Source: Pseudoruegeria sp. SHC-113 (GTDB lineage: Bacteria; Pseudomonadota; Alphaproteobacteria; Rhodobacterales; Rhodobacteraceae). Taken from it: a stretch of 64,000 bases of DNA. Below the pieces are notes generated by a model. The model did not search any database. It had not been told where the DNA came from and worked only from the letters and a program-made list of their open reading frames with translations. A program made the translations under genes and the position numbers. The stretch lies in assembly GCF_025376885.1 (NCBI RefSeq), contig NZ_JAHUBR010000001.1, positions 1,054,001 through 1,118,000 on the forward strand, in the 5' to 3' direction. The stretch's first letter is position 1, and each line of letters opens with the position of its first letter. Of the stretch, positions 1 through 64,000 are shown piece by piece.

Positions 1-1
1 T

Positions 2-1030
2 TTCGTTCGCCATGAACCGCTCGGCGTCGCCGCGTTGATCACGCCCTGGAACTGGCCGCTCAACCAGGTCGCGCTGAAGGTGGGCGCGGCACTTGCAGCG
101 GGCTGCACGATGATCCTGAAGCCCAGCGAATACGCCACCCGCTCGGCCCTGCTCTTTGCCGAATGCATGGAGGCCGCAGGCGCGCCCGAAGGCCTCTTCG
201 CGCTGCTGTCCGGCGATGGCCGCACCGGCGCGGCGTTGGCCGCCCATCCCGGTGTAGACGTCATCTCCTTCACCGGCTCCACCAGCGTGGGCCGCGCCAT
301 CGCCGCCGCCGCCGGGGCCAATCTCACGCCCTGTTTGCTGGAACTCGGCGGCAAGTCCGCCAACATTCTCTTCGCCGATTGCGACGTGGACACCGCCGTC
401 ACGCAAGGGCTGGCCCATTGCTTCCGCAACGCCGGCCAAAGCTGCAACGCCGCCTCCCGCATGCTGGTGGCGCGCGAAATTTATGCAGAGGTCTGCGCGC
501 GCGCCACAACCGAGGCTGAAACCTACCGCTTCGATAGCCCGCTCAAACCCGGCGGCCATCAAGGCCCGCTGGTGAACCACGCCCAGTTCGATCACGTTCA
601 GGCCGCGATCCGCAAAGCGCAAAGCCAGGGCGCGCGGCTGCTCACCGGCGGGCCGGGCCGCGCCGATGGCCACAACAAGGGCTTCTACCCGCGCCCCACC
701 GTCTTCGCCGACGTCACGCCCGAAATGGCGCTCTTCCACGAGGAAGCCTTCGGCCCCGTCCTCTCCCTCACGCCATTTGACGGCGAAGAAGACGCAATAG
801 CCCTCGCCAATGAAAGCGCCTACGGGCTCGCGGGCTACATCCAGACAGGAAGCCGCGAAACCGCGATGCGCGTGGCGCGTCAGCTTGAGGTGGGCATGGT
901 GCAGATCAACGGCCAGAGCCGGGTGGAAGGCGCGCCCTTCGGGGGACGCAAGGCTTCGGGCTATGGCCGCGAAGCTGGGCTCTGGGGCATCCGCGCCTTC
1001 CAGACGGTCAAATCGATCAGCGGCGTCTAA
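2..1030 (+). CDS. Aldehyde dehydrogenase family protein (5' end cut off by window edge)
   Basis: NAD(P)-dependent oxidation of an aldehyde to the acid, in the cytoplasm. The reading frame is open from base 2, so the N-terminal part lies outside the window. The visible part holds the substrate-tunnel motif PWNWPLNQ, the cofactor-fold KPSEYA and FTGSTSVG motifs, the general-base motif ELGGKSANI and the nucleophile motif GQSCNA, so the catalytic Glu and Cys are both present. It ends in the usual GYGREAG and AFQTVKSI tail. The substrate cannot be read from sequence; family members act on betaine, gamma-glutamyl or simple aliphatic aldehydes. It is followed by a repeat and a convergent LysR gene, so it belongs to a transcription unit that starts to the left. 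Confidence 0.95.
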   Translation, partial: FVRHEPLGVAALITPWNWPLNQVALKVGAALAAGCTMILKPSEYATRSALLFAECMEAAGAPEGLFALLSGDGRTGAALAAHPGVDVISFTGSTSVGRAIAAAAGANLTPCLLELGGKSANILFADCDVDTAVTQGLAHCFRNAGQSCNAASRMLVAREIYAEVCARATTEAETYRFDSPLKPGGHQGPLVNHAQFDHVQAAIRKAQSQGARLLTGGPGRADGHNKGFYPRPTVFADVTPEMALFHEEAFGPVLSLTPFDGEEDAIALANESAYGLAGYIQTGSRETAMRVARQLEVGMVQINGQSRVEGAPFGGRKASGYGREAGLWGIRAFQTVKSISGV

Positions 1031-1035
1031 CCCTT

Positions 1036-1100
1036 TCCTCTTGCCAGAAATACCTCGGGGGGAGCGCCGCAAGGCGCGGGGGGCAGCGCCCCCCGAACTG
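1036..1100. repeat. Half copy of a dispersed intergenic hairpin repeat
   Basis: The gap between the convergent ALDH and LysR genes holds the motif CCTCTTGCC(A/C)nAAATACCTCGG followed by a G-rich hairpin (GGGGGGC-AGC-GCCCCCC). The same motif and hairpin recur at 60289-60389 and 63752-63851, where a longer two-hairpin form is seen. The likely role is a bidirectional terminator or REP-like element. Confidence 0.7.
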
Positions 1101-1105
1101 CCCCG

Positions 1106-1993
1106 TCAGCCGCCCAGCCGGTCGATCAGGAAATCCATGAACACCCGCACTTTCGGGGTCAGCACATTGGAGCGCGGGTAGATCAGCCAGAGCACCGAGG
1201 CATCGTCCAGCCGCCACTCCGGCAAGACTCTCACCAACCGCCCCGCCGCCAGTTCCTCCCCCACGCTCCAGAGCGAGTTGAACGAAAGCCCCGCCCCGGC
1301 CAGCGTGGCGGCGCGCAAGGAATCGCCATCGTTCAGAATGGTGCGGCAGCTCATGGTCGCCAGATCCAGCCGCGCCTTCTGCCCGCTGTCATGTACCAGA
1401 GGCACGGCCTTCGTGGTGCACCAGGCCAGAAACTCGTGGCCCGCGAGGGCGTCCAGCGTTTCGGGCGTGTCATGCTGCGCGAGATAGGCGGGCGCGGCGC
1501 AGAGCACGCGGGTGTCTTCGGCGAGTTTGCGCCCGCGCAGGCTGCTGTCTTCTAGTGGTGCGGACCGCAGGGCCAGATCGAAGCTGCCCTCGATCAGGTC
1601 CAGACGGCTGTCGGAGAGATGCAGATCCAGCGTGATCTTCGGGTAGAGGGCATGAAACGCAGGAAGCAAGGGCATGATGTGCCGCTGCGCATAGCTTGCA
1701 GGCGCGGTGAAGTGCAGGGTGCCGCCGGGCCCGGCGGTGTCGAGCCCAAGGGCCGCGCGCCCGGCCTCGGCCTGGGCAAGGATCTCCCGCGCGTAAGGCA
1801 GGAAGGCCGCGCCCTCTTCGCTGAGCGAGACCTTGCGCGTGGTGCGGTGCAAAAGCTCCACCCCCAGCTCGTGCTCCAGCTTGGCGAGCCGCGCGCTGGC
1901 CACGGCGGGGGCGAGCCCCAGCTTGCGCCCGGCGGCGGAGATGTTGAGCCTCTCGGCGGCTGCCACGAAAAGGCGGAGCGTCTCTGTGTCCAT
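1106..1993 (-). CDS. LysR family transcriptional regulator
   Basis: DNA-binding regulator of 295 aa, the normal LysR length. The N-terminal winged helix-turn-helix spans about residues 1-60 (METLRLFVAAAERLNISAAG, then LAKLEHELGVELLHRTTRKV). The rest is the two-lobe co-inducer domain. It is divergent from the nitroreductase gene with a 111-base gap, the usual arrangement of a LysR protein controlling its neighbour, so a role in switching 2105-2812 is inferred. The ligand is unknown. Confidence 0.93.
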   Translation of the reverse strand: MDTETLRLFVAAAERLNISAAGRKLGLAPAVASARLAKLEHELGVELLHRTTRKVSLSEEGAAFLPYAREILAQAEAGRAALGLDTAGPGGTLHFTAPASYAQRHIMPLLPAFHALYPKITLDLHLSDSRLDLIEGSFDLALRSAPLEDSSLRGRKLAEDTRVLCAAPAYLAQHDTPETLDALAGHEFLAWCTTKAVPLVHDSGQKARLDLATMSCRTILNDGDSLRAATLAGAGLSFNSLWSVGEELAAGRLVRVLPEWRLDDASVLWLIYPRSNVLTPKVRVFMDFLIDRLGG

Positions 1994-2104
1994 GGGTGAT
2001 TATATCGAAAAGGCGAATTCTCTAATCCATTCTGTGCCGATTTTATCGCTGATCACAAGTGATACCTCCCTGTGACAGACATTCTCTGACAACAGGACCA
2101 GCCC

Positions 2105-2812
2105 ATGAACGCGATCACCCCAACCACCGCCGACGTCGCCGCCCAGATCCGCGCGGCTTTCGCCTTCCGCCACGCGACCAAGATTTTCGATCCCGCCCGC
2201 AAGGTCTCCGAGGCCGATATGGCGACGATCCTTGAGGCCGGGCGGCTCTCGCCCACCTCCTTCGGCCATGAGCCCTTCCGCATCCTGATGATCCAGAGCC
2301 CGGAGAAACGCGAGTTGTTTCGCGACTTTTCCTGGGGGGCGAACGGGATGATGAATGGTTCTGCGGGCCAGCTTGGCACCGCGAGCCATTTCGGCATCCT
2401 TCTGGCCGCGCGCGCGCCGCTGATGACGGCGGGTTCGGACTATCTGCTCAACCACTACCGCACGGTGAAACATCTGCCCGAAGAGGTCATCGAGCTGTTC
2501 AACGGCGCTTACGGCAAGTTTCAGAGCAGCGATCACAAGATCACCACGGATCGCGAGATCACCGACTGGTCGGGCAAACAGGCCTATATCGTGCTTGCCA
2601 ACATGATGACGGCGGCGGCGCTGCTGGGGGTGGATTCCTGCCCGATCGAGGGGTTCGATATGGCGCAGACGGCTGCAGTTCTGCAGGCGGAGTTCGGCAT
2701 CGACACCGAAGCCTGGCAGCCTGCCGTGATGTTTGCCTTCGGCCACCGCGCGCAAGAGCCTGCCTTCCCGCAGACCCGCCGCAGCATGGACGACACGGTC
2801 AGCTGGTTCTGA
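2105..2812 (+). CDS. NAD(P)H-dependent nitroreductase family protein (NfsB-like)
   Basis: FMN-dependent oxidoreductase of 235 aa. The N-terminal FAFRHATKIFDPARKVSE and the LEAGRLSPTSFGHEPFRI stretch (about residues 45-65) form the FMN-binding start of the nitroreductase fold. The C-terminal half has GVDSCPIEGFD, followed by the PAVMFAFGHR tail. Family members reduce nitroaromatics, quinones or enones. It is divergent from the LysR gene and followed by a strong hairpin, so it looks monocistronic. Confidence 0.92.
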   Translation: MNAITPTTADVAAQIRAAFAFRHATKIFDPARKVSEADMATILEAGRLSPTSFGHEPFRILMIQSPEKRELFRDFSWGANGMMNGSAGQLGTASHFGILLAARAPLMTAGSDYLLNHYRTVKHLPEEVIELFNGAYGKFQSSDHKITTDREITDWSGKQAYIVLANMMTAAALLGVDSCPIEGFDMAQTAAVLQAEFGIDTEAWQPAVMFAFGHRAQEPAFPQTRRSMDDTVSWF

Positions 2813-2820
2813 CCCAAACA

Positions 2821-2849
2821 CGGGCCGCGCAGCCTTGCGCGGCCCGTTT
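2821..2849 (+). terminator. Rho-independent-like terminator after nitroreductase gene
   Basis: Perfect 10-bp stem CGGGCCGCGC (2821-2830) and GCGCGGCCCG (2837-2846) with a 6-base loop, starting 8 bases after the nitroreductase stop and followed by a short TTTG. The T-run is weak. Confidence 0.7.
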
Positions 2850-2868
2850 GATCTGGGAGGAAAAGCCG

Positions 2869-3822
2869 ATGGCAGAGCAGGCGTTTGCAGAGATCAACCG
2901 GGGCTTCAACGCCACCTTTCGTGCGGGACGGCTGAGCCTTGGCCTCGTGGTGCCCGTTGCGGCCTATCCCGGCAGCCCGGTGCCAGATATGGAAGGCCAT
3001 CTGGCACGCGCGAAGCGGGCCGAGGCGCTGGGCTTTGCCGCGCTCTGGCTTCGGGATGTGCCCTTCAACGTGCCGAGCTTCGGCGATGCGGGGCAGCTTT
3101 TTGATCCCTTCACCTATCTCGGCTTTCTGGCCGGCCAGACCCGCGACATCGCCCTTGGCGTGGCCAGCATCGTGCTGCCCCTGCGCCACCCGGCCCATGT
3201 GGCCAAGGCGGCGGCCAGCGTGGATGTGCTCTCGGGTGGGCGGCTGATCCTCGGGGTGGCCTCGGGCGACAGGCCGGAGGAATACCCGGCGATGGGGGCG
3301 GATATCGAGGCCCGAGCGGAGGCCTTCCGGGAGAGCTTTGCCTATATCCGCGCCATGGGCGAGGCCACACCGCGGATCGTCAATCACTTCGGGCAGACCG
3401 ACGGGCGCATCGATATGTTGCCCAAACCCACGGGCACGCGCCTGCCGCTTCTTATCACCGGCTCCAGTCGGCAAGCGCCGGACTGGATCGCCGAACACGG
3501 CGATGGTTGGATGACCTATCCGCGTGGCGGGGCCGCTCAGGCGCAGGTGCTGGCAGACTGGCGGGCAAGTCTGGCGCGGCTGGGCCAGCCCGCAAAGCCC
3601 GTCCTGCAGCCGCTTTACGTGGATCTGGCGGAAGATCCCGATGAGGGCCCCAGCCCGATCCATCTGGGCGTGCGCACGGGCCATCGCTGGCTGCTGGCCT
3701 ACCTGAGAGAGCTTGAGGCCAGCGGCGTGCACCACGTGGCGCTGAACCTGCGGTTCAACCGCGCGCCGATCGACGCGACATTGGACAGGCTGGCGCGCGA
3801 CGTGCTGCCGTCCTTCACCTGA
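2869..3822 (+). CDS. LLM-class (luciferase-like) oxidoreductase
   Basis: Flavin-dependent TIM-barrel oxidoreductase of 317 aa. The start chosen is ATG 2869, preceded by GGGAGG at 2856-2861; a TTG further up has no good ribosome site. Visible family features are the N-terminal LGLVVPV strand, EALGFAALWLRD, SIVLPLRHPAHVAKAAAS and DVLSGGRLILGVASGDRPEEY, the typical luciferase-like flavin-site block at about residues 105-140. It may use FMNH2 (F420 is less likely here). It is followed 13 bases later by an SDR gene on the same strand, so the two are probably co-transcribed. Confidence 0.9.
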   Translation: MAEQAFAEINRGFNATFRAGRLSLGLVVPVAAYPGSPVPDMEGHLARAKRAEALGFAALWLRDVPFNVPSFGDAGQLFDPFTYLGFLAGQTRDIALGVASIVLPLRHPAHVAKAAASVDVLSGGRLILGVASGDRPEEYPAMGADIEARAEAFRESFAYIRAMGEATPRIVNHFGQTDGRIDMLPKPTGTRLPLLITGSSRQAPDWIAEHGDGWMTYPRGGAAQAQVLADWRASLARLGQPAKPVLQPLYVDLAEDPDEGPSPIHLGVRTGHRWLLAYLRELEASGVHHVALNLRFNRAPIDATLDRLARDVLPSFT

Positions 3823-3835
3823 AGGGAGAGCGAAG

Positions 3836-4624
3836 ATGAAAAAGACGATCCTGATCACCGGCGCGACCGACGGCATCGGCCGCGCCACGGCGCAGGCGCT
3901 GGCCGGCGATGGCCACCGGCCGATCCTGCACGGGCGCAATGCCGAGAAACTGGCCGCCGTGGCGGCTGAAGTTGGTGGAGAGGTACGCACAGAACTGGCG
4001 GACTTCGCGGATCTTTCTAAGGTCGCCGCGCTGGGCCGCCGCGTGGCGGAGGCCCATGGACCGGTGGACGTGTTGATCAACAACGCGGGCGTGTTGCGCA
4101 CCAGTCAGCCGCGCACCGCATCGGGGGAGGACGTGCGCTTCGTGGTGAACACATTCGCGCCTGCGTTGCTGTCCCGCCTGCTGCTGCCCGCCCTCGCGCC
4201 GGGGGCACGGCTTGTGCATCTCTCCTCGGCGGCGCAGGCCCCGGTGGATCTGGCCGCCCTGCGCGGTGAGAGGCCTTTGGAGGCGATGGAGGCCTATGCC
4301 CAGAGCAAGCTTGCGCTCACCCTGTGGAGTCAGGCCTTCGGGCAGGCGCACCCTGAGGGGCTGGTATCTGTGGCGGTCAATCCGGGCTCGCTTCTGGCCA
4401 CCAATATGGTGCGGGAGGGGTTTGGGATGGCTGGCCATGACATCGGGATCGGCGTGGGTATCCTCACGCGCGCCGCCCTGAGCCCTGAGTTCGCCACGGC
4501 GTCCGGCAAGTATTTCGACAATGACGCGGGCCGCTTCGCCGCGCCTCAGGCGGATGCCTCTGACCCGGCCAAGCTGCGCGCCGTGGTGGAGGCCATCGAG
4601 AGCCGGATCGCGGGCTATCTGTAA
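3836..4624 (+). CDS. SDR family NAD(P)-dependent oxidoreductase
   Basis: Classical short-chain dehydrogenase of 262 aa with a Rossmann fold. The cofactor motif TGATDGIG (residues 8-15), NNAGVL near residue 82, the catalytic Ser in HLSSAAQ and the YAQSK motif (Tyr and Lys) are all present. The long C-terminal part resembles retinol-dehydrogenase-like SDRs. A GGGAGAG ribosome site precedes ATG 3836. It pairs with the upstream LLM oxidoreductase; the substrate is unknown. Confidence 0.92.
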   Translation: MKKTILITGATDGIGRATAQALAGDGHRPILHGRNAEKLAAVAAEVGGEVRTELADFADLSKVAALGRRVAEAHGPVDVLINNAGVLRTSQPRTASGEDVRFVVNTFAPALLSRLLLPALAPGARLVHLSSAAQAPVDLAALRGERPLEAMEAYAQSKLALTLWSQAFGQAHPEGLVSVAVNPGSLLATNMVREGFGMAGHDIGIGVGILTRAALSPEFATASGKYFDNDAGRFAAPQADASDPAKLRAVVEAIESRIAGYL

Positions 4625-4651
4625 GGCGTTTCGGATCTATTTTTAAAAGGA

Positions 4652-4673
4652 AACGGGCCCCGAGGGGCCCGTT
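4652..4673 (-). terminator. Terminator hairpin between convergent genes
   Basis: Stem AACGGGCCCC (4652-4661) pairs perfectly with GGGGCCCGTT (4664-4673). Read on the minus strand it is followed by a T-rich run, so it best serves the molybdenum hydroxylase operon that ends at 4694. It also lies 28 bases past the SDR stop on the plus strand. Confidence 0.75.
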
Positions 4674-4693
4674 GCAGGTTTCTGGTGCTTCGT

Positions 4694-6877
4694 TCAGGCG
4701 AAGCTGACGCCGTGTTCGACCATCGGAAGATCGGCAATGGTCAGATCGCTGGCCGCCGCGATGGCATTGGCCAGCGCCGGGGCGGAGGGCGGGGTGCCCG
4801 GCTCGCCGATGCCGGTGGGGGCTTCGGTGGATTTGACGATATGCACCTCGATCGCGGCGATGTCGCCGATGCGCAGGGGCTCGTAGTCGGGGAAGTTGTA
4901 TTGCTCCACCGCGCCGCCTGCGAGCGTGATCTGATCGCGCATCGCGTGGCCGATGCCGTAGCCGATACCGCCTTCCATCTGGGCGCGGATGATGTCGGGG
5001 TTCACGGGGATGCCGCAATCCACCGCCGCCGTCACCTTCTCGATGCGGAAGCCGGCCTCTGCGGTGCCCGAAAGCTCCACAACTTCCGCCGCGTAGGAGC
5101 CGAAGGACTTGTGCACGGCAATCCCCATGGAGCGCCCTGTGGGCGCGTTGCCCCAGCCCGCTTTCTCGGCGGCGAGTTTCAGCACGGCGGATTTGCGCGC
5201 CTGATCGGCTCCGGTTCCTTGAAGGTGGGCGAGACGGAACTCCAGTGGATCGCGGCCCGCAGCCTTGGCGGCCATGTCCATCATCACTTCCATGGCGTAG
5301 GCCGTGTGGGTGTGGCCCACGGAGCGCCACCAGAGGGTGGAGGTGGCCTTCTTGGTATCGGTCAGGCCCACGAACATGCCGGGCACCTGATAGGGGGTGT
5401 CCGACACGCCCTCCACCGAAGAGCTGTCCACCCCGTCGTGCACGGCGAAGGCCTCAAACGCGGTGCCCTTCATGATGGACTGGCCCGCGATGCGGTGATC
5501 CCAGCCGAGGATGTCGCCCTCGGCGGAAAGCCCGACGCGCACCTTGTGGCCGAAGGCCGGGCGGTAGTAGCCGGAGCGCAGATCGTCTTCGCGGGTCCAG
5601 ACGAGCTTCACTGGGCGGGAGCGGTCCGTCATCACGAAGGCCAGCGCGGCCTCGACCTGGTAGTCCGCATCCGGCGTGGCGCGGCGGCCGAAGGAGCCGC
5701 CGGCGAGCATCGTGTTGATGTGGATCTTCTCTGCCGGCAGGCCAAAGATCTGCTGGTAGGCCATATGCGGCCCCGTGGGCATCTGCGCGCCGTCGTGGAG
5801 CACGATGTCGCCCTCCGCCGTCTGCTCGATGGTGCAGTTCAGCGGCTCCATAGGAGCATGGGCCAGAAGCGGGAAGTAGAAGGTTTTCTCGACCACTTGC
5901 GCCGCGCCCTCTATGGCGGCCAGCGTTGCGGCGTGATCCTTCTTCAGCACGTTGTATTCCGGCTCGGCGTCAAGCGCGGCCATGATCTCGGCGCGGATCT
6001 CATCAGACGAACGGGTTTCCGCCGCCGAAGTGTCCCACTCCACGCTGAGCGCCTCGCGGGCCTGGATCGCGGCCCAGGTGGTTTCGGCATAGACGGCCAC
6101 GCCGGCCTGATTGGGCAGCACCGCGGCGCGGATGTAGCCTTTGACGCCCTGCGCGCCGCTGTCGTCAAAGCCGGTGGCCAGCGCGCCCTTCTGTTCGGGG
6201 CGGGCGATCATCACCACCATCTGGTTGTCCAGATGCACATCCATGGCGAATTTCGCCTTGCCGTTGCCCTTGATCACGGAATCCAGCCGCCGGGTGCTTT
6301 CATTGCCGATGATGCGCCATTCCTCGGGCGTTTTGAGCCTTGGTTCGGCGGGCGGCTCCAACTGCGCGGCGGCAGCGACAAAATCGCCGATGGGCGCACT
6401 TTGGCTACCGCCAACAACCATGCCTTCCTCGATGGTAAGGCCGGACGGTTCAACGCCCCAAGCCTCGGCGGCGGCTTTGATCAGCATCTCGCGCGCGGCG
6501 GCCCCGGCCTGCCGGTATTGCATGAAACTGTTGGCCATGGCGGTAGAGCCGCCGGTGCCCTGGAAGGGGCCGAACAGAAGGTTGTTGTAGACCTGCGGGT
6601 TGGAGGGCGCGAAGGCGTATTGGATCTGATCCATGCGCAGGCCCAGTTCTTCGGCGATCAGCGTGGAGAGGCCGGTGGCCGGGCCCTGGCCCTTCTCGAA
6701 ATGCTTGATGATCGCGGTGAAATTGCCGTCTGCGTCGATCTTGACGAAGGGGTTCATCATCGCATCGGAAGAGGAGGCGGCAAGCGCCCCGTTCGGGCGG
6801 GCACCGATGAAGAGCGCGGCACCGGCAGCGGCGGCTGCGCCTTTCAGGAAGGAGCGGCGGGAGGTGGAAAGGGTCAT
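4694..6877 (-). CDS. Molybdopterin-binding subunit of an isoquinoline 1-oxidoreductase-type hydroxylase (IorB-like)
   Basis: Large Mo-cofactor subunit, 727 aa from ATG 6877; a longer frame upstream only overlaps the small-subunit gene. The N-terminus is a twin-arginine signal (RRSFLKG, then an Ala-rich core), so the folded enzyme should be exported. Motifs include GGSFGRRA, the repeated Mo-cofactor domain and GEPGTPPSAPALANAIA near the C-terminus, which carries the active-site Glu of the xanthine oxidase family. The small Fe-S subunit lies 4 bases upstream. No FAD subunit is present, as expected for the Ior type, which passes electrons to a cytochrome or quinone. The substrate is likely an aldehyde or N-heterocycle. 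Confidence 0.92.
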   Translation of the reverse strand: MTLSTSRRSFLKGAAAAAGAALFIGARPNGALAASSSDAMMNPFVKIDADGNFTAIIKHFEKGQGPATGLSTLIAEELGLRMDQIQYAFAPSNPQVYNNLLFGPFQGTGGSTAMANSFMQYRQAGAAAREMLIKAAAEAWGVEPSGLTIEEGMVVGGSQSAPIGDFVAAAAQLEPPAEPRLKTPEEWRIIGNESTRRLDSVIKGNGKAKFAMDVHLDNQMVVMIARPEQKGALATGFDDSGAQGVKGYIRAAVLPNQAGVAVYAETTWAAIQAREALSVEWDTSAAETRSSDEIRAEIMAALDAEPEYNVLKKDHAATLAAIEGAAQVVEKTFYFPLLAHAPMEPLNCTIEQTAEGDIVLHDGAQMPTGPHMAYQQIFGLPAEKIHINTMLAGGSFGRRATPDADYQVEAALAFVMTDRSRPVKLVWTREDDLRSGYYRPAFGHKVRVGLSAEGDILGWDHRIAGQSIMKGTAFEAFAVHDGVDSSSVEGVSDTPYQVPGMFVGLTDTKKATSTLWWRSVGHTHTAYAMEVMMDMAAKAAGRDPLEFRLAHLQGTGADQARKSAVLKLAAEKAGWGNAPTGRSMGIAVHKSFGSYAAEVVELSGTAEAGFRIEKVTAAVDCGIPVNPDIIRAQMEGGIGYGIGHAMRDQITLAGGAVEQYNFPDYEPLRIGDIAAIEVHIVKSTEAPTGIGEPGTPPSAPALANAIAAASDLTIADLPMVEHGVSFA

Positions 6878-6881
6878 CAGA

Positions 6882-7346
6882 TCAGGCCTCCATGATCTCT
6901 GCGGCGCGCTGGATACCGGCGCGGATTCGCTGGTAGGTCGCGCAACGGCAGGCGTTGCCGTACATGTAGTCGTCAATCTCTTGAGCGCTGGGCTTGGCGT
7001 TTTCCCGCAGCAGCCCGACGGCCGACATGATCTGCCCCGACTGGCAGTATCCGCATTGCACCACGTCCAGCTCGGCCCAGGCCTGCTGCACGGCCTGGCC
7101 GATCGGATCTTCCTCCATCTGCTCGATGGTGGTGATCTCGCTGCCTTCCACATCCTCGATGTAGGTCTGGCAGGAGCGCACCGGTTCGCCGTCCAGATGC
7201 ACGGTGCAGGCCCCGCAGGAGGCCACGCCGCAGCCGAATTTGGTGCCGGTGAGTTTCAATTCGTCCCGGATCACCCAGAGAAGGGGGGTGCCGGGCTCGG
7301 CCTCGACCTCATGGGTCTTGCCGTTCAGGGTAAGGGATATGGCCAT
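6882..7346 (-). CDS. 2Fe-2S subunit of the IorAB-type hydroxylase (IorA-like)
   Basis: Electron-transfer subunit of 154 aa with two [2Fe-2S] domains. The plant-ferredoxin-type cluster motif CGVASCGACTVHLDG is at about residues 38-52. The helical second cluster domain has CGYCQSGQIM and CRCATYQRI. It has no export signal of its own, fitting co-export with the Tat-tagged large subunit. It is the first gene of the operon; the divergent TetR gene and the operators at 7422-7480 lie just upstream. Confidence 0.94.
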   Translation of the reverse strand: MAISLTLNGKTHEVEAEPGTPLLWVIRDELKLTGTKFGCGVASCGACTVHLDGEPVRSCQTYIEDVEGSEITTIEQMEEDPIGQAVQQAWAELDVVQCGYCQSGQIMSAVGLLRENAKPSAQEIDDYMYGNACRCATYQRIRAGIQRAAEIMEA

Positions 7347-7421
7347 TGGGGGATCTCCTGTTGGAAGAGTGCCTGATGGGGTGATTGCGCCTGCGCCGAG
7401 GGGAGACGTGAGACTTCTTGG

Positions 7422-7480
7422 TGTAAACTGTGGCGTTTACTCTATCGTTGAATGCCGAGATGTAAACGCTAAAGTTTACA
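7422..7480. promoter_or_regulatory. Two palindromic TetR-type operators in divergent promoter region
   Basis: Two copies of TGTAAAC-N6-GTTTACA. The first is 7422-7440 (TGTAAACTGTGGCGTTTAC, last base imperfect) and the second 7461-7480 (TGTAAACGCTAAAGTTTACA, perfect 7-bp arms). They lie between the IorA start (7346) and the TetR start (7564). The spacing of about 39-40 bases puts them on nearly the same face of the helix. Confidence 0.8.
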
Positions 7481-7563
7481 CGGAAATGTGATTGCCCCTG
7501 CGACGCCCGGTTCCGCCCCTCTGCCCCTGTGCGAATGAGCTAGCCCGTGCTAAGGAAAAATCC

Positions 7564-8187
7564 ATGACGGATGCGACCCCCTGCACTGGCCCCACCTGCG
7601 AAAACCCGAAGCGGCTTCAGATCATCGAGGCCGCCGTGGCGGAATTTGGCGAGCGTGGCTTTGCCGAAGCGAGCATGGACAGGATCTCGGCGCGGGCCTG
7701 TGTGTCCAAGCGGACCGTCTACAAGCACTTCGAAAGCAAGGAAAATCTCTTTGCTGCCATTGCCGAGGAGATGTCGGCGCGAATGGCGGCGGAGCTGGAT
7801 GTGGCCTATGTGCCCGGTGAACCCATCGCGCCGCAGCTGATGCGGCTGGCGGAGGCGGAGGGGCGGATTTTCCGCTCGCCCGAGGCGATGGCGATGGCGC
7901 GGATGTGGCTGAGCGAGACGCTGCGCGCGCCGGAGATGGCGCAGAAGAGTCAGGCCAAGATCGACGCTCACGGTGCCTTCGCGCGCTTTCTGGCGGCGGC
8001 TTCGGCGGATGGAGCGCTCAGCCTAGATTCCGTGGATCGCGCCGCGAGCGAGTTTGTCGGCCTTCTGAAAGCGCGCGCCTTCTGGCCCCATGTGCTGGGC
8101 GGCACCGTGATCAGCGCCGAGGAGATGCAGGATGTGCAGCGCGAAGCTGTCGCCATGATGCTCGCGCGCTATGGCGTGGCCGGGTAG
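7564..8187 (+). CDS. TetR/AcrR family transcriptional regulator
   Basis: Repressor-type regulator of 207 aa from ATG 7564, preceded by AAGGAAAAA; an upstream TTG in frame is less likely. The helix-turn-helix is at about residues 18-65 (FGERGFAEASMDRISARACV, then SKRTVYKHFESKENLFAAI). The C-terminal ligand domain is TetR_C-like. It is divergent from the IorAB operon and next to two identical-type palindromes, so it probably represses both itself and iorAB. Confidence 0.93.
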   Translation: MTDATPCTGPTCENPKRLQIIEAAVAEFGERGFAEASMDRISARACVSKRTVYKHFESKENLFAAIAEEMSARMAAELDVAYVPGEPIAPQLMRLAEAEGRIFRSPEAMAMARMWLSETLRAPEMAQKSQAKIDAHGAFARFLAAASADGALSLDSVDRAASEFVGLLKARAFWPHVLGGTVISAEEMQDVQREAVAMMLARYGVAG

Positions 8188-8192
8188 GGCAC

Positions 8193-8600
8193 TTACCTGA
8201 GGATGAACACCGAGCAGGGCGCGCGGCGCGCAGCGCGGGCGGCGGTGGAGCCGAGCGCATAGCCGCGCGCGTCCGGGCTTTGGGCGCTGACCACGATCAG
8301 ATCCACGGCATTCTCAGAAGCATAGCTACAGATCTGCACCCCGGCCTTGCCCTTCACCACGGCCGTTTCAACGCCCTCTTCGGTGGCGGCGATGGCCTCG
8401 AGCCGTTCCTTCACGCGATTGGAGAGGTGGTTTTCGGCGCTGACCGTGACGAACTCAGCCACGAAGCCGGGGATGTCCTCCAATACTGTGAGCAGGGTGA
8501 TGCGCCCGCCGGGGGCCAGCAGGTGGCGGGCGGTGGCGATCTTGCGGGCGGCGGCCCCTTCGTGATCAAGGGCGACGGGGATCAGGATGTGGGAATACAA
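8193..8600 (-). CDS. Universal stress protein (UspA family)
   Basis: 135-aa single-domain Usp protein. The start MYSHILIPVALDHEG and the ATP-binding-type end (VVSAQSPDARGYALGSTAARAARRA, i.e. G-2x-G-9x-G(S/T)-like) fit the family, although the motif is degenerate. It lies last in the minus-strand run behind the sulfolactate genes. Its role there is unknown; Usp genes often ride along with sulfonate and TRAP transport operons. Confidence 0.85.
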   Translation of the reverse strand: MYSHILIPVALDHEGAAARKIATARHLLAPGGRITLLTVLEDIPGFVAEFVTVSAENHLSNRVKERLEAIAATEEGVETAVVKGKAGVQICSYASENAVDLIVVSAQSPDARGYALGSTAARAARRAPCSVFILR

Positions 8601-8623
8601 GGCCTTGGCCCTCCTTTGACGGG

Positions 8624-9640
8624 TTAAACTGGCGCAAGGCCCGCAAGGGCGCGGGCCTGCTCAACGTAGGCTTTTGGCACCGCGATCCCTTCGGCTTGCG
8701 CGCGGGCAAGAGTTTTGATGCGGCGGGTGCCGGGCAGCCGTGCGCCCTCGGCCCCTTCGATAAGCGACAGCAGCGCTTCAAGCCGGGTGGCAAAGCCAGC
8801 GGCGTCCGCAGGTTGCAGGGCCAGTAGGAACTGGCCCGCGCCGGGGGGCGGGCCGTCGGCGGTGAAGAAAGAGGAGATGCCGGGGCTGGCATTGGCCCCC
8901 GTGAAGCTGGCGGCGAGGATCTCGACCATCAGGGCAAGGGCCGTGCCCTTGGCCTCGCCGATGGGCAGCATCGTGCCCGTAAGCGCGGCCTCTGCATCCG
9001 TCGTCGGCTGGCCCTCGGCATCAAGCGCCCAGCCCTCGGGGATCGGCTGGCCGGATTTCTTCGCATGCATCACCTTGCCTCGCGCCACACGCGAGAGCGA
9101 CAGATCGATGACAAGCGGCGGCTTGCCGGGCCTTGGCACGGCGAAGGCGATGGGGTTGGTTCCGAACACCGGGGTTTTGGCCCCAAAAGGCGCCATGGCG
9201 GCGGGCGCATTGGCAACCATCAGCCCCACGAGCCCGGCCTGCGCGAGCTTCTCCACCTGCACGGACAGTGCGCCGCAATGGTGGGAGCGGCGGATGGCGA
9301 GCGAGGCGGTGCCTGCCGCCTGCGCGGCCTCGATCAAGGCGGTGATCCCGGCCTCAAGCGCGGGGTAGGCAAAGCCGTGGGCGGCGTCCACTTCCACCCG
9401 GCCGGGCGCGGTGCGCTGGCAAATGGGCACGGCTGCGCCATCGACCTTGCCCGTCTGAACCTGAGCCGCGTAATCCGCCAGCCGCGAGAACCCGTGGCCG
9501 ACCTGGCCCTCGGCCTCTGCCGCCACAAGCGCGCGCGCCACGGAGGCGGCGGCAGGTGCGGCCACGCCCACGCCCGCCAGAGCGCTGGCGATCAGCGCTT
9601 CGGCCTCGGCGAGCGAAAGGATCTCATGGCTTTCAGACAT
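8624..9640 (-). CDS. Malate/L-lactate (LDH2) family dehydrogenase, possible (R)-sulfolactate dehydrogenase
   Basis: NAD(P)-dependent 2-hydroxyacid dehydrogenase of 338 aa from ATG 9640; TTG 9646 is an alternative. LDH2 features are GHGFSRLADYAAQVQTGKV, IRRSHHCGALS (with the catalytic-type His pair), GTNPIAFAVPRPG and IDLSLSRVARGKVMHAKKSG. The ComC-type (R)-sulfolactate dehydrogenase belongs to this family. Lying directly behind suyB in a DHPS operon, it may interconvert sulfolactate and sulfopyruvate. That specificity is inferred from context only; malate, lactate or ureidoglycolate remain possible. Confidence 0.85.
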   Translation of the reverse strand: MSESHEILSLAEAEALIASALAGVGVAAPAAASVARALVAAEAEGQVGHGFSRLADYAAQVQTGKVDGAAVPICQRTAPGRVEVDAAHGFAYPALEAGITALIEAAQAAGTASLAIRRSHHCGALSVQVEKLAQAGLVGLMVANAPAAMAPFGAKTPVFGTNPIAFAVPRPGKPPLVIDLSLSRVARGKVMHAKKSGQPIPEGWALDAEGQPTTDAEAALTGTMLPIGEAKGTALALMVEILAASFTGANASPGISSFFTADGPPPGAGQFLLALQPADAAGFATRLEALLSLIEGAEGARLPGTRRIKTLARAQAEGIAVPKAYVEQARALAGLAPV

Positions 9641-9650
9641 CTTCAAAACT

Positions 9651-9683
9651 GCAGGCGGCCCGGGAAGGGGCCGGGCCGCCTGC
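9651..9683 (-). terminator. 13-bp perfect hairpin between suyB and the LDH2 gene
   Basis: GCAGGCGGCCCGG (9651-9663) pairs with CCGGGCCGCCTGC (9671-9683) around a 7-base loop. It lies 7 bases past the suyB stop and ahead of the LDH2 gene. No T-run follows, so it may be an attenuator or mRNA 3'-end stabiliser rather than a full terminator. Confidence 0.65.
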
Positions 9684-9689
9684 CACCCG

Positions 9690-10871
9690 TCAGGCGCTGC
9701 GGTAGAGCTTCGTCATCGAGAATTCCCGATGCCCGAGCGCCTCGGCGGCGGTGTTGCGGCCATTGGCGGTACGGCGGATCATCTCGATCAGCGCATCGCC
9801 GGCTTCATCGATGGTCATCTCGCGGCGCAGGATGCCGGAAACATCCACATCCACATGCTCACTCATGGTGCGCACCGTGCGCGGGTTGGCCGTGATCTTG
9901 ATCACCGGCACGATCGGGTTGCCGACCACGTTGCCCTGCCCGGTGGGGAAGGTGTGGATCACCGCCCCGCCCGCTGCCATCAGCGTGACGCATTCCGCCG
10001 CCGCCGAGGAGCTGTCCATGAAGTAGAGCCCCGCGCCGGATTGCGGCGCTTCGGCGGCATCGAGGATGTCGATGTACTGCGAGGTGCGGCCGATCTTTTC
10101 GAGGTTGCCAAGCGCCTTTTCTTCGATGGTGGTCAGGCCGCCTTCGATGTTGCCCTTGGTGGGCTGGCTGTCGGAGAGGTCATCGGTCTGGTGGGCGAAG
10201 ATCACATCGTCCTGATAGGCTTTCCACATCTTGTACCAGCGCTCGCCGACTTCCTCGTTGATCGCGCGCTTCTGGCAGATGTGCTCAGCGCCGGTGATCT
10301 CGGAGGTTTCGCCGAAGAAGCCGGTGATGCCTTCGGGCAGGAGCTTGTCGTACATGTTGCCCACGGTCGGGCAGGAGCCGAGGCCGGTGGTCGTGTCGCT
10401 CTCGCCGCATTTGGTGGAGACCCAAAGCTCGGAGATCGAGCATTCCTCGCGCTGCAGCTCGGTGGCCCAGTGGACGAAATCCTTCGCCGCCCAGCTGGCG
10501 CGGCGGATGGTTTCGAAATCGCCGTTCTGCTCGATGGAGAATTCCGCCACCGGCTTGCCCGTTTCGCGGATGCCATCGGCGATCCGCTTCGTCCAGCCCG
10601 GCTCGATGCCGATCACCACAACTGCGGCCACATTGGGGTTCGCGCCGGTGCCGATCATGGTGCGGAAGTGCAGCTCCAGATCCGCGCCGAATTGCAGGCG
10701 GCCATAGGCGTGGGGGATCGCCAGCGTGCCCTTCACGTTGTTGGCCACGGCCTCGCAGGCGGCGTTGGAAATATCGTCGACGGGAAGGATCACGACGTGG
10801 TTGCGCACGCCCACACGGCCGTTTTCACGCCGGAAACCCTTCACGGTGATGTTGGAGTATTTAGATGCCAT
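9690..10871 (-). CDS. suyB: UxaA-family lyase large subunit, probable (2R)-sulfolactate sulfo-lyase subunit beta
   Basis: 393 aa, the length of the altronate/galactarate dehydratase large domain. The start [20 protein letters not shown] and the later [19 protein letters not shown] and [12 protein letters not shown] blocks are typical of UxaA/GarD C-domains that bind a metal. SuyB cleaves (R)-sulfolactate to pyruvate and sulfite together with SuyA. The assignment rests on the split large/small arrangement, the small subunit next door and the HpsN/HpsOP/TRAP genes upstream. Altronate dehydratase is the alternative, but no uronate genes are nearby. Confidence 0.85.
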
Positions 10872-10883
10872 CAGATCGGCTCC

Positions 10884-11174
10884 TTACCAGCGTTTCGTTT
10901 TGCAGTTGTGGGTGTGGACGTGGCCGCCTTTGGGGATGTCGGCGATGATCTTGCCGATGTCCTCGCCGTATTTCGTGGCGGTGTCGCCGTTCTTCAGATC
11001 CTTCAGCGCGATCTTGTGGCCGATCGGCACATCGGCCCCGGCGGTGAGGCGGAAGGTGGAATTGTCATGCGTCACGCAGCACAGCATGTCCGTGCCCGCG
11101 GTCAGCCCTTCCACCACGACGACACCGACGTTGTCGGCATGTTCGTGGACGAGCAGGTGGGGGATTTCAGCCAT
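10884..11174 (-). CDS. suyA: UxaA-family lyase small (SAF) subunit, probable (2R)-sulfolactate sulfo-lyase subunit alpha
   Basis: 96-aa SAF-domain protein. IPIGHKIAL-type core (here VPIGHKIALKDLKNGD), KYGEDIG, and the His-rich end GGHVHTHNCKTKRW match the small subunit of split altronate dehydratase/SuyAB enzymes. It lies 12 bases upstream of suyB and 11 bases after the dehydrogenase gene, so the three are translated together. It acts in the cytoplasm in C-S bond cleavage that releases sulfite. Confidence 0.87.
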   Translation of the reverse strand: MAEIPHLLVHEHADNVGVVVVEGLTAGTDMLCCVTHDNSTFRLTAGADVPIGHKIALKDLKNGDTATKYGEDIGKIIADIPKGGHVHTHNCKTKRW

Positions 11175-11185
11175 TGATGGTCTCC

Positions 11186-12178
11186 TCAGGCGTCAGGTTT
11201 GAGAATGATCTTCGGGGCCGCTGTGCGGCCCGCTCGGATGTCGGCGAAGGCGGAAGCGCCTTCGGAAAGGGGGCGGCGTTCGACCCAGTCAAGCGGGCCG
11301 AGACGGCCGTCAAACATCGCTTGCGCGCAGTCGCGGAAATCCTGCGCGGTGTAAGTATAGGTGCCGGTAAACGTGATCTCCTGCAGAGTCATGCGGCGGA
11401 TATCGAGCCCGCCTTCGGACGAGCCGAGGCCGATATGCACGATGATGCCGCCGGGGCGGGCTGCCGCCGAGGCCGCCGCGCGGGTGGGGGCGATGCCGAC
11501 GCCATCCACGATCACGTCATAATGGCGCTGGGTGGCGGCCTCCGCCTTTATCACGGTGACCCCGCAACGCTCGCTCAGGTAGCGGGCGCGCGCGAGGTTG
11601 GGTTCCACGAGGCGGACGTCGGTGATGCCTTGGGCCATCAGGCTCAGAGCCGCGCCAAGGCCGATGGCCCCGCCGCCGAAGACAAGCGCCCGCGCGCCGT
11701 CCCGCGCGCCGGCAGGGTGCGCCCGTGCGATGCGGGCGGCGTGCCAGCCGCAGGCGATGGGCTCCGCCAACGCCGCCTGATCGGGGGAGATGTGATCGGG
11801 CACCGCCACGAGGTTGCGCTCGGGGAGCGCGACCCATTCGGCAAAGCCTCCTTCGCGCGGCGGCATGGAGATGATCTGACGCTCCGGGCAGAGGTTGTCC
11901 TGCCCGGCCTTGCAGGCCCGGCATGTGCCGCAGGTGACGAGCGGGTTGATCGTCACGCGCTGGCGGCTGCCATCGGGCATCTCCGCCACACCGGCCACCT
12001 CATGGCCAAGGATCAGCGGGGCCGGGCGGCGCTCGTCATGGCCGAGAAAGGCATGCATGTCGGAGCCGCAGATGCCCGCGCTTTCCACGCGCACCGGCAC
12101 CTCGCCCGCCTTGTGAGACGGCGGCAGAACATCCCGGATTTCAAGGCTCTCGGGGCCGGTATAGACAAGCGCTTTCAT
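11186..12178 (-). CDS. hpsP: Zinc-dependent medium-chain dehydrogenase, probable DHPS 2-dehydrogenase (HpsP type)
   Basis: MDR family, 330 aa. Catalytic zinc site GICGSDMHA and GHEVAG; structural zinc site with four Cys in CGTCRACKAGQDNLC; Rossmann motif GGGAIGLGA. It overlaps the SDR gene by 4 bases. In known DHPS pathways two dehydrogenases act at C2 to convert one DHPS enantiomer to the other before HpsN; one is of this type. Which of the pair corresponds to HpsO or HpsP is from memory of the described clusters and could be swapped. The enzyme class itself is certain. Confidence 0.8.
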   Translation of the reverse strand: MKALVYTGPESLEIRDVLPPSHKAGEVPVRVESAGICGSDMHAFLGHDERRPAPLILGHEVAGVAEMPDGSRQRVTINPLVTCGTCRACKAGQDNLCPERQIISMPPREGGFAEWVALPERNLVAVPDHISPDQAALAEPIACGWHAARIARAHPAGARDGARALVFGGGAIGLGAALSLMAQGITDVRLVEPNLARARYLSERCGVTVIKAEAATQRHYDVIVDGVGIAPTRAAASAAARPGGIIVHIGLGSSEGGLDIRRMTLQEITFTGTYTYTAQDFRDCAQAMFDGRLGPLDWVERRPLSEGASAFADIRAGRTAAPKIILKPDA

Positions 12179-12960
12179 TTCGCGGTGAACCCCCCATCAA
12201 CCATGAGCACCTGCCCCGTCACGTAGCGGGAGGCCTCGGAGCAGAGAAACAGAAGCGGGCCGTCGAGATCTTCGGGCACGCCATTGCGGCCCACGCAGGT
12301 TTGGGCGGCGTTGCGGGCGGCACGGGCTTCATCGGAGAAGACGGCCGCCGTGAGTTCGGTCGGGAAGAACCCCGGCGCGATGGCATTGGCGGTGATGCCC
12401 CGGCCAGACCACGCCTCGGCCATGGCCCGCGTCATCTGCGCCACGCCGCCCTTGCTCGCGCCATAGGCGATGCCGCCGGGAAAGGCGCGGAAGGATTGCA
12501 GGGACGCGAAATTCACGATGCGGCCCCAGCCTTTCTCCGCCATCGCAGGCGCAAACGCCTGGCTCAGGAAGAAAGGGGCGGAGAGGTTGACGGCGAGCGT
12601 CGCTTCCCAGCCCTCAGGCGTGACGTCATCGGCGGCCTGCCGGGTGTTGAGCCCGGCGGCATGGACCAGAATATCCGGCGCACCAAAGGGTGCCGCAATG
12701 CGGGCGACAAGATCCGCGCGCTTTGCGGGATCCGCCACATCGCCCGCTACGGCGGCGCGTTTGCCGGAGCCTTCGGCGCAGAAAGCCTGAAGCGCCTCTT
12801 CGCGCCGCGCCACGGCCACCACGGAGGCCCCGGCGGCTGCCAGAACCTCGGCGGCGCGCCGCCCCAGCCCGGAGCTGGCCCCGGTGACGCAGGCCACCCG
12901 GCCCGCGACCGAGAACAGCGGCGCATCCGCCACCGGGGAAGGGGCGGCGTGACTATTCAT
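12175..12960 (-). CDS. hpsO: SDR dehydrogenase, probable DHPS 2-dehydrogenase (HpsO type)
   Basis: Classical SDR of 261 aa. TGASSGLG cofactor motif, HAAGLN in place of NNAG, the catalytic Ser in NFASLQS and YGASKGG (Tyr and Lys), then a PG motif (NAIAPGFFPTEL) and the VTGQVLMVDGGFTAK end. It overlaps hpsN by 8 bases upstream and the zinc dehydrogenase by 4 bases downstream, so it is tightly coupled to both. Proposed role: the second C2 dehydrogenase of DHPS racemisation. The exact stereospecificity is not visible. Confidence 0.8.
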   Translation of the reverse strand: MNSHAAPSPVADAPLFSVAGRVACVTGASSGLGRRAAEVLAAAGASVVAVARREEALQAFCAEGSGKRAAVAGDVADPAKRADLVARIAAPFGAPDILVHAAGLNTRQAADDVTPEGWEATLAVNLSAPFFLSQAFAPAMAEKGWGRIVNFASLQSFRAFPGGIAYGASKGGVAQMTRAMAEAWSGRGITANAIAPGFFPTELTAAVFSDEARAARNAAQTCVGRNGVPEDLDGPLLFLCSEASRYVTGQVLMVDGGFTAK

Positions 12961-14260
12961 TGGCCGACAGATCGAAGGTTTCGTCGGGGAAGTATTTCTT
13001 CAGCCGGATGTCGGCTGTGCGGGCGTGGCCCTCCATGCCTTCCAGCCGCGAAATCCGCGCAGTGGCTTCGGCCACGGGCTTGGCCCCTTCGCGGGTGGCG
13101 CGCTGCCAAGTGACGATCTTCATGTATTTGTGCACCGACAGGCCGCCGGTGTAGCTGGCCGCGCCCGAGGTGGGCAACACGTGGTTGGTGCCGGAGGCCT
13201 TGTCGCCAAAGGCAACGGTGGTTTCTTCGCCAAGGAAAAGCGAGCCGTAGCAGGAGAGGCGGTCGAGCCACCAATCCAGATCCTCGGCCTGCACGGTGAG
13301 GTGCTCCGGCGCGTAATCGTCAGAAGTGGCGGCCATTTCCTCGCGGTCGGCGCAGAGGATCACCTCGGCGTAGTCGCGCCAAGCGGCGGTGGCGTTTTCG
13401 CGGTTCACCTCTGGAAGATCCGCAATCAGCAGCGGCACGAGGCGCATCACCTCTTCGGCGAGCTGGCGGTCATCCGTCACCAGCCAGACCGGCGAGTTGT
13501 AGCCATGCTCGGCTTGGCCCACCAGATCGGCGGCCACGATCATCGGATCAGCCGCACCATCGGCCAGCACGAGGCTGTCGGTCGGCCCGGCGATCATGTC
13601 GATGCCGACACGGCCAAAGAGCATCCGCTTGGCTTCGGCCACGAATTGGTTGCCGGGGCCGACGAGGATATTGGCCTTGGGCAGGCCAAAGAGGCCGAAG
13701 GTCATCGCGGCGACGCCCTGAACGCCCCCCATGGCCATGATCTTGTCCGCGCCGCAGACATGGGCGGCGTAGATGATAGCGGGCGCGATGCCCACGCCGG
13801 GGCGGGGCGGGGAGGCGGCCACGATGTGTTTGCAGCCCGCAACTTTTGCCGTCGTCACCGTCATGATCGCGCTGGCGATATGGCTGTAGCGCCCGCCGGG
13901 CACGTAGCAGCCCGCCGCATGCACGGGGATGGCCTTCTGGCCGGCGATCAGGCCGGGTACGACCTCGACCTCGAAGTTGCCCACTGTCGAAAGCTGCGCT
14001 TCGGCAAATTTCTTCACGTTGGCGTGGGAGAACTCGATGTCCCGGCGCAGCTGCTCCGGCACCAGCGCGGCGGCGGCGGCGATGGTCTCTTCCGACAGCA
14101 GGATCTCGCCCTCGTAGCGGTCGAACTTCTGCGCGTATTCCAAGGCTTTGGCGTCGCCGCCGGCCTCGATGTCGTCAAGGATGTCGCGGACGATCTTCTT
14201 GGTTTCAGACGCATCGCTCTTGGAGGTCAGCGTGGCTTTTTTCAGATACTCTCTCGGCAT
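12953..14260 (-). CDS. hpsN: Sulfopropanediol 3-dehydrogenase (HpsN), histidinol-dehydrogenase fold
   Basis: 435 aa, homologous to HisD. NAD-dependent two-step oxidation of (R)-DHPS to (R)-sulfolactate in the cytoplasm. The HisD zinc and catalytic residues are all present: Gln249 and His252 in GQAEHGYNS, Glu319-His320 in APEHL, Asp353 in GDKASGTNH and His412 in GMEGHA. No other histidine genes are near. The neighbours TRAP importer, two dehydrogenases and SuyAB make HpsN far more likely than HisD. It follows the TRAP large-subunit gene by 10 bases in the same operon. Confidence 0.9.
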   Translation of the reverse strand: MPREYLKKATLTSKSDASETKKIVRDILDDIEAGGDAKALEYAQKFDRYEGEILLSEETIAAAAALVPEQLRRDIEFSHANVKKFAEAQLSTVGNFEVEVVPGLIAGQKAIPVHAAGCYVPGGRYSHIASAIMTVTTAKVAGCKHIVAASPPRPGVGIAPAIIYAAHVCGADKIMAMGGVQGVAAMTFGLFGLPKANILVGPGNQFVAEAKRMLFGRVGIDMIAGPTDSLVLADGAADPMIVAADLVGQAEHGYNSPVWLVTDDRQLAEEVMRLVPLLIADLPEVNRENATAAWRDYAEVILCADREEMAATSDDYAPEHLTVQAEDLDWWLDRLSCYGSLFLGEETTVAFGDKASGTNHVLPTSGAASYTGGLSVHKYMKIVTWQRATREGAKPVAEATARISRLEGMEGHARTADIRLKKYFPDETFDLSANE

Positions 14261-14269
14261 GGCAGGGCC

Positions 14270-15598
14270 CTACTTGTAGATGTCTGGAAGGAGGATGGTG
14301 GAGATCGTGGGCACGTAGGCGATGAAAAGGGTGACCACGAGCATGAAGAAAACGAAGGGGATGGCGCGGTAGGCGATCTTGAGGATCGATTCCCCGGTGA
14401 TCCCGGCCACCACGAAGAGGTTCAGCCCCAAGGGTGGCGTGATGAAGCCGACACCCAGTGCGGTGATCATCATGATGCAGAACTGGATCTCGTTCATGCC
14501 GATGTCATCGGCCAGGGGTTTGAGGATCGGCGCGAGGATCACGATGTTGGGCGTGGTTTCCATCACGCAGCCCGCTGCGATCAGGATGCCCACCATCATG
14601 AGGATCAGCACCAACGGCTCGTCGCTCACCGAAGTGGCGGCGGCCACGAAGCCTTGCGGCACGCCGATGATGGCAAGCGCCTCGGCCAGCGGGGCGGAGA
14701 AGGCGATGATCGGCAGGATCACCCCGTTCACTTTTGCGGACGAAACGAGCATCGCCGGGAAATCGCTCAGACGCAGGGTGCCGAGGATGAAGCCCATGAT
14801 GATCGTCACCACAACGGCGGTGGCCCCGGCTTCCGTCGGCGTCAGGCGGCCGGAGAAAATGCCGTAGAAGATGATGCCGGGCACGAGGAAGGCATACCAG
14901 CCGGATTTCAGCGCCGTTCCGAGGCGGGAGAAATACTCAGCCATGCTGATGTTGCCACCGCCTTCCCAGCCCTTGAGCCGGTTCATGATGATGTTGGTGG
15001 CAAGGATCGACAGCAGGATGGCGATGCCCGGGATCAGCGCGGCGAGGAACAGCGTGGAGGCCGATATGCCCAGCACGAGGCCGATGATGATATAGGCGAT
15101 GGAGGGGGGGATCAGGATGCCGGTACAGGCACCTGCCGCAACCAGCGCACAGGCGTAGGGGCGGGGGTAGCCCGATTCCACCAGCCGGTCGATCGTCATC
15201 CGGCCCACGGCGGCGGCCCCGGCGGCGTCAGAGCCCGAGATCGCGGCGAACATGCCGCAGACCAGCACCGTGGCCGAGCCGAAGCCACCCTTGGCGAATT
15301 GGGTGAGCGCTTCCGCCACATCAAGGAATTTTCGACTGAGCCCGGTGCGCACCAGCACGTCGCCCGTCAGGATGAAGAGCGGCACGGCGGTGAGTGCGAA
15401 GAAATCGATGCCGGAGAACAGCTTCTCGCCCACGAGGCTCAAGGGGAGCGCGCCGGACCAGACCAGCATCAGGATCGCAGAGGAGCCGATGGCGGCCCAG
15501 ACGGGCACGGCAAGCGCCACGAGAAGCACGAAGAGGATGACGGGGCCGTAGAAATCCCAGCCAAGGACAACGGATTGATCGAGTTGGTTCCAGAGCAT
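14270..15598 (-). CDS. TRAP transporter large permease subunit (DctM type)
   Basis: 442-aa polytopic inner-membrane protein, the ion-coupled transport subunit. Hydrophobic segments fill most of the chain; family blocks seen are LFILTGDVLVRTGLSRK, GFGSATVLVCGMFAAISGSDAAGAAAVG, GYPRPYACALVAAGACTGILIPPS and MMITALGVGFITPPLGLNLFV. With the small subunit and the binding protein upstream it makes a DctPQM importer. By context it imports DHPS, as the hpsKLM genes do in described clusters. Confidence 0.95.
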   Translation of the reverse strand: MLWNQLDQSVVLGWDFYGPVILFVLLVALAVPVWAAIGSSAILMLVWSGALPLSLVGEKLFSGIDFFALTAVPLFILTGDVLVRTGLSRKFLDVAEALTQFAKGGFGSATVLVCGMFAAISGSDAAGAAAVGRMTIDRLVESGYPRPYACALVAAGACTGILIPPSIAYIIIGLVLGISASTLFLAALIPGIAILLSILATNIIMNRLKGWEGGGNISMAEYFSRLGTALKSGWYAFLVPGIIFYGIFSGRLTPTEAGATAVVVTIIMGFILGTLRLSDFPAMLVSSAKVNGVILPIIAFSAPLAEALAIIGVPQGFVAAATSVSDEPLVLILMMVGILIAAGCVMETTPNIVILAPILKPLADDIGMNEIQFCIMMITALGVGFITPPLGLNLFVVAGITGESILKIAYRAIPFVFFMLVVTLFIAYVPTISTILLPDIYK

Positions 15599-15609
15599 GG
15601 CTTTCCTCC

Positions 15610-16122
15610 TCAGTCGAACAGCTTGTCGCCTTCGTAGACGGGGCGACCCGCACGAAGGTCCGCGAGATCGCGGAGGATGGATTGGATGAGGCGCAAGAGC
15701 ACCAGCGCGAAGCCCAGCGGCACGGCCATCAGGAACCAGACGCGGCTGATGCGCAGCCCGTCGGTGACGGAGCCGAACTTGGCGGAGACATGCACGGTTT
15801 CGTAGGAGTAGTAGAGCGCGACGACCGAGACGGCGACCATCACGAAATCCCCGAAGAGGTAGATCAGCGCCTTAACGCGCGGGCTGACGTAATGCAGGAT
15901 CACGTCGATCCGGATATGGCCCCGTTCCTTGACGGCGGCGGCGGCCCCGATCCAGGCCAGATAGATGAAGGAGTAGCGCACGATCTCCTCGCCCCAGATC
16001 GAGGAATAGGAGAGCAGTTCGCGCCGCAGCACTTCGATGAACATCGTCGCCACGAGCATCGTGTAGAAGATGAGCAAGAGCCATCGCTCGGCATTCCGGT
16101 TGAGGGTTTGCAGAACTTGCAT
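15610..16122 (-). CDS. TRAP transporter small permease subunit (DctQ type)
   Basis: 170 aa with four predicted membrane segments. The family block EEIVRYSFIYLAWIGAAAAVKERGHIRIDV is followed by RVWFLMAVPLGFALVLLRL. It sits between the binding protein and the large permease, 11 bases ahead of the latter. It works with the large subunit and probably has a structural or docking role in DHPS import. Confidence 0.93.
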   Translation of the reverse strand: MQVLQTLNRNAERWLLLIFYTMLVATMFIEVLRRELLSYSSIWGEEIVRYSFIYLAWIGAAAAVKERGHIRIDVILHYVSPRVKALIYLFGDFVMVAVSVVALYYSYETVHVSAKFGSVTDGLRISRVWFLMAVPLGFALVLLRLIQSILRDLADLRAGRPVYEGDKLFD

Positions 16123-16197
16123 CCGTCACATCCTTCCCGTGCGCTGGCTTTGAACGGCCTGCGGCGATGCTGGTTTCAAGAGGGGTTTCAAGGGGTT

Positions 16198-16222
16198 GGC
16201 AGGGCGGGGGTACCGCCCTGCC
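16198..16222 (-). terminator. Hairpin after the TRAP binding-protein gene
   Basis: GGCAGGGCGG (16198-16207) pairs perfectly with CCGCCCTGCC (16213-16222) with a 5-base loop. It lies 9 bases past the binding-protein stop and ahead of the permease genes. The position suggests an mRNA stabiliser or partial terminator that gives more binding protein than permease. Confidence 0.65.
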
Positions 16223-16230
16223 GCAGTGTA

Positions 16231-17376
16231 TCAGGCGTCGTGGACGTAGTAGCGGCCCATGGTGCCCGCGGCCTCTTCGAGCTTGGCGAAGGTCTCCATC
16301 GAGCCGGCAAGCTCCACTTTGAACTCGTCCCACTCGGAGCGCTGGAAGCCACCGGCCTCTTTCCACTCACCGAGCTGATCTTCGCTCAGGGAATGGAATT
16401 CCACGCCGGCCTTCACCAGCTCGGCCATGGCATAGGCGCGGGCGGAGGGCACTTTGGCGAGGTTCTGGTGGGCGGTTAGCTCACCGGCGAATTCCACGCC
16501 TTCCTGCACGTCAGCGGGCAGCGAGTTGAACCACTCGAGGTTCATCGAGTAGATCTGGCTGTCCGGCACGGCCTGCGTGAAGGTGACGTGGCTCAGGATG
16601 TCCTTGAAGCCAAAGACGTAGAGCGCGCCGACGGAGGGATCGAGCGCATCGGCCACGCCCTGCTTGATGGCAGACGGCGTTTCGCCCCATGCCACCGGCG
16701 TCGGGTTGGCGCCGACCATGCGGTAGTATTGCTGCAGCATCTTGGAGCCCGGCACGCGGAACTTCACCCCGGCCATATCGCCCGGCGTGATGACGGCATC
16801 GCCGCCCTTGCGCACGGCCACGACGCGCGGATCGATGTTGATGTAGAACAGCGCCTTGAAGCCTGCGGCTTCGATCTTGGGGTGCACTTCGCTCTTCCAG
16901 GCGTCAGAGGTGACGAGGTTGGTGAAGCGCTGGTTGGAGCCGCAGAAGTAGGGCATGTTGATCAGGTCGGCTGCGCTCGCGTAGGGCGCGAAGTTCGACA
17001 GCGAGTGCTGGGCGCATTGGATCGTGCCGGCCTGCACCGCCTGCACCAGCGCACCGCCCGCGCCGAGCTGGCCGCCGGGGGCGAGCTTGACGTAGATCTT
17101 GCCGTTGGTGGCATTCTGGATGTTTTCTTTCAGATCCAGCTGCATGATCGGGTAGCTGCGGGACGCGCCCAGCACATAGGCCGTGGCGATGGTCATCACG
17201 TGGTCAGCGGCGGCTTCGCGCTCGCTCTCTTCCTTGGCGGTCTGGGCCACCGCTTCGGTGGACCACAGCATGCCACCTGCACCGGCCACAACAGCTGCTG
17301 TAAAGCCGCCAGTGCTGGCGAGTTTCAGAAAGTTGCGGCGCTCCAGCGACGCGATCTCGCGTTTTTCACGATCCAT
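16231..17376 (-). CDS. TRAP transporter substrate-binding protein (DctP type)
   Basis: 381 aa from ATG 17376, chosen because a GGGAGG site precedes it; a much longer frame upstream is spurious. The N-terminus has an RRNFLKLAS Tat-like signal followed by an Ala/Val/Gly-rich core ending near AVAQ. The mature part holds DctP features such as GPGG-like KLAPGGQLGAGGALVQAVQAG and GVKFRVPGSKMLQQYYRMVGANPTPVAWGE, which contains the binding-site Arg. It captures the substrate in the periplasm, by context DHPS. Confidence 0.93.
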   Translation of the reverse strand: MDREKREIASLERRNFLKLASTGGFTAAVVAGAGGMLWSTEAVAQTAKEESEREAAADHVMTIATAYVLGASRSYPIMQLDLKENIQNATNGKIYVKLAPGGQLGAGGALVQAVQAGTIQCAQHSLSNFAPYASAADLINMPYFCGSNQRFTNLVTSDAWKSEVHPKIEAAGFKALFYINIDPRVVAVRKGGDAVITPGDMAGVKFRVPGSKMLQQYYRMVGANPTPVAWGETPSAIKQGVADALDPSVGALYVFGFKDILSHVTFTQAVPDSQIYSMNLEWFNSLPADVQEGVEFAGELTAHQNLAKVPSARAYAMAELVKAGVEFHSLSEDQLGEWKEAGGFQRSEWDEFKVELAGSMETFAKLEEAAGTMGRYYVHDA

Positions 17377-17396
17377 GTTTTCCTCCCTAGAATGGT

Positions 17397-17588
17397 TCAT
17401 GAGTGGTTGTCGTTCTTGGATTTCTCGGCTGACTCGCGCCGCAGGATCTCGATCACAAAGACGATCGTTGCGGCGAAGAGTGTCAGCATCTCGCCAACGT
17501 CGCTCATGAACTGCGCGCCACCGAAGGCGCCGAGCAGAACGTTTGCGAGGTAGATCGCGAATATCGCGGCGGCCAGTAACAGAATCAC
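17397..17588 (-). CDS. 63-aa two-helix membrane protein leading the TRAP/hps operon
   Basis: A GTG start at 17588 is preceded by GGGAGG at the right distance. The protein has two hydrophobic segments (about residues 2-23 and 31-47) and a charged, Asn/Lys-rich tail. It is the first gene after the promoter, 20 bases ahead of the binding protein. No family recognised; it could be an accessory to the TRAP transporter or a regulatory leader peptide. Its ribosome site and position argue that it is real. Confidence 0.65.
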   Translation of the reverse strand: MILLLAAAIFAIYLANVLLGAFGGAQFMSDVGEMLTLFAATIVFVIEILRRESAEKSKNDNHS

Positions 17589-17622
17589 GGGTGAGTCCTC
17601 CCTTCACTCTGATTCCCTGAGA

Positions 17623-17661
17623 AATGTAAGCGCTTACATTTTGCAATGCAAGCGCTTACAT
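17623..17661. promoter_or_regulatory. Twin LacI-family operators of the DHPS regulon
   Basis: A perfect 18-bp palindrome AATGTAAGCGCTTACATT lies at 17623-17640. A near-perfect copy ATGCAAGCGCTTACAT lies at 17646-17661. Both have the central CG typical of LacI/GalR operators and their centres are 22 bases apart, two helical turns. They lie between the divergent hps operon and the LacI gene. Confidence 0.85.
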
Positions 17662-17728
17662 CTGAAACTGGTTCGGCAAGGCGGTAAGGCAAGCCCCAAA
17701 GGAAAAGCTATTCGCAAGCGAGGCGAAG

Positions 17729-18787
17729 ATGAGCGATGAGCGGCAGAATCTGGGCGGACCCGGCGCAGGGGGGGATTTTTCCCCGACGCTGGAAGACGTT
17801 GCCGCACGTGCGAAGGTTTCAACCGCCACCGTCTCGCGTTGCCTGAACACGCCGGAGCGGGTGTCGGAGGCCACGCGGGAGCGGGTGATGGAGGCGGTGC
17901 GCGCGCTGGGCTATGCGCCGAATTTCGGCGCGCGGGCGCTGGCGGCCAACCGCACCAACACCTTCGGCGCGATCATCCCGACGATGGAGAACGCCATTTT
18001 CGCGCGCGGCCTTCAAGCCTTTCAGGAGGAGTTGGGCCGCCACGGGATCACGCTGCTCGTGGCGTCCTCCTCCTACAGCCCCGAACTGGAGGAAGAGCAG
18101 ATCCGCGCCCTCGCCGCACGCGGGGCGGAAGCGATCCTGCTGATCGGGACAGACCGCACGCCGGAAAGCTACACGCTGCTGCAGCGGCGCAAGATCCCCC
18201 ATGTCATCGCCTGGACGAGCATGCGGGGCGAAGGGCAATATTCCATCGGCTTTGACAACCGAAAGGCGATGGAAGCTCTGACGGCGAAGGTGCTGGAGGC
18301 GGGCCACCGGCGTTTGGCGCTGATCTCGGCCCCTCGCGCAGGGAACGACCGCGCCCGCGAGCGCGCGGAGGGCGTGGTGCAGGCGATGCAGGCCCATGGC
18401 TTGCCGCCCAAGGCCCTGACGCTGATCGAAACGCCCTATTCCATTTCCAACGGGGCCGAGGCCTTCGCCGGGCTGATGGCGGGGGCCACGCGGCCCACAG
18501 CGGTGATGTGCGGCAACGACGTGCTGGCTGCCGGGGCCCTGCGGCAGGCGCGCAGCATGGGCATCTCGGTGCCAAAGGACGTCTCCGTCACCGGCTTTGA
18601 CGACATCGAGATCGCCGAGATCGTCAGCCCCGCGCTCACCACGGTGCATGTGCCCCACCGCGCCATGGGCGCAGGTGCGGCGCGCAAGCTGATGGCGCTG
18701 CGCAACGGCGAGACGGTGGCCGAGAGCGAGGAACTGCCCGCCACGATCATGTGGCGGGACTCGCTCGGGCCTGTACGCGCCGGGTGA
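17729..18787 (+). CDS. LacI family regulator, probable DHPS regulon repressor
   Basis: 352 aa. After a short N-terminal extension the LacI helix-turn-helix is at about residues 20-45 (LEDVAARAKVSTATVSRCLN) with the hinge helix near GYAPNFGARALAANRT. The periplasmic-binding-protein-like effector domain follows, with typical CGNDVLAAGALRQA and VSVTGFDDIEIAEIVSP. It is divergent from the TRAP/hps operon across two palindromic operators, so DHPS or a pathway intermediate is its likely inducer. Confidence 0.93.
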   Translation: MSDERQNLGGPGAGGDFSPTLEDVAARAKVSTATVSRCLNTPERVSEATRERVMEAVRALGYAPNFGARALAANRTNTFGAIIPTMENAIFARGLQAFQEELGRHGITLLVASSSYSPELEEEQIRALAARGAEAILLIGTDRTPESYTLLQRRKIPHVIAWTSMRGEGQYSIGFDNRKAMEALTAKVLEAGHRRLALISAPRAGNDRARERAEGVVQAMQAHGLPPKALTLIETPYSISNGAEAFAGLMAGATRPTAVMCGNDVLAAGALRQARSMGISVPKDVSVTGFDDIEIAEIVSPALTTVHVPHRAMGAGAARKLMALRNGETVAESEELPATIMWRDSLGPVRAG

Positions 18788-18796
18788 GTTCCAGGC

Positions 18797-19216
18797 CTAA
18801 GCCGCCTGGCTCCGGCGCAGGCATTCTGCGTTGAACACCACGAAGCTGATCAGATCGATCGGATCCGCTGTGGCCAGCGCGAGGTGGTCGGCGCTGGTAT
18901 CGAGCATCTCGGCAAGCGAGAGCTGGCCGCCATCCACGAACCCCATCTGCCAGTCCGGCAGATGACGGCTGGCCAGTTTGCCCTGTGCCAGAACGGTGAT
19001 GGCCTCATGCCGTGGATCCGCCGAGATGCGGGCCAGAACCGTTTCCAGTGCAGCCTCGCTGCCTTCCAGATATTGCAGGAAGTGATCGCCTTCCCGGTGC
19101 AGAAAACCGGTGACGCCTTCCTTGATGTTGTTGCGGCGGCAGGCGGCGAGGATGTCATTGTGATCGGCCGCGCTGGCGGGGATCAACGCATGGCTGGTGT
19201 AGATCGTGTAATGCAA
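18797..19216 (-). CDS. Stand-alone BLUF-domain blue-light sensor
   Basis: 139-aa protein that is almost entirely one BLUF domain, which binds FAD and senses blue light. The light-switch residues are all visible: Tyr6 (YTIYTSHA), Asn30 (NNIKEGVTG), Gln48 (FLQYLEG), and Trp89 with Met91 (DWQMGF). DPRHEAI is another family block. There is no fused output domain, so it must act through a partner. It is convergent with the LacI gene and monocistronic or paired with the DUF2478 gene. Confidence 0.93.
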   Translation of the reverse strand: MHYTIYTSHALIPASAADHNDILAACRRNNIKEGVTGFLHREGDHFLQYLEGSEAALETVLARISADPRHEAITVLAQGKLASRHLPDWQMGFVDGGQLSLAEMLDTSADHLALATADPIDLISFVVFNAECLRRSQAA

Positions 19217-19300
19217 GGCCGAGCTCCTTTCTCCGGATCGGGACAGGATCCGGCATAAGCCTTTGCGTGGGGTTAATCCGTCAATTTGAACGAAACGGCT

Positions 19301-19822
19301 TCAGACGATGGCGTGACGCTCCGTGAGCAGTGGATCGAGCCAGGCCCGCAGCGCGGAGGCCTCGGGCGCGATCGGCTGGGCGAGCCCTTCGGTAAAGCTG
19401 GCAAAGGCTGCCTCGTTCATCCGGTTGAGCCCGACGATCACCGGGATCTCCAGCGCAAGCGCCTCGGCGATCAGGGGGCGGAAGCCCCGGCCATCGGCCT
19501 CGTGCTTGCCGAACTTGTTGACGATCAGGCAATCGGGCCTCGTGGCCAGTTGGGCTTCCACCAGCCCCACCGCCTGTTCCAGCGCCGCCGGATCCAGACG
19601 GCAGCCGCGCGCCTCCGCGCCGAGGCTCTGGGATATGCGGATCACCGGCCCATCAGGCAGCACCTGCACGTCCATGTCGCAAGGGCCATCGCAGGGGCGT
19701 TCGGTGTTGATCTGGACAACGCCAGCCGGGCGGTGGCCACCCGCGATTAGGGCCTCTGCCAGCCCGTGCAGCAGCAAGTCGGTGTCCCCGCGCCCGGGGG
19801 CCATGGTGTAGGCGATGTTCAT
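19301..19822 (-). CDS. DUF2478 family nucleotide-binding-like protein
   Basis: 173 aa. The sequence resembles DUF2478 proteins, which have a P-loop NTPase-like fold without a clear Walker A; MAPGRGDTDLLLHGLAEALI sits where the P-loop would be. Cysteines occur in ERPCDGPCDMDV. LIVNKFGKHEADGRGF is a family block with the (N/T)KFG motif. Family members often lie near molybdate or nitrate genes; the only molybdenum enzyme here is 12 kb away. Function unknown. Confidence 0.75.
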   Translation of the reverse strand: MNIAYTMAPGRGDTDLLLHGLAEALIAGGHRPAGVVQINTERPCDGPCDMDVQVLPDGPVIRISQSLGAEARGCRLDPAALEQAVGLVEAQLATRPDCLIVNKFGKHEADGRGFRPLIAEALALEIPVIVGLNRMNEAAFASFTEGLAQPIAPEASALRAWLDPLLTERHAIV

Positions 19823-19876
19823 TGCGGCTCTCCTTCGGCAAGGAGCAAAGCGTAGAGGCGCGGGGAGCGCAATGGG

Positions 19877-20575
19877 TCAGGTGCGCGCGGCCTCGAACGC
19901 CGCCCAGGCCTTCTCAAATGCTGCGAAATCAAAGCCGGGCTCGCGGGCGGGGCCAAGGATCAGCGCTTCGGTGTCCAGCAGCTTGTGGATCGCCGTGCCC
20001 AGCTCGCTTAAGTAAGCCTCGGGGATCACCAGCGCACCGTGGCGGTCGGCGTGGACGATCTCGTCATTGGCAATGGTGAGGCCAAAGAGCGTGACCGGCG
20101 TGCCGATCTCGCGCACATGGACAAAGCCATGGCTGGGGCCCACCGAGCCCGCGATCACCGGGAAGCCCTCGGGCAGATCGCCCAGATCGCGCATCACGCC
20201 GTTGGTCAGCGCGCCCGACAGGCCCAGCCCCTTGTGGACGGTGGTGTTGATCTCGCCCCAGAAGGCGCCGATGGCGTCCGCGCCGTCCAGATCTTCGATC
20301 ACGGCGAGCGCGGGGCGGGGGCCTTCGGACATGTGTTTGTAATAGGCCATGCGGCGGGCTTTGATCACCTCAGCCGCTTCAGTTGGGGGCGCGAGCGCGG
20401 CGATCTTGGCGGTGCGGGCATGGCCGACGATGGCCCCTTCCGTTGGCGCGCTGCTCAGTACGGTGCCGCGGGTGAAACGGTTAAAGCCGCGCTTGCCCTC
20501 CACCACCTCGATGGCGTTGCAGACGGTGGGGGTGTCGACCCTGCGCAGCAGGGCCAGAAGGTCATCGGTCAGCAT
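19877..20575 (-). CDS. RraA-like family protein (HMG/CHA aldolase or decarboxylase type)
   Basis: 232 aa from ATG 20575; ATG 20587 is also possible. The RraA fold is shown by RVDTPTVCNAIEVVEG, GALTNGVMRDL, FPVIAGSVGPSHGF and NDEIVHADRHGALVIPEAYL. Members with the intact R-D pair (here near MRDL) act as 4-hydroxy-4-methyl-2-oxoglutarate or oxaloacetate aldolase/decarboxylases; others only regulate RNase E. As last gene of a catabolic operon, C-C cleavage of an oxo-acid is the likely role. It overlaps the end of the upstream hydrolase gene. Confidence 0.82.
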   Translation of the reverse strand: MLTDDLLALLRRVDTPTVCNAIEVVEGKRGFNRFTRGTVLSSAPTEGAIVGHARTAKIAALAPPTEAAEVIKARRMAYYKHMSEGPRPALAVIEDLDGADAIGAFWGEINTTVHKGLGLSGALTNGVMRDLGDLPEGFPVIAGSVGPSHGFVHVREIGTPVTLFGLTIANDEIVHADRHGALVIPEAYLSELGTAIHKLLDTEALILGPAREPGFDFAAFEKAWAAFEAART

Positions 20576-21284
20576 GGGGGTCTCCATCCACTTCGGTCAG
20601 CCAGCGGCGTAGGGCCGCGTTTGTCTCCTCGGGTGTCTCCAGCACCGGCAAATGGCCCGCGCCTTCGATCACCACAAGCTTTGCGCCGGGGATCAATCCG
20701 GCCATCAAGTCGTGCCGCGCCACCGGGCAGAGCGCATCCTGCGCGCCGCAGAGCACCAACGCCGGACCTTGGAAGCGGGCCAGCGTGGCCGTCTGGTCCG
20801 GGCGGTCGCGCAGGGCGCGCGATTGGCGCAGAAAGGCCTCTGGCCCCAGATCCAGCGCCATCTCCATGCAGAGATCGAGCACCGCCGCGCGCCCCTCACC
20901 GGGGGCGAGGTAATTCGGCTTCATCTCGTCACGCATCACCGACGCCAGCCCGCCACTTGCCGCCTTCACCATCTGCGGCGCGCGCCGGGCTTTCACCTCG
21001 TCTGTTTCCGCCAGCGGGTTGGTATCCAGCAGCGCAAGGCCCGCCACCCGCTCCGGGGCCTGCCGCAGCACCTCCATGGCGACGATGCCACCCATGGAAA
21101 GCCCGGCCAGCGCGAAGCGGGGCGGGGCCTGTGCCAGCACCTTTTCCGCCAAAGCCGCCACGGTATCCGCGCCTGCAAGGCCGGGCGTGAGTATCTCACG
21201 CTCCGCGCCAAAGGCGGCGATCTGGGGGCCAAACAGCCGCCCGTCGCACATCATGCCGGGCAGCAGAACGAGCGGCAGTGTCAC
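20562..21284 (-). CDS. Alpha/beta-fold hydrolase
   Basis: 240 aa from GTG 21284, which overlaps the stop of the upstream gene (GTGA). The nucleophile elbow GLSMGG (Ser) is followed by ALLDTNPLAETDEV. The acid in LVLCGAQDALCPVARHD and the His in IEGAGHLPVLETPEE complete a Ser-Asp-His triad. The LPGMMCDGRLFG start matches a bacterial subgroup of esterase-like hydrolases. It sits in a long overlapping operon, so an ester, lactone or thioester intermediate is a plausible substrate. Confidence 0.88.
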   Translation of the reverse strand: MTLPLVLLPGMMCDGRLFGPQIAAFGAEREILTPGLAGADTVAALAEKVLAQAPPRFALAGLSMGGIVAMEVLRQAPERVAGLALLDTNPLAETDEVKARRAPQMVKAASGGLASVMRDEMKPNYLAPGEGRAAVLDLCMEMALDLGPEAFLRQSRALRDRPDQTATLARFQGPALVLCGAQDALCPVARHDLMAGLIPGAKLVVIEGAGHLPVLETPEETNAALRRWLTEVDGDPHADR

Positions 21285-22405
21285 GACACCAGCGCCGCGC
21301 CTTCCGAAAGCGCGGCCAGCTTGGCGTAGGCGATATCGGGATCGATGGTGCCAAAGCCCGCAAAGGTGCCAAAGCCGCAATCGCTGCCCGCGATCACGCG
21401 CTCATGGCCGACGATATCGGTGAAGCGCGCGATGCGCTGGGCGACAAGCTCGGGGTGCTCGACGAAATTCGTCGTCGTGTCCACCACGCCGGGCACCAGC
21501 ACCTTGCCGTCGGGGATGTCGGCTTTGCGGTCGCGGAACACCGTCCACTCATGGCCGTGGCGCGGGTTGGAGGTTTCAAACAGCACATAGCGCGCCTTGG
21601 CACTCATCAGCGTGTCAAACATCTTCGCCATCGGGATGTCGCAAACATGCGGCCCTTCGTAGTTGCCCCAGCAGATGTGAATGCGGATCTTCTCTTCCGG
21701 TACGTTCTGCAGCGCGTGGTTCAGCGCCTCGACGTGGGAGGCGGCAACCTTGAGGAATTCCTCATCCGACAGCTCGGTAAACAGCATGTGGCGCGAGAGC
21801 GCGAGGTCGGGGCAATCCAGTTGCAGATCGAGGCCGGAGGCGACGATGGTCTCGTATTCCTCCTTCATGGCATCGGCCAGCGCGGCGAGATAGGTCTCGC
21901 GGGTGGCGTAGTGATCGTTCTGCAGGAAGAGCGAGATCACGCCGGGCGAGGCGGCGTTCATGAAGCCGCGCTCCACGCCGTGTTTGGCCATGGCGGCTTT
22001 CAGGTTGGCGATGTCGGCCTGTAGCTCGCCCTGACCCTTGCTCTTCACCTCACCCACGCACATCGGGCGGGCATATTTTGGCGTGCCGCCATCATCGGCC
22101 AGTCGCTTCAGGAAGCCGGGGAACTGCTTGAGATCGGCGGGCGCATTGCGCGGGCTGTCGCCGTCAAAGCCGGTGTAGCGATCCTTCACATAGGTCGCGT
22201 AGCTGATCTTCGACGTTTCGCCATCGGAGACGATGCCAACCCCGGCCTCCACCTGACGGCGGACGGTTTCATCCACGGCCTCCGTCATGGCGGCGTCGAA
22301 ATCGGCCTGCTCATAGGCCGTGCCATTCTCGCGGGCGAAGATGAAATCCACCACCTTCTGGGTGCGGGGCAGGGAGCCCACGTGGGTTGTTGCGATCTTG
22401 CTCAT
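21281..22405 (-). CDS. MetE C-domain / epoxyalkane:CoM transferase-like zinc enzyme
   Basis: 374-aa TIM-barrel protein of the cobalamin-independent methionine synthase superfamily, without the MetE N-terminal duplication. The three zinc ligands are present: His243 and Cys245 in RIHICWGNYEG and Cys343 in GSDCGFGTF. VGSLPRT at the start and EAGVGIVSDGETSK bind substrate in relatives. Such short forms include XecA (epoxyalkane to coenzyme M) and various thiol alkyltransferases or lyases. Inside this catabolic operon it more likely handles a thiol or C-S substrate than makes methionine. Confidence 0.85.
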   Translation of the reverse strand: MSKIATTHVGSLPRTQKVVDFIFARENGTAYEQADFDAAMTEAVDETVRRQVEAGVGIVSDGETSKISYATYVKDRYTGFDGDSPRNAPADLKQFPGFLKRLADDGGTPKYARPMCVGEVKSKGQGELQADIANLKAAMAKHGVERGFMNAASPGVISLFLQNDHYATRETYLAALADAMKEEYETIVASGLDLQLDCPDLALSRHMLFTELSDEEFLKVAASHVEALNHALQNVPEEKIRIHICWGNYEGPHVCDIPMAKMFDTLMSAKARYVLFETSNPRHGHEWTVFRDRKADIPDGKVLVPGVVDTTTNFVEHPELVAQRIARFTDIVGHERVIAGSDCGFGTFAGFGTIDPDIAYAKLAALSEGAALVS

Positions 22406-22429
22406 GTGGGCTCTCCCTTTGGTGTCGGA

Positions 22430-23392
22430 TCAGTTTGGCTGCCAGCTCGGGCCGGCGGCGTCATCGGTGGCGACGATGTGATAGAGCGCGGCGTCGCCTG
22501 TCATCGAAGGCTGGGCGCGGTGGGCGAGGCCTTCGGGCACGCTCATCGTATCACCGGGCGCAAGCGTTGCGCTGCCGCCTTCCCACTCCACGCGCCAATG
22601 GCCGGTAACGGGCATCAGCACGGAGGGGCGCTCGTGGCTGTGCATGGCCTCGCTCGCGGAGCCACGTGTGATGAAATCTACCTCGAAACCGGGCTTGTCG
22701 CGCAGAAGGCCGTGTTCGCCGATCACCTTGCAGGGCTGCTTATCGGCGAGCGCGACCATGTCCCAGTAGCGGGCCACATGGTTGGGCAGCACATCGGCCG
22801 TGCTCGGCTCCGGGCGCTTGGCGAGTTCTTCGGCGCTCATCAGCGGCATCGGGTTGACGCCTTCGGGCAGGCTCTGGCCCTTCTTGGTGTCATAAAGCTT
22901 GCCGTTCTCGCCCAGCACGAGGCCATGCTCGGCGGCATCCTCGATCACCTGCGGGGCCCACATGACACCGCCGCCAGCATCGTCGCCGCCGAGGATCGCC
23001 ATGATCATCCCGTAATCGTTGCCGATGTTTTCAAAACCCCGGAAGATGCCGGTGGGGATGTTGAAAATGTCACCGGCTTCCAGCACCACTTCGCCTGCCG
23101 TGCCCCAGCGGCCCCAGAAGAAGCGCCAGCGGCCGGAGAGCACGAAGAAGGCCTCCGCCGTGTGGTGATCGTGCAGCGAGTTGCGGCAGCGGGGCGGCTG
23201 GCCCGCCGCGCCGATGTTGAAGCCATGCGGGATCGAGATATGCACGTGCTGATCGGGGCTTTCGGACACGCCGCCGCCGATGATGGTGAAGTTTTCCTTC
23301 TGGTTCGAGCCGGGGGTATGGGCGTCGATGAAGGCGGTTTTACAGGGTTGCAGATCGCCGTAGCGGACGATGCGGTCTTCAAGGGTGGTCAT
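22430..23392 (-). CDS. Bicupin protein
   Basis: 320 aa with two cupin domains. The first (about residues 50-125) has PRCRNSLHDHHTAEAFFVLSG, giving an HxH-(N)-E metal motif, and later GDIFNIPTGIFRGFENIG. The second (about 230-310) has EAMHSHERPSVLMPVTG and GDTMSVPEGLAHRAQ. Gentisate-dioxygenase-like and isomerase-like bicupins share this layout. Oxygenase or isomerase activity cannot be decided. It is in the SnoaL/HpsN-like operon, 24 bases ahead of the MetE-like gene. Confidence 0.85.
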   Translation of the reverse strand: MTTLEDRIVRYGDLQPCKTAFIDAHTPGSNQKENFTIIGGGVSESPDQHVHISIPHGFNIGAAGQPPRCRNSLHDHHTAEAFFVLSGRWRFFWGRWGTAGEVVLEAGDIFNIPTGIFRGFENIGNDYGMIMAILGGDDAGGGVMWAPQVIEDAAEHGLVLGENGKLYDTKKGQSLPEGVNPMPLMSAEELAKRPEPSTADVLPNHVARYWDMVALADKQPCKVIGEHGLLRDKPGFEVDFITRGSASEAMHSHERPSVLMPVTGHWRVEWEGGSATLAPGDTMSVPEGLAHRAQPSMTGDAALYHIVATDDAAGPSWQPN

Positions 23393-23548
23393 GGGTCAGC
23401 TCCATTGGCTGAGGGTCATTCTCTGGTGCGAAAGGGGCGGGAGGGCCCCGCCTCCGGGTGGCCGCAGGTTGAGCCTGCGCGCGCGACGGCTGGCGAGATA
23501 ACCATGCCGGCGGCGCAGGGCTTGGGAGGGATGCGGCAGGGCGGCCAT
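23393..23548 (-). other. 156-base gap inside the second operon
   Basis: This is the largest gap between genes downstream of the permeases. It is GC-rich, with short imperfect inverted repeats (GGGGCGGGAGGGCCCCGCC near 23435-23455). I see no gene and no clear operator; an internal promoter or processing site is possible. Confidence 0.4.
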
Positions 23549-24538
23549 CTACGCAGCGCCTTCATGCAGCAGGATCTGTTTCCAGACGGCAGTTTCGTCA
23601 AACAGCGTCCACTCACGGCGCAGGCGCACAGGCGCGGCACCGAGCGTGCCGAATTCGGCGTGTGTGATGCCCATCACATGGACCGGCGCGCCGGTGGGTT
23701 TGCCGAAGCTGCCCCAGCCCTCGTGTTTGCCGGTCAGGCTCCAGCGCAGCGCGGCGCGGGGCGGCATGGTGGGATCTTCGCGGCCGATCACGTGGTGGAT
23801 CTCGAAATCCGCAGACGGGAAGGCCGCGCGCAGGCCCATCCAGAAGCGTTCTGCCGCGTCCCAGCCGTGGCCGGAGATCCCGCCGGGGTATTCCACCTGT
23901 GCGGCGCGGTCATACTCGGAGCCGATGGCGGCAATGTCGGCCCCCATGATGCGGGTGATCAGATCGGCAAGCCGCGCGCCCCATGCGTTGTCGTTGCCGC
24001 GGCCCTTGTAGGGGCCGGGCACGTCGATGGCGGGGGTGAATGGCTTCACGCAGGCCTCCGCCCCGCCTTCGCGGGCGATCAGATCGCGGGCGTAGTCTTT
24101 CGGATCCCATCCCAACTGCCGTACGATAGCACCCTGATCGCGGATCAGCCATTCGTCGTTGATCGCGTTGTCGATGGCGTGGCAGTCCGCAAGGATACGG
24201 TAGCGCAGCTTGGTGCCGGAGGCCTTGCCGTAGACGCCATCGCCCATGTGCGTTGCCGTAGAGAAGATCCGGTGGCTTGAGAGCATTCCGTCTTCCGGCG
24301 TGCCGGACCAGATCACATCCTCGCCCAGCAACTGGCGGTCGGGGAATTCGGCCAGCGTGGCCATCGTTGCGCCGATGACGCCCTGATTGCCCACCACGAC
24401 AGAGCTGGGCGAGCGCACCACGATGTCGGGCGCATAGTAGTGGTGCAGGGTCGCGATGCCGCGATCCTCCCAGATTTCCTTGGTGATGCCGATGATGTAA
24501 TCGGGGAAATCGGCGAATTTGGGGTCAAAGCCCTTCAT
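23549..24538 (-). CDS. Tandem SnoaL/NTF2-like protein A
   Basis: 329 aa from ATG 24538, which overlaps the LacI stop by 4 bases (ATGA). Two NTF2-like cone domains can be made out. The first runs from ITKEIWEDRGIATLHHYYAPDIVVRSPSSVV to about residue 160; the second from RLADLITRIMGADIAAIGSEYDRAAQVEYPGG to the end. The second has GKPTGAPVHVMGITHAEF and REWTLFDETAVWKQIL, a divergent form of the motif seen in the other SnoaL-like proteins of this cluster. NTF2-fold enzymes of this kind are cyclases, aldolase-like or dehydratase-like. Function unknown. Confidence 0.8.
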   Translation of the reverse strand: MKGFDPKFADFPDYIIGITKEIWEDRGIATLHHYYAPDIVVRSPSSVVVGNQGVIGATMATLAEFPDRQLLGEDVIWSGTPEDGMLSSHRIFSTATHMGDGVYGKASGTKLRYRILADCHAIDNAINDEWLIRDQGAIVRQLGWDPKDYARDLIAREGGAEACVKPFTPAIDVPGPYKGRGNDNAWGARLADLITRIMGADIAAIGSEYDRAAQVEYPGGISGHGWDAAERFWMGLRAAFPSADFEIHHVIGREDPTMPPRAALRWSLTGKHEGWGSFGKPTGAPVHVMGITHAEFGTLGAAPVRLRREWTLFDETAVWKQILLHEGAA

Positions 24539-25554
24539 TTGGTCCAACCTTCAGGTATGCGGGCCGAGCTGCGCAGGATCAGCTCGCCTTCGATTTCGAT
24601 ATGCTCCGGCGCGGCCTCGCGCTCCTCGATCTGGCGCAGGACAAGATCGACGGTGGCCTCCACCATCCGGTTCACGGGCTGGCGCAGGGTGGTGAGTTTG
24701 TAGGGCCCCCAGCTGGCCAGCGGCACGTCGTCATAGCCGACAACCGAGATGTCGCGGCCCGGCTCATGGCCGCCTTCGCGCAGGGCGTCGATCACGGCGA
24801 AGGCCATGTGATCGTTGCCCACGAAGATCGCGTCGGGCTGCAGCGTGCCGCCCATCAGCTGATAGGTGCAGGCCATGGCCACCTCGCGGCTGTACATGCC
24901 GTCGACCATGGCGAAGGGCTGCTGCCCGGCGGCCTCCATCGCCGAAAGGAACCCGGCCTGACGGTCGCGCCCGGTGGAGCTGCCCTGCCAGCCCGCGATA
25001 TGGGCGATGCGCTCATGGCCGCCGGCGAGCAGGAACTCCGCTGCCTTGCGCCCGCCCGCCACGTTGGCGGAGGTCACGTAGGAGAGCCCCGGCCCGCCTT
25101 GCCCGCGGTTGAAGAGCACCACGGGGATGCCCGCGCGCTGGGCGCGCTCGGCCAGATCGGAGCTCATCGAGACCGAGGCCGCGATAATGCCGTCCACCTG
25201 ATAATCCATCAGCTCTTCCAGTAGCCCGTCCACGCCATCTGTGGAGTTGGGCGCGGTGAAGATCAGGATGTGGTAGCCGCGTTTCTGCAGCGCGTTGGAG
25301 AGCATCTCCAGCGCCACCGGGTAGAACTGGTTTTCGAGATAGGCAACGACAAGCCCGATGATGCGGCTGCGGCCTGACACCATGGCGCGGGCCAGCACGT
25401 TGGGGCGGTAGCCCAGCTCTTCGGCGGCCTTGCGCACCTTCTGCACCGTCTTTTCCGAGGCCGAGGCCCCCGGCGTGAACACGCGGCTCACTGCCGACTG
25501 GCTGACCCCGGCCCGCGCAGCAACCTCGGCCGATGTGACCTTCTCTTTTGCCAT
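24535..25554 (-). CDS. LacI family regulator of the second (SnoaL/HpsN-like) regulon
   Basis: 339 aa from ATG 25554; the longer upstream frame is not the start. The helix-turn-helix is AEVAARAGVSQSAVSRVF (residues 8-25) and the hinge YRPNVLARAMVSGRS. The effector domain has FVGNDHMAFAVIDAL and ISVVGYDDVPLASWGPYKLTTLRQP. It is embedded in the operon, sharing one base with the SDR stop (TGATG) and four with the next gene. The operators at 33697-33767 are its probable targets, giving an autoregulated loop. Confidence 0.93.
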   Translation of the reverse strand: MAKEKVTSAEVAARAGVSQSAVSRVFTPGASASEKTVQKVRKAAEELGYRPNVLARAMVSGRSRIIGLVVAYLENQFYPVALEMLSNALQKRGYHILIFTAPNSTDGVDGLLEELMDYQVDGIIAASVSMSSDLAERAQRAGIPVVLFNRGQGGPGLSYVTSANVAGGRKAAEFLLAGGHERIAHIAGWQGSSTGRDRQAGFLSAMEAAGQQPFAMVDGMYSREVAMACTYQLMGGTLQPDAIFVGNDHMAFAVIDALREGGHEPGRDISVVGYDDVPLASWGPYKLTTLRQPVNRMVEATVDLVLRQIEEREAAPEHIEIEGELILRSSARIPEGWTK

Positions 25555-26318
25555 CAATCCGCCGTCCAACCTCCGTCGATCATCATCGCGGTGCCGGTGA
25601 CAAGCGCCGAGGCCTCCGAAGCGAGGTAGACGGCCGCGCCCATGATGTCTTCCACCTCGCCGGGGCGGCCGAGCTTGATCTTCTCCTTGATCCACGCCCG
25701 CTTGGCCGGATCGCCGAAGGTGCCACGGGTCAGCTCGGTGAGGATGAAGGTGGGGCAGATCGTGTTGACGCGGATCTTCGCCGGCCCCCATTCGATGGCC
25801 ATGGCTTTTGTCATGCCCTCGACGGCGTGTTTGGAGGCGCAGTAGACGGCGCGCTCCGGCCCGCCGACATGGCCCATCTGGCTGGAAATCGTCATGATCG
25901 AGCCGGGCTTTCCGGCGGCGATCAGCTTCTTGGCCACCGCCTGCGCAAGGAAATAACAGCCGCGCAGGTTGATCCCCATCACCGCGTCGAAATCCTCGGG
26001 CGTGGTGTCCACCGTCTTCGTGTGGCGGGCGAGCCCTGCGGCGTTGAGCAGGATGTCGAAAGGCTCCGCAGCCTCAATCGCGGCGCGGGTCGCGTCTACG
26101 TCAGACACATCCAGCGCCAGCACATCGGCCTGCCAGCCCTTGGCGGCGAAGGCCTCGGCGGCGTCCTTGAGCGTGTCGGCGCGCCGGGCGCAGAGGGTGA
26201 CAGCCGCCCCGGCCTCGGCCAGAGCCACGGCGCAGGCAAGCCCGATGCCGGAGGAAGCCCCGGCCACAAGCGCGCGTTTGCCATCAAGGCGGAAAGAGGG
26301 GGTGCGGGGCAGATCCAT
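25554..26318 (-). CDS. SDR family oxidoreductase in the second regulon
   Basis: 254-aa classical SDR. Motifs: GASSGIG cofactor loop, NAAGLARH for NNAG, the Ser in MTISSQMGHV, YCASKHAVEG (Tyr and Lys), the ICPTFILTELTRG loop and the VTGTAMMIDGGWTAD end. It shares one base with each neighbour (TGATG junctions), so it is co-translated with the SnoaL-like gene upstream and the LacI gene downstream. It probably oxidises an alcohol of the unknown substrate. Confidence 0.92.
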   Translation of the reverse strand: MDLPRTPSFRLDGKRALVAGASSGIGLACAVALAEAGAAVTLCARRADTLKDAAEAFAAKGWQADVLALDVSDVDATRAAIEAAEPFDILLNAAGLARHTKTVDTTPEDFDAVMGINLRGCYFLAQAVAKKLIAAGKPGSIMTISSQMGHVGGPERAVYCASKHAVEGMTKAMAIEWGPAKIRVNTICPTFILTELTRGTFGDPAKRAWIKEKIKLGRPGEVEDIMGAAVYLASEASALVTGTAMMIDGGWTAD

Positions 26319-27370
26319 CAGGCAGGTTCCATCATGGCGGGCGTGCTGCCCGGATGCCGCCCATGCGTCAGTTCCCGAAGCCGGGCAAATACGTCTACCC
26401 CGATCTGATCGTAGAGATCCAGCAGGTCCACCAGCACCCAGTTTTCGCGGATTTTTCCAGCCTCGATACGCCAGAAATCCAGCGAGCGCAGGGTGATGCG
26501 CTGGCCCGTTGGCGCGATGCCGAGCCAGCCGCCGCCGGTGATCGTTTGCGCCATGTTGGGCCAGCCGGTGACGGCGACGTAGTGGTTGTCGGCGAAGAAA
26601 TGGTGCTTGATGCCTTCAGGGCTCAAAGCGCGATCGGGCATAGCGGCGAGGAAGGGGATCTGGTGGATGTTGCGGAAGCCATCGATCCCGCGCGCGGTGC
26701 CGATGCCGGCGGGGCCGTACCAATTCATCCGCTCATGCCAGAAGCGCGGCATCTCCATCACTTCGGGGCCGCCTTGGGCTGGGTGGCGCGTCATATGGGT
26801 GAGCATGTCCACAACCAGCGCGCAGGAGGCGGCACTTGTGGCCTCATCGCGGGGCGCGCGGTGCAGCCCGTCGCCGCTGGCAGGGCCGGGGATGCAGAAC
26901 TCGCGCCCCAGCGAGGGCGCAAGCGGCCAGGCTCCGGCCTGCATCATCAGCTCCGGGATGTCCCAGATCGCCTGCATCTCCACGATGCGGCCCGCCTCCA
27001 TGCGGTAGAACTCGTGAAAACGCATATGCGCGAGCCGCCCGGTCGGGGGGATGCCGAGGAAGGGCGCGGCGAAGGTGCCCAGATAGGTGCCGCCACAGCC
27101 GACCCATACCGCGCCGTCCTCATCGGTGCCCTCCATCACGATCCAGTCGCGCCGCTCCAGATCGGGCAGGGCGGCGGCGAGGGCGGCGAGGGCTTCTCGG
27201 TAGAAGGTATCGGGCCCGGCGAGGGTGCCGAAAGGGTGGCAGAGGCGGATCACTGCATCAGGGTAAAAACAGGCGGCAAGCGCGGCCTGTACGCCAGCCG
27301 CGCTCCAATCGTATTGCGCCGTGCGCAGGGGGGCGATGGCCTGCGCAAGGGATGCGGCGGCTGCGCTCAT
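26318..27370 (-). CDS. Tandem SnoaL/NTF2-like protein B
   Basis: 350 aa from ATG 27370, overlapping the HpsN-like stop by 4 bases. Two NTF2-like domains each end in the same motif: [20 protein letters not shown] (about residue 105) and [20 protein letters not shown] (about residue 290). Each is followed by an acidic turn and a hydrophobic strand ([42 protein letters not shown]). The two domains are therefore internal duplicates. No known family member of assigned function is recognised; the fold suggests small hydrophobic or carbonyl substrates. Confidence 0.85.
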
Positions 27371-28677
27371 TCGGCGGCTTCTCCGTAAGGAACATTCTGC
27401 CCGCCGTAGCGGCGGACGCGCAGGTTGCATTGCTCGGCATGGCCCACGAAGCCTTCGAGCAGGCAGAGCCGGGAGCCGTAAGCGCCGATCTTGGCGGCGG
27501 CCTCATCGGTGGTGATGCGCTGATAACTGTGGGTTTTCAGGTATTTGCCGACCCAAAGCCCGCCCGTGTAGCGGCCAGCCTTCTTGGTGGGCAGCGTGTG
27601 GTTGGTGCCGATCACCTTGTCGCCATTGGCCACATTGGTGCGCGGGCCAAGGAAGAGCGCGCCGTAGCAGGTCATATGCTCAAGGAACCAGTCGTCGCGG
27701 TCCGTCATCACCTGCACGTGCTCGTAGGCCATATCGTCGGCGACCTGCAGCATCTCCTCGTAAGTGTCGCAGAGGATCACGTCTCCGTAGTCGCGCCAGC
27801 TCACGGAGGCCGTGTTCGCGGTGGGCAGGATCGCAAGGATGCGCTCCACTTCCGAAAGCGTCTCCTCGGCGAGGCGGCGCGAGGTGGTGAGCAGGCAGGC
27901 GGGGCTGTTGTAGCCGTGTTCGGCCTGCCCCAGCAGATCGGTGGCGCACATTTCGGCGTCCACGGTCTCATCGGCGATCACCATGGTTTCGGTGGGGCCA
28001 GCGAACAGATCGATGCCGACGCGGCCGAAAAGCTGGCGCTTGGCTTCGGCTACGAAGGCGTTGCCGGGGCCGACGAGCAGGTGCACGGGTTCCATGCTTT
28101 CGGTGCCGATGGCCATGGCGCCCACGGCCTGAATGCCGCCGAGCACGTAGATCTCATCCGCGCCACCCAGATGCATCGCGGCGATCACGGCAGGGTTCGG
28201 CTCGCCGTTGAAGGGCGGGGTGCAGGCGACGATGCGCGGCACACCGGCCACTTTGGCGGTGGCCACCGACATATGCGCAGAGGCCACCATCGGGAACTTG
28301 CCGCCGGGCACGTAGCAGCCCACGGACTGCACCGGGATGTTCTTGTGGCCGAGGATCACGCCGGGCAGCGTCTCGACCTCGATGTCCACCATGCTGGCGC
28401 GCTGGGCCTTGGCGAAATTCACCACCTGCTCCTGCGCGAAGCGGATGTCGGCCATGTCGCGCGGGGAGACCTTGGCGATGATCGCCTCGATTTCCTCTGC
28501 GCTCAGACGGTAGCTCTCACGCTCGTAGCCGTCGAACTTCACCGCCAGCTCACGAACGGCGGCGTCGCCGCGGGCCTCGATGTCGGCCAGCGTGGCGGCG
28601 ACGGTGTCGCGCACGCGTGCGTCGTCCTCGGCCTTCTCGGTTTCGGGCTTGCTGCGCTTGAGATACTCGATTGCCAT
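27367..28677 (-). CDS. HpsN/HisD-like dehydrogenase paralogue of unknown substrate
   Basis: 436 aa from ATG 28677. It is clearly related to the HpsN encoded at 12953-14260 over its whole length. All HisD-type zinc and catalytic residues are kept: Gln251, His254 (GQAEHGYNS), Glu319-His320 (AYEHV), Asp353 (GDKVIGTNH) and His413 (FVGHA). It should do a two-step NAD-dependent oxidation of a primary alcohol to an acid. The transporter here is a sugar-type ABC system rather than TRAP, and no sulfo-lyase is present, so the substrate differs from or is upstream of DHPS. Not histidine biosynthesis: no other his genes nearby. Confidence 0.88.
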
Positions 28678-28687
28678 CTGTCTTTCC

Positions 28688-29236
28688 TTACGCCGTCGGC
28701 GCGGCTTTGGCCGCCGGACGGGGCGCGATACGCTCGCCCCGGTCATAGGCTTCCCAGCCCTCGCCGTTGAAAACATCGTGGCCCAGTTGGGCCAGCACAT
28801 GGGGGAAATCCACCATCACCCAATTGTCGGTGATGCGCCCCTCTTCGACCTTCCAGAAATCCATGTACCGGATCTCTACCCGCTTGCCGGTGGGGGCGAT
28901 CCCCATGAACTCGCCGGAATGCAGGGCCTCCTGCCGCCCGAAGGCCGCCGCCCATTCGCCCATGTAGAGCCGGGCCTCATCAACACAGACCTTGTCGGAG
29001 AAGGCGGCCTGAAACGGGCGCTGCCAGTTGTCCTGAAAGGCCTGCAGGCCGATCTTGGTGCCGCAGCCCTGATTGCCCATCCAGCGGAAGCTTTCGGCAA
29101 AGAACTGGCCGATGTCGTCGATCCGGTGATCGTTGAGCCCGTCGACCATGCCTTCGATCACGGCGCGGGTTTCTTCCGTTTTCGAAAGATCGGTGTCGCG
29201 GCTCAGGACCGCCTGTTCGGGGCGCGCACCGCTCAT
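28688..29236 (-). CDS. Single-domain SnoaL/NTF2-like protein C
   Basis: 182 aa. One NTF2-like domain: an N-terminal helix ([33 protein letters not shown]) then strands that end in the cluster's motif, [20 protein letters not shown], followed by [21 protein letters not shown]. This form is closest to SnoaL-like polyketide cyclases/ester cyclases. Its start overlaps the permease stop (ATGA), and it precedes the HpsN-like gene by 10 bases. Activity unknown. Confidence 0.85.
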
Positions 29237-30114
29237 CCTTTCACCGCCCCGGCGGTCAGGCCGCTCACGATCTGGCGTTGGAAGAACATCACGAGCACGA
29301 AGAGCGGCGCGGTGGCCGAGACAACGGCGGCAACGGCGAACATCACGTTGCCTTCGGTGTAGGTGGTGCCGAGGAAGGCGGCGATTTCAGGAACCATGGT
29401 GCGGTTGCTTTCAGAAAGGAGCATGGAGGTCACGGCGAAGTCGTTGTAGGCCAACAGGAAGCTGAACAGGCCGGTGGTGATCACGCCGGGCCACATCACC
29501 GGCACGATCACGTGGCGGAAGGCCTGAAACTGGGTGCAGCCATCCACCTTGGCGCTTTCGTCGAGCTCTTTGGGGATGTTCTGGAAGAAGCTGTGCAGCA
29601 TCCACAGCGTGAAGGGCTGGTTGATCGCCACGAGCACGATGATCGTGGTGGGCAGGATGCCCCAGAGGTTCCACTCGAAGAAGGGCAGCAGGTAGCCCGC
29701 AACCAGCGTCACCGGCGGCATGGCGCGGAAGATCAGCGCGATGATCAGCAGCCAGAAGGTGTAGCGGAAGCCCGAGCGCGACAGCGCGTAGCCCCCGAGC
29801 GTGCCGATGGTTAGCGAGGTGAGCACCACGAAGAAGCAGACGATGAAGGTGTTGATCACCGCGCGCCAGAATTCCTCCTGCACCCAGGCCCCGTGGTAGC
29901 CCGCGCCGGTGAAGGAGCTGCCATAGGCGGCCTCGGTGTTCTTGCCGGTGAGCGCGTTCGTCCAGTCGGCGATGGAGAAGAAGTCCAACTCCACCTTGAA
30001 GCTGCCCCAGAACGTCCAGAGGAAGGGAAAGGCGGCAAGGATCAGCCAGACGATCACGAAGAGGTTCGCGGCGATCTTCAGCCCGGTCGGGGTGCGTTGT
30101 GCTTTGGAGGCCAT
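29233..30114 (-). CDS. ABC transporter permease, MalG/CUT1 type
   Basis: 293 aa from ATG 30114, sharing one base with the previous gene's stop. Six membrane segments are apparent. The cytoplasmic EAA loop is ELDESAKVDGCTQFQAFRHVIVPVMWPG, which docks to the ATPase. A long loop between the first two helices includes an insert (KVELDFFSIADWTNALTGKN). It works with the MalF-type permease, the binding protein and the ATPase as an importer of the second regulon's substrate. Confidence 0.92.
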   Translation of the reverse strand: MASKAQRTPTGLKIAANLFVIVWLILAAFPFLWTFWGSFKVELDFFSIADWTNALTGKNTEAAYGSSFTGAGYHGAWVQEEFWRAVINTFIVCFFVVLTSLTIGTLGGYALSRSGFRYTFWLLIIALIFRAMPPVTLVAGYLLPFFEWNLWGILPTTIIVLVAINQPFTLWMLHSFFQNIPKELDESAKVDGCTQFQAFRHVIVPVMWPGVITTGLFSFLLAYNDFAVTSMLLSESNRTMVPEIAAFLGTTYTEGNVMFAVAAVVSATAPLFVLVMFFQRQIVSGLTAGAVKG

Positions 30115-31139
30115 CAGTGCTTGCTCCGGAAGTCGCGCCATGTCCGGACAAGGACCGGCGAAAGAAGGATTGCCACGCCGAGGATCGTCATGACGGAGGT
30201 GGCCGAGGCCGCCGAGAGCTGGCGGGTTTCGCCCTGAAGATCGTTGAAGATGATCCACGACAGCGAGGTCGCATGGGCGGAGGCGTTGAAGCCGACGATC
30301 GGCTCAAAGACGCGGAAATTGTCCATCAGCTGGATCAGCGCCACGAAGGTGACGAGCGGCATGAGATGCGGGATCACCACGAAGCGGACCTGTTGCCAGC
30401 GGGTGGCACCGTCGATCTGCGCGGCTTCAAGCTGGTCCTGCGGCAGGGTCTGAAGCCCGGCGTAGAAGACGACGAAGGCAAAGGGGGCGGAGTGCCAGAC
30501 GCCGTAGACGATCAGCATCACCCATGTGAGCCCGGTAGAGGCTTTGAGCGAGAGATCCGGGTCATTGGCGGCCCATTGGATGAAGGAGCCGAGGATGCCG
30601 CGGCTGTCGATCATCCAGAACAGGATCAGCGAGCCCACGAGCGGGGTGACGATCATCGGCAACAGCGAGAAGAAGATCACGAAACCCTTCAGCCCGGCCT
30701 GCAGGCGGTTCACGGCCAGCGCGATCATCAGCCCGAGGGCGATCAGCAGCGGCGTGACGGTGAAGGTATAGGTGAGCGTGAAGGCCATCGCGCGGTAGAA
30801 GGGCAGGTTGCCGAGCCGCTTGAAGAAGCCAGAAAGGCTTTGGCGGTTGTTCCAGGCTTCCGCCACTTCCGCGAAGGCGAGGTGGCCGCGATCAAGGTAG
30901 ATGTCGAGGCCCACGAAGCGGCCCAGCGGGCGCTCGTCGCGCAGCTCGCGGGTGGCGTCCTGATCGATCGAGGTCTCCTCACGGCAGCCGAAGGGGCCGC
31001 AGGATTCCACCGTCACCAGCACGGCTTCATGCGGGGCGAACATCGATTGGGTCACGACCGAAACGATCGGCATGGCAATGAACAGCAGCATCGCAAGGCC
31101 GGTCGGCAGGAAGAACCAGAAGAAGGTGCGGTGTTTCAT
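30114..31139 (-). CDS. ABC transporter permease, MalF/CUT1 type
   Basis: 341 aa. The N-terminal helix FFWFFLPTGLAMLLFIAMP is followed by an unusually long extracytoplasmic loop of about 80 residues with two Cys (CGPFGC), possibly a disulfide. Further helices follow, then the EAA loop QLEAAQIDGATRWQQVRFVVIPHLMP. It pairs with the MalG-type permease downstream. The large loop could contact the binding protein or substrate, as the MalF P2 loop does. Confidence 0.92.
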   Translation of the reverse strand: MKHRTFFWFFLPTGLAMLLFIAMPIVSVVTQSMFAPHEAVLVTVESCGPFGCREETSIDQDATRELRDERPLGRFVGLDIYLDRGHLAFAEVAEAWNNRQSLSGFFKRLGNLPFYRAMAFTLTYTFTVTPLLIALGLMIALAVNRLQAGLKGFVIFFSLLPMIVTPLVGSLILFWMIDSRGILGSFIQWAANDPDLSLKASTGLTWVMLIVYGVWHSAPFAFVVFYAGLQTLPQDQLEAAQIDGATRWQQVRFVVIPHLMPLVTFVALIQLMDNFRVFEPIVGFNASAHATSLSWIIFNDLQGETRQLSAASATSVMTILGVAILLSPVLVRTWRDFRSKH

Positions 31140-31248
31140 GGGGCTCGCCGTTGCGGCGCGGGCGCGAGGGCCGGTGCCAGATCAGATGCGTAAAAGGGTG
31201 GGCGGTGGCTGTGGCTCCGGCCGCAAGTGGCCGGGTGCCTGTGATTTG

Positions 31249-31278
31249 GAAAAAAAGCGGGGGGCGCGAAGGCCCCCC
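31249..31278 (-). terminator. Terminator/attenuator after the ABC binding-protein gene
   Basis: On the minus strand a 7-bp stem GGGGGGC/GCCCCCC (plus-strand 31259-31265 and 31272-31278) is followed by a run of T (plus-strand A-run 31249-31256). It lies between the binding-protein stop and the MalF start, so part of the transcripts should end here. That would give more binding protein than permease. Confidence 0.8.
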
Positions 31279-31292
31279 ACCAGGAGGAGAGC

Positions 31293-32522
31293 TTATTGCA
31301 GGAAGCCTGCTTCCTTGGCGGCTGCCGTATAGGCGGCTTCCACGTCGGCCAGGGCCTGTTCGGCGCTTTCCTTGCCTTGCATGAAGTCGGAAAGCTCATT
31401 GCCGAGCGCGGTGTGCAGCAGGCCCATGTAGGGCAGCATCGGGTAGGGGATGGTGCCCGCGTTGGCGGCTTCGAACACGCCCACGGCGGCCTCGGTCGGC
31501 TGGTAGCCGTCGATCAGCCACACGGCCTGCGTACGGATCTCTTCATCTTGCATCAGCTCCGGGCGGATGCCGTTCATCATCGCTACGAAAGTGGCCTCGG
31601 CCTCTTCATCGGAGATGTTCTTGGCCACGGTCCAGCCGTCCCACCACAGGGTGGAGGCTGGGGTGGAGCCGCCGTTGACCGTCATCGGGCCGGCAATCGC
31701 GAAACCGTCCACAACTTCCTGCGGCACGCCTTCGGCGGTGACAAGCGTTGCGGCGCGGCTGCCCCACATGTTCATCAGAGCCACGTTGCCGGCGCGGTAT
31801 TCCGCGTTGGTGGCGTTGGAGTCATGGGTCAGGAAATCGGGGTTCATGAATTCCGACAGCGATTTCATCATGTTGAGCGCGTTCACACCGGCTTCGGAGT
31901 TCACGTTCGGCTCTGCGGTGCCGGCCTTGAAGAATTCGCCGCCCATGCCGAGGAACATGTTGTTGAATTCCTGTGCGAGGTTCCAGCCGGACGCATAAGC
32001 GCCGCCGATCGGGTTCTCCATGATGCCCTTGTCGCGGATCATCTGCGCGGCGGCGAGCATGTCTTCATAGGTTTTCGGCGGTTCGACACCGATCTGCTCC
32101 AGCACATCGGCGCGGTACACAAGGTGCTGCGCGTTGGCCATGAAGGCCACGGCCATGACCTTGCCGTCGATGGTGATCAGCTGCGTCTTGCTCAGATCGC
32201 CGCCGTGCTTGGCCACCAGATCGTCCAGCGGGCGGATCACGTCTTCATTCATCAGCGCCACGATGGAGGAGTTGGCGATGATCGCCGAAGTGTATTCGGC
32301 CGGGTTGCCCTGCATGCCCGGGACGTTGATCGTCTGGTGTTCGCTCGTGAGGTTGGTTTTCACCTCGCCGCCGGTGCAGGCCTGCGCGCCAGCGCCCACG
32401 GTCTGGATGGCGGGGAATTCGTTGCCGACGATGCTGACGCGGGCGCCGATTTCACAGGCGTTCGCGCTTGTCGCGGCGAGGACGGCGAAGGCACTGGCCG
32501 TCGTGAACTTCTTCAGAAACAT
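31293..32522 (-). CDS. ABC transporter substrate-binding protein (CUT1, MalE-like)
   Basis: 409 aa from ATG 32522, preceded by AGGGAGAG. A Sec signal peptide (KKFTTASAFAVLAATSANA) ends near residue 20. The mature protein has the family 1 extracellular solute-binding layout (ALMNEDVIRPLDDLVAKHG, then YRADVLEQIGVEPPKTYEDML, WWDGWTVAKNISDEEAEATF). CUT1 binding proteins usually bind sugars, polyols or glycerol-phosphate-like compounds. It captures the unknown substrate of the second regulon in the periplasm. Confidence 0.92.
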   Translation of the reverse strand: MFLKKFTTASAFAVLAATSANACEIGARVSIVGNEFPAIQTVGAGAQACTGGEVKTNLTSEHQTINVPGMQGNPAEYTSAIIANSSIVALMNEDVIRPLDDLVAKHGGDLSKTQLITIDGKVMAVAFMANAQHLVYRADVLEQIGVEPPKTYEDMLAAAQMIRDKGIMENPIGGAYASGWNLAQEFNNMFLGMGGEFFKAGTAEPNVNSEAGVNALNMMKSLSEFMNPDFLTHDSNATNAEYRAGNVALMNMWGSRAATLVTAEGVPQEVVDGFAIAGPMTVNGGSTPASTLWWDGWTVAKNISDEEAEATFVAMMNGIRPELMQDEEIRTQAVWLIDGYQPTEAAVGVFEAANAGTIPYPMLPYMGLLHTALGNELSDFMQGKESAEQALADVEAAYTAAAKEAGFLQ

Positions 32523-32619
32523 TCTCTTCTCTCCCTGTTGTGTGGTGCCGGATGCGCCTTGCAATCACGCACCTGGCGTTGCCCCGCCGCACTTGGTGCG
32601 CGGCGGTATTCCTGCGGGG

Positions 32620-33669
32620 TCAGTCCCCGATACGCGCCCCTGTGTCTGCGTCGAACAAGTGGCAGATGCTGGCCGGAATGCGGATCGAGACCTGATCGCC
32701 GATCTCGGCGCGGTAGGTCTTGTCGGCCTTCGCGCTTACAAGCGCGCCGCCGATGCGCACGCTGACCATCGTGGCGTCGCCCAGAAGCTCCAGCGTGTAG
32801 ATCGGCGCGGTGATCTGGCCGCCGTCGCTCGCCACCTCCGCATCCTCGGCGCGGAACCCCAGAGTGATCGGGCCATCCGGGGCGTTCAGCCCTGCAATCT
32901 CGGTGTTCTTGGCGCGGAAGGTGCCGCCCGACATCTCGCCCTTCATCAGGTTCATCGCCGGGCTGCCGATGAAGCTCGCCACGAAGGTGTTGGCGGGCTT
33001 GTCGTAGATCTCGGTGGGGCTGCCCACCTGTTGGACGATGCCCTTCTCCATCACCACCACGCGGTCCGCGAGCGTCATCGCTTCGATCTGATCGTGGGTC
33101 ACGTAGATCGTCGTCACCGCCAATTCGTGGCTGAGGTTCTTGATCTGGGCACGGGTGGAGACGCGCAGCTTGGCGTCGAGGTTGGAGAGCGGCTCGTCCA
33201 TCAGGAAGACGTTGGGCTCGCGCACGATGGCGCGGGCGAGCGCCACGCGCTGGCGCTGGCCGCCGGAAAGCTCCGCCGGTTTGCGGTGCAGGAACTCGTC
33301 GAGCTCCACCATGGCGCTCGCGCGCATCACCTTTTCCTTGTGGGTGGCGGGGTCAGACCCGCGCACCCGCAGCGGGAAGCGGATGTTTTCATAGACGTTC
33401 ATGTTCGGGTAGAGCGCGTAGCTCTGGAACACCATCGCGACGTCGCGATCCTTGGGCTCCAGATCGTTGACGACCTTGCCGTCGATCAGGATCTCGCCGT
33501 CCGTCGGATCCTCAAGGCCTGCGATCATGCGCATCGTCGTCGTCTTGCCGCAGCCCGAGGGGCCAAGCAGCACGAGGAACTCGCGGTCGGGAATGGTGAG
33601 GTCGAACTTGTCGACGCCGATGAAGGAACCCCAGCGCTTGGATACGCCGGACAATCTGATTTCCGCCAA
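32620..33669 (-). CDS. ABC transporter ATP-binding protein (UgpC/MalK type)
   Basis: 349 aa from TTG 33669, chosen because GGGGAGG lies 6 bases upstream. Walker A GPSGCGKTT, Q-loop VFQSYALYPNM, signature LSGGQRQRVALARAI, Walker B VFLMDEPLSNLDA and the H-loop YVTHDQIEAMTLAD are intact. The C-terminal regulatory (TOBE) domain follows from about residue 235. It is the first gene of the long minus-strand operon; the proximal operator lies 28 bases upstream of its start. Confidence 0.94.
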   Translation of the reverse strand: MAEIRLSGVSKRWGSFIGVDKFDLTIPDREFLVLLGPSGCGKTTTMRMIAGLEDPTDGEILIDGKVVNDLEPKDRDVAMVFQSYALYPNMNVYENIRFPLRVRGSDPATHKEKVMRASAMVELDEFLHRKPAELSGGQRQRVALARAIVREPNVFLMDEPLSNLDAKLRVSTRAQIKNLSHELAVTTIYVTHDQIEAMTLADRVVVMEKGIVQQVGSPTEIYDKPANTFVASFIGSPAMNLMKGEMSGGTFRAKNTEIAGLNAPDGPITLGFRAEDAEVASDGGQITAPIYTLELLGDATMVSVRIGGALVSAKADKTYRAEIGDQVSIRIPASICHLFDADTGARIGD

Positions 33670-33696
33670 GGCGGCCTCCCCTGATGCAGTCGCGTT

Positions 33697-33767
33697 TTGC
33701 ATACGCTTGCAATAACGGTAGACTTGCCGGGTCGATTCCGGCAAGCTAATTTTGCATGCGTTTGCAA
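33697..33767. promoter_or_regulatory. Two LacI-type operators and a central dyad in the divergent promoter
   Basis: TTGCATACGCTTGCAA (33697-33712) and TTGCATGCGTTTGCAA (33752-33767) are copies of one 16-bp palindrome with a central CG. Exactly between them is a different perfect dyad, CTTGCCGG-N7-CCGGCAAG (33723-33745). The region separates the ABC operon from the divergent SnoaL-like/hydrolase pair, so one regulator can control both directions. Confidence 0.8.
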
Positions 33768-33791
33768 GATCGCGTTTAGAAGGTTGAAAAC

Positions 33792-34823
33792 GTGACGGAT
33801 TTTCAGGAAGAAAAGGCGCTCGTGCGGCGCTTTCACAGAGCGCTGGAAGGCGCTTCGGGTGACGTTGGGGCAGGTGGGGTGTCAGAATCACTAAACCTAG
33901 CGCTCACCACCCATTGCGCGCCGGGGCTGATCTGGCGCGGGTTTCACCCGTTTGGTAAGATCATCGGGCCAAAGGCCGTGGCCGCGCGCTTCTGGGCCCC
34001 GCTCAAGCGCGCGCTCACTTCCCTGCAGCGGCGGGAGGACATCTTCTTCGCCGGCAAGAACCAGATGGACGGGTTTGAGGGCGTCTGGGTCGTGTCCATG
34101 GGCCATCTGATGGGGCTCTTCGATACGCCCTGGCTGGGGATCCGGCCCACCGGCAAGCTCGCCTTCCTGCGCTATTGCAGCTTCTACAAGGTGGAAGGCG
34201 GGCAGATCTCCGAAACGGCGATGTACGTCGACATCCCGCATCTGATGGCGCAGGCGGGGCAGGGGATCTTCCCGAACCAGACGGCCCAGCACCTCGTGCA
34301 GCCGGGGCCGCGCACCCATGACGGGCTGCTTTATGAGGCGCAGCCGGCTGCAACGGGCGAGGAGACGCTGGCCCTGATCAACCGGATGATTTCCGACCTC
34401 GGGCAATGGCAATCGGGCCTGCCGCTGGAGGAGGAACTGGCGCTCACATGGGCGCCCGACATGCTCTGGTGGGGGCCGGAAGGCATCGGCGCGACCTACA
34501 CCATCAAGCGCTACGCCAAGCAGCACTCGGGGCCCTTCCGCGCGGCCTTTTCCGAGCGCTCCAAAACCAAACACATCGCGCGGCTGGCGGAAGGCCACTA
34601 CGGCGGCTTCTTCGGTTGGCCCAATTTCACCGCCAAGCCGACGGGCGGTTTCATGGGGCAGCCTCCGAGCGACACGGCGGGTGAGTTTCGCGTGATCGAC
34701 ATCTACCGGCGCGAGGGCGGCAAGCTGGCCGAGAACTGGATTTTCATCGACCTTCTGCACTTCTGGAAGATGCAGGGGCGGGATTTTCTGGCCGAGGCAA
34801 CTGGAGTCAACCATGCGGATTGA
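33792..34823 (+). CDS. Tandem SnoaL/NTF2-like protein D
   Basis: 343 aa from GTG 33792, preceded by AGAAGG. Two NTF2-like domains. The first ends in WLGIRPTGKLAFLRYCSFYK, then GGQISETAMYVDIPHLMAQAG. The second ends in GGFMGQPPSDTAGEFRVIDI, then GGKLAENWIFIDLLHFWKMQG. Both match the motif of proteins B and C encoded on the other strand. It overlaps the hydrolase gene by 11 bases, and the two form the divergent arm of the second regulon. Function unknown. Confidence 0.83.
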   Translation: MTDFQEEKALVRRFHRALEGASGDVGAGGVSESLNLALTTHCAPGLIWRGFHPFGKIIGPKAVAARFWAPLKRALTSLQRREDIFFAGKNQMDGFEGVWVVSMGHLMGLFDTPWLGIRPTGKLAFLRYCSFYKVEGGQISETAMYVDIPHLMAQAGQGIFPNQTAQHLVQPGPRTHDGLLYEAQPAATGEETLALINRMISDLGQWQSGLPLEEELALTWAPDMLWWGPEGIGATYTIKRYAKQHSGPFRAAFSERSKTKHIARLAEGHYGGFFGWPNFTAKPTGGFMGQPPSDTAGEFRVIDIYRREGGKLAENWIFIDLLHFWKMQGRDFLAEATGVNHAD

Positions 34824-35682
34824 TGCCCATCACCACCTCTGGGATCTCGCGGCGGTGCATTACCCGTGGCTCATGGCGCAAGGCGTGCCGCGCTTCTTTG
34901 GCGATCCCGCCCCGATCCAGCGCGATTACCTGATCGACGAATTCCGCGCGGATGCCGCCGGGTTTGAAGCCTCGGTGCATATTCAGGTGGGCGCAGAGGA
35001 TGCGCTCGCCGAAGCGCGTTGGGTGCAAAGCGTCGCCGATGCCACGCCGGACTGGCCGCTGCTGCAGGTCGCCTTCTGCGATCTCACCGCGCCGGATCTG
35101 GGCGCGCGGCTGGATGCGCTGCAGGCGCTGCCCTCGTTGCGCGGAGTGCGCCAGATCGTGGGCCGCGCTCCGGGGGAGGACGCCCAGACCGGCACCAACG
35201 CCCTGCTCACCGATCCGCGTTTCGCGGCGGGCCTGCGAGAGATCGCGGCGCGGGGGCTTTCCTTCGATCTGCAATTGGTTCCAGAGCTTTACGAGGTGAT
35301 GGCGCGGGTTCTGGATGCCGCACCCGAGGTGCAGGTGGCGCTCTGTCACGCCGGATCGCCCCATGATCGCAGCGCGCAAGGGCTTGCAAGCTGGGCGCAG
35401 GCGTTGCGCCTGCTTTCGGATCGCGAACAGGTCGTGTGCAAGCTCTCGGGCCTCGGCATGTTCGAGCACGACTGGCGCATCGAAAGCCTGCGCCCGATCG
35501 TGGAGACCTGCCTTGATCAATTCGGCGCGGCGCGCTGCATGTTCGGCTCCAATTTCCCGGTCGACAGCCTCACCTCCGATTACGCCACCCTGCGCCAGGC
35601 CCATGAGGCGCTCGTGCCAGCGGCACAGCATACTGAAGTATTCGGCGGCACTGCGGCGCGCTTTTACCGCTTTGCGGCCTGA
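34813..35682 (+). CDS. Amidohydrolase-superfamily TIM-barrel hydrolase (lactonase-like, COG3618 type)
   Basis: 289 aa. The metal motif HxH lies at the very start (MRIDAHHHLWDL), with later His in VALCHAGSPHD and the Asp-type end block RCMFGSNFPVDSLTSDY. This family includes L-fuconolactonase and 2-pyrone-4,6-dicarboxylate lactonase, which open sugar or pyrone lactones. Coupled translationally to SnoaL-like protein D, it suggests the pathway passes through a lactone. Its stop overlaps the convergent AraC gene end. Confidence 0.88.
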   Translation: MRIDAHHHLWDLAAVHYPWLMAQGVPRFFGDPAPIQRDYLIDEFRADAAGFEASVHIQVGAEDALAEARWVQSVADATPDWPLLQVAFCDLTAPDLGARLDALQALPSLRGVRQIVGRAPGEDAQTGTNALLTDPRFAAGLREIAARGLSFDLQLVPELYEVMARVLDAAPEVQVALCHAGSPHDRSAQGLASWAQALRLLSDREQVVCKLSGLGMFEHDWRIESLRPIVETCLDQFGAARCMFGSNFPVDSLTSDYATLRQAHEALVPAAQHTEVFGGTAARFYRFAA

Positions 35683-36707
35683 TCGGCCCTCAGCCTCTGC
35701 CGGTAGGCGCGCGGCGTTTCGCCCGCGTTGGTTTTGAAAAAGCGGGTAAAATTGGCGGCGGCGGAGAAGCCCAGCCGGGCGGCGATATCGGCCACCGGCG
35801 CATCGTTGGCCTGCAGGGCTTCGCGCGCAAGCGTAAGCCTTGCGCGCCGCATCTCTCGCGGCAGGCTGGTGCCCAGAACCGCGAGCCCGCTTTCCAATTC
35901 CTCCGGCGAAAGCCCGATGGCCTCGGCAACGGCCCTTGGCAGGTTGTCTTCGTGGCGGGCGAGGATGTCGGGGGCCACGGCGGCAATGGCGCGGGTGAGG
36001 GACGGGCGGCCATGAGGCTCAAGCGTGGCAAGGATCTGCTCGGGCGGGTTTACAACTTTCGCGCGCAAGAGCCGTGAGGGGAAGCGGAGCACCTGTGTCG
36101 TGCCCCCGGTTTCCCTGACCTGCACGCCGCGATAGCCCGCCGGGAGTGCGCGTGCGGAGGGCGTTTCCAGCACCACATCCGCGCCGGACCAGCCGCCCTC
36201 GATCAGGTCAAGAAACCGCAGATGCACGGCAAAGCCGAAGCCGATGACCTGAAGCGGAACCTTGCGCGGCCGAAACTTCCGGCTCACCACATAGGCGGTC
36301 TCCTTGGCCTCGATCTCCAGCCGGTGGCGCACAGATGTCCCGAAAGCAGGCGTGGACAGGATCAGGCCGGTGAACATATGGCCAAGAGTTTCCCCGCCCG
36401 CGAGCGCTTCGCGTGTGATCGGCCAGGCCTGCATGTCCATCTGTTCGGCCACATGGACCCCGAGCCAGGGATCGCCAGAAGCCTGCGCGAAGGTCTCCAG
36501 CAGCCCGTATACAACCTCTGCCTGCACCAACCGCGCAGGATCGCGCGCGGCGTCCAACGCAAGATTTTGCACTCCCAGCAGGCGTTCGACGTCGTGACCG
36601 CGCGCTTTCAGGTGGGCAAGAAACGGAGCGATTGTCGCCAGTTGCACCAAAGCGTTGGCGCGTGATTCGGCAGGGCCGTGGCGAGGGGGGGGAGCATGGG
36701 AAGGCAT
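35664..36707 (-). CDS. AraC family transcriptional regulator
   Basis: 347 aa from ATG 36707. The N-terminal half (about residues 20-200) is the Arabinose_bd-type ligand region seen in OruR/ArgR-like AraC proteins (LAHLKARGHDVERLLG, PWLGVHVAEQMD). The C-terminal 80 residues carry the two helix-turn-helix units, the second being VADIAARLGFSAAANFTRFFK. It overlaps the hydrolase stop by 19 bases and faces the secreted amidohydrolase across a 173-base promoter region. It is likely to control that gene. Confidence 0.92.
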   Translation of the reverse strand: MPSHAPPPRHGPAESRANALVQLATIAPFLAHLKARGHDVERLLGVQNLALDAARDPARLVQAEVVYGLLETFAQASGDPWLGVHVAEQMDMQAWPITREALAGGETLGHMFTGLILSTPAFGTSVRHRLEIEAKETAYVVSRKFRPRKVPLQVIGFGFAVHLRFLDLIEGGWSGADVVLETPSARALPAGYRGVQVRETGGTTQVLRFPSRLLRAKVVNPPEQILATLEPHGRPSLTRAIAAVAPDILARHEDNLPRAVAEAIGLSPEELESGLAVLGTSLPREMRRARLTLAREALQANDAPVADIAARLGFSAAANFTRFFKTNAGETPRAYRQRLRADQAAKR

Positions 36708-36880
36708 GTGTAATTCTATAACACGCCCTTTCCGAAAAACTATCAAGATTCTTATGGGTTGTGAGTAAGTCTGGCTGAAAATGATAAGTTTCCGAGAGCC
36801 CCGGTTGGTAGCCTGACACCAGCGGCCAGCAAGCTGCCTGTTGGGCAGTGCCAATGGCCACAATTTCGGGAGAGGAACGA

Positions 36881-38257
36881 ATGAAGGCGTATCTGAAACC
36901 GGCGGCGCTTGCCGCCTTTGCTGCCGCACCGGTGTTCGCGCAGGACGCGGCTCCGCAGGTGCTGATCACCAATGTCCACGTCTTTGACGGGGTTAACGAG
37001 CAGCGGATCGAAAACGCTTCGGTGCTGATCGAAGGCAACCTGATCAAGACGATCTCCACCGAGGCCATCGACGCCCCGGATGCCGAGATGATCGACGGCG
37101 GCGGCGGCACGCTGACTCCGGGGTTTGTTGAAACCCATGCCCACCTGCTGCTGATGGGGCCGAGCCTGAGCGCGATGGAAGCCAATACGACGTGGGAGGA
37201 TTTCGCCATCCACGGCACCCGCATGGCCGAGATGTACCTGATGCAGGGGTTCACCACCGTCCGTGACGCTGGGGGGGCCAACGGCGGGTTGCGTCGCGCC
37301 ATCGAAAGCGGGCAGATCGTTGGTCCACGCTATTACCCTGCCGGCGCGTTCATCGGCACCCGTGGCGGCCATGCCGATTTCGCCAACTTTACCGCGCCTC
37401 CGGGCAGCGAAACCAACTTCGGCCGCCTGAACATGGCACAGGAAGTCAGCGGCGTGGATGACGTCTATCGCTACGCCCGCAACAACCTGCGCATGGGGGC
37501 GACCCAAGTGAAATTCATGCAGTCCGGCGGGGTCGTTTCGGCCTTTGACCCGTGGCAGCTGCTGGCCGGCTCGAAGGAAGAAATCGAAGCCGCGGTGCAG
37601 GTGGCCAACGAATACGGCACCTATGTGATGGCGCATTCCTACCGCAAGGAAGCGATCATGAACGCGCTGGACGCGGGCGTGATGTCCATCGAGCATGGCT
37701 TTTCCTTCGACTGCGAGATTGCCGAGGTAATGAACGAGAAGGGGGCCTTCATCTCCACGAACCTGACCGCTTTTGATCCGGGACTATTGGACGTTCCCGC
37801 CGTCAAGAACCAGCCATCCAGTCTCCGTAAAGCGATATCTGCAACAGCGACCTTCGAGAACTACATTCCGAACATGAAGCAGTGTCCGGTCAAACGTGCC
37901 TTCCAGACAGATTGCGTTGGCTCGGTCGAAGACTGCAACATCCAGATCGCTTACGAGAAGCACCTTAATAACGAGTTCTTTGGCCCCCATCAATCGCTGG
38001 TGACGATGACATCGATCGGCGGTGAGCTTGTGGCGCTTTCGGGGGATTTCACGAACCCCTTCACGGAAGGCAAGCTGGGGGTGATCGAAGAGGGCGCCTA
38101 TGCCGACATCCTGATCATCGACGGCAACCCGCTGGAGGATTTCAGCGTGGTCGGCACGGGTGATGTGTGGTTCGGCGCGGATCCGCGCCCTGAAAGCCCC
38201 GAAACCATCCGCCTCATCATGAAGGATGGCGTCGTTTACAAGAACACGCTGCAATAA
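36881..38257 (+). CDS. Secreted metal-dependent amidohydrolase (imidazolonepropionase/prolidase-like)
   Basis: 458 aa from ATG 36881 with GGGAGAGG upstream. A Sec signal peptide (LKPAALAAFAAAPVFA) puts it in the periplasm. Metal-site features of the amidohydrolase superfamily are THAH in the GFVETHAHLLL block, the carboxylated-Lys-type strand QVKFMQSGG, AHSYRKEA and SIEHGFSFD. The C-terminal beta sandwich returns at GVIEEGAYADILIIDGNPL. Relatives hydrolyse X-Pro dipeptides or cyclic amides. It is followed by two outer-membrane channel-like genes, suggesting a small uptake-and-hydrolysis unit under the AraC regulator. Confidence 0.9.
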   Translation: MKAYLKPAALAAFAAAPVFAQDAAPQVLITNVHVFDGVNEQRIENASVLIEGNLIKTISTEAIDAPDAEMIDGGGGTLTPGFVETHAHLLLMGPSLSAMEANTTWEDFAIHGTRMAEMYLMQGFTTVRDAGGANGGLRRAIESGQIVGPRYYPAGAFIGTRGGHADFANFTAPPGSETNFGRLNMAQEVSGVDDVYRYARNNLRMGATQVKFMQSGGVVSAFDPWQLLAGSKEEIEAAVQVANEYGTYVMAHSYRKEAIMNALDAGVMSIEHGFSFDCEIAEVMNEKGAFISTNLTAFDPGLLDVPAVKNQPSSLRKAISATATFENYIPNMKQCPVKRAFQTDCVGSVEDCNIQIAYEKHLNNEFFGPHQSLVTMTSIGGELVALSGDFTNPFTEGKLGVIEEGAYADILIIDGNPLEDFSVVGTGDVWFGADPRPESPETIRLIMKDGVVYKNTLQ

Positions 38258-38321
38258 TGGTGCGTTTCGGGGGCAGCCGGTTTTCGCGGGCTGCCCCTGA
38301 ACAAGAAAGAAAGGCAGGCGC

Positions 38322-39212
38322 ATGAGCACGTGGAACCAAGTGCGGCTGACTGCCGTGGCGCTGGTCCTTCTGGGAGCGCAATCGGTCGGGGCGAACGAAA
38401 ACCTGAGTGTCGATGACCTGGCAAAGGAACTTGCCAACCCGGGCGCAGCCAATGCGACTCTCAACTTCAAAACGGAGTACAGGAGTTTTGACGGCAGCCT
38501 GCCCGGCGCTTCGGACGCAGGCAGCCTCACCTTTACCTTCCAACCCGTGTTTCCTTTCAAACTACCGAATGGGAACAACCTGATCTTCAGACCGGCGCTT
38601 GGCTACGTCGTGGATGCCCCCCGGCCGGGTGCTGGCGGCATTTCAGATGTCAGTGCGTGGAACGACATCCCGTTCGATCTTTTGTATTCTTGGCAGAATG
38701 ACGCCTGGACCATCGGGGCTGGTATCGTCGGCAGCGTTCCCATCGGATCCTCTGTATCGTCGGAAAACTGGCTCTTGGGCCCAAGTTTCCTGGCGGTGCG
38801 CACATTTGATTGGGGCGTGGCTGGCATATTCCCCTTCCACAACGAAAAGATCGGCGGGAGCGGGCCCGATGCCTCGATCACCTCCCTTCAGTATTTCCTG
38901 TTTTATGGCCTCGGCGGGGGATGGCAGATCGGCACCGGGCCGACGATCACCTACAACTGGGAAGCCCCCTCGGATGATGCCTTGACCTTTCCGATTCAGT
39001 TGGCCGTTTCGAAGACAACGGCCATCGGAAGCCAGATCGTCAAATTGAACCTCTCCGCGGAGCGGAATGTAATCCGCCCGGACGACTTCTCGGAAGACTG
39101 GACATTCACCTTCACTGTCAGCCCGGTCGTGAAGAACCCGTTTCAGCCAAACCCGCCTGCTCCACCTGTAGACGCAGCCACACGGGCGGCCGTCCTGGCG
39201 CCGGTCCGGTAA
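38322..39212 (+). CDS. Outer-membrane beta-barrel protein, transporter-like (phenol-degradation MetA-like)
   Basis: 296 aa with a signal peptide (VALVLLGAQSVGA). The mature part is a series of amphipathic strands: SLTFTFQPVFPFKLPNGNNLIFRPALGY, WTIGAGIVGSVPIGS, WQIGTGPTITYNWEA, WTFTFTVSPVV. This fits the family of neuC/MetA-pathway-type transporter barrels found beside catabolic enzymes. A Pro-rich tail follows the last strand, which is unusual. Probably a channel for the amidohydrolase substrate. Confidence 0.75.
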   Translation: MSTWNQVRLTAVALVLLGAQSVGANENLSVDDLAKELANPGAANATLNFKTEYRSFDGSLPGASDAGSLTFTFQPVFPFKLPNGNNLIFRPALGYVVDAPRPGAGGISDVSAWNDIPFDLLYSWQNDAWTIGAGIVGSVPIGSSVSSENWLLGPSFLAVRTFDWGVAGIFPFHNEKIGGSGPDASITSLQYFLFYGLGGGWQIGTGPTITYNWEAPSDDALTFPIQLAVSKTTAIGSQIVKLNLSAERNVIRPDDFSEDWTFTFTVSPVVKNPFQPNPPAPPVDAATRAAVLAPVR

Positions 39213-39289
39213 GGCTAAACGCAGCATTCCAGACCAACGCGAGCGATCATGTTAAGGTCAGACAAACAGAAGGACACGCAGGTAAGCGC

Positions 39290-40486
39290 ATGAACGGCAG
39301 ATTCTCATCCACTTTGGCAGCGTTTCTTGGGGGCTGGTGCCTGCTGACAGGTGCGGTTCAGGCCGAAGGGCTCTCGGGGCCGTCTTCCACCGCAGCGGCG
39401 CTCGCGCCCGGCGATGGGCTCACCGATCCGCAGTTCCGCTCCGATTTTCCCCTCAGTGCCCTGCCGGGGTTCTATGCATGGAAGGATGGGCTGGCAGAAG
39501 GCGGTTTCAGCTTTGGCGCGGACTACCTTGCGCTCGGCCAATGGGGCAATTCCGACATCGGCTCCGGCGATGCCGGTGGTGGCATCGCGCGGCTCTTTGG
39601 CACCTATGATGCCGGGGGCGGCCATTCCTACACCTTCAAGCTGGAGAACCGCCACGCCTATGGCGCGGTCGCTCCGCAGTTCTTCGGGCTCGACTCCGGC
39701 GCGCTCTCCATCACCGGCACGGCTTTCAACGATAGCGGCACGCTGCTGACGAACCTCTTCTACACCTACCGCGATCCCGAAGGGCGCTTCACGCTGCAGG
39801 CGGGCCAGATCGACGTGACGGATTTCCTCGACATCTACAGCCTCGTCAGCCCCTACACGGCCTTCCAGAACCTCGCCTTCAACACCAACCCGACGATCAA
39901 CGCCCCCAACCCGGGCCTTGGCCTCGCCGCCGGGGTGCAGCTTTCCCCGAATGTCTACGCCGTCGCTAGTATCGCCGATGCAAATGGCGATCCGTCTTCG
40001 CCGGACACCGGCGTGTTCTCCAGTGGCGAAACCTTCAAGAGCCTTGAGATCGGCTATACTTCGGGGCCGGGCAGGATCTATTTCGACAACATCCACCTGA
40101 CGTTTTGGCAATCCGACGCCAGCGACGATCTGGGCCGCCCAAAGGACAAGGGCGTCAGCTTCTCCGCGTCCTGGCTGTTTGGCAACGCATGGGCCCCTTT
40201 CCTGCGCTACGGGCAATCCGACGGCACCGCGGCGCTCTATGAACGCTCGCTCTCCACCGGGATCGGCTGGTATCGCCGCAACACCGATCTGGCAGGGCTC
40301 GGCCTGAACTGGGCCGAGGGCAACGGCATCGACGGGCGGCAATTCACGGCTGAAGCCTTCTACCGCTTCTCGATTTCGCCGAACTTTCAGATCACGCCGT
40401 CTGTGCAGTTCATCGAGAACCCGCTGCTGGATCCAACGCAAAGCTCCATCACCCTCTTTGGCCTGCGCGCGCGGATGCTGTTCTGA
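39290..40486 (+). CDS. Carbohydrate-selective porin (OprB family)
   Basis: 398 aa with a signal peptide ending near AVQA. The OprB blocks RLFGTYDAGGGHSYTFKLENRHAYG, FYTYRDPEGRFTLQAGQIDVTDF, LAAGVQLSPNVYAVASIADANGD and the final ITLFGLRARMLF with its terminal Phe mark an outer-membrane porin. It lies last before tRNA-Ser, and likely shares a transcript with the preceding barrel gene. Confidence 0.88.
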   Translation: MNGRFSSTLAAFLGGWCLLTGAVQAEGLSGPSSTAAALAPGDGLTDPQFRSDFPLSALPGFYAWKDGLAEGGFSFGADYLALGQWGNSDIGSGDAGGGIARLFGTYDAGGGHSYTFKLENRHAYGAVAPQFFGLDSGALSITGTAFNDSGTLLTNLFYTYRDPEGRFTLQAGQIDVTDFLDIYSLVSPYTAFQNLAFNTNPTINAPNPGLGLAAGVQLSPNVYAVASIADANGDPSSPDTGVFSSGETFKSLEIGYTSGPGRIYFDNIHLTFWQSDASDDLGRPKDKGVSFSASWLFGNAWAPFLRYGQSDGTAALYERSLSTGIGWYRRNTDLAGLGLNWAEGNGIDGRQFTAEAFYRFSISPNFQITPSVQFIENPLLDPTQSSITLFGLRARMLF

Positions 40487-40650
40487 CACATGGCGGCAGG
40501 GCTGCGGGCCGGATAGCCCGTGCCCATTGCCCGCGTTCATAGGCCCGCGCGAGCATGCAGCTATTGAAAACACCCAGCCCACCCAAAGCCCTGCTTTTTT
40601 CCACCTTTTTCGCCTTGTCTTCCGCAAACCGCCCCATTACACGGGTCGAC

Positions 40651-40740
40651 GGAGACGTGGCCGAGTGGTCGAAGGCGCTCCCCTGCTAAGGGAGTAGGCG
40701 GGAAACCGTCTCGAGGGTTCGAATCCCTTCGTCTCCGCCA
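40651..40740 (+). tRNA. tRNA-Ser(GCU)
   Basis: 90 bases including an encoded CCA (40738-40740). The acceptor arm GGAGACG (40651-40657) pairs with CGTCTCC (40730-40736). The anticodon loop CTGCTAA gives GCU, flanked by CTCCC/GGGAG. There is a long variable arm as in serine tRNAs, and the T loop GGTTCGAATC is present. Its 3' end is the integration site of the element that follows. Confidence 0.96.
40724..40736. other. Left attachment core (attL) within tRNA-Ser
   Basis: TCCCTTCGTCTCC, the T-arm and acceptor 3' strand of tRNA-Ser, repeated exactly at 45988-46000. Because the tRNA remains intact, the element restored its 3' end on insertion. Confidence 0.75.
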
Positions 40741-40780
40741 TCACACATAACGTGTTGTTATTGCGAGGTTTTTGCGACGA

Positions 40781-40811
40781 TGTCCAACGGCTTGTTGTCC
40801 AGAATGGACCA
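40781..40811. other. Candidate integrase arm-type sites, left end
   Basis: TGTCCAAC (40781-40788), GTTGTCCA (40794-40801) and the inverted ATGGAC (40804-40809) cluster between the tRNA and the integrase start. The same words recur at 45901-45936 near the right end. Inferred role: integrase or excisionase arm sites. Confidence 0.55.
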
Positions 40812-40833
40812 CAGGAAGGCCGAGACAGACGAC

Positions 40834-42225
40834 ATGCGATACCTCGTTCAGCCTCGCGGCCCCGGCAAAAGCTGGGTGTTTCGTATGGTAACTCCCCATG
40901 ACCTCGTGGGTGTTCCAAACCCGTGGGATGGAAAGCCGCTCGGGAAAGAGATCAAGAGAGGGCTTGGGACACGCCAATTAACCGAGGCCCGTAAGCGCCG
41001 TGACATCGCGCTGGGCGACATCCGCAGGCTTCAGGATGGTTTGAGCGACGGTGAAACCTTTTCGCTCGCCTCTGCAGTTCAGTGGCGGGAGACAATCTTG
41101 GCTGATCAGGCCGAGGCCGAAGCTCGCGATGATGGATCCAACGTAGGCTCAGAGTTTGTACTGCACCACATGCTGGAGCAAGCTGAGGCGCGTGGTATTC
41201 CTCGGGACCAGCTCAAGCGTTTCGCTCGTGTTGCCACAGGGAAGGGGTTCCCGCTCGATGTTGCTCACTCCCAGTACGTGGAAGCTCGGAAAGTCGGAAA
41301 CGCCTTCGGTTTCGCTCCATTGAAGCGCACAACGATTATGAACCTCGATACGGCAATCAAGCATCTACGCGCCCATCTCAGCGATGAAGCGAAGACTGCC
41401 TGCTTGGAGGACGTGACGCCAGAGGTCGCTCTTCGATTTCGTGACGTGTACCTCCCCTCAGCCCGCAGTCATCGCAGCCCTGAGGGCTTATCAGCTCAGA
41501 CGGTAGCTAAGAACGTTAATCTGCTGAAACAGCTCTGGCTCTGGGCAATCGAGAGTGGGCACCTTGGGAGAAAAGCCCGAAACCCTTGGGAGTTCAGGAG
41601 GGGTCTTCGCCGTTCCGCAGGGAACCGTGAACAGGTCCGGCAGGACTACCAGCCGAAAGAGTTCTCCAAACTCCTGAAGGCGACCAGCAGAGGCACCAAG
41701 GAGGGCGATCTGATCCGCCTCGCCATCGCCACCGGCTGCCGTGCGGACGAGCTTGCAACGATCTCCTCCGCTCAGGTCCGCAACGATGGATCTGGCTTTG
41801 ACCTCACCGACGGCAAGACAAAGAACGCCCGTCGCTTCATTCCCGTCGTAGGTGACGCCAGAGCGCTTCTACAGGACCGTGTAGCGGCGCATGGCCCGAC
41901 TGGCAGGCTCTTTCCCGAGTGGCCCATCAGACCCGCCTCAGGGAAAGCTGCAGCGGTCTCGCAGTGGTTTACACGCTTCCGCCGAAAGGAGCTGGGGAAA
42001 GAATCTGACGGACGCCTCGCCCTTCACTCGACCCGCCACACATGGCGCACTGTTGCCCGCCGCGCCAACGTTGACGAGGCAGCAATCAACGACCTTGGAG
42101 GATGGGCAGGACCTCGTAAGTCAAACTCAGCGTATGACCATGGCTTGCTTGAGGGGCAGCTTGTTGAAGCGCAAGGGAAGGTCTGGGACGAGTTGCAGCG
42201 AGCAGGGTATCTGGACGGGTTTTAG
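40834..42225 (+). CDS. Tyrosine recombinase/integrase
   Basis: 463 aa from ATG 40834, with AGGAAGG upstream; ATG 40780 is an alternative, but that stretch carries repeated candidate arm sites. The N-terminal part (RYLVQPRGPGKSWVFRMVTP) is the arm-binding type common in alphaproteobacterial prophage integrases. The catalytic domain holds the first Arg in AIATGCRADELATI, HSTRHTWRT (His and Arg) and the Tyr nucleophile in NSAYDHG. It lies 3' of tRNA-Ser and inserts the element there. It ends in a 4-base overlap with the convergent coiled-coil gene. Confidence 0.93.
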   Translation: MRYLVQPRGPGKSWVFRMVTPHDLVGVPNPWDGKPLGKEIKRGLGTRQLTEARKRRDIALGDIRRLQDGLSDGETFSLASAVQWRETILADQAEAEARDDGSNVGSEFVLHHMLEQAEARGIPRDQLKRFARVATGKGFPLDVAHSQYVEARKVGNAFGFAPLKRTTIMNLDTAIKHLRAHLSDEAKTACLEDVTPEVALRFRDVYLPSARSHRSPEGLSAQTVAKNVNLLKQLWLWAIESGHLGRKARNPWEFRRGLRRSAGNREQVRQDYQPKEFSKLLKATSRGTKEGDLIRLAIATGCRADELATISSAQVRNDGSGFDLTDGKTKNARRFIPVVGDARALLQDRVAAHGPTGRLFPEWPIRPASGKAAAVSQWFTRFRRKELGKESDGRLALHSTRHTWRTVARRANVDEAAINDLGGWAGPRKSNSAYDHGLLEGQLVEAQGKVWDELQRAGYLDGF

Positions 42226-43496
42226 CCTCGGCCAGCGGCCTTCAAAACGTCGGAAATCATTTTCACAGCGCTTGGGTCGATACCGCCGTCTTTCGCTTCA
42301 GGTGTTACTCTGTTTTGTCCAAAGAGTTTTTGGGTCAACTGATTTTTGAGTTCAAAACGTATGTCGTCAGGAAGCGACGAGAGGAAGGGGTCAATCGCTT
42401 TCACCTCCAAGGCGAACCAACGCATGTGCTGTTCTGTCAATCGGTGGACGCTCGACTGTCTCGCTGCGTAACCGCCCATGCCGAGAAAGACAAATGTTAG
42501 AGACGCAGCTGCAAGCAACTCAGGCCAGTTCGGTGAACCATCAGTGTTTGCTTCGAAGCCCATGAAGTACTTCAGAAGAAGCCACAAGCCGGCAGCAATG
42601 AACGATCCCATCGCTACCCACCGCCAAGTGTTAGCAGCTTTATGCTCATCTTCAGCGCTCTTTTGGTAACCCCCGGCGACACCATCTGTTCCAACCAACT
42701 TATGGATTTCGAGAATGTCTTTGTGTTTGGCTTTTGCGTCGAGAAGGTGTGTTTTGATGCGTTCTTCAAATGTCGCGAAAGCATCGCTTAACTTCTTGTT
42801 GTGGTCGGAACTAATACTCTTGACCTCAGCTTCGGATTTGTCACGCCATTCACGAAGGGCTGTATCGAACTGCTTTCTTCGCTCAATTTGATTTGTAGAA
42901 AACTCTTCTGCACGAGTTGTTTGAGCTGTTGTGAACTCACCCTGCCAGTCGCTGAAAGCTTGATCCGTCTGTTTTTCGAGATCGCTAAGTGCCAGCTTGA
43001 GTTTCGAAGTCGCTTTCTCTACCTCGGCAAGCTTTGTCTCACCTTGCTCAATGCGACTGGAAAAGTCTTTCTCGCGGGTCTCAATCGCTTTGCAAAACTT
43101 GTCGTATGCTTTTTCGATTTCCCGCAGCTTGGGCGTCACTCCGGTCGCATTACGCGAGAACATTAGCCCAACGAAAGGATGTAGTTTGTCTGCAAGAAAA
43201 TCGTTTGCCGCTCGAAGTTGTTGTACGCTCGGACTCGATGAATAGGTTTTGAGGTTGCTCCATACTTGGGCCTGTCGCAGTTGCTGATCAAGTTGCGTGA
43301 GCGGCAACAATGGGAAAAGCTCGGGGTCGACTTCACTCAATGATACGCCAATTGCGTCGAGAGTTTTGAAGAACCTGCGTCGTTCGACCTCATGCTCACT
43401 GTCAATTTGCTCAACATTAACGTTCAGCCACTCCCTCAGTTGCGCAAGTGAGTTATGGATTTGATGACCTTCAAACTGCTCAGCCCAACGCGACAT
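42222..43496 (-). CDS. Coiled-coil protein with C-terminal two-helix membrane anchor, unknown function
   Basis: 424 aa from ATG 43496. The N-terminal third is globular. A long charged coiled coil follows at about residues 120-260 (heptad-rich runs such as KLREIEKAYDKFCKAIETRE and LALSDLEKQTDQAF). Two membrane segments come next (WRWVAMGSFIAAGLWLLLKYF and LLAAASLTFVFLGMGGYAA), then a soluble C-terminal domain with RLTEQHMRWFALEVKAIDPF. No catalytic motif is visible. It is the main cargo gene of the element; a defence or superinfection role is possible but not shown. Confidence 0.8.
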   Translation of the reverse strand: MSRWAEQFEGHQIHNSLAQLREWLNVNVEQIDSEHEVERRRFFKTLDAIGVSLSEVDPELFPLLPLTQLDQQLRQAQVWSNLKTYSSSPSVQQLRAANDFLADKLHPFVGLMFSRNATGVTPKLREIEKAYDKFCKAIETREKDFSSRIEQGETKLAEVEKATSKLKLALSDLEKQTDQAFSDWQGEFTTAQTTRAEEFSTNQIERRKQFDTALREWRDKSEAEVKSISSDHNKKLSDAFATFEERIKTHLLDAKAKHKDILEIHKLVGTDGVAGGYQKSAEDEHKAANTWRWVAMGSFIAAGLWLLLKYFMGFEANTDGSPNWPELLAAASLTFVFLGMGGYAARQSSVHRLTEQHMRWFALEVKAIDPFLSSLPDDIRFELKNQLTQKLFGQNRVTPEAKDGGIDPSAVKMISDVLKAAGRG

Positions 43497-43640
43497 GGAA
43501 ATACCTTGTTTTAGTCCAATGGATGTGCACAACTTTTAGATGTGAAATTGCTTCTTGGCCAGACATCTGTAGCGGCGATTTTCGGAAGACCGGTCACCCG
43601 GTTTGCCGGATCTTCAGAGAAACAAATACAGGCAAAAAGA

Positions 43641-44183
43641 TCACCTAAGAACTCTGTAAACCGACGTCCTCGCGATCCCAAGTTCTCGGGCAATTTCTGT
43701 CGCTCCCATACCCTCAACATCCCTGAGCCTCTTCACTTCGTCTACGTCGATGGACGGTTTGCGTCCCCTGTAGATCCCCGCAGCTTTCGCTTTGGCGATC
43801 CCTTCCATCTGCCGTTCACGCCGCAAGTTCGTTTCGAACTCAGCGAAGACCCCAAGCATTTGGAAGAAGGCCTTGCCAGCTGCACTACTGGTATCCACAG
43901 GCTGCTCTGTCGCTTTAAGCGCCACACCATTCTCTTGAAGCTCTCTGGCGATCCCGGAGAGATCGTCCATTGAGCGGGCAAGGCGATCAAGCCGCGTCAC
44001 GACCAGCACGTCTCCCGGCCTCAGGAAATCCATCAAGGTCTTCAATTCTTCGCGCCCCTGTCTGCTTGTCCCGCTGATCTTCTCCTCACGGATGATCTCG
44101 CAGCCCGCCGCACTTAACGCTTCGCGCTGTATCGTCAGGTCTTGATCTGCGGTAGAGACACGCGCGTATCCGTATGTAGCCAT
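43641..44183 (-). CDS. Serine recombinase (resolvase/DNA invertase family)
   Basis: 180 aa from ATG 44183. The catalytic domain starts YGYARVSTADQDL with the nucleophile Ser in ARVS. LVVTRLDRLARSMDDL and the FAEFETNLRRERQMEGIAKAKA long helix follow. The C-terminal helix-turn-helix is GMGATEIARELGIARTSVYRVL. This is the small Tn3-resolvase/invertase type. It may resolve dimers of the element or invert a segment. Its 5' region holds a long inverted repeat that covers the ribosome site. Confidence 0.93.
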   Translation of the reverse strand: MATYGYARVSTADQDLTIQREALSAAGCEIIREEKISGTSRQGREELKTLMDFLRPGDVLVVTRLDRLARSMDDLSGIARELQENGVALKATEQPVDTSSAAGKAFFQMLGVFAEFETNLRRERQMEGIAKAKAAGIYRGRKPSIDVDEVKRLRDVEGMGATEIARELGIARTSVYRVLR

Positions 44184-44190
44184 CGTTGTT

Positions 44191-44259
44191 TGTCCTTTTT
44201 GGGTCTTTGACCCTTCCTCTGTATTGTCCTGTATTTCTGAAAGCAACCCTAAAAGGACA
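44191..44259 (-). promoter_or_regulatory. Inverted repeat masking the serine recombinase ribosome site
   Basis: TGTCCTTTTTGGGT (44191-44204) and ACCCTAAAAGGACA (44246-44259) are 14-base arms with one mismatch. In the recombinase mRNA the arm next to the start contains the AAGGA ribosome site, so pairing would block translation. The same DNA could be a recombinase binding (res-like) site. Confidence 0.5.
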
Positions 44260-44602
44260 CGCAATCTGTTCTGTCGCAGTGTTCAGTAAGGGTATACCCC
44301 ATCGCGACACATGTGGTCTGGGGCTTATCGTCCTCCACCTCGTCCGCTCAACGATGACGGCAGGGCTTTCAATGCAAATGGGGGCTAATAACAGGGCCTT
44401 ACTTTGCTTTAGCATTTGAAGGACATGCGTTACGACCGTCCTAATTTTCAAAGCCTTCCCTCCTTTCAGGTGCGTCTACGCCCAGCGCGGCCCGTTCGTC
44501 ACATCCCGCTTGTCAGTGGAACTGTTGCGCTCCCCATCTGGTCGGAATTTACTGTAGTGCTGCGGTCGCTTCAGGCTTCGACTGACGCCCAATTTCACGC
44601 TT
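44260..44602. other. Gap with no supported gene (left part of 44260-44808)
   Basis: Short open frames exist but lack ribosome sites and recognisable proteins. I see no promoter or RNA gene that I can support here. Confidence 0.5.
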
Positions 44603-44700
44603 GCCTCTGAGGGGCGCTGAGCGAGCCTCTGAGGGGGTGTCCTACGGGTGGCCCCCCCTCTCTTGCTCAGAGAACGCCCCTCTTTCGCAAGCCTACGGGG
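44603..44700. repeat. Cluster of short direct and inverted repeats
   Basis: GCCTCTGAGGGG occurs at 44603-44614 and 44625-44636. CCTACGGG occurs at 44641-44648 and 44692-44699. GAGGGGCG (44609-44616) is inverted as CGCCCCTC (44675-44682), with TGAGC/GCTCA between them. It lies about 110 bases from the end of the ParB-like gene, so it could be a centromere-like or origin-like site, or just a terminator. Confidence 0.45.
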
Positions 44701-44808
44701 GAGAACATTCATCTCCGTGTTTATGATGATGCTCTGAAAAATGTGCGGCGTAAAACACGTCGGGTCCCATTGGGTAAGGGCTGGGGATGTAATGGTAAGG
44801 GAGGAAGT

Positions 44809-45603
44809 TCAGTCCACGTCGCCGTCATCGTCCATGAGGCAATAAGGGTCGATCATGTCCCCAAGCTCGTAGTGAATGTATTCATCGTAGAGGTACTGTA
44901 GCCCTTTTCGTCCGAGCCGCTTTGCTACCACGGCGCATGCCGCCTCAACCTGCAGGCCTGCCATGAAGCCGAGGTCGCGACCAATCTTTTCATCCAGCTC
45001 AGCTGTCTTTGCCTCAATCATCAATTCTCGCTCCTCTTCGGTATACTCCCGCCTTTCCCGGTCCTTCAGAGTAGCCATCGCCTGTCGCCAGTGCTTGGGC
45101 AGACCGTCATCGGGGTTAAGCTCCTGAAGTGCTCTTAGAGTGCTTCGCATGTTGGCGACGGTGCGCTCGCTTGCACCAGTTGCCTTTGCGATGGCTTTTC
45201 TGCTGTAGATACTCGGACCAAGACACACGAGCCTCCACGCTGCGTCGGTTCTTTCCTCGGACGTCAATGGCAGTCGAGCCTTGCTGTTCTCAGCCAAAGC
45301 CATCAATTGAGCTTGTTCGATTCCGCATTGATGAACTACGACGGGGACTTTCTTCCGCCATTCCGCTTGCCGGTATGCAGCGAGCCTGTGATGGCCATCC
45401 ACGACGACCATCTGTTCTTTGTCCGGATCCATCCAAATCGTTATTGGATCAAGCACGTTTCCGTTGTCCAGCACCTTAGCAAGTTCGTCCACATGGTGCT
45501 GATCGACTTCAAAATGCCGAAACTGAAATACTCCAGGATTCGTAGTGATGTAGCGAAGGCTCACGTTCTGCCGCGCTGGCCGGGCAGGGTGTTGTTTTGT
45601 CAT
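44809..45603 (-). CDS. ParB/Srx-fold DNA-binding protein
   Basis: 264 aa from ATG 45603. The ParB nuclease-like N-domain has the GxHR-type motif VVVDGHHRLAAYRQA at about residue 70, with upstream VDELAKVLDNGNVLDPITIW. A helix-turn-helix follows (SIYSRKAIAKATGASERTVANMRSTL). The C-terminal part is charged. No ParA partner is encoded in the element, so it may act as a regulator or CTP switch rather than in partitioning. Confidence 0.85.
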   Translation of the reverse strand: MTKQHPARPARQNVSLRYITTNPGVFQFRHFEVDQHHVDELAKVLDNGNVLDPITIWMDPDKEQMVVVDGHHRLAAYRQAEWRKKVPVVVHQCGIEQAQLMALAENSKARLPLTSEERTDAAWRLVCLGPSIYSRKAIAKATGASERTVANMRSTLRALQELNPDDGLPKHWRQAMATLKDRERREYTEEERELMIEAKTAELDEKIGRDLGFMAGLQVEAACAVVAKRLGRKGLQYLYDEYIHYELGDMIDPYCLMDDDGDVD

Positions 45604-45900
45604 GGTTTTTCCGTTTCCAAAGTGCGGTTTGGTGCTTTGAGAGAGCCTGCTGAGCCTGTGCAGAATACACACCCCTGAAGCTGCACACCCCAGCGTCACT
45701 GGGGAGACCGCGTCTGTTACTTCTCAGGCTTGAGCGTAGGGGACAACCCGCCCACCGGGCATTAAGTCAAATACAGGCCCAGCCGACTTGCTTCTCGATG
45801 GGGGAACCTAAAGCGATCCTTCTGTAATGGTGGGCCTTAAGGCGGCAGAGAAATTCTCAATGATGTCCACCAATGCTTGCGCTACCGCGTCGCACATGCT
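45604..45900. other. Gap without a gene inside the element
   Basis: About 300 bases upstream of the ParB-like gene, which should hold its promoter. Only short dyads are seen (CCCCAGCGTCACTGGGG near 45690). No coding frame with a ribosome site is apparent. Confidence 0.45.
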
Positions 45901-45936
45901 GTTGTCCAACAAGGACAACGCTCAAAATGGACAACG
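45901..45936. other. Candidate integrase arm-type sites, right end
   Basis: GTTGTCC-AACAA-GGACAAC (45901-45919) is a perfect 7-bp dyad, and ATGGACAACG (45927-45936) repeats its right arm. These words match those at 40781-40811 at the other end of the element, 50-90 bases inside the attachment core. Confidence 0.55.
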
Positions 45937-45987
45937 TCAGAGCGAAAAGCAAAGTGATAACATGCGGTTAGTTGGAGGGGGGAAGTC

Positions 45988-46000
45988 TCCCTTCGTCTCC
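45988..46000. other. Right attachment core (attR)
   Basis: TCCCTTCGTCTCC, an exact copy of the 3' part of tRNA-Ser at 40724-40736. The IS3 transposase homology stops right at this point. Confidence 0.7.
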
Positions 46001-46330
46001 CCATTGCGCACTCGCACGAAAGTGATGTCGGCGCACCATACTTGGTTCAGGCGCTGGATCTGCATCTTTCTCAGCAGATACGGATACACTGGATGGTGGG
46101 GGTGCGGCTGGCTGGTTTTGGGCCTTTTGTAGATCGCCTCGAGGCCCATCTTCGCCATCAGTCTCCTGACGCGATGACGCCCGACAACAATCCCTTCCCG
46201 GCGCAGATAGCCAGCGATCTGCCGCGACCCGAAGAACGGGTATCTGGTGAACACACGGTCGATCTCGTTCATCATCGCCAGCGTGTCCGCGTCGATGCCG
46301 ACTGCTTGTATTGCAAATCCCCCGTCCTCT
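46001..46330 (-). pseudogene. Truncated IS3-family transposase (OrfB N-terminal part)
   Basis: On the minus strand the frame reads MMNEIDRVFTRYPFFGSRQI, then RVRRLMAKMGLEAIYKRPKTS and NQVWCADITFVRVRNG, classical IS3 OrfB blocks before the DDE core. After VRNG the expected FLYLVAI continuation is lost and the sequence runs into the attR core. The 5' part near 46275-46330 is also incomplete. This is a remnant, not an active element. Confidence 0.85.
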
Positions 46331-46370
46331 GCGATGATCGCCGGTGCCCGGGATTTGCATGGAGGTCAAA

Positions 46371-47291
46371 GTGGCTCAAACCAAAATAGACCTTCGGTTG
46401 CTGAGTTACTTTTTGCGTACGGCCGAAATGGGCAATATCACCAAGGCTGCGGACTCTCTGAATGTTGCACAGCCGACTCTGTCCAAAGCAATCCAGCTTC
46501 TTGAACATCAGCTGAAGGCGCCGTTGTTCCGAAGAACGGCATATGGGGTAGAGACCACGGTCATCGGTGATCAGCTTCTTCGTCACGCCCGTTTGGTCGC
46601 GGCGCAGGTGGCCGATGCCGTGGACGAGGTCGAGATGTTGCGGGATGGAACAGCCGGGCAGGTGCGCATTGGGGCGGGGCCGTCATGGGTACGTCGTATG
46701 TTGCCGGAGGCAATCGCTGCGGCGCTGCGGGATCGGCCGGGATTGGGGATATATGTCTCAAGTGGCTTTGACGAGCGGCTTCTGGCCGGGCTTGATGATG
46801 GCGCGCTGGATTTTGTGGTCGCTGAAAAACCCTTGTCCGGTGAGACATCGGACTATGATTACGAGCCATTGACCGATGATGCGCTGATCGTCACCGGCCG
46901 GCCTTCTCATGCACTTGCCGGGCAGGGTTCTGTTCCACATGCCGAAGCGTTGGCACAGAATTGGGCGCTGCCACCCAAGCACACATTGGCCCGACGCAAG
47001 CTGGACGGGAAGGTCATCAGCCTGGGCGAAACTCCGCCCGAGCCAATCGTCGAAAGTAATTCGCAAACCTTCCTTCTGGGCTTTGCGCAGCAATGCGATG
47101 TGTTGCTCTACACAACACGGTCTGTCCTGGCGATCCCGGAAGGCAGGGGGCTGGTCGAGATTGATGTTCCCGGTCTTGCATCGTCGCGCGCAGCGGGGCT
47201 GATCTTTCGCAAGCCAAAACTATTGTCTCCGGCCGCACTGTTCGTGGCAGAAAAACTCAAGGAAATCTGCGCTTTGGATCCGGTAAACTGA
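46371..47291 (+). CDS. LysR family regulator of the sulfatase island
   Basis: 306 aa from GTG 46371, with GGAGG 5 bases upstream; ATG 46359 is in frame but would place the ribosome site inside the gene. The helix-turn-helix is LLSYFLRTAEMGNITKAADS, then NVAQPTLSKAIQLLEHQLKAPLFRR. The effector domain follows. It precedes the ABC/sulfatase operon on the same strand with a 133-base gap that holds two dyads, so it likely activates that operon. Confidence 0.92.
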   Translation: MAQTKIDLRLLSYFLRTAEMGNITKAADSLNVAQPTLSKAIQLLEHQLKAPLFRRTAYGVETTVIGDQLLRHARLVAAQVADAVDEVEMLRDGTAGQVRIGAGPSWVRRMLPEAIAAALRDRPGLGIYVSSGFDERLLAGLDDGALDFVVAEKPLSGETSDYDYEPLTDDALIVTGRPSHALAGQGSVPHAEALAQNWALPPKHTLARRKLDGKVISLGETPPEPIVESNSQTFLLGFAQQCDVLLYTTRSVLAIPEGRGLVEIDVPGLASSRAAGLIFRKPKLLSPAALFVAEKLKEICALDPVN

Positions 47292-47294
47292 ACG

Positions 47295-47344
47295 CCATAG
47301 CCATTAGCTATGGGGATCGAAGGTTTTATCATTTCACGAATGAT
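47295..47344 (+). promoter_or_regulatory. Dyads upstream of the sulfatase-island operon
   Basis: CCATAGC-N5-GCTATGG (47295-47313) begins 4 bases after the LysR stop. ATCATT-N5-AATGAT (47328-47344) has the interrupted-dyad T-N11-A form of LysR boxes. A TTGACA hexamer follows at 47352-47357 but no good -10 match is seen. Confidence 0.55.
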
Positions 47345-47424
47345 GTGGGGCTTGACATAGTTGCAGAACCTTCTGGCCGGACAATGTGTGTTCGACGCCA
47401 GAATTCAATGGGAGGAGATCCGCA

Positions 47425-48771
47425 ATGAAAAAACACCTTTGGGGTGATCGGTTCTGTTTGGCTGGATTGCTGGCCGGAACCGCAATGGCCGCCGCTCTGG
47501 CCGCACCGGTCATGGCAGAAGAAGCACCAATCACCATCGTCATCAATCAGTCGCCCTGGTTTCCCGGCTTTCAGAACGTTGTCGAGCTGTACGAAGAGAA
47601 AACCGGCAATACGGTTGAACTGGATGTGAACCCTTTTGCTGGGTCGTTGGAGAAACAACGCACGGCCGTTCGCACTGACGAAAGCCCGTTCGATATCTTG
47701 ATCATGAATGCCGGCTTCTTTGTCGAGTTCTACAAGGGTGGTTTCATGGACCCGCTGACCGACATTGACGCCGGTTTCAAACTGTCCGACGCCATTTACG
47801 ACTTCGACGAAAGTGTTTGCTGGGACAATAGCGCCGCGACCGTATCCTGCGACGGTGACGGCAAGCTGATGACCGTTCCGGTAAACCCCAACATTCTGAT
47901 CCTGCACTATCGCGCGGATCTCTATGAAGAAAATGGTCTGAAAGTGCCGGCAACCTGGGACGAGCTTTTCGCCAATGCCAAGGCGCTGAACAACCCGCCA
48001 AAGATGTATGGTATCAGCCAGCGTGGTCAACGCGGGGCGTTTGATGTCACCTTTGATGTCTTTCCCTATCTCTGGTCGCATGGCGGCGGCATTTTCAAAG
48101 ACCAGAAAGCGGGCGATTACACGATCACGATCAACAGCCCTGAAACCCTTGCCGGTATGGAAACCTATCTGAAGTTTGCCAACGAGGTCGGGCATCCCTC
48201 GACTGCAGGTCAGACGCAGACCAACGTGATCCAGAACATGGCAACTGGTAAAGCCGGGCACATCATGTCCGTTTTGGCACCTGGACTTTTTGACGACCCG
48301 AACCAGTCGGCCGTCGTGAACAAAGTGAACTATGCGGCGCCGCCCTCTTCCGCTGATTTCCCCGGTGCCACACCGCTTGGCCACTGGCTGGCAGGCGTAC
48401 CCAAGAACGTGCCGGACGAGCGCAAACAAGCTGCGCTGGCCTTCTTGGAGTGGTTCCAGACTGATGAGGCGCAAGAGGCTTATGCCCGTGCCGGATCCGC
48501 TCCTGTGAGCCGTGCGATCCTGGAAGGACCGATGTCGGAAACGCAGGAATTCCGCTGGATGAAGGCAATGGCCGAGGCCATCCCGAATGCCGGTCTGACC
48601 TTCCTGATCCCCGAGGCCAGCCAGGTCCTTGCCATTACCGAACTGCGCTTGAACGAAGCTATTGGTGGTCAGCTCGAGCTGAAAGACGCGCTGAACACCG
48701 CCGCTGCGGAAATCGCCGAGATCATGACAAGCGCGGGCTATGATGCCCCCGTCCTGCCTGACCTCGAGTGA
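47425..48771 (+). CDS. ABC transporter substrate-binding protein (CUT1 type)
   Basis: 448 aa from ATG 47425 with GGGAGGAG upstream. A Sec signal peptide (LAGLLAGTAMAAALAAPVMA) ends near residue 31. The mature part has the solute-binding family 1 layout: VVELYEEKTGNTVELD, DILIMNAGFFVEFYKGGFMDPL, HYRADLYEENGLKVPATWDEL and KQAALAFLEWFQTDEAQEAY. With the sulfatase and maturase in the operon, a sulfated sugar or sugar acid is the probable ligand. Confidence 0.92.
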   Translation: MKKHLWGDRFCLAGLLAGTAMAAALAAPVMAEEAPITIVINQSPWFPGFQNVVELYEEKTGNTVELDVNPFAGSLEKQRTAVRTDESPFDILIMNAGFFVEFYKGGFMDPLTDIDAGFKLSDAIYDFDESVCWDNSAATVSCDGDGKLMTVPVNPNILILHYRADLYEENGLKVPATWDELFANAKALNNPPKMYGISQRGQRGAFDVTFDVFPYLWSHGGGIFKDQKAGDYTITINSPETLAGMETYLKFANEVGHPSTAGQTQTNVIQNMATGKAGHIMSVLAPGLFDDPNQSAVVNKVNYAAPPSSADFPGATPLGHWLAGVPKNVPDERKQAALAFLEWFQTDEAQEAYARAGSAPVSRAILEGPMSETQEFRWMKAMAEAIPNAGLTFLIPEASQVLAITELRLNEAIGGQLELKDALNTAAAEIAEIMTSAGYDAPVLPDLE

Positions 48772-48782
48772 TCTCCTCCCAA

Positions 48783-48811
48783 GGCCGCCCGGTGTGATGA
48801 GCCGGGCGGCC
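48783..48811 (+). terminator. Hairpin after the binding-protein gene
   Basis: GGCCGCCCGG (48783-48792) pairs perfectly with CCGGGCGGCC (48802-48811) around a 9-base loop, 12 bases after the binding-protein stop and ahead of the permeases. No T-run; a stabiliser or attenuator is likely. Confidence 0.65.
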
Positions 48812-48835
48812 GCTTTGACCGAAGGAATACCCACC

Positions 48836-49711
48836 ATGCGATCGGACACTTTCTGGCGCTATGCCACGCTGGCCCCTGCCGTGATTCTGTTTCTCGTCCT
48901 AACCATCCTGCCGCTATTCAATCTTGGCGCGCTTGGGTTTCACAAGGTCGAGTGGGTCGACAGGCAAGCTGTGTGGGAATGGGAAGGCCTTCGCAACTAT
49001 GCCCATCTGGCCAAGGACACGTTGTTCAAGGCCGGTATTCTGAACACGATAATCTTCTCGGTTGTCGCGGTCGCGTTCCAGATGGTTCTGGGGTTCTGGC
49101 TGGCCTTGCTGACGACCCGCGTCACGCGCTTCCGCATCTTCTATCGCACGGTCTTTATTCTTCCGATCCTGGTGCCCGGCATCATCATCGGCGCGATCTG
49201 GAAGCTGATGTATTCTTACGATTTCGGAGTGATCAACCAGGTGATCCTGTGGCTGGGTGGTAATCCCGTCGACTGGCTGGGCAATCCTGATCTTGCCTTG
49301 ATGAGTGTGATCATCGTTGATGTTTGGCATTGGACGCCGTTTTGTTTTCTGCTGATGCTGGCCAGTCTCGAAAGCCTGCCGCAGGATATTTTCGAGGCCG
49401 CCGAGATCGATGGCGCCGGCCGCTGGCAGGTACTGCGCCATATCGTTTTGCCGCTGATGCTGCCCGCGATTATCGTCACGTTCATTTTCCGAATGATCCT
49501 GGCCTTCAAGGTGTTTGACGAGATCTACCTTTTGACGGGAGGGGGGCCGGGGACGTCCACGGAAGTGATCAGTTATACCATCTACCGCCGTTTCTTTACC
49601 GAGGATCAGATCGGGTACGGATCGGCCATGTCGCTGGCAACCATCGCCGTGATTGCAACCTTGATCATCCTCGCCTCGCGCTTTGCCACCAAGAAAGGAC
49701 CGAACGCATGA
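48836..49711 (+). CDS. ABC transporter permease, MalF/UgpA type
   Basis: 291 aa from ATG 48836. Six membrane segments; the first is LAPAVILFLVLTILPLF. The EAA loop DIFEAAEIDGAGRWQVLRHIVLPLMLPA contacts the ATPase. The typical late block LAFKVFDEIYLLTGGGPG is present. It overlaps the next permease gene by 4 bases. Confidence 0.94.
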   Translation: MRSDTFWRYATLAPAVILFLVLTILPLFNLGALGFHKVEWVDRQAVWEWEGLRNYAHLAKDTLFKAGILNTIIFSVVAVAFQMVLGFWLALLTTRVTRFRIFYRTVFILPILVPGIIIGAIWKLMYSYDFGVINQVILWLGGNPVDWLGNPDLALMSVIIVDVWHWTPFCFLLMLASLESLPQDIFEAAEIDGAGRWQVLRHIVLPLMLPAIIVTFIFRMILAFKVFDEIYLLTGGGPGTSTEVISYTIYRRFFTEDQIGYGSAMSLATIAVIATLIILASRFATKKGPNA

Positions 49712-50538
49712 TCGACCATTCGCGCACCGCACCGCTTGCCCGCCATGCGGTCCTGATCGGCTTTGCCCTGATCGTGCTGTTTCCTTTTTTCTGGATCGTC
49801 GTGGCATCTTTCAAGACCCAGATCGCCCTTCTGATGGGGCAATGGAAATTCACCCCGACGCTGTTTGGCTATGACGCTGTCATCAACTCGAAAACCTCGG
49901 ATTTCGTCAACAACTTCAAAAACTCGGCCATCATCGCGCTGGCGTCTACGGGTATCGTTCTGTCGGTCGCGACATTGGCTGCATTTTCGCTTTACCGGCT
50001 GACCTGGGCTGATTGGGTTTTGCGGGGTCTTCTGGCGTGGTCCGTGATCTTTCACATGGTGCCCCCGATCACGCTTGCGGGGGCTTGGTACACGATGTTC
50101 CGCGCGGTTGGCCTGGACAACACCTATGCGGGCATCATCCTTGCCCATACGACGATCAACCTGCCCATGGCGCTGTGGATGATGGGCGTGTTCATCAAGG
50201 ATGTCCCGAAAGAGCTGGTTGAGGCCGCCCAGATCGACGGTGCAAGGACGCCGCAGGTTTTGTGGTCCGTGGTCGTGCCCATCGTGCGCCCCGGTCTGGC
50301 GGCAACCGGCATTCTTTGCTTCATCTTCTCGTGGAATGAATTCCCGGTGGCCCTGACCCTGACCCAGCGTGACACCGCAACGGTACCGCTTGGGATCGGC
50401 AAATACGCTCAGGAAAATACCATCGCGTTTACCGAAATGGCCGCCGCGTCGACCCTTTCCATCGTGCCTGCCTTCATCCTTCTGATCTTTGCCCAACGCT
50501 TCATTGTGCGCGGGCTGACCTCTGGCGCTGTGAAATAA
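49708..50538 (+). CDS. ABC transporter permease, MalG/UgpE type
   Basis: 276 aa from ATG 49708, overlapping the upstream stop (ATGA). Six membrane segments; EAA loop ELVEAAQIDGARTPQVLWSVVVPIVRPG; C-terminal FAQRFIVRGLTSGAVK as usual for MalG-like permeases. Works with the preceding permease and the ATPase encoded three genes later. Confidence 0.94.
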   Translation: MIDHSRTAPLARHAVLIGFALIVLFPFFWIVVASFKTQIALLMGQWKFTPTLFGYDAVINSKTSDFVNNFKNSAIIALASTGIVLSVATLAAFSLYRLTWADWVLRGLLAWSVIFHMVPPITLAGAWYTMFRAVGLDNTYAGIILAHTTINLPMALWMMGVFIKDVPKELVEAAQIDGARTPQVLWSVVVPIVRPGLAATGILCFIFSWNEFPVALTLTQRDTATVPLGIGKYAQENTIAFTEMAAASTLSIVPAFILLIFAQRFIVRGLTSGAVK

Positions 50539-50550
50539 GGATCGATCCCG

Positions 50551-52077
50551 ATGCGAACCGTATTCCTTCTGTTCGACAGCCTGAACCGGCACATGCTGGA
50601 ACCCTATGGCGGCAAGGCGCTGGCGACTCCGAACTTTGCCCGGCTGGCAGCCCGCAGCGCGACCTTTGACAAGCACTATGTTGGCTCGATGCCTTGCATG
50701 CCGGCGCGGCGTGACATCCTGACGGGGCGGCTGGGGTTCATGCACCGGTCCTGGGGGCCGGTAGAGCCGTTCGACATCTGTTTCACCGAGGTTCTGCAAA
50801 AGGCCAAGGGAACTTACAGCCACCTTGCGACCGACCACTTCCATTATTGGGAAGACGGGGGGGCCACCTATCATAACCGATATGACAGCTATGACTTGAT
50901 CCGGGGTCAGGAGGGGGACCGATGGGTGGCAGAAGTGTCGCCGGATTTTGATACGCTGCGCACCAAGTACCACCCTGCCCAGTTCAGCGAGAAGCCCCGA
51001 AGCTATCCGCGCGCGCATATGCTGAACCGCAAACGCATTGCCGCCGAGGATGAGTTCCCGTCCTACCAGACCGTGCAGGCGGGGCTCGAATTTATCGAAA
51101 CCAATCGGGACACGGATAACTGGTTCCTCCAGATCGAATGTTTCGACCCGCACGAACCATTCCACGCGCCGGATCGTTTCAAGGCTGAATTCGATAGTGG
51201 TTGGGATGGGCCAATCCGTGACTGGCCGCCTTATGGGCATGGCCGTGGCGATACCGTCGAAGACAGAGAGTTGCGAGCAAATTACTTGGCCTCGATCGCC
51301 CATTGTGATGCGCTTTTGGGGCAGGTTCTGGATGCGTTCGATACCCACGATCTTTGGCAGGACACCGCGCTTGTGGTGACAACAGATCATGGGTTTCTGT
51401 TGGGAGAACACGACTTCTGGGCCAAGAACCGGATGAACCTGTACGAGGAACTGGCGCATATCCCGCTCTTCCTGCACGACCCGCGCTTTCCAACACCGGG
51501 GGCTCGTGTCGATGCGCTGACCCAGACACCGGATCTTTGCGCGACCTTTCTTGATCTGCATGACGGCCCACGTCCCGAGTCCGTGCAGGGCCGCTCTTTG
51601 GTTCCGATGCTGCAAGGCGCGCCGGGGCATGATGCGGTGATGTTTGGCTTTTTCGGAGGTGCGGCCAATGTGACCGACGGGCGATACACCTATTTCCGGT
51701 TCCCCGAAGATCTGATGCAGCAGGAGCTGTTCCAGTACACTCTCATGCCGACGCATATTTTCGATTTCTTTGCCGAGGATGAGCTGACCGAGGCGGAACT
51801 TTCGCCGCCAATGCCCTTCAGCCGCAACATGCCGTTGCTCAAGGTGCCGGTGCGCCCTTCAAGCGCGATGTTCAACACCTATGGACCGGGTTGCCTGATG
51901 GAAACCAAAACAGTTCTGTATGACCTGCAAACTGATCCGGGACAAACCAAGCCGCTGCATGATCCCGCTGCCGAAGCGCGTATGATCAGGCTTCTGGGCG
52001 CCCGGATGAGCGCAGTTTCCGCCCCGGCGGAAGCTTTTCGCCGCTTTGATCTTACCGAACCGGAGTGCGTGTCATGA
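50551..52077 (+). CDS. Cytoplasmic Cys-type sulfatase (family S1)
   Basis: 508 aa. The formylglycine site is Cys49-Met-Pro-Ala-Arg53 (SMPCMPARRDILTGR), the C-x-P-x-R signature. Metal and sulfate ligands include Asp9 (FDSLNRHM) and TTDHGFLLGEHDFWAK. There is no signal peptide, so the substrate must be desulfated after import. The maturase gene at 54312 can convert Cys49 to formylglycine. It lies 12 bases after the permease gene and overlaps the epimerase-like gene. The exact sulfate ester cannot be read from sequence. Confidence 0.94.
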   Translation: MRTVFLLFDSLNRHMLEPYGGKALATPNFARLAARSATFDKHYVGSMPCMPARRDILTGRLGFMHRSWGPVEPFDICFTEVLQKAKGTYSHLATDHFHYWEDGGATYHNRYDSYDLIRGQEGDRWVAEVSPDFDTLRTKYHPAQFSEKPRSYPRAHMLNRKRIAAEDEFPSYQTVQAGLEFIETNRDTDNWFLQIECFDPHEPFHAPDRFKAEFDSGWDGPIRDWPPYGHGRGDTVEDRELRANYLASIAHCDALLGQVLDAFDTHDLWQDTALVVTTDHGFLLGEHDFWAKNRMNLYEELAHIPLFLHDPRFPTPGARVDALTQTPDLCATFLDLHDGPRPESVQGRSLVPMLQGAPGHDAVMFGFFGGAANVTDGRYTYFRFPEDLMQQELFQYTLMPTHIFDFFAEDELTEAELSPPMPFSRNMPLLKVPVRPSSAMFNTYGPGCLMETKTVLYDLQTDPGQTKPLHDPAAEARMIRLLGARMSAVSAPAEAFRRFDLTEPECVS

Positions 52078-53093
52078 TCATTGGCCCCGTGCCGACGGCG
52101 CGCGAACGTCTGACCGAATTGACCGGCGACCGCCGGCAACTGGCTTCGGTGCGCCGGATTACGCTGGATGATGGGCCGGAACGCGGCCTTCAGGCGCTGG
52201 CATTTTCAACCGGAGGCGGGTTGGATTTCTGGGTGTTGTCAGACCGGACCATGGACATTGGTCCGCTTTGGTACCATGGCATGCCGGTCGCATGGCAACA
52301 TCCGGGCGGCACGACATCTCCGAAACTTCACAATCCTCATGGTGACAATGGCACCGGAGTTGACCGCGCTTTGACGGGCTTCCTGTTGACCTGTGGCCTC
52401 GACAACGTGCGACAACCGCGGAACGGTTTACCGCTGCACGGGACGCTGCCGCTCACACCTGCCCGCATCACTTCTCATGGAGAGGATTGGGACGCCGGTC
52501 GACCGTTTTTGTTCGCGCAAGGTGAGATTGTCAAAGCTCACCTGTCAGGTCCGTCTTTTGCGTTGACCCGGCGGATCGAAGCGCCAATTGGCGGCACGGA
52601 ACTGCGCCTTGTGGACACGGTCGAAAATATCGGACCGGAAACCGCTGAATTCCGCATCCTTTATCACACGAATTTCGGCTTTCCTGCAGTTGGCGCTGGC
52701 ACAAGCGTGAGCCTGAACGGACACACGGTGTTGAGGCACGACCCCCCGGACAATGGCCGATCCGGGCCATGTGCGCCGGCGATGTGCCGCAACGCGGGCG
52801 ACGCGCCGGTGTGTACGACAGTGCTCGACCGGCCAGCCGCCGGACAATGGCGCGGATTGTCGGTCGCGGTCGAGACTGAAACGGCAAACCTGCCGTACCT
52901 CCAGGTTTGGTCCGATCCGCGCCCGCGCCGAAACATCGTGGCGATTGAGCCCGCGAACTGCGACCGCAATGCGGATGGCACAAGTGGCCCGGGAACCACG
53001 CTTAATCCCGGCGAAACCTGGACGTCGACACTCACCTACCGTTTCGCGTCCCCTGACGCGTCAATAGAAGGAGCGCCAAATGGCAACGGTTGA
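52074..53093 (+). CDS. DUF4432/aldose 1-epimerase-like protein
   Basis: 339 aa from ATG 52074, overlapping the sulfatase stop by 4 bases (ATGA). The galactose-mutarotase-like beta-sandwich is suggested by FSTGGGLDFWVLSDRTMDIG, TGFLLTCGLDNVRQPRNGLPLHG, LRLVDTVENIGPETAEFRILYHTNFGFP and the late IVAIEPANCDRN. His and Glu residues at the usual active-site positions (LPLHGTLP; IEP) are present. It probably handles the anomer or epimer of the imported sugar. Confidence 0.82.
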   Translation: MIIGPVPTARERLTELTGDRRQLASVRRITLDDGPERGLQALAFSTGGGLDFWVLSDRTMDIGPLWYHGMPVAWQHPGGTTSPKLHNPHGDNGTGVDRALTGFLLTCGLDNVRQPRNGLPLHGTLPLTPARITSHGEDWDAGRPFLFAQGEIVKAHLSGPSFALTRRIEAPIGGTELRLVDTVENIGPETAEFRILYHTNFGFPAVGAGTSVSLNGHTVLRHDPPDNGRSGPCAPAMCRNAGDAPVCTTVLDRPAAGQWRGLSVAVETETANLPYLQVWSDPRPRRNIVAIEPANCDRNADGTSGPGTTLNPGETWTSTLTYRFASPDASIEGAPNGNG

Positions 53094-54147
53094 ACTTAAG
53101 CGCGTCAGCAAGACTTTCGGTCAGGTTGACGTGATCAAGGGTATTGATCTCGAAATCCGTGAAGGCGAGTTTCTCGTGCTTGTTGGTCCGTCGGGATGTG
53201 GCAAATCAACCTTGTTGCGGATGATCTCCGGGCTTGAGACAATTTCGGGCGGCGACCTTTTGATCGGAGGCCAGAGGGTGAACGATGTGCCCGCGCGCGA
53301 TCGCGGCATTGCGATGGTGTTCCAGTCATACGCGCTTTATCCGCATATGACGGTGGCACAGAACATGTCCTTTTCTCTGAAGCTATCCGGTAAATCGGCG
53401 GCTGAACAAAGGCAATTGATCGGACCCGCTGCCGAGATCTTGGGCTTGGAACCCTTTCTTGACCGTTTTCCGAGAGAGCTGTCCGGTGGGCAGCGCCAGC
53501 GTGTCGCCATGGGGCGTGCCATCGTACGCGAACCCGAGGTGTTCCTGTTTGACGAACCATTATCGAACCTTGATGCCAAGCTGCGCGTCAGGATGCGGGC
53601 CGAGTTGAAGGAACTGCACCAGAAATTGCGAACAACGACGGTCTACGTGACCCATGACCAGATTGAGGCCATGACGCTTGCCGATCGCATCGTTGTGCTT
53701 CGCGATGGCCAAATCGAGCAGGTTGGCACACCGCTTGAGCTTTACGACAAGCCAGCCAACCGATTTGTCGGGTCATTCCTTGGCTCACCGGCGATGAACT
53801 TTTTCGACGTGCCGCTGTCGGGCGACCAACACGACCAAGCGCGATTTGCCGACGGCGATGTGGTGCGGCTTCCGCACGGCATGGCGGGGCATGACAGGGT
53901 AACACTTGGCGTTCGTCCCGAGGCGATGGAACTGGTCTCGGAGAAAGGCGAGGGCACAATATCGGCTGAGGTTGTGGTTGTCGAACCGACGGGCTCGGAA
54001 ACTGAGTTGTTCCTTCGCAAAGGCCAAAGCCAATTCACCGCCTGCTTCCGCGATCGGATTAACATCCAGCCCGGCGAAAGGGTGCATTTGAAGATTGATC
54101 CGGTAAAATATCACATATTCGACAGCCAGACCGAGGTAGCAATCTGA
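53080..54147 (+). CDS. ABC transporter ATP-binding protein (UgpC/MsmK type)
   Basis: 355 aa. Walker A GPSGCGKST, Q-loop VFQSYALYPHM, signature LSGGQRQRVAMGRAI, Walker B VFLFDEPLSNLDA and H-loop YVTHDQIEAMTLAD are all intact, with a C-terminal TOBE domain. The gene starts inside the end of the epimerase-like gene (14-base overlap). It completes the importer of the island. Confidence 0.95.
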   Translation: MATVELKRVSKTFGQVDVIKGIDLEIREGEFLVLVGPSGCGKSTLLRMISGLETISGGDLLIGGQRVNDVPARDRGIAMVFQSYALYPHMTVAQNMSFSLKLSGKSAAEQRQLIGPAAEILGLEPFLDRFPRELSGGQRQRVAMGRAIVREPEVFLFDEPLSNLDAKLRVRMRAELKELHQKLRTTTVYVTHDQIEAMTLADRIVVLRDGQIEQVGTPLELYDKPANRFVGSFLGSPAMNFFDVPLSGDQHDQARFADGDVVRLPHGMAGHDRVTLGVRPEAMELVSEKGEGTISAEVVVVEPTGSETELFLRKGQSQFTACFRDRINIQPGERVHLKIDPVKYHIFDSQTEVAI

Positions 54148-54311
54148 TTGTGTTCCGGTCGCTCCGACTGCGAGGGGCATTGTTGGCAGTTTGCGCTGGT
54201 TGTGTCCTACTTTGTCAAATGATCGGGGAAAACCGTCGACAATCCACGTATCGACCGGAATAGGGCGACACACAAAGTTGAAGCGCCTACATCAACTGCG
54301 CGAACAGGAAA

Positions 54312-55493
54312 ATGACCCACCCTAAGCCTTTCCACATAATGACCAAACCGATGGGGCCGCGCTGCAACATCGACTGCAAGTATTGTTATTATCTGGAGAA
54401 AGAAGGGCTTTACCCCTCGGAAAAGAAATTCCGCATGTCCGAGGATATGCTTGAGCATTATGTGCGCGCATTGATCGAGACCAGCCGAAAGGCAGGTATG
54501 AAAGAGGTAGCGTTTGCCTGGCAAGGTGGAGAGCCGACACTATTAGGTCTGCCGTTTTTTGAGCGGGCCGTGGAACTGCAACGGACACATTGTCCTGACG
54601 GCATTCAGATATCCAACTCCATTCAGACCAACGGAATCCTGCTAGACGATGACTGGGCGCGTTTCTTGGCGCGGGAAAACTTCCTCGTTGGCCTCAGCGT
54701 CGATGGTCCCAAGTCGGTTCATGATCGTTATCGTGTCGACAGGCAGGGGCGCCCGACTTTCGACAAGGTCATGCAAGGGGGTGAAATTTTGCGGCGGCAT
54801 AGGGTGGAATTCAATATCCTTTGCACGGTCCACCGGGGAAATGCCGGAAAGGGTAAAACCGTTTATCGGTTCCTGCGTGAGCTCGGCTCGCCGCATATCC
54901 AGTTCATTCCAATCGTCGAACGCGCCGGTTCGCATGGCGGTTTGGCCGCAGCTCCGCAGATCGACGCGGCCCATGCCAACGAAATTACGACATGGAGCGT
55001 ATCGCCCCGGGCCTATGGTAAGTTTCTGTGTGACATCTTTGATATCTGGTACCGACAGGATATCGGGCGTGTGTTCGTTCAGTTCTTTGAAACCCAAATT
55101 GGCCTTTGGTCGGGCGGTCTGGCCTCACTCTGTGTGTTTGCCGAAACCTGTGGAAATGCGCTTGCGATGGAGCACAATGGCGACCTCTATGCCTGCGACC
55201 ACTTTGTCTATCCCGAGTATAAGCTTGGCAACATCGGCAAGGCGCCAATGGACGAACTTGTATGGTCCGAACGTGCAAAAGCCTTTGGGGCGGCCAAAAA
55301 GGAAACGCTTACAACCCAGTGCCAAACTTGCAAGTTCCGTTTTGCATGTAACGGTGGGTGTCCCAAGCACCGCTTGATTGCGTCGAAAGACGGTGAAGCC
55401 GGGCACAACTACTTTTGTGAAAGCTACACCATGTTTTTCCACCACGCGGGCGGTCGCCTTAGGTCGATAGCTAGAGCGCTTGGACCGGTGTGA
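54312..55493 (+). CDS. Radical SAM sulfatase maturase (anSME type)
   Basis: 393 aa. The radical SAM cluster motif C18-x3-C22-x2-C25 (RCNIDCKYCYY) is followed by the SAM-binding GGEP block (FAWQGGEPTLLG). The C-terminal SPASM region has CGNALAMEHNGDLYACDHFVYPEYKLGN and CQTCKFRFACNGGCPKHR, which hold the auxiliary Fe-S clusters. It oxidises the Cys of the sulfatase active site to formylglycine without oxygen. It follows the ABC ATPase gene after 164 bases and is the expected partner of the sulfatase at 50551. Confidence 0.94.
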   Translation: MTHPKPFHIMTKPMGPRCNIDCKYCYYLEKEGLYPSEKKFRMSEDMLEHYVRALIETSRKAGMKEVAFAWQGGEPTLLGLPFFERAVELQRTHCPDGIQISNSIQTNGILLDDDWARFLARENFLVGLSVDGPKSVHDRYRVDRQGRPTFDKVMQGGEILRRHRVEFNILCTVHRGNAGKGKTVYRFLRELGSPHIQFIPIVERAGSHGGLAAAPQIDAAHANEITTWSVSPRAYGKFLCDIFDIWYRQDIGRVFVQFFETQIGLWSGGLASLCVFAETCGNALAMEHNGDLYACDHFVYPEYKLGNIGKAPMDELVWSERAKAFGAAKKETLTTQCQTCKFRFACNGGCPKHRLIASKDGEAGHNYFCESYTMFFHHAGGRLRSIARALGPV

Positions 55494-55577
55494 AGGTCTT
55501 GTCAGAGGAGTGCTGCTTGATGCGGGCAGGGCGAGGAAGTGGCGTTGCCCAATGGCAAACAATCCCCATTCCGCTAC

Positions 55578-56251
55578 TTTTGAACGTCACCAGAAGTCAT
55601 CCGCCTGGCGGTCATGATGTACAATCGATTTCCTCTGTCGCTTCGAAATGTGGAGGATCTCCTCCACGTGCGCGGCGTTGATGTAAGCCATGAAGCCGTG
55701 CGGTATTGGTGGCATCGGATTGGTCCGATGTTCGCCACCGAGATCCGGAAACGACGAATTGCCGGTATGAAATCTACCGACTGGCGTTGGTATCTGGATG
55801 AGGTTTTCGTGTAGATAAACGGCGAGCGGCACTGCCTCTGGCGCGCCGTGGACCACTAAGGCGAGATACCCGAGAGCCACGTCACTTGGAAGCCAGACAA
55901 AAAGGCTGCGCTAAAACTTCTAAGGAAATCAATGCGCAAGCACAGTCGTCCCGAAGTGATCGTGACCGATCGGCTTAGGCCCTATGGTGCTGCGTTAAAG
56001 GAGTTTGGCGCCGATCATCGCCAGGAAACCGGTCGCTGGCTGAAAAACCGTGCTGAGAATTTGCACTTGCCCTTCCGACGACGGGAACAAGAGATGCTTC
56101 GCTTCAGGCGCATGCGAATTTTGCAGAAATTCGCTGCCCTCCATGCGTCATCTATAACCTCTTCAATCCGGGACGTAGCCTCACCTCAATATCGAATTTC
56201 AAGGTAAACCGTGCTGCGGCTCTGACCGAGTGGCGGCAACTTTGTGCCACT
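55578..56251 (+). pseudogene. Decayed IS6-family transposase
   Basis: The frame reads SPEVIRLAVMMYNRFPLSLR, then WWHRIGPMFATEIRKRRI, VTDRLRPYGAALKE and HRQETGRWLKNRAENLHLPF, all IS6/IS26-type DDE blocks. Two in-frame stops interrupt it (TAG 55812, then TAA near 55857), and a frameshift near 56145 moves the C-terminal NRAAALTEWRQL block to another frame. Translation from one start is impossible, so it is dead. It marks the right edge of the island. Confidence 0.85.
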
Positions 56252-56873
56252 TAAGGGCAGTTATGCTGTCCTAGCTGAGACGAGTTCGAAACCGTCTGAC
56301 AGCACCGCCACCCAGCCTTGTGGATGACCGTTCGTGCTCACCAACCTTTGGCCTGGTGTTTTCGCTTTATCGACGGCTGTGTCGCTCGCGCCAAGGGGTG
56401 GATATCCCGCGCGATCAGGCCTCAAGCCAGACAGTTTGGCTTCAACACTGCGACATCGGCGACTCCGCGAGCCGCATGTGTGTCAGAAAATCACGGCAAC
56501 GACCAAAATGACCAGACAGGCCGCGCCGATCGTGCGGCTTCTCACCGTTCCGCCCCAGTCTGATACATCTTTTCTGTATTGGGCGAGTACAGTGGAGATG
56601 TCCTTGTCCCCCTTCACCAACTGGTTCAGATCCTGTTCGAAATCCTGTTCCCGTAGGGTTTTGTTCATCGCCTGATTGTCCGCTCTTTTGAATCTGTTTC
56701 GCTTCAGACTTAACCGCGTGGGGCGCGCGAACAAGCGCGCTTTGACGTTGGACCCTTGACTGAAGCGCTAGCGCCGGAGGGCAGACTATGCTTAAGCCCA
56801 AAGCCCTCAGCACGCCCGGCCAACCTACCCGGTTGGTGAGCCAATAATCATGCGGTCTCTATGGGCGGGATAT
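56252..56873. other. Gene-poor junction between IS6 remnant and tRNA-Cys
   Basis: About 620 bases. Apart from one weak small frame on the minus strand (56483-56668), I see no supported gene and no second copy of the tRNA-Ser attachment core. It is probably the scar of past insertions. Confidence 0.5.
56483..56668 (-). CDS. Possible 61-aa tail-anchored membrane protein
   Basis: From ATG 56668 the frame encodes a charged helix (LREQDFEQDLNQLVKGDKDI) and ends in a single hydrophobic segment (IGAACLVILVVAVIF). The layout is that of a small tail-anchored protein. The ribosome site is weak and no family is recognised, so it could be a chance frame. Confidence 0.35.
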   Translation of the reverse strand: MNKTLREQDFEQDLNQLVKGDKDISTVLAQYRKDVSDWGGTVRSRTIGAACLVILVVAVIF

Positions 56874-56947
56874 TGGAGGCGAGTACCGGAATCGAACCGG
56901 TGTACACGGATTTGCAATCCGCTGCGTCACCACTCCGCCAACTCGCC
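56874..56947 (-). tRNA. tRNA-Cys(GCA)
   Basis: 74 bases on the minus strand. The acceptor GGCGAGT pairs with ACTCGCC, the anticodon loop TTGCAAA gives GCA, the T loop is GGTTCGATTCC, and CCA is encoded (plus-strand TGG at 56874-56876). Confidence 0.96.
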
Positions 56948-57084
56948 GAAGAGGTAGGGCGGTGGATATACGACTACCCGAGGCTCTGCAAGCGCGGAAA
57001 TGGGGGAAACTGCGCAGTTGCTCCGCTGGGCCTGATGTGGCAAAAAACATCACGTATACAGGACCGCACGCAAGAGTATTGCCC

Positions 57085-57738
57085 ATGCCGGATTTCGAGC
57101 AACGCCGCAGGCTGATGGTGGACACACAGATCCGCCCCTCTGACGTGACGAAGTTCCCCATTATCGACGCCATGTTGACCGTCCCGCGCGAGCATTTCGT
57201 GCCGGGCTCCCTGCGCGAGGCCGCCTATGTGGGGGAGACCCTGAGTATCGGCCGGGATCGCGTTCTGCTGGAGCCGCGCAGCCTTGCCAAGATGCTCGAT
57301 GCGCTGGACATTCAGCCCAGCGAACTGGTGCTCGACGTGGGCTGTGGCCTTGGCTACTCGGCAGCGCTCATCGCGCGCCTTGCGGAGGCTGTCGTGGCAG
57401 TCGAGCCCATGGAAGGGCTGGCCGAAGAAGGGCAGGGGATCCTTGCGGACGCGGGGATCGACAATGCCGTGATCCTGGAGCGCGCCCTTACAAATGGCGC
57501 GCCCAAGCACGGCCCCTATGATGTGATCACGCTGCAAGGCGCGGTGGAGATCCTGCCGGATGGCCTCTTGGCGCAGCTGAAGGAAGGTGGCCGGATCGGG
57601 TGTATCTTCGCCGATGGCGATCTTGGCATCCTCAAGGTCGGCACCAAGATCGACGGGCGGATCTCCTGGCGGTTTGTCTGCAACGTCGGCGCGCCTGTCT
57701 TGCCGGGGTTTGCGCGGGAAGCCCACTTCGCATTGTAA
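57085..57738 (+). CDS. Protein-L-isoaspartate O-methyltransferase family protein
   Basis: 217 aa from ATG 57085; the longer frame upstream runs through the tRNA-Cys region. SAM-binding motif I is VLDVGCGLGYSAALIA. The PCMT block VPREHFVPGSLREAAY precedes it, and VITLQGAVEILPDGL forms the later strand. It uses SAM to methylate isoaspartyl residues or acts as a relative. It sits 40 bases upstream of tolC, an arrangement common in Rhodobacterales, so the two are likely co-transcribed. Confidence 0.9.
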   Translation: MPDFEQRRRLMVDTQIRPSDVTKFPIIDAMLTVPREHFVPGSLREAAYVGETLSIGRDRVLLEPRSLAKMLDALDIQPSELVLDVGCGLGYSAALIARLAEAVVAVEPMEGLAEEGQGILADAGIDNAVILERALTNGAPKHGPYDVITLQGAVEILPDGLLAQLKEGGRIGCIFADGDLGILKVGTKIDGRISWRFVCNVGAPVLPGFAREAHFAL

Positions 57739-57778
57739 GCGCAGGGCGAGAACGCCCGCGCCAAAAAAGGAAAACGAG

Positions 57779-59176
57779 ATGTCGAGCAGCACCTGGAAAT
57801 CGAAACTGGCGGCGCTGGCGGCGGCAACGTGCCTTTGCGCACCCGCGGCCCACGCCCAATCCCTGTCGGACACGCTGATCGGGGCCTACAACCACTCGGG
57901 CCTCATCCAGCAGAACCGCGCCGTGTTGCGCGCCGCCGACGAAGACGTGGCGCAATCCGTTGCGGCTCTTCGCCCCGCTCTGGAATATTCCGCGGGCTAC
58001 ACCTACGGCTCCACGGCCTTCACAAGCTCCAGCATCAACGAGACGGCTACTGGAAACGTCGCCCTGACCGCAAGCCTGTTGCTCTATGATTTCGGCCGCA
58101 CGCGGCTCTCGATCGACGCCGCCAAGGAAACGGTGCTGGCCACGCGCGATGCGCTGAAGGGCATCGAGCAGGATGTGCTTCTGCGCGCGCTTGCCGCGCA
58201 TATGAATGTGCGCCGGAGCATCGAATTCGTCTCGCTTGCCGAGAACTCCGTGCGCCTGATCGCCGAAGAACTGCGCGCCGCGCAGGATCGCTTCGAGGTC
58301 GGGGAAGTGACGCGCACGGATGTTTCGCTCGCCGAGGCCCGACTGGCTTCCGCCCGCTCAACGCTTGCAGCCGCGCAGGGCAACCTGGCGCAATCCCGTG
58401 AGGAATACCGTGCAGCCGTGGGCGTTTACCCGACGAGCCCCGGTGCCCCCGGCGCCCTGCCGCGCACCGCAGAGTCGCTGGAAACCGCGCGGGACATCTC
58501 GATCCGCAGCCACCCGGACATGGCACAGGCCAAGCGCAACGTGACGATCTCCGAGATCAACATCGCGCGGGCGGATTCGCTCAAACGGCCCACGGTGCGG
58601 GGCTTTGCCGATGTGACCCACAATTTCGGCGATCTCTCGACGGGCAACAGCCGGGATGACGCCCGCGTCGGGCTGACGCTCTCTGGCCCGATTTACCAGG
58701 GCGGCGCGCTGGCGTCGCAAAGCCGGCAGGCCATCGCGCAGCGCGATGCCGCCCGCGGCGCGCTGCATGTGGTGCGCCATGCGCTGGGGCAGGAAGTCGG
58801 CAACGCGTGGTCGGCGATCCTCGTGGCCGAGGCCAGCGTGCGCGCCGGCACCCAGCAGGTGCGGGCCGCGCAGGAAGCCTTCGACGGTACCCGCGAGGAA
58901 GCCCAGCTCGGCGCGCGCACGACGCTGGACGTGCTTGACGCGGAACAGGATCTGCTCGACGCGCAGGCCGATCTCGTCTCCGCCCAGATCGATGTCTACA
59001 TCGCGACGTACCAGCTTTTGTCGTCCATGGGTCTGATGAGCGTGGAACATCTGGGGCTGAACGTGCCCACTTATGATCCGGCGGCCTACTACAATTCGGT
59101 GCGCAACGCGCCCGCCGGCCTGAGCGCGCAGGGGCGCGAGCTGGATCGCGTCCTGCGGGCCATCGGCAAACAGTAA
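57779..59176 (+). CDS. tolC: TolC family outer-membrane channel protein
   Basis: 465 aa from ATG 57779 with AAGGAAAA upstream and a Sec signal ending near AAHA. The two repeated helical halves are visible: ALRPALEYSAGYTYGS and LAENSVRLIAEELRAAQDRFEVGEVTRTDVSLAEARLASA in the first; QEVGNAWSAILVAEASV and AQLGARTTLDVLDAEQDLLDAQ in the second. It forms the trimeric exit duct of type I secretion or RND efflux; the inner-membrane partners are not in the window. Confidence 0.94.
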   Translation: MSSSTWKSKLAALAAATCLCAPAAHAQSLSDTLIGAYNHSGLIQQNRAVLRAADEDVAQSVAALRPALEYSAGYTYGSTAFTSSSINETATGNVALTASLLLYDFGRTRLSIDAAKETVLATRDALKGIEQDVLLRALAAHMNVRRSIEFVSLAENSVRLIAEELRAAQDRFEVGEVTRTDVSLAEARLASARSTLAAAQGNLAQSREEYRAAVGVYPTSPGAPGALPRTAESLETARDISIRSHPDMAQAKRNVTISEINIARADSLKRPTVRGFADVTHNFGDLSTGNSRDDARVGLTLSGPIYQGGALASQSRQAIAQRDAARGALHVVRHALGQEVGNAWSAILVAEASVRAGTQQVRAAQEAFDGTREEAQLGARTTLDVLDAEQDLLDAQADLVSAQIDVYIATYQLLSSMGLMSVEHLGLNVPTYDPAAYYNSVRNAPAGLSAQGRELDRVLRAIGKQ

Positions 59177-59263
59177 TCGTCGCATTTTCGACAATCTGTT
59201 GTGTGAACAAGGCCTTGCCGCTACTATGAGCGGCGAGGCTATACAGAAAAAAGCAGGTCAGCG

Positions 59264-60211
59264 ATGGAAACCAGGGCGGAATATGAGGACGTTTTAAGCT
59301 CCATCCGGCGGCTCGTTTCCGAAGAGGTGCGCAGCCGTGCCCCGCTGGCCGACGTGAAATCAGACTCGAAACCGGAACCGCGCGAAAGTCGCGCGTCTGC
59401 CACGGTTGAAAAACTCGTGCTGACACCGGCGCAGCGGATTTCCCCCGCACCCTCTCACGAAACCGAGGCCCCGCGCGCGGCCAGCCCCTCAGAACCGCTT
59501 CTCTTGCGTCCGGTGGATGCCCCGCAAGAGCATGTCTCGAAGGCTTCCGAGGCAACACCTCAGCTTGCGGGCGAGGAGGATCCTTTCGCCTCTTTCGAGG
59601 AGGTCTTCGGCAGCGATGAATGGCCCCGCGCCCCCCTTGCGGATTCGCGCCTTGCCAGCCTTGAACGCACCATTGCTGAACTTGAAGCCGTGGTCGGCGA
59701 TCAGGGCCATGTCTACGAGCCCGACGGCAGCGAAGAGGAAGGCTCGAGCCCCGAGGTGGAGCCGCTGCGGGTTGTACCAACACGCGCCAGGGCTGCGGAT
59801 CCAGAGTCGGAGCCTGAAATCGCTGTAGCGGCTGAGCCGGAGGCACCGGCCGACGTGGAGGAGTCACACGGAGAGCTTCCGAGCTTCCTGCGCAGCGCGC
59901 CCGAGGCCGGGCATCACGCGCCGGACACGGAGCCGGCTTTCGAGCCTGTATCAGACTCCGCCCAGGAAGAGCCCGTAGCGGAGTCTATTGCGGAGGGCGG
60001 GGACGAGGTCGAGCCGGACGCAGATGTTTTCACCAGCATGGCCGAGGACGAAGACGCCGTGCTTCTCGACGAAGAAACCCTGCGCCAGATGGTTCGCGAT
60101 CTCGTGCGCGAAGAACTGCAGGGTGTGCTGGGCGAGCGCATCACCCGCAACGTGCGCAAGCTCGTGCGGACCGAAATTCACCGGATCGTCGCCAGCCAGG
60201 ACTTCGACTGA
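59264..60211 (+). CDS. PopZ-like (DUF2497-type architecture) acidic protein
   Basis: 315 aa. A short N-terminal helix (YEDVLSSIRRLVSEE) resembles the first helix of PopZ (EEILASIRRIISE). A long Pro/Glu-rich, low-complexity acidic linker occupies about residues 30-255. The C-terminal helices (LRQMVRDLVREELQGVLGER, then NVRKLVRTEIHRIV) resemble the oligomerisation end. In Caulobacter PopZ such a layout makes polar scaffolds that hold the chromosome origin. The assignment is by architecture; the linker is not alignable. Confidence 0.7.
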   Translation: METRAEYEDVLSSIRRLVSEEVRSRAPLADVKSDSKPEPRESRASATVEKLVLTPAQRISPAPSHETEAPRAASPSEPLLLRPVDAPQEHVSKASEATPQLAGEEDPFASFEEVFGSDEWPRAPLADSRLASLERTIAELEAVVGDQGHVYEPDGSEEEGSSPEVEPLRVVPTRARAADPESEPEIAVAAEPEAPADVEESHGELPSFLRSAPEAGHHAPDTEPAFEPVSDSAQEEPVAESIAEGGDEVEPDADVFTSMAEDEDAVLLDEETLRQMVRDLVREELQGVLGERITRNVRKLVRTEIHRIVASQDFD

Positions 60212-60288
60212 TCCGCCAAACCTCCCCGGCGTGAGCGCTCTTTGCCAATCTGCATAGGCGGCCGTGTTTGACTGCTGCCAGACTTTTC

Positions 60289-60389
60289 GCGGGGCTCTGC
60301 CCCGCACCCCGGGATATTTTCGCCAGGATGAAGGGGCCCCATTTCCTCTTGCCACAAATACCTCGGGGGTGCGGGGGCAGAGCCCCCGC
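60289..60389. repeat. Two-hairpin dispersed intergenic repeat, copy B
   Basis: A first hairpin GCGGGGC-TCT-GCCCCGC (60289-60305), a conserved middle with GGGATATTTT, GATGAAGGGGCCCC and CCTCTTGCC, and a second hairpin GCGGGGGC-AGA-GCCCCCGC (60371-60389). Copy C at 63752-63851 has the same order and near-identical length. It lies between the PopZ-like gene and convergent cobQ, so it can also end transcription. Confidence 0.85.
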
Positions 60390-60397
60390 GGCGCCCG

Positions 60398-61861
60398 TCA
60401 GGCGCCTTTGTGACCGTCATCGGCCATCGCGAGCAGAGCGTCGAGGTCCAGGCAAGCCTCGAGGTGGTCTGCCAGCCTGTCGAGCGTTTCATCGACGGAG
60501 GCCTCGTAGTCCGAAACACCCGGCGTGCCGCCAAGGCGGGCGAGCGAGGTGTGGCGGAACGCATCGCTGGCGAAGAGCCCGTGCAGGTAGCAGCCGCGCA
60601 CGCGCTGGTTTGGGCTCTGCGCGCCGTGGAGTGCGCCATTGACCTGCAGCCAGCCGTTCGCGCAATCGGGGCCAGTGGTTTCGCCAATATGGATCTCATA
60701 CCCCGAGACAGTTGCACCACTGCTGATGTCGATTGCTGCGGTGAGGGCGAGCGTCTTTGCAGGTTTCATCGTGGTTTCGACGTCCAGATGCCCAAGCCCC
60801 TCTACGCTGCCCGCAGGGCCCTCGATGCCATCGGGATCGTGGATCCACCGCCCCAGCATCTGGTAGCCGCCGCAGATGCCCAGCACATGGCCACCGCGCC
60901 GAAGATGGGCGGCGAGGTCGATGTCCCAGCCTTGGGCGCGGAAATGAGCCAGATCGGCAATGGTGGATTTGCTGCCCGGGATCAGTATCAGATCGGCGTC
61001 ACCGGGCAGGGGCGCACCTTCCTGCACGATCACGACCTCCACGTTCGGCTCGGCGGCCAGCGGGTCCAGATCGTCGAAATTGGCGATCCGCGAAAGCCGG
61101 GGGACGGCGATCTTCAGGCCTTTGCCTTTTGAGGACGTTATGTCCATCACGTCTTCTGCTGGTAGCTTCCACGCATCTGAAAACCAGGGCACCACACCAA
61201 GCGGCACCCAGCCGGTGCGCGTTGCGATGGCGGTCATCCCTTCGTCAAAGAGGCTTGGGTCGCCACGGAACTTGTTGATGGCAAAGCCCTTGATACGCGC
61301 GCGATCCGCCTCTGACAGCACGGCATCGGTCCCCACGAGTTGGGCGATGACACCGCCACGATCAATGTCACCGATCAGCACCACGGGCACGTTTGCAGCC
61401 TCGGCAAAGCCCATATTGGCAATGTCACCCGCCCGCAGATTGATCTCGGCGGGGCTTCCGGCCCCTTCCACAAGGACAAGATCGCAGGTTTGCGCCAGCC
61501 GGTGAAAGCTCGCAAGCACCTCGGGCAGCAGCTGCCCCTTCATCTTGCCATAGTCGCGCGCCTTCACCGTGGCGCGGCGTTGGCCGCGCACCACCACTTG
61601 TGCGCCGGTGTCGGTCTCCGGCTTCAGCAGCACCGGGTTCATATCCACCAAGGGCGCCGCGCCACAGGCGCGCGCCTGCAGCGCCTGCGCGCGGCCGATC
61701 TCGCCGCCATCGGCCGTCACCGCAGCGTTGTTGGACATGTTCTGGGGCTTGAAGGGGCGGACGGCGAGGCCACGGCGGCTGTAGGCGCGGCACAGCCCGG
61801 CCATGAGGATCGACTTGCCGACATTGCTGCCCGCCCCCTGCAGCATGATTGATTTGGCCAT
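60398..61861 (-). CDS. cobQ: Cobyric acid synthase
   Basis: 487 aa, the normal length. It amidates adenosylcobyrinic acid a,c-diamide at four side chains with glutamine and ATP in B12 synthesis. The N-terminal P-loop-like [20 protein letters not shown] and [10 protein letters not shown] are present, then [20 protein letters not shown]. The C-terminal class I glutaminase half has the nucleophile Cys in [12 protein letters not shown] and the His in [11 protein letters not shown]. It is divergent from the membrane-protein gene and shows no other cob genes in the window. Confidence 0.96.
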
Positions 61862-61928
61862 CCGCGCCGCTCCCTCTATGGTCCTACTTCGGATACCCCG
61901 TCACGCGCAGAAGGCAAGCCCCGGATCG

Positions 61929-62510
61929 ATGAACACCCCCGCCCATCTTCTGCTCGGCGCCGCCGTCTTCGCCAAACCGGGCGCGCGGCTGGTGACGGCG
62001 GCAGCCGTTTTCGGCGCGCTGCTGCCCGACCTGTCGCTCTATCTGCTGGCCGGCGGCGCGATCTATGTGCTGGGGGTGCCGCCGGAGACGGTCTTTGGCG
62101 AGTACTACTTTTCCGACAGCTGGCAGACGATCTTTGCCATCGACAACAGCCTGATCCTCTGGGGGGCTTTGTTTGCCCTGTCCCTGGCGTGGGGCGGGGC
62201 AGCGCTGCGCGCCTTCGCCGGATCGGGGCTGCTGCACGTGGCCTCGGACTTCCTGCTGCACAACGATGATGCGCGCCGACAGTTCTGGCCTCTGAGCGAC
62301 TGGGTGTTCCATTCGCCCGTCAGCTACTGGGACCCGGACCACTACGGCTGGCTCATCGGGCCTCTGGAAATGCTGCTGTGCATCGGCTTGGCAATCGTGC
62401 TGTGGCGCCGCTTTCACGGGGTGATTGCAAGGCTCACTGTGCTGCTGCTGCTCGGGCTCGAAATCCTGCCTTGGGCCGTGTTTTTCCTGTTTCTTGGGGG
62501 GGGCAGCTAG
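61929..62510 (+). CDS. Small integral membrane protein (YdjM/DUF457-like; often mislabelled as a CobQ protein)
   Basis: 193 aa from ATG 61929. The N-terminal block MNTPAHLLLGAAVFAKPG resembles the HxxxG start of membrane-bound metal-dependent hydrolases of the YdjM type; HVASDFLLHNDDARRQFWPL supplies further His and Asp. About five hydrophobic segments follow. In this bacterial group such genes are named after the neighbouring cobQ, but nothing here indicates cobalamin chemistry. Function unknown. Confidence 0.75.
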   Translation: MNTPAHLLLGAAVFAKPGARLVTAAAVFGALLPDLSLYLLAGGAIYVLGVPPETVFGEYYFSDSWQTIFAIDNSLILWGALFALSLAWGGAALRAFAGSGLLHVASDFLLHNDDARRQFWPLSDWVFHSPVSYWDPDHYGWLIGPLEMLLCIGLAIVLWRRFHGVIARLTVLLLLGLEILPWAVFFLFLGGGS

Positions 62511-62540
62511 GGCGCTTCTGAAGCGGGAAAGCCCCAAAGA

Positions 62541-62574
62541 AAAAGCGCGTCCCCTTTCGGGGAACGCGCTTTTT
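62541..62574. terminator. Bidirectional terminator between convergent genes
   Basis: AAAAGCGCGT (62541-62550) pairs with ACGCGCTTTT (62564-62573), with an inner CCCC/GGGG around TTTC. A- and T-runs flank it on both strands, so it ends both the membrane-protein gene and the small gene at 62597. Confidence 0.88.
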
Positions 62575-62596
62575 GGGGGCGGGCGGAAGCCTTGGT

Positions 62597-62911
62597 TTAG
62601 GCGGCTTCAGCCTGTTGCTGGCGGCGTTCGCTCTCTTCGCGCGACAGCGCTACAGATGTGCGGATGCCTTTGGAAACGAAGTCCATCAGCCCGGAGACAA
62701 CCCGCTCGTTGGGGTCGATCCCGGCACAGGACAGCACTTCGCGCCCATCCCGCGAGCGTGCCCACCGGGCGATCTGCTCCGGTCCGTTGCCATATTTTTT
62801 GTCGTCGGCAATCGCGTCATCCAGTGCGGCCAGAACGACGGCGGCGAAAAGCTTGCGCGCGCGGTTGCCCTGTTCGTGGTTGAAAGCGGTGCCATCAACG
62901 AAATCAGCCAT
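62597..62911 (-). CDS. Conserved small Rhodobacterales protein (DUF6280-like)
   Basis: 104 aa, soluble. ARKLFAAVVLAALDDAIADD is helical, then GPEQIARWARSRDGREVLSCAGIDPNERVV. The C-terminal part is a Glu/Arg/Gln-rich helix. It resembles a short family kept in Rhodobacterales with no assigned function; the family name is from memory. It is divergent from efp across a 218-base gap. Confidence 0.75.
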   Translation of the reverse strand: MADFVDGTAFNHEQGNRARKLFAAVVLAALDDAIADDKKYGNGPEQIARWARSRDGREVLSCAGIDPNERVVSGLMDFVSKGIRTSVALSREESERRQQQAEAA

Positions 62912-63129
62912 CTCGTCGTCCTTTTTATTCTTGCTCTTGCAATTTTGGCGTTCGGCGAATATCGCGATTTCTGCGCGATTCGGTATCCCAATTATTTCAA
63001 GGGAGCCATGCGCCTAGTGCATAACTGGTGAAGCGGTGTACGGGTTCCTGGGTGACTTGTCAGCGCCTGACGTGCTGTATATAGGGTTGCGCCAATACCG
63101 ATCAACCCTCATTGACATGGTTTTGTTAC

Positions 63130-63693
63130 ATGCCAAAAATCAACGGAAACGAAATCCGCCCCGGCAACGTTCTGGAGCACAACGGCGGCCTCTGGGTTGC
63201 GGTGAAAGTGGATCACGTGAAACCCGGCAAGGGCGGCGCATTCGCCCAGGTCGAAATGAAGAACCTGCGCAACGGCTCGAAACTGAACGAGCGTTTCCGC
63301 AGCGCCGATAAGGTCGAGCGCGTGCGGCTTGAGCAGAAGGACCAGCAGTTCCTCTACGAGAGCGACGGCATGCTGGTCTTCATGGATTCCGAAACCTTCG
63401 AGCAGATCGAACTGCCCGCCGACATCCTCGGCGAGCGCCGCCCCTTCCTGCAGGACGGCATGACGATTGTCATCGAATACCATGAATCTGAAGCACTTAG
63501 CGCCACGCTGCCGCAGAAGGTGACCTGCACCATCGAGCAGACGGAGCCTGTGGTCAAAGGCCAAACGGCGGCGAACTCCTTCAAGCCGGCGATCCTCGAC
63601 AATGGCGTCAAGGTCATGGTGCCGCCCTTCGTCGGCCCCGGTGAAGCTATCGTGGTGAACACCGAAACCATGGAATATTCCGAGCGCGCCTAA
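63130..63693 (+). CDS. efp: Translation elongation factor P
   Basis: 187 aa from ATG 63130. It relieves ribosome stalling at polyproline runs. The KOW-like first domain carries Lys34 in [12 protein letters not shown], the residue modified by EpmA/EpmB in many bacteria. The OB domains follow, with the family end [11 protein letters not shown]. No modification gene is in the window. A terminator lies 28 bases after its stop. Confidence 0.97.
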
Positions 63694-63721
63694 GCGGCAG
63701 CCTCAGACTGTACGAATGAAG

Positions 63722-63750
63722 AAGGGGCGCGGTTGCGCCCCTTTGTTTTT
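63722..63750 (+). terminator. Rho-independent terminator of efp
   Basis: AAGGGGCGC (63722-63730) and GCGCCCCTT (63735-63743) form a perfect 9-bp stem with loop GGTT, followed by TGTTTTTT. Confidence 0.92.
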
Positions 63751-63751
63751 T

Positions 63752-63851
63752 GCGAGGCTCTGCCTCGCGCTCCGGGATATTTTGACCAAGATGAAGGGGC
63801 CCCTTTCCTCTTGCCAAAAATACCTCGGGGGTGCGGGGGCAGAGCCCCCGC
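63752..63851. repeat. Two-hairpin dispersed intergenic repeat, copy C
   Basis: First hairpin GCGAGGC-TCT-GCCTCGC (63752-63768), middle with GGGATATTTT, GATGAAGGGGCCCC and CCTCTTGCC, second hairpin GCGGGGGC-AGA-GCCCCCGC (63833-63851). Compared with copy B, both sides of the first stem changed together (G-C to A-T), which keeps the pairing. Confidence 0.85.
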
Positions 63852-63853
63852 TC

Positions 63854-64000
63854 TTACGTTTGCAGCAGTCGTAACGTTGCGTCACCGGCGCGCAAGGGGC
63901 CGCTCGTTCGGTCAAATCGCAGGTAGGCGAGCGCCTTTTGGCCGCTTTGAGTGAAGAGTGTGCCGGCGGGTTTTCCCTCTGCGGTGATCTCGCTGCCCTC
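63854..64000 (-). CDS. ygfZ: Folate-binding YgfZ-like protein (C-terminal end only)
   Basis: The minus-strand frame is open from the window edge to a TAA at 63854-63856. The 48 residues seen include GTLFTQSGQKALAYLRFDR and end in ATLRLLQT, the C-terminal barrel of YgfZ/GcvT-like folate-binding proteins. These support Fe-S cluster repair and tRNA modification. The rest lies outside the window. Confidence 0.75.
   Translation of the reverse strand, partial: EGSEITAEGKPAGTLFTQSGQKALAYLRFDRTSGPLRAGDATLRLLQT

What the first reader, a model, noticed from the sequence alone, without database searches (positions are those of the whole stretch)
40724..46000. Compact tRNA-Ser element with att cores and matching arm sites at both ends
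The 13-bp tRNA end is duplicated 5.3 kb away, and TGTCCAAC, GTTGTCCA and ATGGAC words recur just inside both ends. The element encodes both a tyrosine integrase and a serine recombinase plus a ParB-like protein, an odd set for so small an element without relaxase or phage structure genes.
Basis: seen in the sequence. Interest (0 to 1): 0.6.

Follow-up and report, generated by a model that had tools for sequence, protein, structure and literature searches.

The report
Compact tRNA-borne defence-carrying mobile element
The 5.3-kb stretch is a real, compact mobile element parked in a serine tRNA gene of a marine-type alphaproteobacterium, and it belongs to an apparently undescribed family that shuttles anti-phage defence genes using an integrase, a DNA resolvase with its own target site, and a ParB-like protein.

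Summary
In detail: a 13-bp tRNA-Ser(GCT) end (40724-40736) recurs at 45988-46000, and GTTGTCC-type boxes lie inside both ends. Relatives confirm the ends. In the same integrase family, 17-23-bp tRNA-end repeats bound elements of 2.3-12.5 kb. Arm boxes sit 58-59 bp from the right core in five close elements, and boxes match within an element better than between elements (permutation p 0.00025). The gene set is not odd. All but two delimited relatives have a serine resolvase, with a three-subsite res site at fixed 45-nt spacing. A ParB profile alone retrieved further tRNA-borne elements with unrelated integrases, resolvases and exact att repeats. Cargo differs and is mostly anti-phage defence: Gabija, PARIS-like, type III and IIG restriction-modification, GHKL ATPases. 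The window's cargo is a coiled-coil membrane protein whose homologue sits inside a type I restriction operon. No relaxase, primase, AlpA or capsid gene was found, so transfer probably needs a helper. The right attachment site has lost its GCCA against an IS3 fragment, so excision would change the tRNA discriminator base. Excision, circle formation, transfer and defence were not shown. Verdict: real; new variant of a known kind.

The parts
40651..40740 (+). tRNA-Ser(GCT), integration target; the only near-identical copy found in its genome (the other matching copy is a GGA isoacceptor, 88%)
40724..40736 (+). attL core TCCCTTCGTCTCC (17-19 nt in relatives, reaching the CCA)
40780..40812 (+). left arm boxes: ATGTCCAAC, GTTGTCCA, ATGGACCAC (inverted)
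40834..42225 (+). tyrosine integrase (open frame from 40780; conserved start at 40834)
42222..43496 (-). cargo: 424-436-aa coiled-coil protein with a hydrophobic C-terminal region, tail-to-tail with the integrase; homologue lies inside a type I R-M operon in Vibrio crassostreae
43641..44183 (-). serine resolvase (PF00239 + HTH_7), 77-84% identical to the resolvases of three relatives
44191..44213 (-). res subsite III (putative)
44225..44259 (-). res subsite II (putative)
44280..44309 (-). res subsite I (putative; GGGTATACCC centre)
44809..45603 (-). ParB-like protein (ParB_N, DGHHR motif, helical DNA-binding region), no ParA partner; open frame to 45699
45900..45936 (+). right arm boxes: GTTGTCCAAC, AAGGACAAC, AATGGACAAC
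45988..46000 (+). attR core TCCCTTCGTCTCC, followed by CCATTG instead of GCCA
46000..46302 (-). outside the element: decayed IS3-family transposase fragment whose homology starts at the core edge

Best explanation
A compact integrative element of Rhodobacterales (first base after the tRNA to attR at 46000). The tyrosine integrase binds the arm boxes at both ends and recombines the 13-18-bp tRNA-end cores to integrate and, with an unidentified directionality factor, excise (anatomy shown, reaction inferred). The serine recombinase acts on its own adjacent three-part res site to resolve multimers: dimers of the excised circle, or tandem copies in the same tRNA (res anatomy shown, reaction inferred). 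The ParB-like protein binds the element's DNA as a segregation, regulatory or packaging aid (inferred). Cargo slots, mainly between integrase and resolvase, carry exchangeable anti-phage genes; here a coiled-coil membrane protein (defence role inferred). Having no relaxase, replication or capsid genes, it moves between cells only with a helper (inferred).
For: Int relatives sit beside tRNA-Ser(GCT/CGA), tRNA-Cys or tRNA-Arg genes with 17-23-bp att repeats. Spacing from last right arm box to core is 58-59 bp in W, L003, L004, L007, L058. Arm words differ between integrase branches but match within an element (permutation p 0.00025 for 6-mers, 0.00055 for 7-mers, 0.011 for 8-mers). Resolvase in 12 of 14 delimited elements; res site I-site II spacing 45 nt in all nine copies where both are recognisable. 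A ParB profile alone found loci where 9 of 12 testable have a resolvase close by; six have tRNA, integrase and exact 16-26-bp repeats, 6.4-9.2 kb. Cargo: Gabija (L003), AriA-like + DUF4435 (L062), type III RM (L088), type IIG-type RM (L089, L133, L137), ImmA+DUF4411 and KAP (L087). The 657-aa GHKL cargo is 76% identical in L057 and L134, whose integrases are unrelated. GC 54% against 63% in the left flank. Tree: Ser(GCT) and Ser(CGA) integrases interleave. Same-genus G001 and G002 have the tRNA without this integrase.
Against: No clean two-sided empty site: right flanks differ in G001, G002 and G122. attR has lost GCCA and abuts an IS3 fragment, so this copy may be stranded. ParB is absent from several relatives (L003, L007, L057, L086-L089), so it is not indispensable. 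No excisionase was recognised. The cargo has no direct match to a known defence model (only weak ZorA/LeoBC coiled-coil similarity). L063 and L004 lack a resolvase.
Confidence: 0.78

Rival explanations
1. Phage satellite: a helper phage induces excision and packages the element; the ParB-like protein marks its DNA for the helper's terminase, and the resolvase cuts concatemers to monomers.
For: Small size, tRNA site, defence cargo and no transfer genes, as in PICMIs and I55-type islands (PMC10803314, PMC12595487). A viral contig (L116) pairs a resolvase and ParB of this kind with an integrase, a primase-like protein and a gpA terminase. Phage ParB-like genes next to terminase genes have been proposed to act in packaging (PMC6536676).
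Against: No AlpA, primase, capsid-remodelling or terminase-small gene in the window element. The integrase has no match in 50,697 phage records and no close one in IMG/VR.
Confidence: 0.3
2. Integrative mobilizable element moved by a conjugative plasmid acting on an unrecognised oriT; resolvase and ParB serve the circular form.
For: Plasmid-like functions (resolvase/res, ParB) without phage genes.
Against: No relaxase and no integrase or ParB relative in 72,556 plasmid records. oriT was not testable here.
Confidence: 0.18
3. Chance pile-up of a degraded integrase island, a transposon resolvase and an IS, with a fortuitous 13-bp repeat.
For: IS3 remnant at the right edge; resolvase alleles are more alike than the integrases.
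Against: The same set with exact att repeats recurs in many genera; fixed arm-core and res spacings.
Confidence: 0.04
4. The serine recombinase is the true integration enzyme, or marks a second, nested element.
For: Serine recombinases can be integrases (general knowledge).
Against: It has the small resolvase/invertase architecture (about 180 aa, PF00239 + HTH_7) with an adjacent three-subsite res site; the ends carry tyrosine-integrase arm and core structure.
Confidence: 0.03

Closest known systems
I55-type genomic islands of Pseudomonas and other integrase-only 'phage defence elements' (PMC12595487)
   Same: Tyrosine integrase, insertion behind an RNA gene, direct repeats, defence cargo, no transfer genes.
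   Different: Those sit at tmRNA; they have not been described with a ParB-like protein or a resolvase with its own res site (the paper's text holds neither word).
PICMI satellites of Vibrionaceae (PMC10803314)
   Same: About 6 kb, integrase, 17-bp repeats, defence hotspot (including PARIS and RM).
   Different: PICMI need alpA and prim and sit at fis; neither gene was found here.
Tn3-family resolvase/res systems
   Same: Resolvase plus adjacent three-subsite res; probably the same multimer-resolving chemistry.
   Different: No Tn3 transposase in the element; ends are integrase att sites.
ParABS partition (ParB, Noc)
   Same: ParB_N fold and helical domain by profile; best PDB matches are ParB and Noc.
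   Different: No ParA; DGHHR motif in place of the canonical GERR (from memory); below the TIGR00180 cut-off.
Tycheposons and VEIMEs (known from reviews only)
   Same: Marine integrase elements without autonomous transfer genes.
   Different: Hallmark genes were not compared directly here.

Membership tests
tRNA-targeting tyrosine-integrase genomic island | Integrase gene next to a tRNA with direct repeats of the tRNA end | tested here: met
tRNA-targeting tyrosine-integrase genomic island | Arm sites at both ends matching each other | tested here: met
tRNA-targeting tyrosine-integrase genomic island | Excision and circle formation | not testable with these tools
   sequence only
Tn3-type resolvase/res | Resolvase N-terminal domain + HTH_7 | tested here: met
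   139.9 and 39.2 bits
Tn3-type resolvase/res | Three-subsite res next to the gene | tested here: met
   by inspection and conserved spacing
Tn3 transposon | TnpA transposase in the element | tested here: not met
   none among the element's ORFs; terminal inverted repeats were not specifically tested
PICMI | int + alpA + prim | tested here: not met
   definition from PMC10803314
PICI / P4-like satellites | Primase-replicase, capsid-size or packaging-redirecting genes | tested here: not met
   no such match among the element's main proteins; definition from general knowledge
ICE / IME | Relaxase (IME, ICE) and type IV secretion (ICE) | tested here: not met
   no such match; oriT not testable
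ParABS partition system | ParB_N domain above curated cut-off | tested here: met
   29.3 against 26.3 bits
ParABS partition system | ParA ATPase partner | tested here: not met
I55-type defence island | Defence cargo without transfer genes | tested here: inconclusive
   Met in relatives; for the window's own cargo only by gene neighbourhood of a homologue

The most novel reading that the evidence does not exclude
A hitherto undescribed family of phage satellites of Rhodobacterales whose hallmark is a ParB-like protein paired with a resolvase/res site, shared with phages. ParB marks the element for a helper's packaging machine, the resolvase turns concatemers into monomers and also recombines tandem elements so that defence cargo is exchanged between lineages with unrelated integrases.
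Probability: 0.18. Interest if true: 0.8.

Novelty: new variant of a known kind. Interest (0 to 1): 0.55.

Why it matters
It turns an isolated oddity into a definable family of small (about 4-13 kb) defence carriers in an ecologically important bacterial order. A simple signature (tRNA + tyrosine integrase + resolvase/res, often + ParB-like) finds new members, and the cargo slots are a place to look for new anti-phage genes. It also poses a testable question: why an element with no replication or transfer genes of its own keeps a multimer-resolution system.

Tried and rejected
Empty site: G001 keeps the upstream synteny and tRNA, but its downstream DNA matches a stretch behind tRNA-Ser(TGA) in the window's genome. 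G002 downstream differs. Joined-flank probes for L084, L086 and L087 in congeners gave only a left-side match plus tRNA. Int-mediated recombination into the IS3 was considered for the odd right edge, but intact IS3 copies do not resemble the core there, so an illegitimate deletion is likelier. The element as part of a larger island ending beyond 46000 was rejected on arm-core spacing. Plasmid and phage searches with the integrase and ParB were negative. Paper searches found no description of an integrase + ParB + resolvase element family, but the library holds open-access papers only.

Full report
WHAT WAS CLAIMED AND WHETHER IT IS THERE. The window holds tRNA-Ser(GCT) at 40651-40740. Its last bases TCCCTTCGTCTCC (40724-40736) recur at 45988-46000, and nothing longer recurs downstream. 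In Markov simulations of the 23 kb downstream such a match came up in 1 of 300 runs. TGTCCAAC occurs exactly twice in the 64-kb window, at 40781 and 45903; GTTGTCCA and ATGGAC lie inside both ends too, though each has a further copy in the element. The genes are a tyrosine integrase, a 436-aa coiled-coil protein, a serine recombinase and a ParB_N protein. The element is 54% GC, the left flank 63%.

ENDS, TESTED WITH RELATIVES. One scan of named genomes and two samples of about 390 genomes each gave 11 and 14 carriers of the integrase family in the two samples, including the window's own genome; all sample hits lie in the same family. Oriented on the integrase, these loci show a tRNA (Ser GCT, Ser CGA, Cys, Arg) just upstream and an exact repeat of its 3' end downstream: L003 18 bp/9.8 kb, L004 19 bp/2.3 kb (a deletion remnant), L007 18 bp/7.6 kb, L057 20 bp/5.7 kb, L058 18 bp/6.4 kb, L059 19 bp/6.4 kb, L060 18 bp/4.3 kb, L062 17 bp/7.2 kb, L063 23 bp/7.0 kb (no tRNA predicted), L084 17 bp/4.7 kb, L086 19 bp/7.9 kb, L087 17 bp/12.5 kb (tRNA-Arg-like end, no whole tRNA predicted), L089 17 bp/9.6 kb. 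Each end carries inverted and direct copies of one box. In W, L003, L004, L007 and L058 the box is GTTGTCC-like, and the last right box starts 58-59 bp before the core. In L059, L060 and L084 it is GTGGTAC/GTGGTCC, in L057 GGGTCC, and in the Arg group GTGGTGT. Left and right boxes of the same element share more words than boxes of different elements: own sum 107 against 59 for 6-mers, p 0.00025; 63 against 28 for 7-mers, p 0.00055; 31 against 14 for 8-mers, p 0.011. This is what co-variation of an integrase with its arm sites would give, although shared descent contributes. Because the left boxes overlap the first codons of the longest frame, and relatives share a start at M-[RQKH]-[YNSI]-[LI], the integrase probably starts at 40834.

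THE RIGHT EDGE. Relatives keep GCCA behind the right core; the window has CCATTG. Homology to IS3 transposases begins at 46000. The IS fragment therefore replaced the original flank. Intact IS3 copies do not resemble the core there, so I favour a deletion over integrase action. Excision of this copy would leave CGTCTCC followed by C instead of the tRNA's G discriminator. Since no second GCT copy was seen in its genome, loss could be harmful and the element may be stranded. That step is inference.

THE RESOLVASE. Upstream of the resolvase in most members looked at are three TGTC...ACA-like subsites. Site I has a GGGTATACC-like centre and site II an AGGGTTGA-like core. In the nine copies where both are recognisable the spacing between these marks is exactly 45 nt, while resolvases fall to 33-46% identity with the window's. 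This is the layout of a Tn3-type res site (layout from general knowledge). The window's site is at 44191-44309. A resolvase occurs in 12 of 14 delimited elements of this integrase family; it is missing in the remnant L004 and in L063, whose integrase is broken by a transposase. So it is best read as a multimer-resolution module and not a rival integration enzyme.

THE ParB-LIKE GENE. Six elements of this integrase family have it (W, L058, L059, L060, L062, L084). A four-sequence profile used on its own found 19 of 390 genomes. Of 12 further loci not cut by a contig end, 9 have a resolvase close by by profile. Six have an adjacent tRNA, a tyrosine integrase of another lineage and exact 16-26-bp repeats bounding 6.4-9.2 kb: L134 Val, L135 Ala, L136 Ser(TGA), L137 Leu, L138 Phe, L140 Leu. 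ParB and resolvase are thus a module joined to different integrases. Members without ParB often carry other probable DNA-binding proteins (zinc-ribbon-like in L003 and L089, Bro-N-like in L087 and L088; by eye). One viral contig, L116, has a res-like region, resolvase, ParB, integrase, primase-like protein and gpA terminase in order, which hints at traffic with phages.

THE CARGO. Cargo lies mostly between integrase and resolvase and differs between elements: Gabija GajA+GajB in L003; AriA-like ATPase + DUF4435 (PARIS-like) in L062; type III RM in L088; T5orf172/Eco57I-type RM in L089; MmeI-like in L133; type ISP/IIG in L137; ImmA/IrrE + DUF4411 and a KAP NTPase in L087; GHKL-type ATPases of 656-705 aa in L057, L134, L140 and (by eye) L138. 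The L057 and L134 ATPases are 76% identical although their integrases are unrelated, direct evidence that cargo moves between elements. The window's cargo is 28% identical over its length to a protein encoded inside an hsdM-hsdS-X-DUF4268-hsdR operon on a Vibrio crassostreae plasmid. A defence role is likely but inferred.

HOW IT PROBABLY WORKS. Shown from sequence: ends, arms, intact integrase, resolvase and ParB frames, res site, recurrent gene set, exchangeable defence cargo. Inferred: integrase-driven integration and excision; resolution of circle dimers or of tandem insertions (tandem islands do occur: a further integrase gene lies behind the right att in L007 and L060); ParB as segregation, regulatory or packaging aid; helper-dependent transfer. 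A clean two-sided empty site was not found, so activity remains unproven.

COMPARISON. It works like the integrase-only defence islands of Pseudomonas (PMC12595487) and resembles PICMI satellites in size and layout (PMC10803314), but fails the PICMI definition (no alpA, no prim) and the ICE/IME definition (no relaxase). I found no paper describing this gene set. I rate it a new variant of a known kind.

Noticed in passing
window 46000-46302: Decayed IS3 transposase fragment whose homology begins exactly at the att core edge, replacing the GCCA that relatives keep.
   Followed up: partly
L019 (G001:C22) against L053 (G000:C1:916743 onward): DNA behind tRNA-Ser(GCT) in the sister species G001 (with a large serine recombinase gene) matches, at 93-98% identity, DNA behind tRNA-Ser(TGA) in the window's genome: an island or rearrangement switching between serine tRNA genes.
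   Followed up: partly
window about 60290-60395 and 63750-63856: GC-rich hairpin-like repeats of about 100 bp with dozens of dispersed copies across the genus.
   Followed up: no
L116 (IMGVR_UViG_3300048599_000759) 480-9409: Viral contig with res-like site, resolvase, ParB-like gene, tyrosine integrase, primase-like protein and gpA terminase in a row.
   Followed up: partly
L145 6761-13733 (Vibrio crassostreae plasmid): Homologue of the window's cargo protein sits inside a type I restriction operon next to DUF4268: possibly an unrecognised accessory of type I systems.
   Followed up: partly
L057, L134, L140: A family of 656-657-aa GHKL ATPases (36-76% identical) recurs as lone cargo in elements with unrelated integrases; candidate single-gene defence system.
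   Followed up: partly
L004 131-2538: 2.3-kb remnant that keeps both att sites and arm boxes, with truncated integrase and ParB frames run together and no resolvase.
   Followed up: no
integrases of W/L007 against L003/L004/L005 and L059 against L060/L084: Closely related integrases use tRNA-Ser(GCT) or tRNA-Ser(CGA), so the element family has switched tRNA targets more than once.
   Followed up: partly
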